Below, in pieces: positions 1 to 35,573 of a stretch of 35,573 bases of DNA. The stretch covers positions 1 to 35,573 of the forward strand of contig JAJEBZ010000111.1 in the NCBI GenBank assembly GCA_022822275.1, in the 5' to 3' direction. Under the pieces are notes generated by a model, which worked only from the letters and a program-made list of their open reading frames with translations, made no database searches and was not told the origin of the DNA. Origin of the DNA: Candidatus Poribacteria bacterium. GTDB taxonomy: Bacteria > Poribacteria > WGA-4E > WGA-3G. A program made the position numbers and the translations under genes. Each line of letters starts with the position of its first letter. Within the stretch, counting starts at the first letter, position 1.

Positions 1-39
1 GGTCCGCATGGAAAACAGTTCCTACCGTGTATTCTGTAG

Positions 40-83
40 CACAAACTGTTAGTTTGTGTCGTACTTGCGCAAACTGAAAGTTT
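40..83. repeat. Two short palindromes upstream of the first gene
   Basis: Positions 40-58 form an 8-bp perfect stem (CACAAACT / AGTTTGTG) with a GTT loop. Positions 71-83 form a 5-bp stem (AAACT / AGTTT) with a GAA loop. Related AAACT/AGTTT stems recur at 21336-21376, so this looks like a dispersed palindromic repeat rather than a gene-specific regulator. No T tract follows, so a terminator is unlikely. Confidence 0.5.
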
Positions 84-163
84 ACGCTACAGCAGTGTAA
101 AGATAATTATAGATTTTACTATAAACCGTTAATAAAACAGCAATAAATAAAGGGAGTTCACCA

Positions 164-1162
164 ATGTCAAAAAAACGAATTGTAGCGAGTTTCAAACAGT
201 TCTACGTCATTGCCCACAATTTGAATGAGACAGAAGATCTCAAAGCTGAATGTAAGGCACAATTGGGGGAAGGCGTTCGACTTGCAGATTGGAACGACAT
301 CGTTGCTTATGTTAAAGCGGGGGGTTCGTTAGGCGACTTCATTAAAGAGTTAAAGATTCCGCTTGAGTATGTCAACCCAGAAGATATGGACCCGATACCA
401 AATACATCCTACCGTATCTCAATGAACGGTGAACTACGATGGTGTGGGGATCGGCACTATTTCTTTGCACGGCATGACCACTCCATACGTGGTGATTTTC
501 TGTCCCACGGTAATCTTGATGACTATCGCCTGACGCTGGGTTCATGGATAGGCAAGGGTGGATTTGCACTCTGCTACGGCGATCCAAATAGCACGGAACC
601 ACCCCCAGAACCAGAGGTAATTGCACCAAGAGTGGAGACAAACCGTCCAGAAACAAAACCTAAGATTGATACAACCGAACCTGTGCTAACACCAGTGGTG
701 AGTTACAAAAACTTCCACGTCATCACCCATAATCTAAGTGAAAATGACGATCTTAAAACAGCATGCAAAGAAAAACTGGGTATAGGTGTACGGCTTGCAG
801 ATTGGAACGACATCGTTGCTTTTGTTGAAGCAGGAGGTTCGTTAGACGACTTCATTAAAGAGTTAAAGATTCCGCTTGAGTATGTCAACCCAGAAGATAT
901 GGACCCGATACCGAACACATCCTACCGTATCTCTATGAATGGTGAACTGCGTTGGGCAGGAGATCGGCACTATTTCTTTGCAAGGCATGACCACTCCATA
1001 CGTGGTGATTTTCTACCACACGGCAATCTTGATGACTATCGCCTGACACTGGGTTCATGGGTAGGCAAGGGAGGATTTGCACTCTGCTACGGAGACCTTG
1101 AAGGCACAGTAGCACCCCCCGAACCAGATATAACTGAACCGGTGGAGACATCGGGCGGCTGA
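164..1162 (+). CDS. Hypothetical protein made of two near-identical 132-residue units
   Basis: I do not recognise a named family. The 332-residue protein consists of residues 9-140 and 180-311, which align without gaps and differ at only a minority of positions. A Pro/Glu/Thr-rich linker separates them and a similar acidic, proline-containing tail ends the protein. Each unit contains VRLADWNDIVA, GGSL.DFIKELKIPLEYVNPED, NTSYRISMNGELRW, DRHYFFARHDHSIRGDFL and LTLGSW.GKGGFALCYGD. The many invariant Asp, His, Arg and aromatic residues suggest a folded, perhaps ligand-binding domain. There is no signal peptide or membrane segment. The ATG at 164 follows AGGGAG at 151-156. Long stretches of the two units are also nearly identical as DNA, indicating a recent duplication. 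It stands alone: palindromes lie upstream and a repeat-rich gap lies downstream. Confidence 0.75.
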   Translation: MSKKRIVASFKQFYVIAHNLNETEDLKAECKAQLGEGVRLADWNDIVAYVKAGGSLGDFIKELKIPLEYVNPEDMDPIPNTSYRISMNGELRWCGDRHYFFARHDHSIRGDFLSHGNLDDYRLTLGSWIGKGGFALCYGDPNSTEPPPEPEVIAPRVETNRPETKPKIDTTEPVLTPVVSYKNFHVITHNLSENDDLKTACKEKLGIGVRLADWNDIVAFVEAGGSLDDFIKELKIPLEYVNPEDMDPIPNTSYRISMNGELRWAGDRHYFFARHDHSIRGDFLPHGNLDDYRLTLGSWVGKGGFALCYGDLEGTVAPPEPDITEPVETSGG

Positions 1163-1620
1163 GGCTGAGGCTGAGGAGGCTAATGCAGTGGCGGTGCCAT
1201 TGCTTATTTATTAAATATAGTAACCAAGTTGCTACCTAACAAGACTAATACCCAATTAACGGGATCCGTATTGGTAGGCGGGGAATGCCTTTGGGAGAAT
1301 GCGCGCATGGCATTCGCCATGATTCATACCGTTGATTTGCGGTTACCTAACCAATTCAGAATACCAAACGCGTATTCTGACATACCCTTATGTGTCAATT
1401 AAAAAAATGCTGTCTTTTCTCTTATGGGAGGGGTTGAAAACCCCTCCCATAAGAGGTTTTACTTCCTAAATTGACACCCGGGGAATGCTATAAAGCATTC
1501 ATACCCGGGGAATGCCAAAAGGCATTCATACCGTTGATTTCTTGATTTATGGGGTTGGGAAACCCAACTCCTACTACCGATTTTGATTGTCAAAGTTCAT
1601 TAGGTTAGTATAATTGCACA
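1163..1620. repeat. Cluster of dispersed palindromic repeats in a non-coding gap
   Basis: This stretch holds no credible gene. It contains a 17-bp perfect inverted repeat with a 3-nt loop at 1419-1455. It also has two adjacent GAATGCY..RGCATTC hairpins at 1483-1500 and 1510-1527, embedded in repeated CCCGGGGAATGC...GCATTCATACC text. A GTTGGG-AAA-CCCAAC stem lies at 1554-1568, extended outward with one G-T mismatch. More diverged GGAATGCC / GGCATTC pieces occur around 1280-1320. The modules CATACCGTTGATTT and GGGGAATGC occur more than once. The layout suggests several nested, non-autonomous palindromic elements. The 17-bp stem could also stop transcription, although only a short TTTT follows it. 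Confidence 0.65.
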
Positions 1621-1650
1621 TCCTTCAATCAACATTAACCCGACTTATAT

Positions 1651-1704
1651 GGTAAGAATTGGTATAATTATTTGACTTTTTTGGTAAGATTATGATATAA
1701 TTAT
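1651..1704. promoter_or_regulatory. Imperfect direct repeat overlapping the RrF2 promoter (candidate operator)
   Basis: The 21-nt block at 1651-1671 and the 22-nt block at 1683-1704 share GGTAAGA and end in ATAATTAT. They lie 32 nt apart, one upstream of and one overlapping the predicted -10 element of the gene starting at 1748. AT-rich repeated sites overlapping their own promoter are common for RrF2/CymR-type regulators, so this is a candidate autoregulatory site. That role is inferred. Confidence 0.35.
1672..1701 (+). promoter_or_regulatory. Sigma70-like promoter for the cysteine locus
   Basis: TTGACT at 1672-1677 and TATAAT at 1696-1701 are separated by 18 nt and lie about 47 nt upstream of the RrF2 start codon. 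A second TATAAT at 1702-1707 has poorer spacing. Both hexamers match the sigma70 consensus well, and no other gene start lies nearby. Confidence 0.55.
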
Positions 1705-1747
1705 AATCGCTTAAGGTTAGGTAGGGGATTAAAAAAGGGGGATGTAC

Positions 1748-2185
1748 ATGCAGCTGTCCGCTAAGTTGAAATATGCAGTATGTGCAATGTTAGAACTCGG
1801 TCTACAATACCACAACCAATTCATTTCAGTCACGACATTAGCAGAAAAACGGTGTATTCCAGGTCCTTTTTTAGAGAAATTACTATTACAACTCAAACAC
1901 GCGGGATTGACGACAAGTCGTCGTGGACCTGATGGTGGATATAGCCTGGCACTTCCACCAGATAAGATCCGTATAGGCGACATATTTTCCGCTGTAGAGG
2001 GACCAGTCAATTTCACTAAAGGATTTGAAACACAGGAATCCACTGAAATAGGTGATTTTTTTGCTGAAATAGAGAAAGATGTACGCGAGGCATTAAATAC
2101 AAAAACCTTGCAAGAACTCTGTTGCCATGCCCGGAAATGCAAACAACTGTCGCAACCACCACATCAGCATCCGTTCTTTATATGA
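1748..2185 (+). CDS. RrF2 (IscR/CymR-like) family transcriptional regulator
   Basis: This 145-residue protein belongs to the RrF2 winged-helix family. It shows the N-terminal SAKLKYAVCAMLELG helix, the LAEK..IPGPFLEKLLLQLKHAGL recognition helix, the SRRGPDGGYSLA wing and the IRIGDIFSAVEGP dimer helix. The three cysteines that hold the Fe-S cluster of IscR just after the VEGP motif are missing. The only clustered cysteines are near the C-terminus (about 125, 126 and 131). It may therefore sense cysteine status like CymR rather than Fe-S status. I chose the second ATG (1748) because AAGGGGG at 1734-1740 is well placed for it and too close to the ATG at 1742. Its TGA overlaps the ATG of the cysteine synthase gene, so the two are probably coupled and the regulator likely controls this locus. 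Confidence 0.85.
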   Translation: MQLSAKLKYAVCAMLELGLQYHNQFISVTTLAEKRCIPGPFLEKLLLQLKHAGLTTSRRGPDGGYSLALPPDKIRIGDIFSAVEGPVNFTKGFETQESTEIGDFFAEIEKDVREALNTKTLQELCCHARKCKQLSQPPHQHPFFI

Positions 2186-3132
2186 AAATTGCTAATAACC
2201 TGACAGAACTCATCGGAAATACACCGACGGTCCGTTTGAACACGCTTCCAGGGAAAGAGGATGCAACTATCTACGCGAAGTTGGAATCCTACAACCCAGG
2301 AGGGAGTATCAAAGACCGTATCAGTTTGGGCATGGTCATTGATGCTGAACAGCGAGGGGTTCTCCGTCCCGGTGACACTATCGTGGAACCAACCGCAGGT
2401 AACACTGGAATCGGGCTCTCTCTCGTTGGAGTGGCACGCGGTTATCGTGTCATCTTGACAATGCCAGAATACGTTAGCAGTGAAAAATATGCACTACTCT
2501 CTGCCTTCGGTGCTGAAATCGTCCTAACTCCAGAACACGGCGGCATGGCAAGTGCAATATGGGAAGCAGAAGAAATCCTACGACGGAATGCACGCCATTA
2601 TATGCCAAACCAATTTACGAATCCTGCTAATCCACAGATACATCGTGAGACAACTGCTGTGGAAATCTTAGATGCGGTAGGAAAAAACATCGATTTTTTT
2701 GTCGTCGGCGTAGGAACTGGAGGCACATTAACAGGAGTCGGTGAAGTGCTAAAGGCACATAACCCAAATACAAAAATTATCGCTGTTGAACCCCTTGTCT
2801 CTTCTGTACTTTCTGGCGGCATCCCAGGACCAACGCGAATTGATGGGCTTGGGGCGGGAATGGTACCAGAAGTATTGAATGTGGACATCATAGATGATGT
2901 CATCGCCATTTCTGAGGAGGTAGCATATCAGACGATGAAAGATATTTCAATGAAAGAAGGACTGTTAGTTGGCATGTCGTCCGGTGCGAATGTACACGCC
3001 GCACTGCAAGTCGCAAAATCTTTGGGGCCAGATAAAACTGTCGTAACAATCCTTCCTGATACCGGTGAAAGATACTTCAGTTTAGGACGTTATTTTGAAC
3101 TTGAATCCGATATAATGGATACAATCACTTAA
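2182..3132 (+). CDS. cysK: Cysteine synthase (O-acetylserine sulfhydrylase family, PLP-dependent)
   Basis: The 316-residue product has the usual length for fold-type II PLP cysteine synthases. NPGGSIKDR carries the PLP lysine (Lys44), TAGNTG at 71-76 is the substrate loop, GTGGTLTGVG is the phosphate-binding turn, and SGGIPGPTRIDGLGAG matches CysK-type enzymes. Family members form L-cysteine from O-acetylserine or O-phosphoserine plus a sulfur donor. The ATG at 2182 is preferred over an upstream in-frame ATG because it overlaps the RrF2 stop as ATGA and restores the canonical N-terminus NLTELIGNTP. Because cysO and mec follow, the sulfur donor could be CysO thiocarboxylate, as for mycobacterial CysM. 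The sequence alone does not decide between free sulfide and CysO. Confidence 0.93.
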   Translation: MKIANNLTELIGNTPTVRLNTLPGKEDATIYAKLESYNPGGSIKDRISLGMVIDAEQRGVLRPGDTIVEPTAGNTGIGLSLVGVARGYRVILTMPEYVSSEKYALLSAFGAEIVLTPEHGGMASAIWEAEEILRRNARHYMPNQFTNPANPQIHRETTAVEILDAVGKNIDFFVVGVGTGGTLTGVGEVLKAHNPNTKIIAVEPLVSSVLSGGIPGPTRIDGLGAGMVPEVLNVDIIDDVIAISEEVAYQTMKDISMKEGLLVGMSSGANVHAALQVAKSLGPDKTVVTILPDTGERYFSLGRYFELESDIMDTIT

Positions 3133-3160
3133 AGAGAGCACAAGTAGGAAATTAAGCTTT

Positions 3161-3919
3161 ATGTCCCTTCAAATTCAAAATGCTGCAATGATGAAATTGA
3201 GACAGCAGCTCAGCTTGACAGAAAATCCGCAAGATATACTCTTTTCTCTCTTTAAGCAATTCAAAGATAGAGCAGCAATTGTCACAAGTGGGCAGTTATC
3301 TGGAATGGTGCAAATTCATCTTGCTGCAGAAAATAAACTGCCATTTCGCATTTGCACAATTGATACGCTCCGACTCTTTCCAGAAACTTACGCATTTTTT
3401 AATCAAGTTGAAAAGCGTTACAATATCCAAGTTGAACGTATCCAACCAGACACGGCTGCAGTCAACAAAATGGTCACAGAACACGGTGAATACCTCTTTT
3501 TTGACAGCAAAACAAAACAGAAACTTTGTTGTGACATCCGAAAAATTCAACCTATGCAGCAACTTTTAGAATCATTAGATGTTTGGATAACCGGAACACG
3601 CAGAGATCAATCAGATGCCCGAAAACATTTTCAGAAGGTGGAAATACTATCATCTACTACGCGTCCTATTCTAAAAGTTAGTCCATTAATTCACTGGACT
3701 ACCGAACAGGTATGGGAATTTGTCCGTGAAAACGATGTCCCTGTGAACCCACTATTTACACCGGATGCACACGGACATTATTTCGATTCACTCGGATGTA
3801 TGACATGCACAACGCGAATCCGCCCGGGTGAACCAAAACGCTCAGGAAGATGGCGATGGCAAAACGCAACGGATAATGAAGAAAACAATAAAGAGTGTGG
3901 ATTACATTACGCTATCTAA
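3161..3919 (+). CDS. cysH: Adenylyl-/phosphoadenylyl-sulfate reductase, 4Fe-4S type
   Basis: The 252-residue protein reduces APS or PAPS to sulfite with thioredoxin-type reductant in assimilatory sulfate reduction. TGTRRDQS, followed by KVSPLIHWT..QVWEFVRE, is the PAPS-reductase core. The cysteine pair 123-124 together with CMTC at 213-216 forms the 4Fe-4S ligand set typical of APS reductases. The C-terminal ECGLHY places the catalytic cysteine at 246. All key residues are present. The gene follows cysK by 28 bp in the same direction, with AGGA about 10 nt before the ATG; an internal ATG pair at residues 10-11 is a possible alternative start. No ATP sulfurylase or sulfite reductase gene lies in the window. 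Confidence 0.93.
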   Translation: MSLQIQNAAMMKLRQQLSLTENPQDILFSLFKQFKDRAAIVTSGQLSGMVQIHLAAENKLPFRICTIDTLRLFPETYAFFNQVEKRYNIQVERIQPDTAAVNKMVTEHGEYLFFDSKTKQKLCCDIRKIQPMQQLLESLDVWITGTRRDQSDARKHFQKVEILSSTTRPILKVSPLIHWTTEQVWEFVRENDVPVNPLFTPDAHGHYFDSLGCMTCTTRIRPGEPKRSGRWRWQNATDNEENNKECGLHYAI

Positions 3920-3975
3920 TACTAAACAGAAGAGTGGATTTTGTCCCTTATAAACCTATATGTAAAAAGTACGGT

Positions 3976-3989
3976 GTCAGAAACCTGAC
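3976..3989. other. Small hairpin before the cysO ribosome binding site
   Basis: GTCAG-AAAC-CTGAC forms a 5-bp stem shortly upstream of the strong AAAGGAGG (3995-4002) that serves the cysO ATG at 4007. It could influence translation or be a minor dispersed repeat. No T tract follows it. Confidence 0.25.
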
Positions 3990-4006
3990 CCGACAAAGGA
4001 GGAAAC

Positions 4007-4282
4007 ATGGCTGTTACAGTTCGTATCCCAACACCGCTAAGACGGTTGACACAAAACCTGGCAGAGGTTGAAACTGAAGGTACTAATATACAAACCATCA
4101 TCGAAAACTTGGAAACAAACTATCCAGGAATGAAAGAACGTCTATGCGATGAAGGCGGAAAAATACGCCGATTTGTGAATATCTATCTCAACGACGAGGA
4201 TATCCGTTTTCTTGATGGAATAGAAACATCTGTTTCAGACGGTGCCGAAATTTCTATCATCCCCGCCATTGCCGGCGGCTAA
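4007..4282 (+). CDS. cysO: CysO/MoaD/ThiS-family sulfur carrier protein
   Basis: This 91-residue beta-grasp protein ends in Gly-Gly, the residue pair that is adenylated and converted to a thiocarboxylate in this family. RRFVNIYLNDEDIRFLDG and the ending ISIIPAIAGG closely resemble mycobacterial CysO rather than a molybdopterin-type MoaD. The known role of CysO is to carry sulfide as a thiocarboxylate to a cysteine synthase, giving a CysO-cysteine adduct that Mec then hydrolyses. The neighbouring cysteine synthase, sulfate reductase and JAMM peptidase support that assignment. The ATG follows a strong AAAGGAGG. No MoeB/ThiF-type activating enzyme is seen in the window, so activation would have to come from elsewhere. 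Confidence 0.88.
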   Translation: MAVTVRIPTPLRRLTQNLAEVETEGTNIQTIIENLETNYPGMKERLCDEGGKIRRFVNIYLNDEDIRFLDGIETSVSDGAEISIIPAIAGG

Positions 4283-4511
4283 ACGCTTCATAAAAAACAA
4301 ATTGTGCTGGTGGATTGTCCGCAACAAGACTGTGGAGTGTAAGTTCCGTATAGAACTCGCTTCAACCTTATATTTTCGAATTGTATGAACAACCTACTGG
4401 TTGTAACTATTTTCAAAACAGGCAATTTGAAACTGGACAAAACACTGGCATAATGCTTTAATATATACCACATCCTGAAAAAACAAATGTCATGAAATAT
4501 AACGATACATC

Positions 4512-5351
4512 ATGGTAAAATCAATACAGAACAATGCAAATAAAATCGGTCTTGTCTTCATACTAACTTTATGTCTGAGCTGTTTCAATTCGTGCTCTAT
4601 TGGACAAGTCGGGAATTCACTACTTGAGGGAGTAAAGGATGTAAACATCTTCACCGATGAAGAGGAATTGCAGTTTGGCAAAGAATATGCTGAACAGCAC
4701 GCACGGCAAGTGACGTTTTACACAGATAAGGTTGTTACTACCTATATTAACGACCTTGGACAGACACTTGTGAAGCACAGCAAGCGGAACAACATACGTT
4801 ATACATTTACGGTAGTTGACTCGAAAGATATCAACGCGTACGCTGTACCAGGAGGCTTTATCTACATTAATCTCGGACTTATCCGCGCAGTCCAAACTGA
4901 ATCGGAGTTAGCATTCGTTTTAGCACACGAAATTGGACATATTGTAGGACAACACTCGATGAAAAAGTTGACTCAGGTTTATGGGATTGAGTTATTAAAA
5001 CAGATTATATTGAATGAAGACTCAACCGAACTCAAAAAGATAGTTGCAGATATCCTCTCAGTAGGATGGTTGTTTAAGTACAGTCGTGACAATGAGCGGG
5101 AATCCGATTTCTACGGTGTGCAAAATGTCTATGATGTAGGTATTACGCCCGAGGGTAGCATTCACTTCTTTGAAACACTACAAAAATTGCAGCATAGAGA
5201 ACCCTCTGTCTTAGAAAAACTTTTATCCACACATCCAATACATAGTGAACGGATATCAAATATCCGCGCACAGATAAATGGGTTACCCCAAAAGTCAGGT
5301 CTTCGCACCAATTCAACCCGGTTTCAACAAGTAAAACGAAGAATACGGTAA
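4512..5351 (+). CDS. Secreted M48-family metallopeptidase
   Basis: The 279-residue protein is a zinc peptidase of the M48 (BepA/LoiP-like) group. An N-terminal hydrophobic stretch (about 12-27) ends in a cysteine-rich FNSC site that could be a lipobox. The HExxH motif is HEIGH at 139-143, inside LAFVLAHEIGHIVGQHS, and the third zinc ligand is Glu197 in NERESDFYG. The typical STHPIHSERI motif lies near the C-terminus. Homologues act in the periplasm on misassembled envelope proteins. It sits between cysO and mec on the same strand, with 229 bp in front and 122 bp behind, so it is probably a separate unit and not part of the cysteine pathway. Confidence 0.88.
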   Translation: MVKSIQNNANKIGLVFILTLCLSCFNSCSIGQVGNSLLEGVKDVNIFTDEEELQFGKEYAEQHARQVTFYTDKVVTTYINDLGQTLVKHSKRNNIRYTFTVVDSKDINAYAVPGGFIYINLGLIRAVQTESELAFVLAHEIGHIVGQHSMKKLTQVYGIELLKQIILNEDSTELKKIVADILSVGWLFKYSRDNERESDFYGVQNVYDVGITPEGSIHFFETLQKLQHREPSVLEKLLSTHPIHSERISNIRAQINGLPQKSGLRTNSTRFQQVKRRIR

Positions 5352-5473
5352 TGCATACAAAACACATTTGCTATTTTAGGCATTGTTTAGGAATTATGCC
5401 TTCATAAACTGTTACTTGTCAAAAGATTATTTCCACACAAAAAACGATCTACACATAAAGCAATAATTACATT

Positions 5474-5950
5474 ATGGTAACTTTGCTACCCAAAACCCTT
5501 AATGAAATCTGTGCACATGCAAAGCAAGAATTTCCTAATGAATGCTGCGGTGTCATCTTGCATACAGAAACACAGGAATTTGTCAGACCGTGCAGAAATA
5601 TACAAAACGAAATGCACCAGGATGATCCCAAAACATATCCCCGCGATGCACGCACTGCCTACCTCATGCACCCTGATGACCTAATAGCTATCCATAAGGA
5701 GGCAGAAACAGAGCAAAAACCAATTAAGGCGTTTTACCATTCCCATCCAAACCACGAGGCATATTTCTCTGAAAAAGACAAATCGGACGCGATAATCTGG
5801 GATGAACCTGCATATCCAGGTGTAGCATATCTTGTCATTTCAATATACGAAAACACAGTCAGAGTCGTCAAAGCCTTTGTATGGGATGAAATCAAATCAG
5901 ATTTTATTGAAGTGCCAATCCAAACAACATCTCCAGGAGCAATCAAATGA
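5474..5950 (+). CDS. mec: JAMM/M67-family (Mec-like) metallopeptidase
   Basis: The 158-residue protein carries the full JAMM zinc signature: Glu23 in PNECCGVIL, His89 and His91 in YHSHP, and Ser99 and Asp102 in SEKD. In mycobacteria the homologous Mec cleaves cysteine from the C-terminus of the CysO-cysteine adduct, and this fits the cysO gene about 1.2 kb upstream. It probably acts in the cytoplasm, since no signal peptide is visible. The stop codon overlaps the start of the NIL-domain gene (ATGA at 5947-5950), so the two are translated together. Confidence 0.88.
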   Translation: MVTLLPKTLNEICAHAKQEFPNECCGVILHTETQEFVRPCRNIQNEMHQDDPKTYPRDARTAYLMHPDDLIAIHKEAETEQKPIKAFYHSHPNHEAYFSEKDKSDAIIWDEPAYPGVAYLVISIYENTVRVVKAFVWDEIKSDFIEVPIQTTSPGAIK

Positions 5951-6186
5951 CCGCTTTAAAAGTCCGTCTTACTTTTCCACCAGAAAAAATTACTGAACCT
6001 ATTATTTATAACATCGGACAACATTTTCAAGTGATAACAAATATCCGTCGTGCAAACGTTACCGAAGAAGCGGGTTGGGTAATGTTAGAAATCCGTGGGC
6101 ATTCAGACAATATTGAACGCGCCATCGATTACCTAAAAAACATAAATGTACAAGTTGAACCTGTTGAAGGTGATGTTGTTCAATAA
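5947..6186 (+). CDS. NIL-domain protein
   Basis: The 79-residue protein consists of a single NIL (ferredoxin-like fold) domain. It starts with LKVRLTFPPEKITEPIIYNIG and contains F.VITNIRRANVTEEAGWVMLEIRG, followed by NIERAIDYL. NIL domains occur at the end of methionine transporter ATPases, where they sense methionine, and as stand-alone proteins in sulfur-assimilation clusters. The ATGA overlap with mec suggests co-translation and a role in sulfur transfer or sensing of sulfur amino acids. The exact function is not shown by the sequence. No 4Fe-4S motif is attached, unlike some NIL-ferredoxin fusions. Confidence 0.85.
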   Translation: MTALKVRLTFPPEKITEPIIYNIGQHFQVITNIRRANVTEEAGWVMLEIRGHSDNIERAIDYLKNINVQVEPVEGDVVQ

Positions 6187-6238
6187 AGGTTTCATTCCCA
6201 TATTCTGTAAACCTCTATGCTACTTATGAGAGATATTA

Positions 6239-8548
6239 ATGCGTTTACTGCCAATAGGATGGTTACATTCCCTTCAAAACTTGCTACCGGACCTTAACCT
6301 AAGTTTCAGTGTCCACCTACGTCCCTATGTACGCATCATTACAATTTCTGCCGCTTCTCTCGCAATAGGTATAGGAATCGCTCTTCAAAATCACCTCGCC
6401 TTCGAATTTCATGACACTTCAGGTGTAGTCGGTTGGGCAAGTGTTAAACAATATCCTAAACAACAAGAATTCTTCTACTATCTACTTGCACTTATTGGAA
6501 TACCTATCATTATTTGGCTGTATTGGTTCGCGTGGCATACCTATTCACAATGGGCTGCCATCAAAACAGAACGACCAATAGACCGTGTCCTAAAACTAAA
6601 CGCTATCGCTTCAGTCCCATTGTGGTTGTCCTGGTTACAGTTATTGAACTTTGATCAAGCCGACTTTCTTGGTCTATTATTTCCAATTGGATTAACCCTC
6701 TTATTCAAAATAGTCCTATTCTGCATCAAGTTTCAACCTATTTTGGGGATTTCTGATACCGTCTCATCAGAACCAATTTCCCCACAAATTGAAACACCTA
6801 CAATGTCAGAAGGAGTGCGGTTGTTCCGCCGTGTGTGTGAATATCTTCTCTTGCCTGTCTTTATCTACTTACTGATGTATAATGGCAGCATTGATGGTGG
6901 CATTGATATGTTCCATGAAGGAGAACGGCTTGCTCCTCTCAACGAGATGCTTCACGGGGGCGTTGTGTTCCGTGATATTTATGTCCAACATGGTCTATTT
7001 CAAAACGCATATTTGGCTTGGTTTGGCAGCAAGTTCTTTGAACCGACTCTGATGGGTGTCCGCACGATGGAGGATGTCTTAGGCCCCCTCGGTTATGTCG
7101 CGCTCTATATACTCGGTCTGCAGGTCTTTCGGGGACGGTTTATCACCGCTTTCTTATGTTTCCTTATCTGTTCTGGTGCCAACTTTTCGGTCTCTCCACG
7201 CCACAGCCTCGGTTTACTCAGTTTTGCATGCGTTGCAAGTTATATTACCTACCATCGTGAAAAAGGACTTTTTATGCCTTGGCAACGCAATTTTACTGAA
7301 AAACCGAATTGGATATTGCACCTTTTCAGACTTGGATGGAAACTCATTTTGGCAGGTGTTTTGACGAGTTTAGCGTTCTGGTACAGCACAGAAGTCGGTT
7401 TGTATACACTCGGTGCAATTGGACTTTTTCTCGTCATATATTGCCTACAACGTAGAATTCAACTGCACCTCCGACCGCTACCGTTAATCGCCTATTGTGG
7501 TGGTATTCTATTAGGATTTCTGCCTGTGGCACTCTATTTTCTATCACACGGTGCTTTGGATGATGTTATCTGGAACTCTTATATACAATGCAAATACCAA
7601 CTTGCTACTTGGGGAATCAAGTTTCCATTGCTATCTGACGCTCTCTCTATTTTCTCTGATGAAGGATGGCAAGCGTTTTTCCTGAGTGAAAAATTTCGGT
7701 GGTATCTACCAATTTGTGTCTTCATCTTTGCTGCATCGTACCTAACATATCGCAAACTTTGCAGAACGGATTTCTCCCCCGACGATGCTATGAAACTCCT
7801 GCTATTGCTACTCGGTGGCATAGCATTTTTCCGCACTGCCCTTGGCAGATCCGACATCGGACATTTAAAATATGGTTCAACGTTTCTATGGTTACTTTGC
7901 CTGTTCCCATTAGACATGGGAATATCAGGATTGCTCAACAAACTATTTTATAGAGGAACAGAGGAAGGTTCGCGTCATCACCTGTCATTCCTGACAGACA
8001 GAGAACATCGGTTACGTGTGTTGAAAGCTGCTTGGATACTTGTCCCAACTGTCCTGTTTTTATGGTATGCAAGTGCAGTGCACCAACCACTAAAAGGCTT
8101 TAGCAACAAGTGGAACCGGATGTGGTCAAACCAGTTCTTACAAACCAGAGCAGCTGAGGAGTTGGAACGTGCGGGGCAGGTGGACATTCCAGACAACCAA
8201 GTTGAGCAGATTCAAAAGGTGGTGACTTACATTCAGGAAAACACAGCAACTGATGAAAAGATTTTTGATTTTACAAGTCAGGGGGCATATTACTTTTTCG
8301 CAAATAGACCCAGTGTCACCCGATTTCACATGGTCTCTTATGCATCAACACCGGGGATGCAGCGGGAGGTCATTTCAGCACTTGAGCGCGACCAGACGCG
8401 GCTGGTGATTTTCAAAACAGGGGGTTGGTTTGATAATGTGGACGGCATTCCCGTAGAAGAACGGCATCCTCTGATTGCAAAATATTTGGAAGAAAATTAC
8501 GAACCCGCTATTGATATCAATAACACAGAGATTCTACTGCGAAAATAG
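6239..8548 (+). CDS. Large polytopic membrane protein, possibly GT-C-type glycosyltransferase
   Basis: The 769-residue protein has more than ten hydrophobic segments, beginning around residues 33-50 and spread through to about residue 620. The segment DMFHEGERLAPLNEMLHGGVVFRDIYVQHG (about 220-250) is an acidic, conserved-looking external loop. After the last membrane segment comes a soluble domain of about 150 residues ending the protein. This plan of a hydrophobic core, an early periplasmic acidic loop and a C-terminal soluble domain resembles lipid-linked sugar transferases of the GT-C superfold. I see no diagnostic motif, so that call is tentative. It starts 52 bp after the NIL gene, with no strong ribosome binding site visible, and is probably not functionally tied to the cysteine genes. 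Confidence 0.6.
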   Translation: MRLLPIGWLHSLQNLLPDLNLSFSVHLRPYVRIITISAASLAIGIGIALQNHLAFEFHDTSGVVGWASVKQYPKQQEFFYYLLALIGIPIIIWLYWFAWHTYSQWAAIKTERPIDRVLKLNAIASVPLWLSWLQLLNFDQADFLGLLFPIGLTLLFKIVLFCIKFQPILGISDTVSSEPISPQIETPTMSEGVRLFRRVCEYLLLPVFIYLLMYNGSIDGGIDMFHEGERLAPLNEMLHGGVVFRDIYVQHGLFQNAYLAWFGSKFFEPTLMGVRTMEDVLGPLGYVALYILGLQVFRGRFITAFLCFLICSGANFSVSPRHSLGLLSFACVASYITYHREKGLFMPWQRNFTEKPNWILHLFRLGWKLILAGVLTSLAFWYSTEVGLYTLGAIGLFLVIYCLQRRIQLHLRPLPLIAYCGGILLGFLPVALYFLSHGALDDVIWNSYIQCKYQLATWGIKFPLLSDALSIFSDEGWQAFFLSEKFRWYLPICVFIFAASYLTYRKLCRTDFSPDDAMKLLLLLLGGIAFFRTALGRSDIGHLKYGSTFLWLLCLFPLDMGISGLLNKLFYRGTEEGSRHHLSFLTDREHRLRVLKAAWILVPTVLFLWYASAVHQPLKGFSNKWNRMWSNQFLQTRAAEELERAGQVDIPDNQVEQIQKVVTYIQENTATDEKIFDFTSQGAYYFFANRPSVTRFHMVSYASTPGMQREVISALERDQTRLVIFKTGGWFDNVDGIPVEERHPLIAKYLEENYEPAIDINNTEILLRK

Positions 8549-8788
8549 TTAGAACATCCTTCCTCTTGATGCCCCTGACAAGAAGCCTAACATCAAAAAA
8601 GAAGAGACATTGACAGACTATAGACTTATTGGATTACGTTGATTCGCACATCTTACTCCAGGCAATTCCTCAATATCAATCCCATAAAAACTTTTTCGTA
8701 ACATTTTAATAAAAAAGTACGTTTTAATTGGAGATTGATGTAATCTGAAATATGTCTAAAACCTTTATAGAATAGGGAGAATTACAAA

Positions 8789-10606
8789 ATGCCACATAGA
8801 TTCGCTTTCATTGTTGTGTTATACCTGATTGGGCTCGCCTGTATCACAACATCATCACTTGCACAACTCACCGTCCAGGATATAGATCCCGCAACAGAAG
8901 GTATTCAGGTAAACGGTGTTCAAGGACAGCAGGTTACTTTTACTTTAACAATTACATTTGCTGAAGAAGTGAGAGGTTTCGATAATACGGATATTAAGTT
9001 GATAACAACCCGTGTTTCGGGCACTAATGACGTTATTGTTCAAAATGGAGCAGAAGTTGGTCCCGTTTCAACAACCGATAATGTTGTATATACATCAGAA
9101 ATAACTGCTGTAAGTGAGGTAGAAAAGGTATGGATAAGAGTATCTAATGGGGCTGCCAGAACTCTGGATAGAGTTATTGCTGGTACAGTCATTGAAGGGG
9201 AAGATACTCCAGCTTTCCCTTCAATAGAAGTTGATATCGTTAGAACATCGCCACCGCCGGGGGCAACGGCATTAACTTTAGCAGGAAATACGCAAATTAG
9301 CAACACCCCATCGTTTACTTTTACACTTACCGCAAACACAGGGATTTCGTTAACTGCGGAAGATATTAAAATAACTGGCGGTTCCGTTGAGTCGATCACA
9401 TCGAACACAGCTAAGAACGTGTGGACGGTGACAATTGCCCGGGGAATAGGCAAAACTGTAGTTATCGTTTCACCTGATAACCCCGCACAGTTTACATTTC
9501 CTCGTACGACTTTCACCGTAAATACTACCATCCCAATAGGAACCGGAAATGTAACGATTAGTGAAATCATGTTTGCCAGTAACGGCACCGCAAACCAAAT
9601 ACAATGGATTGAACTTTACAACAGTTCTAAAACCGAAGCAGTTGCGCTGAATGAAGGCAGTGGGTGGGAACTGATTATAGAAAACTTTGATGATCCCAAA
9701 TGGCATAACGATACACGAGCTGGCACCATTAACTTTAAAAGACACGGTGGCCTGGTAACTATCCTACCGAAACAGACTGTACTTATTGTCTCAGCAAGAG
9801 GACGAAATTCAAATGCTAATCATTTCCCTGATAACCGTATTTTGAGTGTTTACGGAGACCTTAGAGAAGAATTTGCTATGAGCAACTGGCGAGCACCTTT
9901 CCTACACCCAGAAGGGTTCCATATTAAACTCGTTAACAGCAATGGAAAAACCATCGACGAAGCAGGAAACCTGGATGGAAGAACACAAACTCGAGATAAA
10001 CCCGCATGGAGATTACCGACCGGTAGAACAGAAAACGAACATCGTACATCAATCATCCGCCAATATCGCGTGTATAACCCACAATCCCGGCAATATACCC
10101 AGGTGGGCACAGCACACGACGGCACAACACGAACAGGATGGATCGTTGCATCAAAGACTAATTTCAAAAATTACAAACCAAAACATAGAACATGGTACGG
10201 TGTGAGCTCCGATATCGGAAGCCCTGGATATCGCGACGGACTGAGACTACCAGTAGAGTTAACACAATTTCGACCTGAACTAACTGATAACGGGATTGTT
10301 ATCACATGGACAACAGAATCTGAACTTAATAACGCAGGCTTCAATATCTTACGCAGCAATACACAGACAGGTATTTTCCATCAGATTAACTCACAACTTA
10401 TTCAAGGGGCTGGCACTACCGGTGAACAACACATGTATGAATGGACAGACACCACTGCAAAACCAAATGTCATCTATTACTATCGCATAGAAGATGTTTC
10501 GTTTGCTGGTGAACGCCAGACATTAGCTACAACGCGCTTGAAAGGATTGATCTCCGCTAAAGGTAAACTGATAAAACAGTGGGCTCATTTGAAGGTGTTA
10601 AGATAG
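8789..10606 (+). CDS. Secreted Ig-like / lamin-tail domain protein
   Basis: The 605-residue protein begins with a clear signal peptide, with likely cleavage after SLA near residue 25. Two beta-rich Ig/Big-like segments follow: about 26-150, containing VTFTLTITFAEEVRGF, and about 155-245. From about 252 a lamin-tail domain begins with VTISEIMFASNG and QWIELYNSS, extending to roughly 400. The C-terminal region from about residue 487 reads LPVELTQF...ITWTTESELNNAGFNI and looks like a fibronectin-like module common in secreted proteins of this type. It lacks an obvious sortase or type IX sorting motif, although the last module sits where sorting domains usually occur. Expected to be a cell-surface or extracellular adhesion or scaffold protein. 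AGGGAG lies just before the ATG. Confidence 0.8.
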   Translation: MPHRFAFIVVLYLIGLACITTSSLAQLTVQDIDPATEGIQVNGVQGQQVTFTLTITFAEEVRGFDNTDIKLITTRVSGTNDVIVQNGAEVGPVSTTDNVVYTSEITAVSEVEKVWIRVSNGAARTLDRVIAGTVIEGEDTPAFPSIEVDIVRTSPPPGATALTLAGNTQISNTPSFTFTLTANTGISLTAEDIKITGGSVESITSNTAKNVWTVTIARGIGKTVVIVSPDNPAQFTFPRTTFTVNTTIPIGTGNVTISEIMFASNGTANQIQWIELYNSSKTEAVALNEGSGWELIIENFDDPKWHNDTRAGTINFKRHGGLVTILPKQTVLIVSARGRNSNANHFPDNRILSVYGDLREEFAMSNWRAPFLHPEGFHIKLVNSNGKTIDEAGNLDGRTQTRDKPAWRLPTGRTENEHRTSIIRQYRVYNPQSRQYTQVGTAHDGTTRTGWIVASKTNFKNYKPKHRTWYGVSSDIGSPGYRDGLRLPVELTQFRPELTDNGIVITWTTESELNNAGFNILRSNTQTGIFHQINSQLIQGAGTTGEQHMYEWTDTTAKPNVIYYYRIEDVSFAGERQTLATTRLKGLISAKGKLIKQWAHLKVLR

Positions 10607-10821
10607 TTCTCAACGTGAGTATAATGAACAGTAAAAAACCTATTTAGGAAGGTTTGTGCTCTCCGTTTGTGGCGGATAAAATAAAATATCACAAATGTTA
10701 ACTCAACCCTGACTTACCAGACACGCGATCCAGTGAATTTGGACAAAATTGCCCTTATGAAATACGCTGTAATATTTAGGTTTATGTCAAGACTGAGTGT
10801 GAAGATTTTTGACAGCTATAT

Positions 10822-11069
10822 ATGAAAAAAATACAATCTACGATTTTTTTGACACTATTTCTCGTTTCAATTTTTCCCCTATCAATCTGTTTTGCTCAAC
10901 AAAAATATACACGTTGGGGTTTACCCGAAGACGCGATAGCACGGTTTGGGAAAGGTCAGATCGTTGGAAACATAGCGTATTCTCCAAATGGAACAAGATT
11001 GGCAGTGGGAGTTGGGACGGTACGGTACTCTTGTGGGATGTTCCTTCTTCTGAAAAACCGATGGAGTAA
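10822..11069 (+). pseudogene. Remnant of a secreted WD40-repeat protein (deleted and frameshifted)
   Basis: The frame from 10822 gives a good signal peptide ending in CFAQ and then a first WD40 blade ending in IAYSPNGTRLAV. From about 11004 the familiar WD40 text SGSWDGTVLLWDVPSSE continues, but in another frame, shifted by one base. Read in the first frame it turns into an unrelated 16-residue tail. The first blade thus runs directly into the end of a later blade with one base missing, and the remaining blades are gone. This fits an internal deletion between homologous repeats plus a frameshift. It ends at 11069, just before the convergent coiled-coil gene. Confidence 0.7.
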
Positions 11070-11070
11070 A

Positions 11071-11574
11071 TTATGAATCAATATCCATGCCCAATTGTTT
11101 GGCAAGTGCCTTCTGAATTTGGTTGAGCTGCGCACCAATTTTTCGTTCAATTCCATCCACCCGTTCCTCAAATCCATCAACTTTTTCGTTGAAAGCACTA
11201 ACATCTTTCTGTAGCAGGCCGAATTTCATGTTCATCTCACTGAGTTGTGTTTCAAATTTCACATTCATTTCACTGAGTTGTGTTTCAAATTTCACATTCA
11301 TTTCACTATTTTGTGTTTTTATCTGAAGGATTAAAACGAAGGTAGAGATAAAAGACGCAGCGAGCAAACCAACAACCCACATAATAAGAGCATCTAAACG
11401 ACCATCTATTCTACTAACATTGCTTTCTATTCTGCTAATACGTTGGTCCATCTGCTCCATAGTTACTTCAATGCGGGTAAGCCGCGTTTCCTGATCACCA
11501 GCATCCTTTTGCGTCATCCCAACTGGTGACAGAATCAAAAAAAGAAACAAGCATAAGAACAATTTGCGTTTCAT
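11071..11574 (-). CDS. Membrane-anchored coiled-coil protein
   Basis: The 167-residue protein has an N-terminal signal-like hydrophobic stretch (about 1-21). A first heptad region follows (RLTRIEVTMEQMDQRISRIE, about 31-60), then a membrane segment (about 63-83), then a second long coiled coil to the end. The second coil contains a tandem 11-residue unit SEMNVKFETQL, encoded by two exact 33-bp DNA repeats and a partial third (11238-11320). No catalytic domain is visible. GGAGA precedes the ATG. Function unknown; a structural or tethering role is inferred only from its shape. Confidence 0.7.
   Translation of the reverse strand: MKRKLFLCLFLFLILSPVGMTQKDAGDQETRLTRIEVTMEQMDQRISRIESNVSRIDGRLDALIMWVVGLLAASFISTFVLILQIKTQNSEMNVKFETQLSEMNVKFETQLSEMNMKFGLLQKDVSAFNEKVDGFEERVDGIERKIGAQLNQIQKALAKQLGMDIDS
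11238..11320. repeat. 33-bp tandem repeat inside the coiled-coil gene
   Basis: Two 33-bp copies begin at 11238 and 11271, and a shortened, diverged third begins at 11304. Each encodes an 11-residue coiled-coil unit, so copy number changes would keep the reading frame. Confidence 0.7.
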
Positions 11575-11686
11575 TATGGGAACGTCTCCAAGAGCATTTT
11601 ACGGCAATCTAATGCTAATTTAGCAGAACAAGATTAAAGTATAGTAATATGTTGCAAAGCCAAAATGCAAGGTTTTTTAGGAACAT

Positions 11687-12754
11687 TTAGCTCTCTTGCT
11701 GATCTACAAAGATGCGGTAGATATCTTCAAAAAGGCGGACATCTGTGAGTGTGTCTTCAGCGGAGGAACGGAAGGGTTCGGGGTTATGTAGGTTCTTTAT
11801 GAAGTATTCCGCTTCTCTGTGATATGCCCAGGTCCAGGAAGGTCTTGGGATTGGTCGTGTAATCTCCTGTTCTTCACCGGCACGGTAAATCTCAACCTCT
11901 GCGGGGGTGTTCTTCAGCAACAGCGGCGGTGCCCATGTGTGAATCCAGCCGTGCTGAAAGTATATCTGTGAATGCTCATCCCAACGGTAATGGGAAACAT
12001 GTCCGGTTTCCAGTGTGACTCGTGTGCCATTCATATCAAAAATCACAACCCCTGTATACCCGTTTTCGTTCAAATCCACTGCTTTCACGGTAACGTTATC
12101 ACCAGCATCAAGAAACCACCGCATAAGATTGATATTGTGCGTGTACTGCTGAAGGTATCCGATGTATTTGCCTTGCATTTGTTCTGGAAGCCATTCTGGG
12201 AATTTCTGGGGTGCACTTGGCTTCGGTTCATCTGTGCCGTCCATCGGTGTGTCAAGACCGCATATCCAATCACCGCCGAAACCGTGATTACGCGCATACG
12301 TTATGCGACCGAGTTCGTCTGTTTCACGGAATTGTGTGATCTTCGCCTTGACGATCTCGTTGCCAGCATCGTAGCGTTTCATGTAACCGACCATCAACTT
12401 TTTACCAGATTCTCGTGAGGCATCCACCATCGCTTGTGCTTGTTCAATAGAAACAGCCATCGGTTTTTCCATAAAGACGTGTTTGCCGGCACGTAATAGG
12501 TCTTTCGCAATCTCGCCTTGTAACGCAAAATCGGCAGATACCGCCACCGCTTCAATGTCGGTGTTTTCTGCCAGTTCGTGATGGTCCTTGTAAAGATGAG
12601 GTATTCCAAACCGCTTTTGCACTTTAGTGCCGAGTTCAGAACGCACTTCAGCGAGCCCAACGATCTCACATTCAGGGATACTCGCAAAATTCGGGATATG
12701 CACCTTCTGTGCCATGAACCCACATCCGATATAACCTATTTTAACTTTTTCCAT
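11687..12754 (-). CDS. Gfo/Idh/MocA-family oxidoreductase
   Basis: The 355-residue protein has the N-terminal Rossmann fold of this family (GYIGCGFMA at 7-15) and the signature EKP at 96-98, whose lysine is part of the active site. The C-terminal alpha/beta substrate domain runs to about residue 350. Family members oxidise or reduce sugars, inositols or related compounds with NAD(P). The substrate cannot be read from the sequence. CTAAGGAGTCGGCTAA precedes the ATG, and its first TAG is the stop of the HEAT-repeat gene, 12 bp away, so the two are likely co-transcribed. Confidence 0.9.
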   Translation of the reverse strand: MEKVKIGYIGCGFMAQKVHIPNFASIPECEIVGLAEVRSELGTKVQKRFGIPHLYKDHHELAENTDIEAVAVSADFALQGEIAKDLLRAGKHVFMEKPMAVSIEQAQAMVDASRESGKKLMVGYMKRYDAGNEIVKAKITQFRETDELGRITYARNHGFGGDWICGLDTPMDGTDEPKPSAPQKFPEWLPEQMQGKYIGYLQQYTHNINLMRWFLDAGDNVTVKAVDLNENGYTGVVIFDMNGTRVTLETGHVSHYRWDEHSQIYFQHGWIHTWAPPLLLKNTPAEVEIYRAGEEQEITRPIPRPSWTWAYHREAEYFIKNLHNPEPFRSSAEDTLTDVRLFEDIYRIFVDQQES

Positions 12755-12766
12755 TTAGCCGACTCC

Positions 12767-13195
12767 TTAGTCCGAAAAGGATTCTATCTGTTCAATTGCT
12801 GTTTGTGCCCCTTGCCGTACGAGTGCTGATGTGTCATTTTGTGCAAGCTGTTTGAGTTTGTTGAGACTAAGCTTAGCTGCTAATTTGCCGAGTGCAACAG
12901 CAACGAAATATCGGACATCGGCATCCTCATCGTCCAGTGCTTCCAGCAGTGCCTCTGTATCTGATGGAGACGCAAGGTGCCGCTCATCATCGCCTATGTT
13001 TATCAATGATTGCGCTGCAATACGTCGAGAATGGATATTACCATATCGCAGAGACGCGAGCAATTCGTCATTCCCATTTGTGATTGCAGAGAGATTGTCC
13101 CAATCGCAATCCAAACAGAACCACGACTTTTCATCTAACTGTTGGACGTTTGCACTGCCACACTTAGGGCATTCCCCAAACTCCTGTTGTTTCAT
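12767..13195 (-). CDS. Zinc-ribbon HEAT-repeat protein
   Basis: The 142-residue product starts with a four-cysteine zinc ribbon (Cys9, Cys12, Cys27 and Cys30; CPKCGS...CLDCDW). Two to three HEAT-like helical repeats follow: ELLASLRYGNIHSRRIAAQSLINIG, EALLEALDDEDADVRYFVAVALGKLA and a final helix pair. Such proteins usually mediate protein-protein contacts. I chose the ATG at 13195 because it overlaps the stop of the upstream gene (ATGA). A longer in-frame version would run back into that gene and add no recognisable domain. It is part of a three-gene unit with 13192-13566 and the oxidoreductase. Confidence 0.75.
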   Translation of the reverse strand: MKQQEFGECPKCGSANVQQLDEKSWFCLDCDWDNLSAITNGNDELLASLRYGNIHSRRIAAQSLINIGDDERHLASPSDTEALLEALDDEDADVRYFVAVALGKLAAKLSLNKLKQLAQNDTSALVRQGAQTAIEQIESFSD

Positions 13196-13566
13196 GAGGG
13201 ACCTATTGCCTCCATTTCTGGTAAATCTCGCCAAATTTCAGGACCTTCAGGTTTGAAGTTTATTGTTGCGATAAACTGCATGCCGTGATAGAAGTTGATT
13301 TTGAACTTTCCGCCACCGAAATGCTGTTTGAGGTAATCCATAGGTGCATCAATCAATGGCCCCATTTCGTCAGCATAATAAAAGGCAAGCGGTTTGAACC
13401 GCACCGTGTTCCCCACGGGTTCTTGCACCAATAGCTGCGCGGAAGTAGCGGGGAATAGCACTTGAAAGGCATCCCATAAATCAGCAACAGTAGGATTCGG
13501 TTTGCCGATTCGCTTTTTGAAATCGTTCTCAAGGTATTCTGAGAATGTGTTAAAAACCCAGTCCAT
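13192..13566 (-). CDS. Hypothetical protein, 124 residues
   Basis: I do not recognise the family. The protein is soluble and mixed alpha/beta in character, with an early amphipathic helix (FNTFSEYLENDFKKRIG) and a later GGGKFKINFYHGMQFIATINF segment that looks like two beta strands. The stop overlaps the start of the zinc-ribbon HEAT gene as ATGA, so the two are probably translated together and may work as partners. AGGA precedes the ATG. Confidence 0.65.
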   Translation of the reverse strand: MDWVFNTFSEYLENDFKKRIGKPNPTVADLWDAFQVLFPATSAQLLVQEPVGNTVRFKPLAFYYADEMGPLIDAPMDYLKQHFGGGKFKINFYHGMQFIATINFKPEGPEIWRDLPEMEAIGPS

Positions 13567-13608
13567 AATGGTATCCTGATCAAGTTACATGGGTTGCAAT
13601 ACAAAGCA

Positions 13609-14181
13609 TCAATCAAAATTAACGCGTCTATAAACATCGCTTAAAGGGAGTTTGCATCCTATGGAGGAAAGTGTCAGAGTATCTTGAAGTGCTTGATATT
13701 CTTCTAATCTCCACTGTGTTCCTTGAATGCGATGATGTTCAACGTGGACTTTGTCTTGTGAAACGAGAATATATTCTTTTAAGGTGGCGATTTGTTTATA
13801 GTATTCAAACTTCTCTGTTCTGTCGTATATTTCAGTAGATGGTGAAAGCACTTCCATTATAATCACTGGGTTAAGAAGTGTGTCAAAGACATCATCCTCA
13901 AATAGTGGTTCACCACAAGCAATAACAACATCGGGGTAGAAATAGGAATCTGATTGTTTTTCCTTGATCCGCATGTCACCAGAAAAAACTTCACAATCTC
14001 GATCTCGTAATTGGATATTTATCTCAGTTGCTATATCAAGTGTAATAAAATTATGTGCACGACTTGCTCCCGACATAGCAAGTATTTTTCCACTAAGACA
14101 TTCATTCTTAAAAGTAGATTTGCGTTCTAAATATAGATATTCCTCTGGTGAATAGATTGTTTGTGCAACAGCAGACGACAT
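13609..14181 (-). CDS. Uma2-family putative PD-(D/E)XK endonuclease
   Basis: The 190-residue protein matches the Uma2 (formerly DUF820) family: EEYLYLERKSTFKNECLSGKIL, GASRAHNFITLDIATEI, and the nuclease core YFYPDVVIACG followed by IIMEVLSPSTEIYDRTEKFEYY. The Asp and Glu of these last two motifs are the expected metal ligands. Uma2 proteins are abundant in cyanobacteria and poribacteria; their biological role is unclear. The leader AAGGAGAACCTTATG closely resembles that of the second Uma2 gene at 21452-22153. It has no obvious partner. Confidence 0.9.
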   Translation of the reverse strand: MSSAVAQTIYSPEEYLYLERKSTFKNECLSGKILAMSGASRAHNFITLDIATEINIQLRDRDCEVFSGDMRIKEKQSDSYFYPDVVIACGEPLFEDDVFDTLLNPVIIMEVLSPSTEIYDRTEKFEYYKQIATLKEYILVSQDKVHVEHHRIQGTQWRLEEYQALQDTLTLSSIGCKLPLSDVYRRVNFD

Positions 14182-14320
14182 AAGGTTCTCCTTAAGGGTT
14201 ATTTATAACGAACTAATCAGAACTCGGCAAAATGCCGTGAGTGTGCTAAAGGTTTGGTGCCTTCAAGAAGTCCTTCCAATCAAAATCGGGCAGAGGGAAC
14301 TCCTCTGTGGCTTTACATTG

Positions 14321-14734
14321 TCAGAATGTAGCAGCTTTTTCAAAGAACTCAATATCTACACGCTCAATCTCTGCTGAACGGGCATTCTCCGCCACGCGTT
14401 GCACAACCATCTCCCGTACAAACGGGATCGGAATGCGTTTGACGCGATGCACAACCTCTTCTGTGCAAGGCACGTTTGTATTGTCAAGGAAGGGCCCGTC
14501 CTGCAATGAAACTTCTGCAGGATGATCACATGTCTCAGGTACAAGTTGCTGCAATCGCATTGAGACGTAATCTGTCACCCACTGTTGAAATTTTTCAGTA
14601 TTGTCAGTTTCCACATCTTTCACTTGTGGCGTCTGCTCCAACTTCTCATTGATGCTGACAAGTAGGCTTTCCAATCGTCCCAAACGGTCTTCTACATTGG
14701 TGAGTCGTTCTTGAACGTTAGTTTCGTTGCTCAT
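14321..14734 (-). CDS. Coiled-coil protein with C-terminal PCP_red-like domain
   Basis: The 137-residue protein starts with a heptad coiled coil (VQERLTNVEDRLGRLESLL, about 6-35). After a linker it ends with RVKRIPIPFVREMVVQRVAENARSAE. This matches the small domain found at the end of light-independent protochlorophyllide reductase (PCP_red), seen in three other proteins of this window. AAGGAGGAGAC precedes the ATG. Beyond its TGA the same frame stays open for 24 codons down to a TAG at 14246-14248 and encodes plausible protein (ATEEFPLPDFDWKDFL). The C-terminus may therefore have been lost to a recent nonsense change. It follows the PhyH-like gene but runs away from it by only 9 bp on the same strand. 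Confidence 0.75.
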   Translation of the reverse strand: MSNETNVQERLTNVEDRLGRLESLLVSINEKLEQTPQVKDVETDNTEKFQQWVTDYVSMRLQQLVPETCDHPAEVSLQDGPFLDNTNVPCTEEVVHRVKRIPIPFVREMVVQRVAENARSAEIERVDIEFFEKAATF

Positions 14735-14743
14735 GTCTCCTCC

Positions 14744-15463
14744 TTATATTTTCCAATATTTCCATAGGTTTTCTGGAATTTCGTATCTAATTTCTTCACG
14801 TCTTTTGTGATGGTAACGTGCAAACAGACCGATTCGTGGTATGTCCCGAATATTTCCTGAACCTGTATGGCACAAATAGGCGTGCCATAGAACTACATCT
14901 CCCGCAGATGCGATGAATTCTCGGGGTCCCTCTGGTGATAGATCTGAAAATACATTCCATCCCCACCCCTCAAGTTTGGTAAAACTTCCATCTATCTGTT
15001 CTGGGTATTTCAAGAAGTATTTATGGGTTGTCTTGTGGCTTTTTGGCCAGAAAACGAATGCACCACCACCCGGTTCAACATCGTAGAGATATGTTGTTGT
15101 CCCCATCATAAAAGGGCTCCATCCGCCAGGTCCATAAGCGTCGATGTGTCCACTATGGGGCATTTTCCAATCAGCATCGGGTTTTGGCCATCTCACAAGT
15201 GGTGCACCGCCACCCCCTGAAAACTGACCACCACCTAACTGCTCAACAATCTCTTGCATGGCAGGCAATTGCCCAAAATTTGGGGAGAAACCGAAGTTTT
15301 CTACCACATAATTATCAGGCCAGGTTTCTGGAGTCTCCAAGCTGGAATTGAAATGTTTCCAAATCTGTTCTCGCCATCCATCAAGGACATCTGAATCGAT
15401 AAGTTTTTCAAGGATAAGATATCCGTTTTCTTGAAAAAATTCTACCTGTTTTGTTGTTAGCAT
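14744..15463 (-). CDS. Phytanoyl-CoA dioxygenase (PhyH)-family Fe(II)/2-oxoglutarate oxygenase
   Basis: The 239-residue protein has the PhyH layout. N-terminal EFFQENGYLILEKLID is the family entry helix, His106-x-Asp108 (SGHIDAYG) is the first part of the iron facial triad, His199 in WHAYLCHTGSGN is the distal ligand, and Arg210 in IPRIGLFARYH is the expected 2-oxoglutarate contact. These enzymes hydroxylate or halogenate diverse small molecules; the substrate is unknown here. The ATG at 15463 is preferred over one seven codons upstream because AAAGGAAA sits at the right distance. The coiled-coil PCP_red gene follows its stop by 9 bp on the same strand. Confidence 0.85.
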   Translation of the reverse strand: MLTTKQVEFFQENGYLILEKLIDSDVLDGWREQIWKHFNSSLETPETWPDNYVVENFGFSPNFGQLPAMQEIVEQLGGGQFSGGGGAPLVRWPKPDADWKMPHSGHIDAYGPGGWSPFMMGTTTYLYDVEPGGGAFVFWPKSHKTTHKYFLKYPEQIDGSFTKLEGWGWNVFSDLSPEGPREFIASAGDVVLWHAYLCHTGSGNIRDIPRIGLFARYHHKRREEIRYEIPENLWKYWKI

Positions 15464-15545
15464 GCAAGTTTCCTTTATTGTCAATGTATAATGACTTATG
15501 TTAGTTAACTAAATGTTTTTGTTTTAACAACTATTGAATTTTGGA

Positions 15546-15623
15546 CTATAAACATATCGTCCCTACGGGACTAAAGAGGGCGTGTATGCCGTTTGTCTAT
15601 AAACATATCGTCCCTACGGGACT
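15546..15623. repeat. Two identical 27-bp direct repeats with an internal hairpin
   Basis: The copies at 15546-15572 and 15597-15623 are identical over 27 bp. Each contains GTCCC-TAC-GGGAC, a 5-bp stem. They are 51 bp apart, and the bases following each copy are also partly similar. The text resembles dispersed intergenic repeats of filamentous or symbiotic bacteria. It lies between the radical SAM gene and the PhyH-like gene. Confidence 0.6.
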
Positions 15624-15683
15624 GAAGAGTGAGTATAAGAAAATCGGGATTACAAATTCCTCCTACAGAAGAAGATATGAAGT

Positions 15684-16988
15684 CTAACGCCTCGGCCTGA
15701 AAGAGGGAATGCCCGTTTTATCAAACCGTTCTTTGACCGCTTTCATGAGTTCAGGCGTTATTTCGCGATGTCCGTGTTCTCTTGCATATTTTTCAACGCT
15801 TTTGACGACCATGCCACGTGCAAATGAGGGAACTTTTTTCAGTCTTTGCTCTGCAGCCTCATTCCATATTAGGTCATAGTCTGGTTCTGACGCAAATGCT
15901 GTCCGCTTTTCAAGTTGGACAGGTTGTTGTCCGTGCTGCCCTGGTTGGTATTCACAAGACTCGTCTGCTGCAAGATAGTTACCGGTAGTGGCATAAGCCC
16001 GCGCTCGACAACCGCCACAGACCTCTTTGAATTCACACGCTCCACATTTTCCTTCAAGCAGATTCCGATCACGCAATTCATGAAAGGTTTCCGATTCATT
16101 CCACAGTTTAACAAAACTTTCATCTTTGAGATTGCCAACGCTGACAGGTAGATACGGACACGGTGTCAGTTCACCCTCCGGACTGATACGACAGTAATAG
16201 ATGCCACAAGGGCATGTGCCACTTGGGTATCCTTGTAGGAACGCAGAATCGGACTGCTGCCCATAGATAACACGTTTATAGTGTGGTGCGCATTTCGCTG
16301 CGATGAGCATTTTCCCACTATATTTTGCCTGCAGTTGGAACATCGTCTCAAGCATCTTTTCGTATTGTGCAGGCGTGATGTCCATTACCGTCTTACCTCT
16401 TCCTGTCCGCACAAGAAAATAGAGGTTTAGTACCTTCGCACCTAACTGATAGGCATATTCTACAATCTCAGGGATTTCATCGTAATTCCATTGCGTCACA
16501 GAGGTCTGGACGAGAAAGTCAAGTTTTGCCTGTTTGAGTGCGTCAATGCCGTTCATTGTCGCTTGCCACGCGCCTTCCATGCCCCGAAATTGGTCATGAT
16601 TTTTGGGTTGGATAGAATCAAGACTTATACCCGCACCCGTAACACCGTTTTGTTGCATCTTCTCCACTACGTCATCGTTCAGTAGAACCCCGTTTGTTCC
16701 CATCACAACAAGGAATCCGGTATTGGAAGCATATTTTGAAATCTCCAGAATATCGGGACGCAGCAACGGTTCGCCACCCGTGAGTATCAGCAGAATATGC
16801 GGATTGATTTCGGCTATCTCATCTATCACACGAAAACATTCGGATTGTGTTAACTCTGTTTCCCTAACAAAACCTTGCGGAAATTCATCTGTGTCTACAA
16901 AGCCAGCGGGGAGATAGCAGTGTGTGCATTTCAGATTGCACAACCGGGTGATATTCCATGAGACTGCCTGAATTTTTGTATTATTCAT
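15684..16988 (-). CDS. Radical SAM/SPASM protein with C-terminal PCP_red domain
   Basis: The 434-residue protein carries the radical SAM motif CNLKCTHC (Cys17, Cys21, Cys24) and TGGEPLLRPD. Auxiliary SPASM-type cysteines occur at about 253-260 (CPCGIYYC) and 315-330 (CGACEFKEVCGGC). The overall layout resembles NirJ/AhbC/AhbD enzymes that modify heme precursors and related SPASM maturases. Residues about 376-424 form a PCP_red domain (EQRLKKVPSFARGMVVKSVE..AREHGHREIT). The start codon directly follows the stop of the upstream CopD/HemJ-like gene without a spacer. That neighbour, and the porphyrin-reductase origin of the C-terminal domain, hint at tetrapyrrole chemistry, but peptide maturation is equally possible from sequence alone. 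Confidence 0.85.
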   Translation of the reverse strand: MNNTKIQAVSWNITRLCNLKCTHCYLPAGFVDTDEFPQGFVRETELTQSECFRVIDEIAEINPHILLILTGGEPLLRPDILEISKYASNTGFLVVMGTNGVLLNDDVVEKMQQNGVTGAGISLDSIQPKNHDQFRGMEGAWQATMNGIDALKQAKLDFLVQTSVTQWNYDEIPEIVEYAYQLGAKVLNLYFLVRTGRGKTVMDITPAQYEKMLETMFQLQAKYSGKMLIAAKCAPHYKRVIYGQQSDSAFLQGYPSGTCPCGIYYCRISPEGELTPCPYLPVSVGNLKDESFVKLWNESETFHELRDRNLLEGKCGACEFKEVCGGCRARAYATTGNYLAADESCEYQPGQHGQQPVQLEKRTAFASEPDYDLIWNEAAEQRLKKVPSFARGMVVKSVEKYAREHGHREITPELMKAVKERFDKTGIPSFRPRR

Positions 16989-17447
16989 TTATTTTTTCAA
17001 TAGCAACGCAAGTGCGAAAACAATTAATCCTGAAAAAAGCGTTAGATGTCCAAAAACATTTATATGACGAGGGACACTGATTGGACTATCTGGGTCTGAT
17101 ACTTCAAGGTGTTTGCGATAAAGTGAACTGAACAGTCCCCAAAAGAGAACCATCAATCCAAATGCTGCTAACTTTACAACAGAATATATCATATACTTAG
17201 ACTCTAATTGCATATCGTTGTTCCACGCAACAATAAAGATGACAATTCCACCTGTGAGTAGAAGCATATTTATCATCAATCGCATCCAGTGCCGAAAACG
17301 ATTGTGTATTTCCAGCAAATCTTGTGCTGGTAGGTTTTGCCGACAAATTGGCATTGCGATCAAGGTTGTAAAAAACACACCTCCGAACCAAATTATTGCT
17401 GCGATTAGGTGTATAGATCGGATGAGAAGTTCTACGATATGGCCCAT
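16989..17447 (-). CDS. CopD/HemJ-like four-helix membrane protein
   Basis: The 152-residue protein has four membrane segments. The first reads SIHLIAAIIWFGGVFF, where the conserved His and the Trp-x-Gly pattern match the CopD domain of copper-resistance proteins and the related HemJ protoporphyrinogen oxidase family. FRHWMRLMINMLLLTGG in the second helix also fits. HemJ uses such histidines for heme. Its stop codon abuts the ATG of the radical SAM gene, so the two are surely co-transcribed. Whether it acts on copper or porphyrin cannot be settled here; the gene pair favours tetrapyrrole metabolism. Confidence 0.65.
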   Translation of the reverse strand: MGHIVELLIRSIHLIAAIIWFGGVFFTTLIAMPICRQNLPAQDLLEIHNRFRHWMRLMINMLLLTGGIVIFIVAWNNDMQLESKYMIYSVVKLAAFGLMVLFWGLFSSLYRKHLEVSDPDSPISVPRHINVFGHLTLFSGLIVFALALLLKK

Positions 17448-17455
17448 TTCTAACT

Positions 17456-18181
17456 TTACACTGCATTTGACGTTGGAGTACGAGAATCAACAATCCGAAG
17501 GAGATGACTCGCGAACATGATGATTTCTACAGCTTCCTCTGCTGAAACAGAAACATTTCGATGACTATGCGGATTCTTGTAAAGTCCAATAGATCCAGAA
17601 AAGAGGTGAAGTGTGGCTTCTCTTTCCGCTTTAGGTTGATTTTGATCTGTCAAAGGCCCATTTTCAACTTTAAACGCCTGTCGCATCAAGTCAGTTCCAT
17701 ATTTTTCAGTATAACCACTTGCATCCCGAACAGCTACCTCCACTGCCTTAAATGCTTCAAATATAGCAGTGTCGTACTTGCCCCGTGAAAAGTTTGACCA
17801 GACATCTTCTGTTATTGCAGAGTGAATCAACTGTTTAGGCAAAAGGTTCGCTTTGCGATAGGCTTCCAAATCGGCTGCGTTTATTACACGCTCCCCTTCT
17901 CTGGTAATGGAAACCATGTCATCATGAAATCCTGGAGTAGGTACAATAAAACCTTCTCTGTCTAGGTACATCCATGCTTCCCTGAGTGCATTGGTAATGT
18001 TCTTTTGATGTTCACCAGGGTACTCTTCGACCGTATGTGACGAACTGAAATTATGAAGACTAAATTGGGGGTCACCTTTGGGAAGGGAATGCAGGTACTC
18101 CAAAACAATCCCCGCTAATTCCTCTGGTTCAAGACTTAGCAATACTTCATGGTCTGGTATTAGTTTATAAATTGTCAACAT
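17456..18181 (-). CDS. TIGR02391 (Ymh) family protein
   Basis: The 241-residue protein matches the TIGR02391/Ymh family. The N-terminal half is a winged-helix-like region (NALREAWMYLDREGFIVPTPG). The C-terminal half contains HSAITEDVWSNFSRGKYDTAIFEAFKAVEVAVRD and a late GLYKNPHSHRN. The latter resembles the RNxxxH-type loop of HEPN nucleases, but with Lys in place of Arg. The family is often found near restriction-modification genes and prophages. The ATG at 18181 is chosen because GGGAG lies just upstream; an in-frame TTG at 18193 overlaps that site. It is the last gene of the cassette with the DUF932 and methyltransferase-HNH genes, 94 bp after DUF932. Confidence 0.8.
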   Translation of the reverse strand: MLTIYKLIPDHEVLLSLEPEELAGIVLEYLHSLPKGDPQFSLHNFSSSHTVEEYPGEHQKNITNALREAWMYLDREGFIVPTPGFHDDMVSITREGERVINAADLEAYRKANLLPKQLIHSAITEDVWSNFSRGKYDTAIFEAFKAVEVAVRDASGYTEKYGTDLMRQAFKVENGPLTDQNQPKAEREATLHLFSGSIGLYKNPHSHRNVSVSAEEAVEIIMFASHLLRIVDSRTPTSNAV

Positions 18182-18275
18182 TTTTTCTCCCAATAGGCAA
18201 TGACAAGACTATAGCAAATCAGACGATATATTAAATCAAAGTTATACAATCAGACATATTGTTTTCATTCTAATA

Positions 18276-19298
18276 TTATCCACCAATTATCAGTGTGATC
18301 GGTTTTTCTGTTTTCAACAATGCCTCCATTAAGTGAGGAATATCCATGAGCCAAGCAAGTTGCCCTTGTATTGTTCCTCGCTGACCAGCAATCCAACTTA
18401 GGACTTGACTGATATCGTAGGCATTTCGCACTGGTGCGTACTCATGGGAACCGGGAACCTTATTTATGCTACTAACTTCACGATCATGGGGTTTGACATT
18501 TTTCTCAAATGGTTTGACAATCTCGCCATCATACCCTGTTTTGGCAATATGGTAAACCCTCGCAGCTGCATGGATCCCCCATTTTTTTGCAACAACTTTA
18601 TCAATCCAATGTTCAATTTGGCCAGGGCTTGGCTTTGATTCTGATAACTTCTGGTGAAGTATTTTCCTTTGATGCCAATTCTTATACAAGCGTTGTTCTT
18701 TTGGAAATTGTTCAAGTTGTTCTTTTAAGAATTCTTTGATGTGTTCAAGCAAAAGTGATTGTAAGTGAATTTTTCTGAATCGTGCATCTGAGATACCATA
18801 GGTCATGCCATTACTACAAACAAGGCGTTCTAAACTTAGGTTGATTTCCAAAGCTGTAGTTTTATCCACTGAATTTAAGGCGTTTACTTTAAGCACAATA
18901 GGGTCTCCACCATCTAAATCGAAGTAGTAATCGGGCAAGAAAAAACTTATTTGCATACGTTCGCCATACTCTGTAAGTGCTAGTTCCGCCTCAAGACGCT
19001 GTGGATTAAAGTTAATTTGTTCGAGAGCATCTTCTAACGCTCGGAGAACATCATGATGTTGAATAAGATTATACTGCCTTGAGACAGTCGCAATAGGTAT
19101 ATGCACCGTATCATCATCTGGCAGAAGATAACCATGGTTTTCCTTGAGAGGCTTTCGTACTATGATGTCAAAATGTTGGTTCATTCCCCCGTTTTCTACC
19201 CGAAACGGCTCTCTCCTAAAATAAGGAATCTGCTGCCGGAGCTCATTGATAGACCCTTTGTAGAATTTCACTTTTCTCGCGTGCCATGTAGGTGCCAT
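18276..19298 (-). CDS. DUF932-like phage/plasmid-associated protein
   Basis: The 340-residue protein contains the hallmark LERLVCSNGMTYG (around residue 156), preceded by ALEINLSLERL. This matches the DUF932 family found on plasmids, phages and mobile islands. The upstream half has the typical beta-rich region with YNLIQHHDVLRALEDAL, and the C-terminal half is helical. Its biochemical role is unknown. The ATG at 19298 follows AAAGGAG at a good distance; an in-frame TTG 13 codons earlier is less likely. It starts 45 bp after the methyltransferase-HNH gene and is probably co-transcribed with it. Confidence 0.75.
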   Translation of the reverse strand: MAPTWHARKVKFYKGSINELRQQIPYFRREPFRVENGGMNQHFDIIVRKPLKENHGYLLPDDDTVHIPIATVSRQYNLIQHHDVLRALEDALEQINFNPQRLEAELALTEYGERMQISFFLPDYYFDLDGGDPIVLKVNALNSVDKTTALEINLSLERLVCSNGMTYGISDARFRKIHLQSLLLEHIKEFLKEQLEQFPKEQRLYKNWHQRKILHQKLSESKPSPGQIEHWIDKVVAKKWGIHAAARVYHIAKTGYDGEIVKPFEKNVKPHDREVSSINKVPGSHEYAPVRNAYDISQVLSWIAGQRGTIQGQLAWLMDIPHLMEALLKTEKPITLIIGG

Positions 19299-19343
19299 GT
19301 CATACTCCTTTGAAGGTGGTGCTTGATGGAAACTCAAGTTATT

Positions 19344-20786
19344 TTATATTCCGTTTAAGTTATATTGGTGCGGTGTTTCTTGAATACGTTGGACAAGGTA
19401 TTGCCACGTCCATTCACTTGCTTTCCTTAGATCTATAAGTGTGCCTTCTTTCATGTATCCTTTTTGTTTATTGATTTTACGTAGTTGAGGAAGCGTCATA
19501 CGGTTGCTTTTTTCGAGGTTGCAAGGTTTACACAAAAGCGCACGGTTATTTATATGATGCTGACCATAATCATCCTTTCCACTTTTTGGGTTGATATGGT
19601 CAAGTTCAAGATAGCGTGGATCAGGTGCTTCAAAATTACACCCCCAACAGTAGGGTCCAAACTTCTCTATAAGCGTCTTGTGTATTTCTGCACGCGTCAT
19701 TTGAAATTCTTCGGTAATTGGCAGGACAGGTGGCAACTCGGTTGCTGCGGTTTCTTGATTATCAGTACGGGCAGGTGGTTCTGTTTGGTAGTGCATTTCG
19801 TACGGTTGCATTTGTCTGTCAAGCCATGTTTTATCTCTCGCGTATTGCTCAAGTCGTTCCCGTTCTTTTGGATCAATTCCCATGAGACGTGTGATAATGT
19901 GATAACGTGCGTCCTTACGTCTGTCAATACCTATCCAACGACGGTTGAGGTTATTGGCGGCGATAATCGTTGTTGCACACCCGCAGAATGGGTCTAACAC
20001 AATGTCCCCCTCGCTGCTACTGGCTTCAATGATACGTTCGTAAAGAGTTAGCGGTTTTTGGTCGGGAGAACCAGTACGTTCTTTTGCCATGTTATTTATT
20101 GTTGGTATCCTCCAAACGTCGTGCATTAGTTTTCCCTTCTCGTTTGGACTGTACCGTGGATCACCGTAACTAGCAGATGCTTTTACCCAATTACTATCTG
20201 CTGCATAAGGTTCGCGCATACTATCCCAATTAAAAAGCGTTGCTTTACTTTTGGCATAGAAGAAGATTGTGTCATGCTTACGCCCAAGGAATTTCCTTGA
20301 TGTTGATGCAACATTGTAATAATGCCACACAACCTCATTTCGAAAGTTGTTTTTCCCGAAGATAGCATCCATTACCATTCGGATGTAACTATTAACGTTG
20401 TGATCGCAGTGTAAATAAATTGACCCCGTGTCTTTTAGGATACGATGCATTTCAAGGAGTCGGACGCTGAGAAAACAAAGAAATGCTGCGGTGTCTTCGT
20501 CTCTAACAACTTTTGTGGCTTCAATAACTTTGTAGAGTGCAGGGTGACCGTCTTGAATAGTTTCAAGCCATTTGGGATGAACTTCATTCCACTTCCATTG
20601 ATCAGGTAGTTTGTCTGTGTCTCCGTATTTCCACTTATCAACGTAGAATCCAGCAGAACCACTTCGATTCCGCTTGGTATTGAACGGTGGGTCAGTTGCA
20701 ATGAGGTCTATGCTATTGCTATTAATTCCACGTAGTACCTCTAAATTGTCCATTTCGTAGAGTGTATTGGCTATGTCTTGTGTCAT
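19344..20786 (-). CDS. DNA methyltransferase fused to a C-terminal HNH domain
   Basis: The 480-residue protein has an N-terminal amino-methyltransferase domain of beta-type motif order. The catalytic motif DPPFNT lies at residues 32-37 and the SAM-binding motif DPFCGCATT follows at about 264-272. Residues about 378-427 form an HNH nuclease module: CWGC, the ELDHINPKSGKDDYG core, HHINNRALLC and CKPCN, with all four zinc cysteines and the HNH histidines present. Modification and cleavage activities could thus reside in one chain, or the HNH domain may serve only in DNA binding. The ATG at 20786 is favoured because AGGAG lies 9 nt before it and directly abuts the earlier ATG at 20795. A mobile-like element begins 59 bp upstream of the start codon. 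Confidence 0.85.
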   Translation of the reverse strand: MTQDIANTLYEMDNLEVLRGINSNSIDLIATDPPFNTKRNRSGSAGFYVDKWKYGDTDKLPDQWKWNEVHPKWLETIQDGHPALYKVIEATKVVRDEDTAAFLCFLSVRLLEMHRILKDTGSIYLHCDHNVNSYIRMVMDAIFGKNNFRNEVVWHYYNVASTSRKFLGRKHDTIFFYAKSKATLFNWDSMREPYAADSNWVKASASYGDPRYSPNEKGKLMHDVWRIPTINNMAKERTGSPDQKPLTLYERIIEASSSEGDIVLDPFCGCATTIIAANNLNRRWIGIDRRKDARYHIITRLMGIDPKERERLEQYARDKTWLDRQMQPYEMHYQTEPPARTDNQETAATELPPVLPITEEFQMTRAEIHKTLIEKFGPYCWGCNFEAPDPRYLELDHINPKSGKDDYGQHHINNRALLCKPCNLEKSNRMTLPQLRKINKQKGYMKEGTLIDLRKASEWTWQYLVQRIQETPHQYNLNGI

Positions 20787-20820
20787 GAAAAGCATCTCCT
20801 CATATTTGTCAAGTCTGAAA

Positions 20821-20844
20821 CTACTTATCTACTTATCTACTTAT
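20821..20844. repeat. Three tandem copies of CTACTTAT
   Basis: Three perfect 8-bp units lie side by side. The last one borders the left terminal inverted repeat of the adjacent element, and a fourth copy (21326-21333) borders its right end. The array therefore probably represents the target sequence, with one unit duplicated on insertion. Confidence 0.8.
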
Positions 20845-21325
20845 GGGCGTGTAAAGTTTTTGTACAATACATATTTTGCTTGTTTTTTGCAATGCTTAAA
20901 TAGAATTATGCACTCAATTTGTCGTTAGCACTGATTCTGCAAAACATACCACGTGGTATGAAATATCATACCGTGGTATGTTTTGTAAATTGGCTTTTAA
21001 TCCAGTCGTAGTAAGGTCTGAAAGGCGTTTTTTTCGAAAACATAATTTTTTTGAGTTTTTTATCTTTTTTTGAGTTTTGTGTGTTTTTTTGCTGCGTTTT
21101 CATGTCTATGGAATTCTGGAATGGAATTTTCCTCTCTGACAGATAAACCTTATTAGATAGTACTTTTTGAGTTGAGACGTTGATTTTTTGTTTTTCATAG
21201 TTATATTATACATTATTTTCGGTGAGTACAATTTTGTTTTTAGTGTTTAGTTATTGGGATTTCCAATAAGTTTAATGTGTATTTGGATTTATTGAAAAAT
21301 TCAGTACAAAAACTTTACACACCCA
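20845..21325. mobile_element. MITE-like non-coding element with IS256-type terminal inverted repeats
   Basis: The left end (20845-20865) and the right end (21304-21324) are inverted repeats matching at 20 of 21 bases. They begin GGGYGTGTAAAG and continue TTTTTGTAC. Each end is bordered by CTACTTAT (20837-20844 and 21326-21333), an 8-bp direct repeat that fits a target-site duplication. The TGTGTAAA-type end and the 8-bp duplication match the IS256 (Mutator) family. The 0.44-kb interior is AT-rich, holds no gene and contains the large palindrome at 20940-20985. A transposase from a full-length relative would be needed for movement. Confidence 0.75.
20940..20985. repeat. Nested palindrome with cruciform potential
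   Basis: Outer arms CAAAACATACCACG (20940-20953) and its exact complement (20972-20985) enclose inner arms GGTATGA and TCATACC around an AATA loop. The left half alone is a perfect 16-bp palindrome (20945-20960), and the right half (20967-20980) is the same sequence lacking two bases. The whole can fold as one long hairpin or as two small ones. It could be an operator or a transposase/DNA-structure site. Confidence 0.7.
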
Positions 21326-21335
21326 CTACTTATTG

Positions 21336-21376
21336 CGTAAACTTATATACTCTCACATCTCTCATAAAAGTTTACG
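21336..21376. repeat. Inverted repeat next to the mobile element
   Basis: CGTAAACTT (21336-21344) and AAGTTTACG (21368-21376) are perfect 9-bp inverted repeats with a 23-bp spacer. They resemble the AAACT/AGTTT stem found at 71-83 at the start of the window. Confidence 0.45.
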
Positions 21377-21451
21377 TCTTGTGCAACCATATCTGGATTT
21401 CCTATCTGACTGAAAACGGATAAGTCAATCGTATAAGATAAAAGCAGGTTA

Positions 21452-22153
21452 TCAAGAACTGCGTGCTTGCAGACGCGCAAGTTCTTCTCGGAGTTGTGCG
21501 TTTTCTGCTTCTGCAGCTTCGGCACGTGCTTCCGCATTATCGGCACGTATTGCTTCAGCTTCCGCGCGTGTTCGGACCCAGTCGTTCGCAACAGGATCAT
21601 AAATACCTATTTCTCCATCCCGTATCCGAAAATCTAAATCCAGAGCAGAGGAACGGATACCTCCATTCTCATCTGGGGAAATTGCTACGTAGCTGCCATC
21701 TACTAATTCATAGCCCATCAGTTGGGAAGGTAAATATACATCCTCTGCATCATATAAAAAGTAGTTCTTTATGCCAAGGGACGCATAAATATCCATCTTA
21801 TCTGTCAAGTCATTCCTATACGTGCTTTCACTACTAAACTCCATCACGAAATCTGGCACTTTTCCCTCTTCCCAAACCAAGTATGTTCGGCGTAGTTTCA
21901 TTCCTATGCCGAATGTGACGAGAACATCTGGTGATATAGACTTACTGGGAACACCTTGCAAGTAATACATCAGAATATCGCCGGAGATATAGACTGATGG
22001 GTCATGTGAGAAATATGCTTCAAGTGCCGCTAATGTCCAATATAATTGGTGTCTGTGACGATCGCTTGCTGCCATCGGTTTTCCATCCTCTGAAGGATAA
22101 AGTGCATCTGTTGGGACAAAAGGGAGCTTGTATTTTTTAATTTCAGTATCCAT
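21452..22153 (-). CDS. Uma2-family putative endonuclease with C-terminal coiled coil
   Basis: The 233-residue protein carries the Uma2 core: DRHRHQLYWTLAALEAYF, then SPDVLVTFG and FVMEFSSESTYRNDLTDKMDIYASLGIKNYF, providing the expected Asp and Glu of a PD-(D/E)XK site. Residues about 195-233 form an Ala/Glu-rich coiled coil (RADNAEARAEAAEAENAQLRE), a common extension in Uma2 proteins and probably used for oligomerisation. AAGGAGAACATTATG precedes it, almost the same leader as the Uma2 gene at 13609-14181. It shares little beyond the core with that protein, so the two are not recent copies. Confidence 0.88.
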   Translation of the reverse strand: MDTEIKKYKLPFVPTDALYPSEDGKPMAASDRHRHQLYWTLAALEAYFSHDPSVYISGDILMYYLQGVPSKSISPDVLVTFGIGMKLRRTYLVWEEGKVPDFVMEFSSESTYRNDLTDKMDIYASLGIKNYFLYDAEDVYLPSQLMGYELVDGSYVAISPDENGGIRSSALDLDFRIRDGEIGIYDPVANDWVRTRAEAEAIRADNAEARAEAAEAENAQLREELARLQARSS

Positions 22154-22263
22154 AATGTTCTCCTTTACTATAAGATGCGCGAACTAAGGTTATGATTTTA
22201 TTCTTTCCATTTTATATATAAATTATAGTCTAAAATTGGAAGGGCTTCAAGTGTTTTAAGGCG

Positions 22264-22791
22264 TTAGAACTGTGCGGGAAAGTTACCACGTGCAGCGTCC
22301 ATTACTTCAGCAGTGATTTCGGCATGTCCGTTCTCTTTAGCAAAACTCTCAATCCCCATTTTTGCCATCGGGCGTACAAAACTTGGGATACGTTCCAGGC
22401 GTTCCAATGCCTCAGGTGTCCACTTAAGACCTTCTGGTTCAGCGGGTTCGGCTGTTTCCTCAAAAGCGTCTGAGATGACAGAGGTAAAAGGGCATTTTCC
22501 GCCTTCTGCCTTTTCGCCAATTCCAGTTTCTGAGGATATATCTGACATTAAATCCTGCTTCCCAGTTTCTAACTGTGACCGCACCATTTGCATCGGTTGT
22601 GCTGCTTCGTTGTTGCCACCGAGTTTCAGGTCCAAGGATTTTAGCATCTGCGTTTCCGATGGATTTAGAAACATAGCGATCTCTGTAAAACAGTCTGGGC
22701 ATTCAAAAACTGCTGTGACGGAGCCTTGTTCAGGTCGGGTTACGTCCTTAAACTTCATGGCAGTGTCGCAGTCTATACATAAGAATTTCAT
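22264..22791 (-). CDS. Zinc-ribbon protein with C-terminal PCP_red domain
   Basis: The 175-residue protein begins with a four-cysteine ribbon (Cys5, Cys8, Cys31 and Cys34; CIDC and CPDC) that may bind zinc or iron. After a low-complexity linker it ends in a textbook PCP_red domain (about 126-172: LERLERIPSFVRPMAKMGIE..AKENGHAEIT). It is the last gene of a run with the Mrp/NBP35 ATPase (39 bp upstream), the PQQ-propeller lipoprotein and the universal stress protein. That setting suggests a part in Fe-S or redox protein handling, but no activity can be assigned. Confidence 0.75.
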   Translation of the reverse strand: MKFLCIDCDTAMKFKDVTRPEQGSVTAVFECPDCFTEIAMFLNPSETQMLKSLDLKLGGNNEAAQPMQMVRSQLETGKQDLMSDISSETGIGEKAEGGKCPFTSVISDAFEETAEPAEPEGLKWTPEALERLERIPSFVRPMAKMGIESFAKENGHAEITAEVMDAARGNFPAQF

Positions 22792-22830
22792 TGGTTATTC
22801 TCCATATTTTCTACATATTGGTGGCGGACA

Positions 22831-23712
22831 TTATGTTTGAAAAAAGTCTTGTACCTTTTGTGCTATCTCTCTGATGGTTTTGCTTGCGGGGGTATCGGGA
22901 TATTCATTTAAATAAGGTGTGCCGTTATCGTTACAACGTGAGAGTTTCGGATCAAAAGGAATTTTGCCGAGAGTTGTAAGCTGGAATGCATTATTCGGTG
23001 TATCTTCAACGGAGAAAAGTGGTTCGTGTTCACCACAGTGTTTACACACATAGAATGCCATATTTTCAACAACCCCGATAATCGGGACTTTGAGGATATC
23101 CCTTGCCATTGTTACAGATTTCTTGACAATCAGATGTGAGACTTCAGAGGGAATTGTCACGACGATCACACCCCCCAAATTCGGGATAAGTTCAACCACA
23201 TTCGGCAGGCGATCAGTACCTGGTGGTAGATCCAGCAAGAGATAGTCCAACTCTCCCCAGTCGGTATCGCCGATAAACTCCCGCAGAGCACTTACCTCCA
23301 TAGTGGAACGCCATGTGAAAGCATCCTTTTGTGAGTGTGCGTTCCACAGGACGGGTGCATCATCTTCAGTTAGGAGCAGATCCATTGAGATGATTTTCGT
23401 GCCGAGTTTGGTAGTTGCTGGTTTGACACCGGTAGCTGCATATTCAAGTGTTGCGTTACGCACCCCCATCATCTTTGCGATTGTTGGACCGTTGATGTCA
23501 GCATCCACAACACCGACATTTTGCCCTGCCAGTGTCAATGCAGTCGCGAGGTTTGCAGTCACAGCACTTTTACCGACCCCCCCTTTGCCACTCATTATCG
23601 CGACAGTTCGTTGAACAGACGTAAGCCGTTTACTGATGCGGTTGGCTTGTGCTGTGACTTGCCCGACAATGTTGGAACCGGCATCATCTGGGAGTTCTTT
23701 GTAACTTTTCAC
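22831..23712 (-). CDS. mrp: Mrp/NBP35-family Fe-S cluster carrier ATPase
   Basis: The 293-residue P-loop protein contains GKGGVGKS at 42-49, GVVDADINGPT, LLDLPPGTD and the conserved CKHC pair (Cys223 and Cys226) that binds a bridging Fe-S cluster at the dimer interface. Family members receive and deliver Fe-S clusters to target proteins in the cytoplasm. There is no DUF59 domain at the N-terminus, which some Mrp proteins have. Translation seems to start at GTG (23712), 2 bp after the stop of the PQQ-propeller gene, and no suitable ATG lies before the P-loop. The neighbouring zinc-ribbon PCP_red protein is a candidate partner. Confidence 0.9.
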   Translation of the reverse strand: MKSYKELPDDAGSNIVGQVTAQANRISKRLTSVQRTVAIMSGKGGVGKSAVTANLATALTLAGQNVGVVDADINGPTIAKMMGVRNATLEYAATGVKPATTKLGTKIISMDLLLTEDDAPVLWNAHSQKDAFTWRSTMEVSALREFIGDTDWGELDYLLLDLPPGTDRLPNVVELIPNLGGVIVVTIPSEVSHLIVKKSVTMARDILKVPIIGVVENMAFYVCKHCGEHEPLFSVEDTPNNAFQLTTLGKIPFDPKLSRCNDNGTPYLNEYPDTPASKTIREIAQKVQDFFQT

Positions 23713-23714
23713 TT

Positions 23715-25037
23715 TTACTTTTTCTGCCCGATGGCGTATAGTGCGTCATAACTGCGCAAGTACAATGTGCCATCTGCAATAACTGGGGATGCTGCCACGG
23801 TTTCGTCAATGGAATTCGTCGCCACGATTTCAAATTCGCGTCCTGCCTTAACAACGGTGACAACACCGTCCCGAGCTGCTAAATAGAGATGGCCGTTAGC
23901 ATAGACAGGTGAGGAACGATGTCTGTGACGGTGTGTTCGCATCCGATAAAGTTGTTCGCCGGTTTTGGCATCAATACAGATAAGATCACCGTTTTCTCTG
24001 CAGAGATAAACAAGCCCATCATGGATAAGAGGGGAAGGTACGTCTGGTGTGCCTCGTCCAAGTTTCCAGATTTGCCACTTGGTGTCTGTAATATCTCCTG
24101 TTCCCGATGGGTCTAAACCCAGAACAGGTCCGTTCTTTGCAGAAGGCACCACAATAAGTCCTTCTGTTGCTACAGGTGATGCAACCAAACGGAATGAGGG
24201 ATTATAGCTGTTTTGAGGATTTATGCCACCACACCGCCAAATTTCTGTGCCATCTTCAAGATTGTGTGCAGTTACATAGTCTGCACCGTGAACAACAAGA
24301 AATTCGCGTTCTGCATCCCGGTAAAGAATTGGAGAGGTATAGGCGTGTTCACATTCTCTCCTTGCATCGCTTTTGCGGTCATGCTTCCAGATCTCTTCAC
24401 CAGTCATTTTGTCCAGCGCAAGCACTAACCATGCGTTGCTATGGATGAGTTGAAGGTATAACTTATCTTTATCTAAAATCGGTGACATTGACATAAGAAA
24501 GCCGAGTCTAAACCGACCGTAACGTTCCTCAAGATTTGTCTGCCAGATAGGATTTCCTTCAATATCATAGCAGGCAAGATCACCTGTTCCGAGAAACGCC
24601 CAGACATGCTTACCATCAGTCGTTGGCGAAGGCGCAGCGAAGTTGACTTCATCACCGCGGGAAGTGCGATTACCTTGTGCCATTGTGCGTTTCCACAGTT
24701 CTTCTCCTTGCGTGCTAATACACATGAGAACGAGGGAAGTTTCTTCAGCGGATGTTAGGAAGATTTTCTTTCCCCACACAACGGGTGTGGAAGCTGCTTC
24801 ACCCGGTAACGGAAATCGCCAGCGGACATTGTCTGTCTGTGTCCACTGAGTTGGCACATCAGTTTCAGAACTGATGCCATCGTTATTTGGTCCCCGCCAC
24901 TGATTCCAATTATTTGAGGATGTGGTTGTAGGAACAGTGGTTGTATCAGATACATTTTGGGCACAACTCGTTATAAAGATAGCAAGTGTTATCAAACTCA
25001 GAATAGTTAGTGCATTTCTAAAGACCTTTTTCATCAT
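23715..25037 (-). CDS. PQQ-like beta-propeller lipoprotein
   Basis: The 440-residue protein has a lipoprotein-type N-terminus ending in FITSC (Cys around residue 25). A WNQWRGPNNDGIS start and repeated propeller blades follow (GEELWKRTMAQG, GNPIWQTNLEERYG, GEEIWKHDRKSD, GTEIWRCGG, GEQLYRMRTH). Such eight-bladed PQQ-like repeats occur in BamB-like proteins and secreted scaffolds. No PQQ or metal ligand set is evident, so enzymatic dehydrogenase activity is unlikely. GGAGGG precedes an ATG pair at 25037/25034, which I prefer to an ATG 6 codons upstream. It follows the universal stress protein gene by 27 bp and precedes mrp by 2 bp. Confidence 0.85.
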   Translation of the reverse strand: MMKKVFRNALTILSLITLAIFITSCAQNVSDTTTVPTTTSSNNWNQWRGPNNDGISSETDVPTQWTQTDNVRWRFPLPGEAASTPVVWGKKIFLTSAEETSLVLMCISTQGEELWKRTMAQGNRTSRGDEVNFAAPSPTTDGKHVWAFLGTGDLACYDIEGNPIWQTNLEERYGRFRLGFLMSMSPILDKDKLYLQLIHSNAWLVLALDKMTGEEIWKHDRKSDARRECEHAYTSPILYRDAEREFLVVHGADYVTAHNLEDGTEIWRCGGINPQNSYNPSFRLVASPVATEGLIVVPSAKNGPVLGLDPSGTGDITDTKWQIWKLGRGTPDVPSPLIHDGLVYLCRENGDLICIDAKTGEQLYRMRTHRHRHRSSPVYANGHLYLAARDGVVTVVKAGREFEIVATNSIDETVAASPVIADGTLYLRSYDALYAIGQKK

Positions 25038-25064
25038 CGTGTCCCTCCGTTTCATTAGTTCCGT

Positions 25065-26981
25065 TTAGTTTTCTTGGCTATTTCCATTGCTTGATTGTTG
25101 GTAGTATTCGCCTAATACTTCATTTGCGAGGCTTCTACCATCTTCTATGACACGTGCGGCGAAGTCGAGCGTAACCTGTGAAATACCCATCTCCTGTGCG
25201 CGCTGTTCAATGCGTGTTTGCGTGATGTTTCGCATAAATCCTGCGGGAACTAAGTTCAACCGTTCTACTGCATCATCTGTCCATTGTATGCTACTTTCAA
25301 AGGCAGCGGTGGTTTCAGTGTTTTGTTTTTCAGATTGCGTTTGCATGGCTTTAAGTTCGGGGGCATCTTCACGTACTGCTGCTGCTTCACCCATGCTGTC
25401 GTCAATGATTTGCATGGCAAATTCATTTGTGATCGTGCTGATTTTTTGGGAACGGGCAGATTTTTCTATCCGTGCTTTCACATTGCGCCGCATATAACCA
25501 CGTGGTACGGTGCGTAACGCTTTCTTTGATTGTTCAGACCATTGCAAGCGAACACCATCAAAAGTTTCCTCTTCTGCAGTGCCACCTTCATCAATTGCGA
25601 TGTGTTCAAGCGAATCTTTGTCAACCATTTGGAACCGTTCTGGTGGAGAACTACAGACAGGACATTTGACGGGTTGATGATTGTGTGCTGCGTAGCCACA
25701 TTCCCCGCAGATATAGGTTTGTACAGCACCAGCTTCTAAAACCTTCTGCTCTGCTATCTCTTTTGCGACACGCGTTAGTTTTTCTGAGGCGCGCTGTGGC
25801 ATAATCGCTTCCATCGCTTTATCAATCACACTTTCGGTAATTACGGAATGACCACGTTCTATAGCGAATCGGTGCACTGCAGTTTTGGCAATGCCGCGTA
25901 CTAATGGCGGTGCTTTCTCCATCCGATCCATCGCCTCTTGTGTCCAAACGAGGGTCTCCTCTGCCTTTACATCAATTTGCGGAAAATAACGTTGACTTGA
26001 GAGCAGCACGTTGCATGGGGCAAGTCGTAGCAGGTTTTCAGCTGTGCTCCCGATGTCTGAATCTTGTTCATTATGCACACCGATTCTACCTATAACAAGG
26101 AGCCATGGCTCGGTTTTTCGCGTGTATTGTAAGATTTTTTCATACGCTTTGCCATCAAGGAGGGTAATCTTGAGTTGATAGTCATGTTCCTCTTTAGCGA
26201 TAGAACGGGCAACTTCAAGATGAGACTGGTAGATTTTTGCAAGGCCTGTATCAATAACTTCCTCGTGTAGTTGCTCCTGTTCTTTGAATCTAAAGGTTCT
26301 CGCTGCACGTTCCGTTAGCACATTCACAACGGAATTGAATACAATATAATGCAGATAGGGGTCGTAAACACCGACAGCTTCCACCTGTCTGTTGAATTTT
26401 TGTCCGAGACGTATTGCGGTTTTCAATCCTGAGAAAGATTCAGGGCTTCCGTCAATACCGACGAGGATATTACCGGTTTGTTCTTTTATGGGTTCAAGGT
26501 TTCGCACGATGAGCGTGTCAGTTGTGATGCGCCGAACAACGCGTTCACACACACCGCCGATGAGGCTATCCTTGACTGCCCCCATGCCGAGTGCCCCCAT
26601 GATCACCAAATCGTATTCGCTTTCTTGAATGTCTTCTACCAGTTTGATGTAGTGTTTGCCTTCGGGCATTTTCGGTTCAAACGGAATATTAAACTTTTCG
26701 CATTTCTGTTTCATTACCTCAAGATATGAATCCGAAATGAGTTGAAGGCCCATTGTAATGAGTGTATCGTGTATGCGGCGCTGTTTTTCAAGCTCAACTT
26801 CATCTTGATATTCTTCCGGCAGCGTATATTCCATCTGCTTGAAACGGACATCGTGCATCTTTGCAGCATAGACGTGTGATCCGATCAACTGCGAATCAAA
26901 TTGCTTCGCAAATTCAACAGCTAAGTCAATACTGGCATCGGAATAATCTGAATTATCAACCGGAACGTATATTCTTTTCAT
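25065..26981 (-). CDS. Tandem UspA protein with three PCP_red domains and a rubredoxin-like zinc/iron knuckle
   Basis: This 638-residue protein has an unusual layout. UspA domain 1 covers about 1-160 and UspA domain 2 about 170-328. Domain 2 carries the full ATP-binding pattern G-2x-G-9x-GS (298-312); domain 1 has GG in place of the final GS. Next come PCP_red unit 1 (346-394, MDRMEKAPPLVRGIAKTAVH), a rubredoxin-like knuckle with YICGECGY and CPVCSSPPERF (Cys425, 428, 440, 443), and PCP_red units 2 (about 481-530) and 3 (about 567-614). The four cysteines could hold iron or zinc. I infer a cytoplasmic sensor or adaptor joining nucleotide binding and redox. It follows the cytochrome oxidase genes by 35 bp and leads into the PQQ, Mrp and zinc-ribbon genes. 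Confidence 0.8.
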   Translation of the reverse strand: MKRIYVPVDNSDYSDASIDLAVEFAKQFDSQLIGSHVYAAKMHDVRFKQMEYTLPEEYQDEVELEKQRRIHDTLITMGLQLISDSYLEVMKQKCEKFNIPFEPKMPEGKHYIKLVEDIQESEYDLVIMGALGMGAVKDSLIGGVCERVVRRITTDTLIVRNLEPIKEQTGNILVGIDGSPESFSGLKTAIRLGQKFNRQVEAVGVYDPYLHYIVFNSVVNVLTERAARTFRFKEQEQLHEEVIDTGLAKIYQSHLEVARSIAKEEHDYQLKITLLDGKAYEKILQYTRKTEPWLLVIGRIGVHNEQDSDIGSTAENLLRLAPCNVLLSSQRYFPQIDVKAEETLVWTQEAMDRMEKAPPLVRGIAKTAVHRFAIERGHSVITESVIDKAMEAIMPQRASEKLTRVAKEIAEQKVLEAGAVQTYICGECGYAAHNHQPVKCPVCSSPPERFQMVDKDSLEHIAIDEGGTAEEETFDGVRLQWSEQSKKALRTVPRGYMRRNVKARIEKSARSQKISTITNEFAMQIIDDSMGEAAAVREDAPELKAMQTQSEKQNTETTAAFESSIQWTDDAVERLNLVPAGFMRNITQTRIEQRAQEMGISQVTLDFAARVIEDGRSLANEVLGEYYQQSSNGNSQEN

Positions 26982-27016
26982 ATTTTTTTAACTCATTGTC
27001 GTTCAATAAAAGGGAT

Positions 27017-27289
27017 TTACTCTGTTTTCGTGTCATTATAAGGCTTGTAACGAGAACCGATAACACCTCCGAGGATATGTGCAAGTAGTACCGCTGGCCA
27101 TAAATAGACCATTGCTGTTTGCCATTGCCAGTGGAGAACAAAACGTCGAACAACAAAGTTTAGTACAATTGGTATGTATAGACATCTACTCCAAGGACGA
27201 CTAAACTTTTTATATCGTACCCGTAAAAAACCGAAAGGAAAATGAACCACAAACGCAGCAATGGAAATTAAAAGGTTTATATCCTTCAT
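27017..27289 (-). CDS. Small membrane protein at the end of the cox cluster
   Basis: The 90-residue protein has two or three membrane segments (about 5-22, 38-55 and 60-79) with a basic stretch RVRYKKFSRPWSR between the first two. Its ATG overlaps the SCO1/SenC stop as ATGA, so the two are co-translated. The family is not recognised. Its place among oxidase genes suggests a minor assembly or accessory subunit, which is inference only. Confidence 0.6.
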   Translation of the reverse strand: MKDINLLISIAAFVVHFPFGFLRVRYKKFSRPWSRCLYIPIVLNFVVRRFVLHWQWQTAMVYLWPAVLLAHILGGVIGSRYKPYNDTKTE

Positions 27290-27921
27290 TTTTTAAGGAG
27301 TGCTTTGACATCCTCGCGTAAAGTGTTCATCATGGGTTTGCTACGACTATCGTAGTAGTCATGAATGTATCCATCTGGTGTTACGAGAGCAAACCTCGTA
27401 CTATGGGGAAACCCGCCTCCATGATCTCCAGCGGCTAATTTGAAACCTTCGTTAGCCAATTGGTATATCTGTTCCTTTTCACCTGTTAGGAAATGCCATC
27501 GTTCTTGGTCTGCTCCATATTGCACTGCATAACGCGTGAGTACATCTGGCGTGTCTCTTTCAGGGTCAACTGTGAAGGAAACGAAATAGACGGGTTCTGC
27601 ATTGAATTCCGATTGTAGTTTAACCATTTCCTCTGTCATTATAGGGCAAATTGTCGGACAGTGCGTAAATATAAAATCTGCGATCCAGATTTTTCCTTTC
27701 AAGTCAGATAATTTTACTGGCTGTTCTTTCTGATTCGTGAGAGCGAAATCGGGAACGTTGATTGGATCGTCCTTTTGGGTTATCTCCTGTTTTTTATTGA
27801 AAACTAACCATAGATTGAGTATTGAAATCCCGATAACAATTAGTCCAAGTACTATCCATGGTAATGTTTTTTTGTCAATTTTTCGTTCATCTTCGCTGAG
27901 GTGCCCTTCCTGATTTTCCAT
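27286..27921 (-). CDS. sco: SCO1/SenC/PrrC-family copper chaperone
   Basis: The 211-residue protein has an N-terminal membrane anchor (about 21-42) and a thioredoxin-like domain. The copper site is complete: Cys88 and Cys92 in HCPTIC, and His173 in GGFPHSTRF. SFTVDPERDTPDVLTRYA is the family hallmark. SCO proteins deliver copper to, or reduce, the CuA centre of cytochrome c oxidase subunit II outside the membrane, which fits its place next to the cox genes. The domain faces the periplasm. It is 36 bp after the subunit IV gene. Confidence 0.92.
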   Translation of the reverse strand: MENQEGHLSEDERKIDKKTLPWIVLGLIVIGISILNLWLVFNKKQEITQKDDPINVPDFALTNQKEQPVKLSDLKGKIWIADFIFTHCPTICPIMTEEMVKLQSEFNAEPVYFVSFTVDPERDTPDVLTRYAVQYGADQERWHFLTGEKEQIYQLANEGFKLAAGDHGGGFPHSTRFALVTPDGYIHDYYDSRSKPMMNTLREDVKALLKK

Positions 27922-27957
27922 AATTGTCGTCCCTGAGTTGATAGAGTTTTCCGAATT

Positions 27958-28293
27958 TTAGTGGGCGTTTGTATCAGCGGACTCTGCAGCAGGTGCTACT
28001 TCATCAAGTCGTGAATCGTTAGTGAGATCGGGCATGAGCATAATGACAAGGAAAACGCATATAAGAAACGGTGTAATCACAATTACTGCTAAAGTGCGTT
28101 TTTCAAGTTTCAGATGCATAAAATAGGCAGCAACTAAGAACGCCTTACCGCATGCCAAACCGATGAGTAGGATAGCTTTGAGCACAACAGAGTATTCGGG
28201 AATTGCAACCCCAATTTCAATGGCAGTCAGGATAGCAAGCCACAAGAAGATGTACATATACTTCGGATGTTCTTTATGTCCATTTTGAGCCAT
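27958..28293 (-). CDS. Cytochrome c oxidase subunit IV family protein
   Basis: The 111-residue protein has three membrane helices and the start KYMYIFLWLAILTAIEIGVA, followed by LIGLACGKAFLVAAYFMHLKLEKR. This is the typical pattern of bacterial subunit IV (CyoD/CtaF-like). It stabilises the oxidase complex and has no redox centres. The tail after residue 88 is acidic and hydrophilic. AGGAGG lies just before the ATG, and the gene follows subunit III by 12 bp. Confidence 0.85.
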   Translation of the reverse strand: MAQNGHKEHPKYMYIFLWLAILTAIEIGVAIPEYSVVLKAILLIGLACGKAFLVAAYFMHLKLEKRTLAVIVITPFLICVFLVIMLMPDLTNDSRLDEVAPAAESADTNAH

Positions 28294-28305
28294 ATTTATG
28301 TCCTC

Positions 28306-28956
28306 CTACAGTAGATAGATGAAAGTGAAAACCATAATCCAAATGAGGTCAACGAAGTGCCAATAGAGTCCAACGATTTCAACCTCATGGTGAAAATCAG
28401 CTGTATATCTTCCCCGTAAACCATTTATCAATATAACAGCAAGATAAATCACACCACCGGTTACGTGCAAGCCGTGGAATCCGGTGATAGTATAGAAAGT
28501 TGGACCGAAGAGTGTTGAACCACTAATTGTGTCGCCGGACAAACCGTGTTCTGGAATCCCAGTGAGTGTTAATCCATGTTTTATCAGATGTGTCCATTCA
28601 TACGCTTGCAGTCCAAGAAATATCACACCGCCTAAGATGGTCAAGCCAAGGAACGTACACATCCGAGACACGTTTCCTTTCTGAATTGACTCTAAGGCTT
28701 TAACCATTGTGACGCTACTGCAGATTAGTAGAAACGTCATACCTGCAGTTAGGTTGATACCGAGTATTTCACTTGGGGGAACCCATCCGAGTGCGCCAGC
28801 ACCAGCGCGGAGTGCAGCATAAACTGCAAGCAATGCACCGAACGACATGGTATCCCCGATGAGGAATATCCACATGCCGAGTTTGCCGAGGCTATCAGGT
28901 GTAAGCGAAGGTTCGTATACGTCTTCTGTATGTTCTAAAGTGGTAGCTTGTTCCAC
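28306..28956 (-). CDS. coxC: Cytochrome c oxidase subunit III (first of two copies)
   Basis: The 216-residue protein has about five membrane helices. It carries LGMWIFLIGDTMSFGALLAVYAALRAG, LQAYEWTHLIKHG, FYTITGFHGLHVTGGVIYLAVI and HHEVEIVGLYWHFVDLIWIMVFTFIYLL, all subunit III hallmarks. Translation appears to begin at GTG (28956), with AGGAGT 8 nt upstream; no ATG fits before the first motif. It lacks the first two helices of long CoxC forms, as usual for this short class. A second, more divergent subunit III-like gene lies at 30176-30766. Confidence 0.9.
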   Translation of the reverse strand: MEQATTLEHTEDVYEPSLTPDSLGKLGMWIFLIGDTMSFGALLAVYAALRAGAGALGWVPPSEILGINLTAGMTFLLICSSVTMVKALESIQKGNVSRMCTFLGLTILGGVIFLGLQAYEWTHLIKHGLTLTGIPEHGLSGDTISGSTLFGPTFYTITGFHGLHVTGGVIYLAVILINGLRGRYTADFHHEVEIVGLYWHFVDLIWIMVFTFIYLL

Positions 28957-29024
28957 TATACTTCACTCCTTTTTTATTGAAATGCCAAGCACAGTAAATT
29001 TGTGCTTCATATTAGTATTTTTTA

Positions 29025-29894
29025 TTAATGCGTGCCAACTTCAATACGTTTTTCTGCTATAGCTGCCATTTCGTTGTCAATCTCGAACCCGATAAAGTTT
29101 CGTCCCTCTTTTCGTGCTGCGACTCCAGTAGAACCCGAACCAGCAAAAGGGTCACATACGATAGAACCTTCAGCAGAGAAGATTCGGATGAGGTGTTGCA
29201 GCAAAGGCACGGGTTTGGCAGCGATATGCCCAAATTTCTCACGAGGTTTAGGCACAGGGATGACAGTGCCAGGGAATCGGTCTTTTTCAAGAACCGGTTC
29301 AGAAACATCAATGAGCCCTGTCTGGTGTTGTAGCCAATTGTCCACAAACGTTCCTTCCCGTGGAGCTTGTGCTAATATAATAACTTCCATCTGTGGCTTG
29401 AGTTGCGGGGTTTTCCTGCCGCCTAAAGCCTTGATTATCCTCTCTTTTTCATCAGTAGGCAGATTACGTTTTCGGACGAAATGGTCCTGTTTAAATGCTT
29501 TTGCTTGTCCTTCGTATTTCCACGCCAACAGATCACGTATTTCAAAACCAGCTTCCTCTATAGCGATAGTTGCTCTATGTGAAAGTCGTGGGTGCGAAAA
29601 ACAGAGTACGAACCCACCTGGTTTGATAATCCGTTTCCACTGTTCTGCAATCGGTTTCAGGAATCGGTATAGATTTTGTCCTTGTGCTTTGTCAAACTTC
29701 ATCCCGACAGGTAACCCACCAATAACGCCTTTTTTCTGTCTGGACCTTATTCGTTGTGTATCCCAACTGTCGTCCATCCCATCAAGGAAGTAGGGCGGAT
29801 CTGTCAGGATGAGAGACACGGTTTGCGGTGCGACTTTGGACATCCCTTTACGGCAGTCAATACATTTTATCCAAGAGTCCCCATTTTTTTTCAT
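29025..29894 (-). CDS. Adenine-specific-type DNA methyltransferase within the cox cluster
   Basis: The 289-residue protein has beta-class motif order: DPPY at 32-35 (ILTDPPYFLDG) first and the SAM-binding DPFAGSGSTGVAA at about 248-260 later. GGFVLCFSHPRL lies in between. It is a stand-alone N6-adenine or N4-cytosine methyltransferase; no endonuclease or specificity subunit adjoins it. It sits in the same direction between the CPNC protein gene and subunit III, with 42 bp and 68 bp gaps, interrupting an otherwise pure oxidase cluster. GAGG precedes the ATG. It is probably an insertion into the cluster, though no inverted repeats or duplications were found at its edges. Confidence 0.88.
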   Translation of the reverse strand: MKKNGDSWIKCIDCRKGMSKVAPQTVSLILTDPPYFLDGMDDSWDTQRIRSRQKKGVIGGLPVGMKFDKAQGQNLYRFLKPIAEQWKRIIKPGGFVLCFSHPRLSHRATIAIEEAGFEIRDLLAWKYEGQAKAFKQDHFVRKRNLPTDEKERIIKALGGRKTPQLKPQMEVIILAQAPREGTFVDNWLQHQTGLIDVSEPVLEKDRFPGTVIPVPKPREKFGHIAAKPVPLLQHLIRIFSAEGSIVCDPFAGSGSTGVAARKEGRNFIGFEIDNEMAAIAEKRIEVGTH

Positions 29895-29936
29895 TGCTGC
29901 CTCGTAGTGTATATCCTTTTCTTTATGAAATGAACT

Positions 29937-30164
29937 CTATACCTTCAGGTTCCTGTTTGCACGTTGGAATTGATAGAAAATGCTTCCCCCGATCACGCCA
30001 ACAACCGTGAATGGCATCGCCATCATAAACAAGATACTCCAATTAAATCCCCTCGCTATTGGTTCGTCAAGGTTCTTACAATTAGGGCATGCGTCAACTA
30101 TGAGGGGAAAAAGCAAACCCACAAATCCAATCACCAGCACCCATAAAACTATTTGGCGAAACAT
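29937..30164 (-). CDS. Small CPNC-motif membrane protein of the cox cluster
   Basis: The 75-residue protein has an N-terminal hydrophobic signal-like helix (about 4-23). A short outside segment with ACPNCKNL follows, then a second helix from about residue 42 with SILFMMAMPFTVVGVIGG. Similar small proteins with a CPxC motif and the LFMMAMPF helix occur in oxidase clusters of other bacteria. The paired cysteines could bind copper. The ATG at 30164 is chosen because GGAGGT is 4-5 nt upstream; earlier in-frame ATGs lie inside the subunit III gene. It follows the second subunit III gene by 11 bp. Confidence 0.7.
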   Translation of the reverse strand: MFRQIVLWVLVIGFVGLLFPLIVDACPNCKNLDEPIARGFNWSILFMMAMPFTVVGVIGGSIFYQFQRANRNLKV

Positions 30165-30175
30165 AAACACCTCCA

Positions 30176-30766
30176 TTATGCGAAATATACCAGAAAATAA
30201 AGGACGGGCCATAGGGCAACCACATATATCCAATAGATCGTGCAGGTTTCAACCCCTATATACCTGTCAACGGAAAACCTTCCTGCTATTGCTTTACCGA
30301 TAACGATTATTAACCAAATTACTGCGCCCAACACATGCACTGCATGGCATCCGATTAGCACATAAAAGATACCACCATATATACCAGATTGAAGGGTTAA
30401 TCCTTTACCTATAAGTTGTATCCATTCACTCCCTTGGATGATTAGAAACAGCAAACCTAACGTGCCTGTAAAGATCAGATAATGTCGGAGTTGCTTAACT
30501 TTATCATTCTGTATTGCACGCAGGGACAGATACATCGTATAACCGCTGATGATTAGCAGGGCGGTATTGATACCTGTTACTAAACGTGGGAGTTGGATAT
30601 TAGCGTGTGACAACGGGGGCCACAGATCACTGCCCATGCGAAATACCAGAAACGTCCCGATAAGACCAGCGAATAACATCGTTTCAGCACCAAGCAGGAT
30701 TAAAACGCCTAATTTGGCATTGCTTAACGGACGATTTCCAGTAAATTCCAACTCGCTATGTGTCAT
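30176..30766 (-). CDS. Cytochrome c oxidase subunit III-like protein (second copy)
   Basis: The 196-residue protein has about five membrane helices with LGVLILLGAETMLFAGLIGTFLVFR, LIIQGSEWIQLIGKGLTL, FYVLIGCHAVHVLGAVIWLII and VETCTIYWIYVVALWPVLYFLVYFA. These match subunit III of heme-copper oxidases, but the protein diverges clearly from the copy at 28306. The conserved Glu-Trp and His pairs are kept. Its start overlaps the end of the small membrane protein gene by 11 bp. Two subunit III-type genes in one cluster are also seen in some caa3-type oxidase operons. Confidence 0.85.
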   Translation of the reverse strand: MTHSELEFTGNRPLSNAKLGVLILLGAETMLFAGLIGTFLVFRMGSDLWPPLSHANIQLPRLVTGINTALLIISGYTMYLSLRAIQNDKVKQLRHYLIFTGTLGLLFLIIQGSEWIQLIGKGLTLQSGIYGGIFYVLIGCHAVHVLGAVIWLIIVIGKAIAGRFSVDRYIGVETCTIYWIYVVALWPVLYFLVYFA

Positions 30767-31007
30767 TTTTCCGTATTCTTTTCCTCACAATCGAAGTAAC
30801 AAGTTCGTATATTCCAGCACTAATTAGAAAAAATCCTATAACGCCAGCAACAATTGTTGTGATAATTTCCACAATTTTCTTAACAGGGGGTGACGCTTCA
30901 AACCCATAAACTAATCCCAACATAGTAAGGGTAAATAATCCAACAAACAGCAAACACAATATAAGGAGTACTATACGATTTCGTTTACGGATGTCTTGTT
31001 CGTTCAC
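30756..31007 (-). CDS. Small two-helix membrane protein
   Basis: The 83-residue protein has two membrane helices (about 10-33 and 41-63) with short basic ends (RKRNR near the start, RKRIRKN at the end). The family is not recognised. It seems to start at GTG (31007), with GGAG 8 nt before it. Its end overlaps the second subunit III gene by 11 bp and it follows ctaB by 21 bp, so it is certainly within the oxidase transcription unit. A small accessory subunit is plausible but unproven. Confidence 0.6.
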   Translation of the reverse strand: MNEQDIRKRNRIVLLILCLLFVGLFTLTMLGLVYGFEASPPVKKIVEIITTIVAGVIGFFLISAGIYELVTSIVRKRIRKNDT

Positions 31008-31028
31008 TTGTTGTCTCCAATAAAAAAA

Positions 31029-31955
31029 CTATATTTTGTCAAGTGCCATCGTAATAAAGATCAATGGTAAATACAGCAAAGATGCGTACAGGACATACCG
31101 TGCTGCTTTCACTGTTTGTGTTTTCTGTAGATAGATTCCACTTATGAGAAACATGCCACCGATGAGCAGTGCTGCAAGAAAATAATAACTCCCAGAAATA
31201 CTGAACACCGTAGGAAGCAGTCCGATTCCAAATAGTGCTATGCAGTTAACCACAATCTGATGACATGTGCTCTTTCCATCTGGGTGAATAACAGGTAATA
31301 GTCTTAAAGCCGCCTTTGCGTAATCTTCACGATAGATATACGCTATTGCAAGAGAATGTGGTAATTGCCATAGAAAGAGAATTGCGAATAGGACCCATGC
31401 TGAAGCGGAAAGTGTGCCCTGTGCTGCAACCCAACCGACGACAGGGGGCAATGCCCCTGGAACTGCACCGACAAGTGTACACAAGGATGTTTTTCGCTTA
31501 AGTGGTGTATATCCAAACAGATAACTCACAACAATTATAGAAATAATGAAACCACTAAGTGGGTTTATAAAAACTGTCAGGTATAGCATTCCACAACCCG
31601 TTAACACGACACAGAAAAGCAATGCTTGTGTGGGTTGTAGTCTACCTGCTGGTAGAGGTCTTTGCTGTGTACGCTGCATCAGAGAGTCTATATCACGTTC
31701 CAAATATTGGTTTAGACCTAAGACACCCGCGGCAGTTAATCCTGAGCCGATAAGCGTATTTAGAAATCCTATCCAATTCAAAGCACCATTAGTACCCAGA
31801 TAATATCCTGCAGCAGTTGTAATTAATATCATCGCAACCAATCTCGGTTTTGTGAGTTGAATATAGTCGTCTATTGTTCTCACTAAAACATTGGTTCTTG
31901 AAGAATGGGTTGCCACTTTACTACTCTCTGGCAATGTTACTGTTGTTGATCTCAT
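31029..31955 (-). CDS. ctaB: Protoheme IX farnesyltransferase (heme O synthase)
   Basis: The 308-residue protein has about eight to nine membrane helices and the prenyltransferase signature LNQYLERDIDSLMQRTQQRPLPAG, preceded by LTKPRLVAMILITTAAGY. A second Asp-rich loop follows near YREDYAKAALRLLPV. It adds a farnesyl group to heme B, giving heme O, the first step to heme A. The next step is provided by the ctaA gene directly upstream (9 bp). All key motifs are present. Confidence 0.93.
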   Translation of the reverse strand: MRSTTVTLPESSKVATHSSRTNVLVRTIDDYIQLTKPRLVAMILITTAAGYYLGTNGALNWIGFLNTLIGSGLTAAGVLGLNQYLERDIDSLMQRTQQRPLPAGRLQPTQALLFCVVLTGCGMLYLTVFINPLSGFIISIIVVSYLFGYTPLKRKTSLCTLVGAVPGALPPVVGWVAAQGTLSASAWVLFAILFLWQLPHSLAIAYIYREDYAKAALRLLPVIHPDGKSTCHQIVVNCIALFGIGLLPTVFSISGSYYFLAALLIGGMFLISGIYLQKTQTVKAARYVLYASLLYLPLIFITMALDKI

Positions 31956-31964
31956 TGTTTTATC

Positions 31965-32945
31965 TCATTCGGTAACCAGCACATTGCTGACCGGTGTTTC
32001 TATTTGAACAGACGTATCTGTGAACCGATAAATTTTTAATGTAATTACAAAACTACTTACCAACATAAGTGCTCCAACTGCTACATGGGAAGTCGTAATA
32101 ATATCTGTTAGCAGTGCTGAAACTGTTTTACTCAAGGCAGTTAATTTGGTGACATAAGCACCGGTTCCAAGCATCAGCTGCACTGCAAGTAATCCGAACA
32201 ATATCAATGGTAATGTCTGACCAATCCCTTGTATTTCCTCACCACTGCTAAAGAACCGTCTAAGCAAAAGAAAAATGTGAAGTGTTACCAAAAACGCAAA
32301 AAGTAGATGTGCGTCTAATCTGTCTCCTGTATGTCGTAAAACTGCTCCGAAAATAAGTTGGACATATATCAAACACGTAGTAATTAGACTCAACCGTCGC
32401 AGTTTCTTTGCTGATGTGCTATCAACTGCTCTTTCGGTTTGGTCTTTATTTTCAATCCAATCTCGTGAGGTGAACCAGCATATTCCACAAAGCAAAGCGA
32501 AAAAGGCTTGTGCTAAGCATGCGTGAACTATCGCGTGAACTATCGCTAAATTATGACTAAACTTGGTAACTTCCGGGCCATCAAGAAGTACCCGCAATCC
32601 TCCAAGAGCACCTTGCACACAGACACCGATGAGTGCTACGAGTCCAAGCCATTTTATCCATCTCCGTGTGTCTGTTACAATCAACATGATGAATAGAACA
32701 ATTGTCAACAGACCGACTAACGATCCCATCAAGCGATGGCTGTGTTCATATAAGATACCACCTTCCATTTCGGATAACGGATATAGAAACATATTGTATC
32801 CGAAAGTTGTTGGCCAATCAGGGACTGCTAATCCAGACTCAGTGCTTGTTACAATACCTCCAATGACAATCAGCAAGAATGTTGCCCCTGCGGTAAGATA
32901 TGCTACTCTATATAACCATGGACTATAACTTATTTGCTTGTTCAT
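31965..32945 (-). CDS. ctaA: Heme A synthase (COX15/CtaA family)
   Basis: The 326-residue protein has about eight membrane helices. The family start IVIGGIVTSTESGLAVPDWPTTFG and YEHSHRLMGSLVGLL are visible, with the heme-binding histidines of the first half. HNLAIVHAIVHACLAQ and LRHTGDRLDAHLLFAFLVTLHI carry further ligand histidines, and TSHVAVGALM provides the last. It oxidises the C8 methyl group of heme O to give heme A for the oxidase. It lies between coxA (70 bp upstream) and ctaB. Confidence 0.93.
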   Translation of the reverse strand: MNKQISYSPWLYRVAYLTAGATFLLIVIGGIVTSTESGLAVPDWPTTFGYNMFLYPLSEMEGGILYEHSHRLMGSLVGLLTIVLFIMLIVTDTRRWIKWLGLVALIGVCVQGALGGLRVLLDGPEVTKFSHNLAIVHAIVHACLAQAFFALLCGICWFTSRDWIENKDQTERAVDSTSAKKLRRLSLITTCLIYVQLIFGAVLRHTGDRLDAHLLFAFLVTLHIFLLLRRFFSSGEEIQGIGQTLPLILFGLLAVQLMLGTGAYVTKLTALSKTVSALLTDIITTSHVAVGALMLVSSFVITLKIYRFTDTSVQIETPVSNVLVTE

Positions 32946-32976
32946 GTCAATTACCGCAGGATGTTTTGGGGTAATA

Positions 32977-32997
32977 GGCGCGTGTTACAATCGCGCC
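32977..32997. promoter_or_regulatory. GC-rich hairpin between coxA and ctaA
   Basis: GGCGCG (32977-32982) and CGCGCC (32992-32997) form a 6-bp GC-only stem with a 9-nt loop in the 70-bp gap after coxA. In the direction of transcription no T tract follows, so it is more likely an mRNA-stabilising or attenuating stem than a full terminator. Confidence 0.35.
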
Positions 32998-33015
32998 GAA
33001 TCTATACACTCTCAG

Positions 33016-34950
33016 TTAGTCACCTCCACCCGCGGGGACAGGTTCAGGCTCTGTTTGCGGAATCCAATCGGATTCTTCACCGGGAACGCTGTATTCATAG
33101 GGACCTCTATGTACAGTTGGAATTTGTTCAAAATTGCCGTGCGGCACTGGTGTCGGTGCCTCCCATTCCAATGTGGTAACATGCCACGGATTCTTTTCTG
33201 CAACCTTGCCTTTATAGATACTCCAAAAGAAGTTGAAGACAAGTATCAATTGTACAAAACCCAATGTGAATGCACTCATTGTAATAAAAATATTCATATC
33301 CGCAAACAGTGATTCTTGTGTAGTCACATCAATTGCCTCTGCCAACGGATTGGAGATCCGCCGTCTATGTCCACCTACACCGAGAATATGCATCGGGAAG
33401 AACGTGCAATTAAAGGCTATAAAGGTTATCCAAAAATGAATTTTGTTTAAAGCCTCATTCATATAACGTCCATACATCTTTGGAAACCAGAAAACGATAC
33501 CACCGAAAATTGCGAACAGACTTCCACCAAAGACGACATAATGTATGTGTGCTACGATGTAGTATGTATCATGAATGAAGATGTCCACAGGTGTGTTCGC
33601 CATGTAAATTCCGCTAAGCCCGCCAATCACAAACATGGATACAAAGGCTATGCCGTGTAGCATCGGTGTTGTAAATCGGATAGATCCTCGGAACATCGTT
33701 CCGAGCCAGTTAAATGTCTTAATAGCAGAAGGCACAGCAATGAGCATGGTTGTTGTCATGAAGAATGCCCCCATTCCTGGTTGCATGCCACTTTGGAACA
33801 TATGGTGTCCCCAGACAATCCATCCCAAGAAAGCGATTGCAATCATAGCGTAGACCATAGAGCGATATCCGAATATCGGTTTTCGAGAATTGACAGCGAT
33901 TAATTCGGAAGCAATACCCATACCGGGTAGAATGAGAATATAGACCTCTGGATGCCCGAAGAACCAGAAAAGGTGCTGCCAGAGAAGCGGGTCACCGCCA
34001 CCTCCTGTAGTCGTCGTAAAGAAGGTAGTTCCCGCAAGTCTATCAAAGATTAGCAGTGCTAAAGCGGAAGACAATACTGGGAAGGCAAGCAGCAACAGAA
34101 TAGCAACGATAAAGAGTGACCAAATGACCAACGGCAGCCTGAAGAACGTCATTCCTGGTGCACGCATGTTGATAACTGTGGTTATGTAGTTAATAGAACC
34201 CACCAGCGAGGAAAATCCCTGAATCAGCAAACTGATTGCCCACAAGTTTTGCCCCCATCCAACACCTGTCCATTGCGGGTCTGCTGAGAGCGGTGCATAA
34301 CCTGTCCACCCTGATGCAGCATGTCCCCCTGGCACAAAAAACCCTACTGCCATCACAATCGCTGCAAGTACCGCAAGCCAAAATGAAAGCATGTTGAGAA
34401 CGGGGAATGCCATATCCCGCGTCCCGATCATCAGGGGAATCAGAAAATTCCCGAATGCCCCCACTAATATTGGCACAACGACAAAGAAAACCATAATTGT
34501 AGCATGCATTGTAAATAGCATGTTGTAGAACGCATCTGTCATGACTCCCGCAGGCATATTGACTTCTACCCACTCTTCTTTTTCGGAATCGAATATACGT
34601 TCCCAATTCTTGTCAGCACCAGTGACGACTTCACCTTCGTCCAGGTACTGTTGCGACACACCGATGAAGGGTAACGGTTTTTCGGGATAGGCGAGTTTCC
34701 ATCTAAAGAGAAGCGCGAGACCACCCCCTACAAAAAGCATGATCAATCCGTAGATCAGGAACTGCTTACCGATCATCTTGTGGTCAAGCGAGAAGATGTA
34801 TTTGCTTATAAAACTCTCTTCATGGTGATGTGCGTGTTGCCCATCATCGTCATGCTCATGTGTGTGTTGTTCGGTATCGTTGTCGTCATGTGCATGTTCG
34901 TGCTGTTCATCATCGTCATTTTCATGTGATATATTTTCGTTTTCTTGCAT
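33016..34950 (-). CDS. coxA: Cytochrome c oxidase subunit I, with histidine-rich N-terminus
   Basis: The 644-residue protein is the catalytic subunit of an aa3-type heme-copper oxidase. GHPEVYILILPGMG holds the cross-linked His-Tyr pair, WGHHMF the two other CuB histidines, and HDTYYIVAHIHYVVFGG the heme ligands. Residues 9-43 hold 11 histidines mixed with Asp and Glu, an extension that could bind copper or other metals near the membrane. An extra acidic loop (DKNWERIFDSEKEEWVEV) lies between the first two helices. AAAGGAG upstream fits either the GTG at 34953 or the ATG at 34950. The gene follows coxB by about 70 bp. Confidence 0.95.
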   Translation of the reverse strand: MQENENISHENDDDEQHEHAHDDNDTEQHTHEHDDDGQHAHHHEESFISKYIFSLDHKMIGKQFLIYGLIMLFVGGGLALLFRWKLAYPEKPLPFIGVSQQYLDEGEVVTGADKNWERIFDSEKEEWVEVNMPAGVMTDAFYNMLFTMHATIMVFFVVVPILVGAFGNFLIPLMIGTRDMAFPVLNMLSFWLAVLAAIVMAVGFFVPGGHAASGWTGYAPLSADPQWTGVGWGQNLWAISLLIQGFSSLVGSINYITTVINMRAPGMTFFRLPLVIWSLFIVAILLLLAFPVLSSALALLIFDRLAGTTFFTTTTGGGGDPLLWQHLFWFFGHPEVYILILPGMGIASELIAVNSRKPIFGYRSMVYAMIAIAFLGWIVWGHHMFQSGMQPGMGAFFMTTTMLIAVPSAIKTFNWLGTMFRGSIRFTTPMLHGIAFVSMFVIGGLSGIYMANTPVDIFIHDTYYIVAHIHYVVFGGSLFAIFGGIVFWFPKMYGRYMNEALNKIHFWITFIAFNCTFFPMHILGVGGHRRRISNPLAEAIDVTTQESLFADMNIFITMSAFTLGFVQLILVFNFFWSIYKGKVAEKNPWHVTTLEWEAPTPVPHGNFEQIPTVHRGPYEYSVPGEESDWIPQTEPEPVPAGGGD

Positions 34951-35019
34951 CACTATTTTACTCCTTTCCGCGACCGAACACTTGCAAAAAGTTGTTTATT
35001 CAGGTCGCGTGGGTGTGTC

Positions 35020-35573
35020 TTATTCGGGCCACTGTTCCTTAACCCAAGCATCATATTCTTCTTGTGTTTTTACAATGAGATAACCACGCATTTCTGCGTG
35101 TCCAAACCCACAGAGTTCGGCACACGGAATTTCATACCGGCCTGTTTTTTGTGCATTAAACATGATGTTTTTAAGGATCCGATTTGGCAGTGCGTCCTGT
35201 TTCAATCGTAGATTCGGTATAAAAAAACTATGAATCACATCTACAGAAGTTAATTCGATTTGTATATCCTTATTTTCTGGTACGTACAATTCATTTTCCA
35301 ATTCCAGGTCATCATCTGTTCCGAATTCATTGTCTGGGCCCGGGTAGATCATATCCCAGTTGAATTGTTCACCTCGGACCTGAACGACATAGTCTGGATT
35401 TTCTGGTGTTGCTTTCAGTTTATTCCATTGTGGAAAGCTGAGCATTGCCAGACCAAACACAATCACCGTCGTGGCAGTTGTCCAAATGATTTCAAGTTTC
35501 GTACTCCCTTCAATGTACTCAGCACGGTGTCCCTCTCTATGCCGATACATAATTAGGAAGACAATCAGTGTGG
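35020..35573 (-). CDS. coxB: Cytochrome c oxidase subunit II, 5' end beyond the window
   Basis: The C-terminal part of subunit II is present and the N-terminus is cut by the window edge; the frame stays open to 35573 through a membrane helix ending LIVFLIMYRHREGHRAE. After the second helix comes the cupredoxin domain with VQVRGEQFNWDMIYPG. The CuA site follows: His in DVIHSFFIP and the CAELCGFGHAEM set with both cysteines, His and Met. An acidic insertion (GPDNEFGTDDDLELEN) sits between early strands and could bind calcium. No cytochrome c domain is fused at the C-terminus, so this is not a caa3-type subunit II. Confidence 0.93.
   Translation of the reverse strand, partial: TLIVFLIMYRHREGHRAEYIEGSTKLEIIWTTATTVIVFGLAMLSFPQWNKLKATPENPDYVVQVRGEQFNWDMIYPGPDNEFGTDDDLELENELYVPENKDIQIELTSVDVIHSFFIPNLRLKQDALPNRILKNIMFNAQKTGRYEIPCAELCGFGHAEMRGYLIVKTQEEYDAWVKEQWPE

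Follow-up and report, generated by a model that had tools for sequence, protein, structure and literature searches.

A conserved set of PCP_red-domain proteins linked to a respiratory gene module in Candidatus Poribacteria and other phyla

The window, the whole 35,573-nucleotide stretch of DNA analysed here, carries a locus in which one domain, PCP_red (PF08369), recurs in four different proteins. When the genome (4.53 Mb in 320 contigs) was searched with the PF08369 HMM, six matches fell at this locus, in agreement with protein-level Pfam scans. The features, in window coordinates, are as follows.

14321..14734, minus strand: CC-PCP, a coiled coil with a C-terminal PCP_red, 137 aa (PF08369 22.3 bits, below the cut-off; best AlphaFold/Foldseek matches 2L09 and 2KRU)
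14333..14461, minus strand: PCP_red of CC-PCP (PF08369 23.7 bits, E = 2.7e-4, genome search)
15684..16988, minus strand: rSAM-PCP, an AhbD/NirJ-like radical SAM protein with SPASM and PCP_red domains, 434 aa (PF04055 87 bits, PF13186, PF08369)
15732..15866, minus strand: PCP_red of rSAM-PCP (PF08369 62.6 bits)
16989..17447, minus strand: CopD/HemJ-like membrane protein, kept upstream of rSAM-PCP by synteny (CopD 30.8 bits, UPF0093 22.3 bits, both below the cut-off)
22264..22791, minus strand: ZnR-PCP, an N-terminal CxxC...CxxC ribbon with a C-terminal PCP_red, 175 aa (PF08369 65.9 bits at the protein level)
22288..22422, minus strand: PCP_red of ZnR-PCP (PF08369 68.5 bits, genome search)
22831..23712, minus strand: Mrp/NUBPL-type Fe-S carrier P-loop ATPase (PF10609 242 bits; MrpORP 241 bits, below the equivalog cut-off)
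23715..25055, minus strand: PQQ/BamB-like β-propeller lipoprotein (PF13360 88 bits), its place between the Usp-PCP and Mrp genes being kept by synteny in many Poribacteria
25065..26981, minus strand: Usp-PCP3, with two universal-stress-protein domains, PCP_red, a rubredoxin-like domain and two further PCP_red, 638 aa (PF00582 116.8 bits; PF08369 in three stretches)
25161..25283, minus strand: PCP_red copy 3 of the Usp protein (PF08369 38.4 bits)
25419..25541, minus strand: PCP_red copy 2 of the Usp protein (PF08369 32.9 bits)
25632..25715, minus strand: rubredoxin-like domain of the Usp protein, residues 423–450, CxxC...CxxC (PF21349 20.7 bits, below the Pfam cut-off; phmmer to rubrerythrin 1.4e-5), between PCP_red copies 1 and 2
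25815..25946, minus strand: PCP_red copy 1 of the Usp protein (PF08369 47.5 bits)
27286..35550, minus strand: aa3-type cytochrome c oxidase operon (coxB, coxA, ctaA, ctaB, cox3, cox3, cox4, SCO1), upstream of the PCP set on the same strand
29025-29894: DNA methylase gene, inserted in the cox operon

Five of the six PCP_red copies score above the curated PF08369 cut-off of 32.5 bits and the coiled-coil copy below it, at 22–24 bits; a seventh match in the genome is noise (14.1 bits). The sequence-only reading had described a domain recurring six times in four different proteins of the locus, next to an Mrp Fe-S ATPase and heme A genes, with no chlorophyll gene, and had proposed a profile search, a structure comparison and a co-occurrence test. 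The profile search bears out the count, with the coiled-coil copy backed by its fold, and the neighbors are those described, namely Mrp, ctaA, ctaB and coxA/B. Because BchB would match PF08369 and the convincing matches in the genome are limited to these six, the genome has no BchB.

The coiled-coil copy is, judged by its sequence and predicted fold, genuine despite its low score, because HRVKRIPIPFVREMVVQRVAENAR of CC-PCP is nearly invariant across 21 relatives and the best PDB matches of the model, 2L09 and 2KRU, are both PCP_red structures (probability 0.99–1.00, RMSD 1.3–1.8 Å). CC-PCP was found in Poribacteria only. The C-terminal model of the Usp protein has 2KRU as its top PDB match, and both models share the 2KRU/2L09 fold with Foldseek E-values of 0.04–0.14. 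Confidence in the Usp and coiled-coil models is moderate (mean pLDDT 67 and 72, respectively); as their pTM is low (0.27 and 0.37), they bear on the fold of the domain rather than on domain arrangement. A reading of the six segments as helices unrelated to each other, or as remnants of a lost chlorophyll pathway, has a vanishingly small probability: the coiled-coil copy does lie under the Pfam cut-off, but the other five exceed it, refuting this reading for those copies, the best structural matches are PCP_red, and the domain is strongly conserved in about 70 genomes with slot-specific orthology across phyla. Because no column of PCP_red holds a conserved Cys or His, the domain fits better as a docking than as a metal-binding module.

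Within Poribacteria, PF08369 is present in 71 of 85 genomes, nearly all with exactly six copies. The positive genomes are confined to three families, in which almost all sequenced relatives keep the set, and one odd genome. Mrp adjoins ZnR-PCP in 19 of the 19 Poribacteria module-A loci fetched; among order-level relatives this pairing, and that of the CopD-like gene with rSAM-PCP, persists even on closed chromosomes whose halves of the set lie apart. The four cysteines of ZnR-PCP are invariant in the alignment, and Mrp keeps KGGVGKS (Walker A) and C-x-x-C in 20 sequences, with PF10609 over its cut-off. The CopD-like protein falls short of both candidate families (CopD 30.8 versus 32.1; UPF0093 22.3 versus 34.2), the HemJ match being weak.

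The set extends beyond this phylum. In 17 Gemmatimonadota-like loci, Mrp, ZnR-PCP, Usp-PCP and rSAM-PCP genes all occur together, several with 4-base gene overlaps. Nitrospirota have Mrp–ZnR-PCP and Usp-PCP3(rubredoxin)–rSAM-PCP–CopD arrangements, and a CopD-like gene adjoins rSAM-PCP in the Nitrospirota locus L214; anammox bacteria possess Usp-PCP and rSAM-PCP. The nearest PCP_red copy from another phylum belongs to a matching protein type 76% of the time, versus 31% when labels are shuffled (the highest of 2000 shuffles reaching 46%), and the PCP_red-bearing radical SAM proteins fall on one side of a tree branch (SH-aLRT 84). The carriers are a conserved system: the set is kept in Poribacteria and is found again in other phyla, accompanied by mrp and the radical SAM gene, as the proposed co-occurrence test had anticipated. 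We found no published account of such a PCP_red system in the open-licence literature. Judging from its genes, this phylum-crossing set suggests a helper system, not described before, that would assist in the assembly of heme or Fe-S respiratory enzymes.

The PCP set goes with one particular module of respiratory genes, the greater part of which falls beyond the window: the cluster extends past this locus and is truncated by the contig end. Upstream of cox, Poribacteria carry a cluster of Rieske, cytochrome b, 8-heme-motif cytochrome c, bd-I-like and cytochrome c/EB_dh genes. The bd-I-like gene occurs in 67 of 69 PCP_red-positive and 0 of 14 PCP_red-negative Poribacteria, a distribution confounded by descent, being essentially one clade plus genome G007. 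In Gemmatimonadota, G007 and Brocadia, too, the bd-I-like gene neighbors the PCP set. In Brocadia, Usp-PCP sits in the nxr cluster, flanked by bd-I-like and respiratory genes on one side and NxrC/B/A-like genes on the other. The respiratory cluster might nonetheless be merely a convenient neighbor of the set. ATP binding and a response to stress are common among Usp domains, and PCP_red could instead mark a stress or redox regulatory module, in which Usp-PCP would sense ATP or oxidants and tune the respiratory chain, with the other carriers as downstream partners. The rubredoxin-like segment of the Usp protein and the presence of kustd1706, annotated as UspA, in the nxr cluster of K. stuttgartiensis (PMC6423088) agree with such a role; we give it little weight, as it leaves Mrp, the zinc ribbon and a radical SAM enzyme whose Fe-S ligands are intact unaccounted for.

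The nearest families of rSAM-PCP are AhbD and NirJ2, and its best NCBIfam match, AhbD TIGR04545, reaches 328 bits versus a cut-off of 500. The protein retains the CX3CX2C motif and all but one of the auxiliary-cluster cysteines found in AhbD; the exception is position 197, where Arg/Lys stands in place of Cys in a TGRG/TGKG-like stretch. Anammox bacteria encode a PCP_red–NIR_SIR–4Fe4S fusion directly upstream of ahbA-ahbB. Together with Mrp beside ZnR-PCP and the rubredoxin-like segment of the Usp protein, these observations support, on the level of genes, the Fe-S/tetrapyrrole context proposed from the sequence.

One explanation of this context is that rSAM-PCP serves as the cell's oxygen-independent coproheme (or coproporphyrinogen) decarboxylase, like AhbD or HemN, with PCP_red aiding porphyrin binding as in DPOR and the other proteins in support. 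The AhbD-like score and cysteines would suit this role, as would the lack of HemF, and of any HemN over cut-off, in Poribacteria, and hemY adjoins the radical SAM gene in a single case (L085, overlapping rSAM-PCP3). The hosts, however, have other enzymes for the step. Ferrochelatase, HemY and a divergent HemQ-family protein occur in all tested order-level Poribacteria, including the family f4 that lacks PCP_red; good HemQ matches exist in 3 of 3 Gemmatimonadota genomes tested, a clear HemN is present in the genome of L085, and anammox genomes have a separate, true AhbD (496–501 bits). After searches for HemQ, HemH, HemY, HemN, HemF and AhbD, we rejected heme b synthesis as the leading role. 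Because of these host enzymes and the failed AhbD cut-off, to which differences at fixed positions including Cys197 are added, rSAM-PCP is probably not the heme b synthase, and we consider that role quite unlikely.

Peptides and proteins are frequent substrates of radical SAM enzymes with a SPASM domain. The enzyme here may modify a protein or peptide, such as a cytochrome or oxidase subunit, which PCP_red would recognize, no tetrapyrrole being handled. The lack of conserved Cys or His in PCP_red, the weak resemblance of its fold to AAA+ small domains and the Cys-to-Arg/Lys change all accommodate this idea. We nevertheless regard it as rather unlikely, because no small precursor peptide was seen at a conserved place, the closest radical SAM families are heme enzymes, and PCP_red is also found in BchB and next to ahbA-ahbB.

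The presence of the domain, the fixed architecture of its carriers, their conservation and gene linkage across phyla, and the linkage to a respiratory cluster are established. Most likely, the PCP_red set is a cofactor-maturation set for the respiratory module; we infer that PCP_red docks, and likewise what its client is, which reaction takes place and in what order the steps run. In the reading we prefer, at a probability of roughly 45%, the locus is a conserved accessory system that matures or assembles a multiheme respiratory module and is joined by PCP_red docking. Mrp and ZnR-PCP would supply or hand over Fe-S clusters, and rSAM-PCP would perform a radical reaction on a tetrapyrrole or heme-bearing client. 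Usp-PCP, with its rubredoxin-like segment, would serve as a scaffold that senses ATP or as a donor of electrons. PCP_red itself would be a small helical docking module that ligates no metal and brings the carriers to one another or to a shared client. This maturation reading assigns no role to the genes for PQQ, PhyH and methylase proteins in the locus.

A bolder version, which we hold to be improbable, gives PCP_red a general docking role in a cofactor-maturation system, not described before, that spans phyla and serves a multiheme respiratory chain (in anammox bacteria, one associated with nxr); its PCP_red-tagged radical SAM enzyme of the AhbD/NirJ type would produce a novel derivative of heme or a novel modification of a heme protein. 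If so, the DPOR of chlorophyll synthesis would be one specialized user of a wider respiratory domain. The data suggest that the DPOR C-terminal domain may reach beyond chlorophyll synthesis. The set is kept in sponge Poribacteria, Gemmatimonadota, Nitrospirota and anammox bacteria, uncultured and environmentally important groups, beside respiratory and nitrite-oxidizing genes, and offers candidates that can be tested for a part in the heme or Fe-S maturation of these chains, where that is still unexplained. PF08369 is among the Pfam markers used to pre-screen genomes for phototrophy (PMC12815261); alone it is unsafe for this purpose, because it matches 71 of 85 Poribacteria via the PCP set.

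Several known systems resemble parts of this set. kustd1706 is, like the Brocadia Usp-PCP, a Usp gene inside an nxr cluster, a likeness of annotation and position only, and PMC6423088 does not describe a PCP_red domain in it. NXR-T (kustd1705) is likewise an accessory gene of the nxr cluster but a monoheme cytochrome four-helix bundle (PMC8387239), which ruled it out as the Usp protein. The locus Mrp shares the P-loop ATPase with KGGVGKS and CxxC of the Mrp/ApbC/NUBPL Fe-S carriers, and differs in its coupling to a zinc-ribbon PCP_red protein and in scoring under the MrpORP and ApbC equivalog cut-offs. AhbD heme b synthase and NirJ2 (TIGR04545, TIGR04055) have a radical SAM–SPASM core homologous to that of rSAM-PCP, which scores under both family cut-offs, bears a C-terminal PCP_red and has one auxiliary Cys replaced, in hosts that own HemQ-family proteins, HemN or AhbD separately. 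BchB/ChlB of DPOR (2KRU, 2XDQ), also an Fe-S/tetrapyrrole enzyme, shares the Pfam family and fold through its C-terminal part only (46–68 bits versus full-length cut-offs of 490–509); here, the nitrogenase-like BchB domain and the chlorophyll pathway are absent, and PCP_red sits on four other proteins. Asr4154 of Nostoc (2L09, 62 residues) shows PCP_red outside BchB, as in this locus, standing alone where the domain here forms part of larger fusions.

Four minus-strand proteins in the window carry six copies of the PCP_red domain (PF08369), as revealed by a profile search of the genome and Pfam scans of the proteins:

14321–14734, minus strand: CC-PCP, coiled-coil protein, one PCP_red (PF08369, below cut-off)
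15684–16988, minus strand: rSAM-PCP, radical SAM/SPASM protein, one PCP_red (PF08369)
22264–22791, minus strand: ZnR-PCP, zinc-ribbon protein, one PCP_red (PF08369)
25065–26981, minus strand: Usp-PCP3, Usp protein, three PCP_red (PF08369)

The sequence-only reading of six PCP_red-like domains in four proteins of one locus is thus borne out, with five copies above the Pfam cut-off and the CC-PCP copy below it. This copy is extremely conserved among relatives, and its predicted model, which like the other models has a low pTM, finds both solved PCP_red domains as top PDB matches, suggesting that it shares their fold. The whole-genome profile search found no further convincing PF08369 copy. In Usp-PCP3, a rubredoxin-like segment separates copies 1 and 2 (Pfam and homology search).

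PF08369 is present in 71 of 85 Poribacteria genomes, almost always in exactly six copies, with zero copies in the remaining 14; nearly all genomes compared are MAGs. The positive genomes comprise families f1–f3 and a single odd genome, G007, whose contig is a possible binning error. Synteny of the fetched loci reveals a gene order kept across Poribacteria in two modules:

Module A: cox-ctaAB-SCO1, 90-residue protein, Usp-PCP3, PQQ, Mrp, ZnR-PCP
Module B: CopD-like, rSAM-PCP, CC-PCP

The modules are neighbours in some genera and widely separated on the closed chromosomes of others, and both are retained. Genes for Uma2, methylase, Ymh, DUF932, and PhyH vary in presence at the locus and probably lie outside the system. 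Two N6/N4 DNA methylase genes (19344–20795 and 29025–29894), one with a fused HNH domain, are inserted in the window's respiratory operon; that at 29025–29894 sits between two cox3 genes, and many relatives are without the insertion.

GTDB contigs were scanned with the rSAM C-terminal region, and the best 80 loci returned include PCP_red-fused radical SAM proteins from Gemmatimonadota, Brocadiales, and Nitrospiraceae. Others come from MAGs that bear a Gammaproteobacteria label, although several of these group inside Gemmatimonadota in the rSAM tree. Among these 80, at least 17 non-Poribacteria loci hold mrp, ZnR-PCP, Usp-PCP, and rSAM-PCP together, confirming the suspected co-occurrence with mrp and the radical SAM gene; the mrp and ZnR-PCP genes overlap by 4 bases in several loci (e.g. 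L080, L088, L089, L111). Nitrospirota loci read MRP-ZNR-PCP2 and USP-PCP3(rubredoxin)-rSAM-PCP-CopD. A 334-residue Nitrospirota protein consists almost only of tandem PCP_red (L206:7531–8532; L215:10219–11220). In Gemmatimonadota, 41 of 150 genomes surveyed have at least three PCP_red copies, usually on a single contig, and ten more have two, mostly with one in a BchB-sized frame. PF08369 matches occur in 63/118 genomes of the Nitrospiraceae MAG's phylum and 51/75 of the Brocadia class. In the rSAM tree, a single branch with moderate support sets all PCP-bearing sequences to one side, adjacent to the heme b synthase AhbD. The closest PCP_red copy in another phylum belongs to the same protein type far more often than with shuffled labels, which, together with recurrence outside Poribacteria, indicates from sequence that the carrier architecture is old and not a product of local duplication. 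We conclude that the PCP_red set is a conserved system (probability about 0.97).

The Poribacteria cluster continues upstream of the window's oxidase operon (L220, L221):

Upstream respiratory cluster: Rieske, cytochrome b, eight-CxxCH cytochrome c, plastocyanin-like, bd-I-like membrane protein
Continued: three c-type cytochromes (one EB_dh-fused), ABC transporter, then coxB

The window's own genome has this part on a separate contig (L221; G000 C151). By raw counts, ignoring descent, the bd-I-like gene occurs in 67/69 Poribacteria with PF08369 versus 0/14 without. Respiratory-cluster genes also adjoin the PCP set in Gemmatimonadota, G007, and Brocadia. The Brocadia pituitae Usp-PCP gene is flanked on one side by these cytochrome genes and on the other by the nitrite oxidoreductase (nxr) cluster, with its genes for EB_dh, 4Fe-4S, NarJ-like, and molybdopterin subunits; in K. 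stuttgartiensis, the UspA gene kustd1706 is listed at the corresponding place (PMC6423088). The PCP_red set very probably belongs with the respiratory cluster.

The alignment columns checked contain no conserved Cys or His in PCP_red, which favours docking, or service as a substrate lid, over the binding of metal. Tentatively, at slightly less than even odds, the set would mature cofactors of the respiratory module or assemble it, with PCP_red as its docking module. PF08369 is among the Pfam markers used for pre-screening genomes for chlorophototrophy (PMC12815261), a step at which this respiratory-linked system would yield false candidates.

Some PCP_red genes and their neighbours point to tetrapyrrole and Fe-S chemistry. 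Anammox-class genomes encode a PCP_red-NIR_SIR-4Fe4S fusion, with PCP_red at the N-terminus, immediately upstream of ahbA and ahbB (L209:8835–10660; L213:9538–11802), each above its family cut-off and together encoding siroheme decarboxylase; hemC lies nearby in L213. In L085 (9251–12762), the protoporphyrinogen oxidase gene hemY overlaps rSAM-PCP3, and no second hemY was found in that genome. The window's genome also has an operon (L151:6879–11842) of hemE-like (assigned by inspection), metallo-beta-lactamase/TPR-like, hemH, and hemY genes; its HemQ-family protein, encoded elsewhere, matches only in the C-terminal half, at about 60 bits.

The nearest families of rSAM-PCP are AhbD and NirJ2, and a role as heme b synthase was considered. 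This is probably not its function, because its hosts carry a HemQ-family protein or a separate AhbD: order-level Poribacteria encode HemH and HemY along with a divergent HemQ-family protein whether or not they carry the PCP set, the Gemmatimonadota genomes tested have HemQ, and anammox genomes have AhbD besides rSAM-PCP. Compared with AhbD, rSAM-PCP keeps all cysteines but one and, in the small sample compared, has ten positions fixed differently, which fits a working enzyme that may act on another substrate.

What the first reader, a model, noticed from the sequence alone, without database searches (positions are those of the whole stretch)
17456..20786. Compact cassette: methyltransferase-HNH fusion, DUF932 and TIGR02391 proteins
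Three same-strand genes separated by 45 and 94 bp encode a DNA methyltransferase fused to an intact HNH module, a DUF932 protein typical of phages and plasmids, and a TIGR02391 protein with an RNxxxH-like loop. They lie between a MITE-like element and the radical SAM/CopD pair, and interrupt the otherwise PCP_red-rich region. This could be an undescribed restriction-like or anti-phage cassette.
Basis: inference. Interest (0 to 1): 0.65.

Follow-up and report, generated by a model that had tools for sequence, protein, structure and literature searches.

The report
Swappable-specificity methylase–nuclease in defence hotspot
In a sponge-symbiont bacterium (Candidatus Poribacteria), three neighbouring genes that looked like one new antiviral cassette are unrelated genes collected at a gene-swapping hotspot; the first is probably a self-contained cut-or-methylate DNA enzyme whose recognition segment is swapped like a cartridge between relatives.

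Summary
The sequence observation is correct. On the minus strand lie an N6-adenine methyltransferase–HNH fusion, a DUF932 protein and a TIGR02391/Hypoth_ymh (HEPN-type) protein, with gaps of exactly 45 and 94 bp, between a real MITE and CopD/radical SAM.

The 'single cassette' reading fails its own refutation test. In 85 genomes of the phylum the three genes share a contig only at this locus and its orthologue in one sister species. A close relative has a clean empty site (Uma2 and CopD 91 bp apart). Other relatives carry the methyltransferase–HNH alone, Ymh with other partners, HEPN/MNT, or TIR genes there. The site is a defence/toxin-antitoxin hotspot.

The methyltransferase–HNH gene is the interesting part. 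Both modules are under purifying selection (pairwise dN/dS about 0.02–0.23) and the HNH residues are invariant in 27 proteins. The gene stands alone in many contexts. Its ~80-residue target-recognition segment is exchanged as a cassette: at the same chromosomal site, backbone identity is 94% but segment identity 19%; elsewhere the segment is 94% identical on a 79% backbone. Trees reject vertical inheritance (AU p = 8e-7, 3e-5). This fits a compact single-chain restriction–modification enzyme; nuclease activity is inferred, not shown.

The parts
19344..20786 (-). Beta-class N6-adenine DNA methyltransferase fused to a C-terminal HNH nuclease module (480 aa); proposed single-chain restriction-modification enzyme
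   Evidence: Pfam N6_N4_Mtase 6e-52 and HNH 5.6e-7; TDPPFN motif near the N-terminus and DPFCGCATT motif behind the TRD; Foldseek best matches MboIIA, RsrI, CcrM, BceJIV; dN/dS
20076..20315 (-). Target-recognition segment (about residues 158-237), the exchanged cassette
   Evidence: 5-45% identical to homologues whose flanks are 75-100% identical, yet 80-100% identical to homologues with diverged flanks
19500..19649 (-). HNH module CxxC...LDH...N...LCxxCNxxK
   Evidence: C380, C383, D396, H397, N414, C419, C422, N423, K426 invariant in 27 proteins; strands 393-397 and 415-419 then helix 420-426, pLDDT 83-93 outside a low-confidence loop at 402-409
18276..19298 (-). DUF932 protein (340 aa from ATG; TTG start at 19337 possible), function unknown
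   Evidence: PF06067 3.8e-13; ribosome-binding-like AAAGGAG upstream of the ATG; neighbours elsewhere include BrnT and TIR-like genes
17456..18181 (-). TIGR02391/Hypoth_Ymh HEPN-type protein: N-terminal helical/winged-helix-like half and C-terminal helical bundle with KNPHSH
   Evidence: Ymh listed as a HEPN family found in R-M operons (PMC3710099)
17561..17578 (-). KNPHSH (Kx4H) putative active loop of the HEPN domain
   Evidence: K202 invariant, H207 nearly invariant in 16 relatives
17436..21460 (.). Stretch absent from the orthologous site of the close relative G035 (empty site)
   Evidence: Uma2 stop and CopD start 91 bp apart in L191; flanking DNA 86-92% identical
20844..21325 (.). MITE with 22-bp inverted ends and CTACTTA duplication, inserted between Uma2 and the methyltransferase
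21346..21456 (-). 3' remnant of an MNT-type nucleotidyltransferase gene, whole in relatives at this site
   Evidence: 68% identical over residues 64-104, E=2e-13
21452..22153 (-). Uma2-family gene, upstream edge of the hotspot
   Evidence: PF05685 6e-15; present at the site in many same-genus genomes
16989..17447 (-). CopD-like membrane protein, downstream edge of the hotspot
15684..16988 (-). Radical SAM/SPASM protein with PCP_red C-terminus, conserved chromosomal anchor
   Evidence: 68 of 85 genomes at E<=1e-150

Best explanation
The region is a chromosomal hotspot between Uma2 and CopD/radical SAM where defence and toxin-antitoxin genes come and go (shown by comparison). The three genes are separate residents, not one machine (shown for conservation, inferred for function). 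The methyltransferase-HNH gene is most likely a self-contained single-chain restriction-modification enzyme of the Type IIC kind. One target-recognition segment directs both adenine methylation of a DNA motif and, at unmethylated sites, cleavage by the HNH module (inferred). Because both activities would read the same segment, the segment can be exchanged between relatives without a lethal mismatch, and the exchange is observed (shown). Ymh is probably an infection-triggered HEPN RNase acting on its own or with a partner absent here; DUF932 has unknown function (both inferred).
For: Empty site in G035 and partial occupancy in other relatives. Independent distribution of the three genes. MTase-HNH stands alone among housekeeping genes such as DegT aminotransferase, acylphosphatase, peptidyl-tRNA hydrolase and a Kdo-transferase-like gene. 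Pairwise dN/dS 0.045-0.23 for the methylase and 0.02-0.19 for the HNH part. HNH residues invariant. HNH fusion kept in divergent relatives; four copies in the own genome. TRD exchange: window vs L038 at the same site, backbone 94%, TRD 19%, HNH 88%; window vs L049, backbone 79%, TRD 94%, HNH 49%; rank correlation backbone-HNH 0.81, backbone-TRD 0.12; AU tests p=7.9e-7 and 3.1e-5; DNA-level patch. Precedent: TRDs of Type III enzymes move between non-orthologous genes (PMC3983042), and a functional fused R-M polypeptide has been built (PMC3039593).
Against: No cleavage or methylation data. TRD exchange is also compatible with a methylase lacking nuclease activity. The HNH final position is Asn rather than His (HNN variant). 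AlphaFold confidence for the whole chain is modest (pLDDT 67), with the catalytic loop 36-62 and part of the TRD poorly modelled. One relative (L056) has the HNH part shifted out of frame behind an open methylase part, so at least one host may do without the nuclease.
Confidence: 0.6

Rival explanations
1. The three genes work together as one layered system: the methyltransferase-HNH restricts unmodified DNA and the HEPN Ymh protein acts as a back-up suicide RNase when restriction fails, with DUF932 as sensor or inhibitor.
For: Same strand, short gaps, kept together in two sister genomes. Ymh is reported in R-M operons and proposed as a PrrC/RloC analogue when fused to paraMORC (PMC3710099).
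Against: No second independent co-occurrence in 85 genomes. Ymh is followed by an unrelated partner (c12, TIR-fused in two cases) in 6 of 12 other loci. The methyltransferase-HNH lives alone at the orthologous site in G042.
Confidence: 0.13
2. The protein is a solitary methylase used for gene regulation; the HNH module only binds or nicks DNA and does not restrict.
For: No separate cognate endonuclease beside most copies. Frameshifted HNH in L056 with an open methylase part.
Against: The HNH module is at least as constrained as the methylase in most pairs, with all metal- and zinc-binding-type residues invariant. Rapid TRD exchange is typical of R-M systems rather than of conserved regulatory methylases (own knowledge; PMC3983042 for the R-M side).
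Confidence: 0.17
3. The fusion is a phage- or homing-derived selfish gene: the HNH nuclease drives gene conversion of itself or of TRD cassettes and protection from phage is incidental.
For: A phage-like contig (L267) carries a 402-aa methylase-HNH. Copies move across families and into Chloroflexota. TRD patches look like gene conversion.
Against: Copies sit between genes and do not interrupt a target gene. The empty site shows insertion of a whole block, not homing into a conserved sequence.
Confidence: 0.1

Closest known systems
Type IIC restriction-modification enzymes (TspGWI/TsoI family; engineered RM.Eco29kI, PMC3039593)
   Same: Nuclease, methylase and recognition domain in one chain; specificity set by one TRD (inferred here)
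   Different: Here a compact 480-aa beta-class methylase with a C-terminal HNH; the Thermus bifunctional enzymes are described as large proteins (PMC3384240 abstract) and, from my own knowledge, carry PD-(D/E)XK nucleases
Beta-class N6-adenine methyltransferases RsrI, MboIIA, CcrM, BceJIV
   Same: Fold and motif order; best Foldseek and sequence matches
   Different: None of those chains covers the HNH part, and these Poribacterial relatives exchange TRDs
Type III Mod and Type I HsdS TRD exchange in Helicobacter pylori (PMC3983042, PMC3077401)
   Same: Recognition segments move between non-orthologous genes at conserved flanking motifs
   Different: Here exchange is in a single-gene methylase-HNH family in sponge symbionts
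Ymh (PF09509) HEPN proteins (PMC3710099)
   Same: Family membership; occurrence beside R-M genes
   Different: Motif Kx4H instead of Rx4H; here a solo protein, elsewhere in Poribacteria paired with c12 and sometimes TIR
MORC/paraMORC restriction-modification neighbourhoods (PMC2292703)
   Same: Some methyltransferase-HNH relatives sit beside a C5 methylase and a GHKL ATPase (L044, L045, L047, L155)
   Different: No GHKL ATPase gene is adjacent to the gene in this window

Membership tests
Type IIC single-chain R-M enzyme | Methylase and nuclease domains in one polypeptide | tested here: met
   retained across relatives
Type IIC single-chain R-M enzyme | Demonstrated cleavage and methylation at the same recognition site | not testable with these tools
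   needs purified enzyme or methylome data
Type IIC single-chain R-M enzyme | A recognition domain serving both activities | tested here: inconclusive
   TRD moves between backbones with different HNH versions, consistent but indirect
Beta-class amino-methyltransferase | Catalytic motif IV N-terminal, TRD, then SAM-binding motif I | tested here: met
   TDPPFN at 31-36, TRD 158-237, DPFCGCATT at 265-273; structural matches
HNH nuclease (beta-beta-alpha metal) | Zinc-binding CxxC/CxxC, DH and N residues, and beta-beta-alpha fold | tested here: met
   the last position is Asn (HNN type); metal geometry was not measured
HEPN superfamily, Ymh family | Profile match to PF09509/TIGR02391 | tested here: met
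HEPN superfamily, Ymh family | Rx4-6H motif | tested here: not met
   strictly Kx4H, family-wide in this branch; profile membership stands, RNase activity is uncertain
HEPN superfamily, Ymh family | Structural similarity to solved HEPN proteins | tested here: inconclusive
   2hsb and 1wol, both described as HEPN, appear among matches but with E>1
Conserved multi-gene defence system | Recurrent co-localisation in independent genomes | tested here: not met
DUF932 (PF06067) / TIGR03299 | Profile match above cut-off | tested here: met
   PF06067 50 vs 23 bits; TIGR03299 below its cut-off, 28.9 vs 110.7 bits

The most novel reading that the evidence does not exclude
A compact, ATP-independent class of single-gene restriction-modification enzymes (beta-class adenine methylase plus HNH, about 480 aa). 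Its target-recognition cassettes circulate between paralogues, chromosomal sites and species of sponge symbionts, so that one recombination event changes both the methylation mark and the cut site at once.
Probability: 0.45. Interest if true: 0.6.

Novelty: new variant of a known kind. Interest (0 to 1): 0.42.

Why it matters
If the methylase–HNH enzyme is active, it would be a very small restriction enzyme with naturally interchangeable specificity: about 16 different recognition cassettes sit on similar backbones, which would make the protein–DNA recognition code of beta-class methylases directly testable by swapping cassettes. It would also help explain how sponge symbionts, which live in dense mixed communities, diversify their DNA barriers. 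The negative result also matters: compact same-strand gene trios in hotspots should not be called systems without an independent second occurrence.

Tried and rejected
Three-gene cassette: rejected as a conserved unit. MITE as the vehicle of the cassette: rejected, because the sister locus L035 has the same three genes with only about 38 bp between Uma2 and the methylase ORF, no room for a MITE, and the element flanks one side only. Phage or plasmid origin of the window's DUF932: tblastn found no phage record and one weak plasmid hit, and IMG/VR gave one relative at 36%. Solved relatives of DUF932, Ymh or the isolated HNH module by sequence: none. Full-length fusion in plasmid and phage records: none covering 80% of the query; in viral contigs only the two best of 80 reach the HNH part. 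Structure of DUF932 was not attempted because only two outside sequences were eligible for the job.

Full report
Setting. The window is a contig (G000:C120) of a 4.5-Mb metagenome-assembled genome. Its closest named relatives are Candidatus Poribacteria. The genes of interest are on the minus strand.

Observation. Pfam and NCBIfam confirm N6_N4_Mtase plus HNH, DUF932, and Hypoth_Ymh/TIGR02391. The MITE-like element is genuine: 22-bp inverted ends, a 7-bp duplication and about 40 partial or complete copies in the genome. The 'RNxxxH-like' loop is in fact KNPHSH, with Lys invariant in 16 aligned relatives.

Is it a cassette? I searched 85 genomes of the phylum. Methyltransferase homologues occur in 82, DUF932 in 32, Ymh in 17. 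DUF932 and Ymh share a contig only in the window genome and in G032, at the same chromosomal site. Among the other DUF932 neighbourhoods and 12 further Ymh neighbourhoods that were read there is no other case of two of the three together. One ancestral event explains the data.

The site itself. Reading the interval upstream of the conserved radical SAM gene in 40 further genomes shows a hotspot. In G035, the closest relative (radical SAM 96%, CopD 90%), the Uma2 stop and CopD start are 91 bp apart and window positions 21460-17436 are missing: an empty site. G042 has only the methyltransferase-HNH, ending at the CopD start. G029 has Ymh plus a gene called c12 here. G028 has a TIR-TPR gene plus a c12 relative. 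G044 has a nucleotidyltransferase, TPR genes and Ymh up to a contig end. G038, G039 and G040 have a HEPN (NTase_sub_bind)-MNT pair. G030, G041 and G046 have an MNT-like gene; G031, G034 and G043 have nothing detected between the PCP_red gene and CopD; G032 has an extra NERD-UvrD gene between CopD and radical SAM. In the window an MNT remnant (21456-21346) is still visible. The three genes are thus residents of a defence/toxin-antitoxin hotspot assembled in steps.

The methyltransferase-HNH. It is a beta-class N6-adenine methylase by motif order (TDPPFN, TRD, DPFCGCATT) and by sequence and structure matches to RsrI, MboIIA, CcrM and BceJIV. The HNH residues C380, C383, D396, H397, N414, C419, C422, N423 and K426 are invariant in 27 proteins spanning 52-94% identity to the window protein. 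The model shows strand-strand-helix there with pLDDT about 83-93, apart from a low-confidence loop at 402-409. Pairwise dN/dS is 0.045-0.23 for the methylase and 0.02-0.19 for the HNH part, so both modules are maintained. The fusion is also present in divergent relatives, four copies in this genome, in Chloroflexota genomes, and in a phage-like contig. Other copies sit alone among housekeeping genes, or beside a C5 methylase and a GHKL ATPase.

Recognition-segment exchange. A segment of about 80 residues (158-237 here) behaves as a cassette. The window protein and the G042 protein occupy the same chromosomal site and share 94% of the backbone and 88% of the HNH part but only 19% of this segment. 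The window protein and L049 share 94% of the segment but only 79% of the backbone and 49% of the HNH part. L038 and L155 share 88% of the segment, 80% of the backbone and 50% of the HNH part. Across 30 proteins, backbone identity predicts HNH identity (rank correlation 0.81) but hardly predicts segment identity (0.12). On a tree of the remaining columns, holding the five proteins with the window's segment together is rejected (AU p=7.9e-7), as is holding the four with the G042 segment together (p=3.1e-5). The groups were named from the segments before the tree was seen. The patch is visible in DNA. The segment lies where beta-class methylases carry the target-recognition domain (established knowledge of the family).

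How it probably works. In a two-gene Type II system, changing the methylase's recognition domain alone would leave the endonuclease cutting unprotected host sites. In a single chain where one domain guides both activities, a swap changes both at once. Free exchange of this segment among HNH-fused proteins is what that model predicts. It does not prove cleavage: a methylase with an inert HNH could also swap. Shown: exchange, constraint, solitary life, hotspot location. Inferred: cleavage by HNH, restriction function, shared use of the TRD.

Ymh and DUF932. Ymh is listed as a HEPN family found in R-M operons (PMC3710099). The model has a C-terminal helical bundle (mean pLDDT 86); HEPN structures appear among the Foldseek matches but not significantly. 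PADLOC gives weak matches to PD-Lambda-3_B and Aga_HEPN; PD-lambda-3 is reported as an abortive-infection system (PMC13190303). In Poribacteria the recurrent partner of Ymh is c12, in 6 of 12 other loci, fused to TIR in two. DUF932 remains of unknown function; in four relatives it overlaps the BrnT toxin gene by 17-35 bp and in two others it sits beside genes whose N-termini resemble TIR domains by eye.

Limits. Most genomes are draft bins, so contig breaks hide some neighbourhoods. The match list is truncated, so statements on methyltransferase neighbourhoods rest on the loci read. The dN/dS values are pairwise Nei-Gojobori estimates with dS near or above 1 for many pairs, and some comparisons were saturated. 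The paper library lacks most subscription journals and REBASE could not be searched, so prior description of this fusion class cannot be excluded.

Noticed in passing
window 20844-21325: MITE with IS-like 22-bp ends and CTACTTA duplication, about 40 partial or complete copies in the genome; another copy lies about 1 kb from the methyltransferase-HNH paralogue on contig C38.
   Followed up: partly
L128, L131, L138, L139: BrnT-like toxin genes overlap the following DUF932 homologue by 17-35 bp, where an antitoxin would be expected; DUF932 could be an unusual BrnT partner.
   Followed up: partly
L140, L141, L143, L145, L146, L150 (also L210): Two-gene unit of Ymh and an unnamed ~300-aa protein (c12) that carries an N-terminal TIR domain in L143 and L146; candidate TIR/HEPN defence unit.
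   Followed up: partly
L044, L045, L047, L155: Recurrent neighbourhood of a methyltransferase-HNH, a C5 cytosine methylase and a GHKL (paraMORC-like) ATPase with a possible C-terminal nuclease-like region.
   Followed up: partly
L267:2986-4191: Phage-like viral contig encoding a 402-aa adenine methylase fused to HNH.
   Followed up: partly
L056:5923-7451: Methyltransferase-HNH copy in a chromosome-level assembly with the HNH part out of frame behind an open methylase part, possibly nuclease lost first.
   Followed up: no
L135, L154: DUF932 genes directly flanked by genes whose N-termini look TIR-like (FITYSHENTEAK, FITYAHKSSDAK).
   Followed up: no
window 29025-29894: A second DNA methylase-like gene (289 aa, DPPY motif) in the same window, weakly related to the fused methylase.
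   Followed up: no
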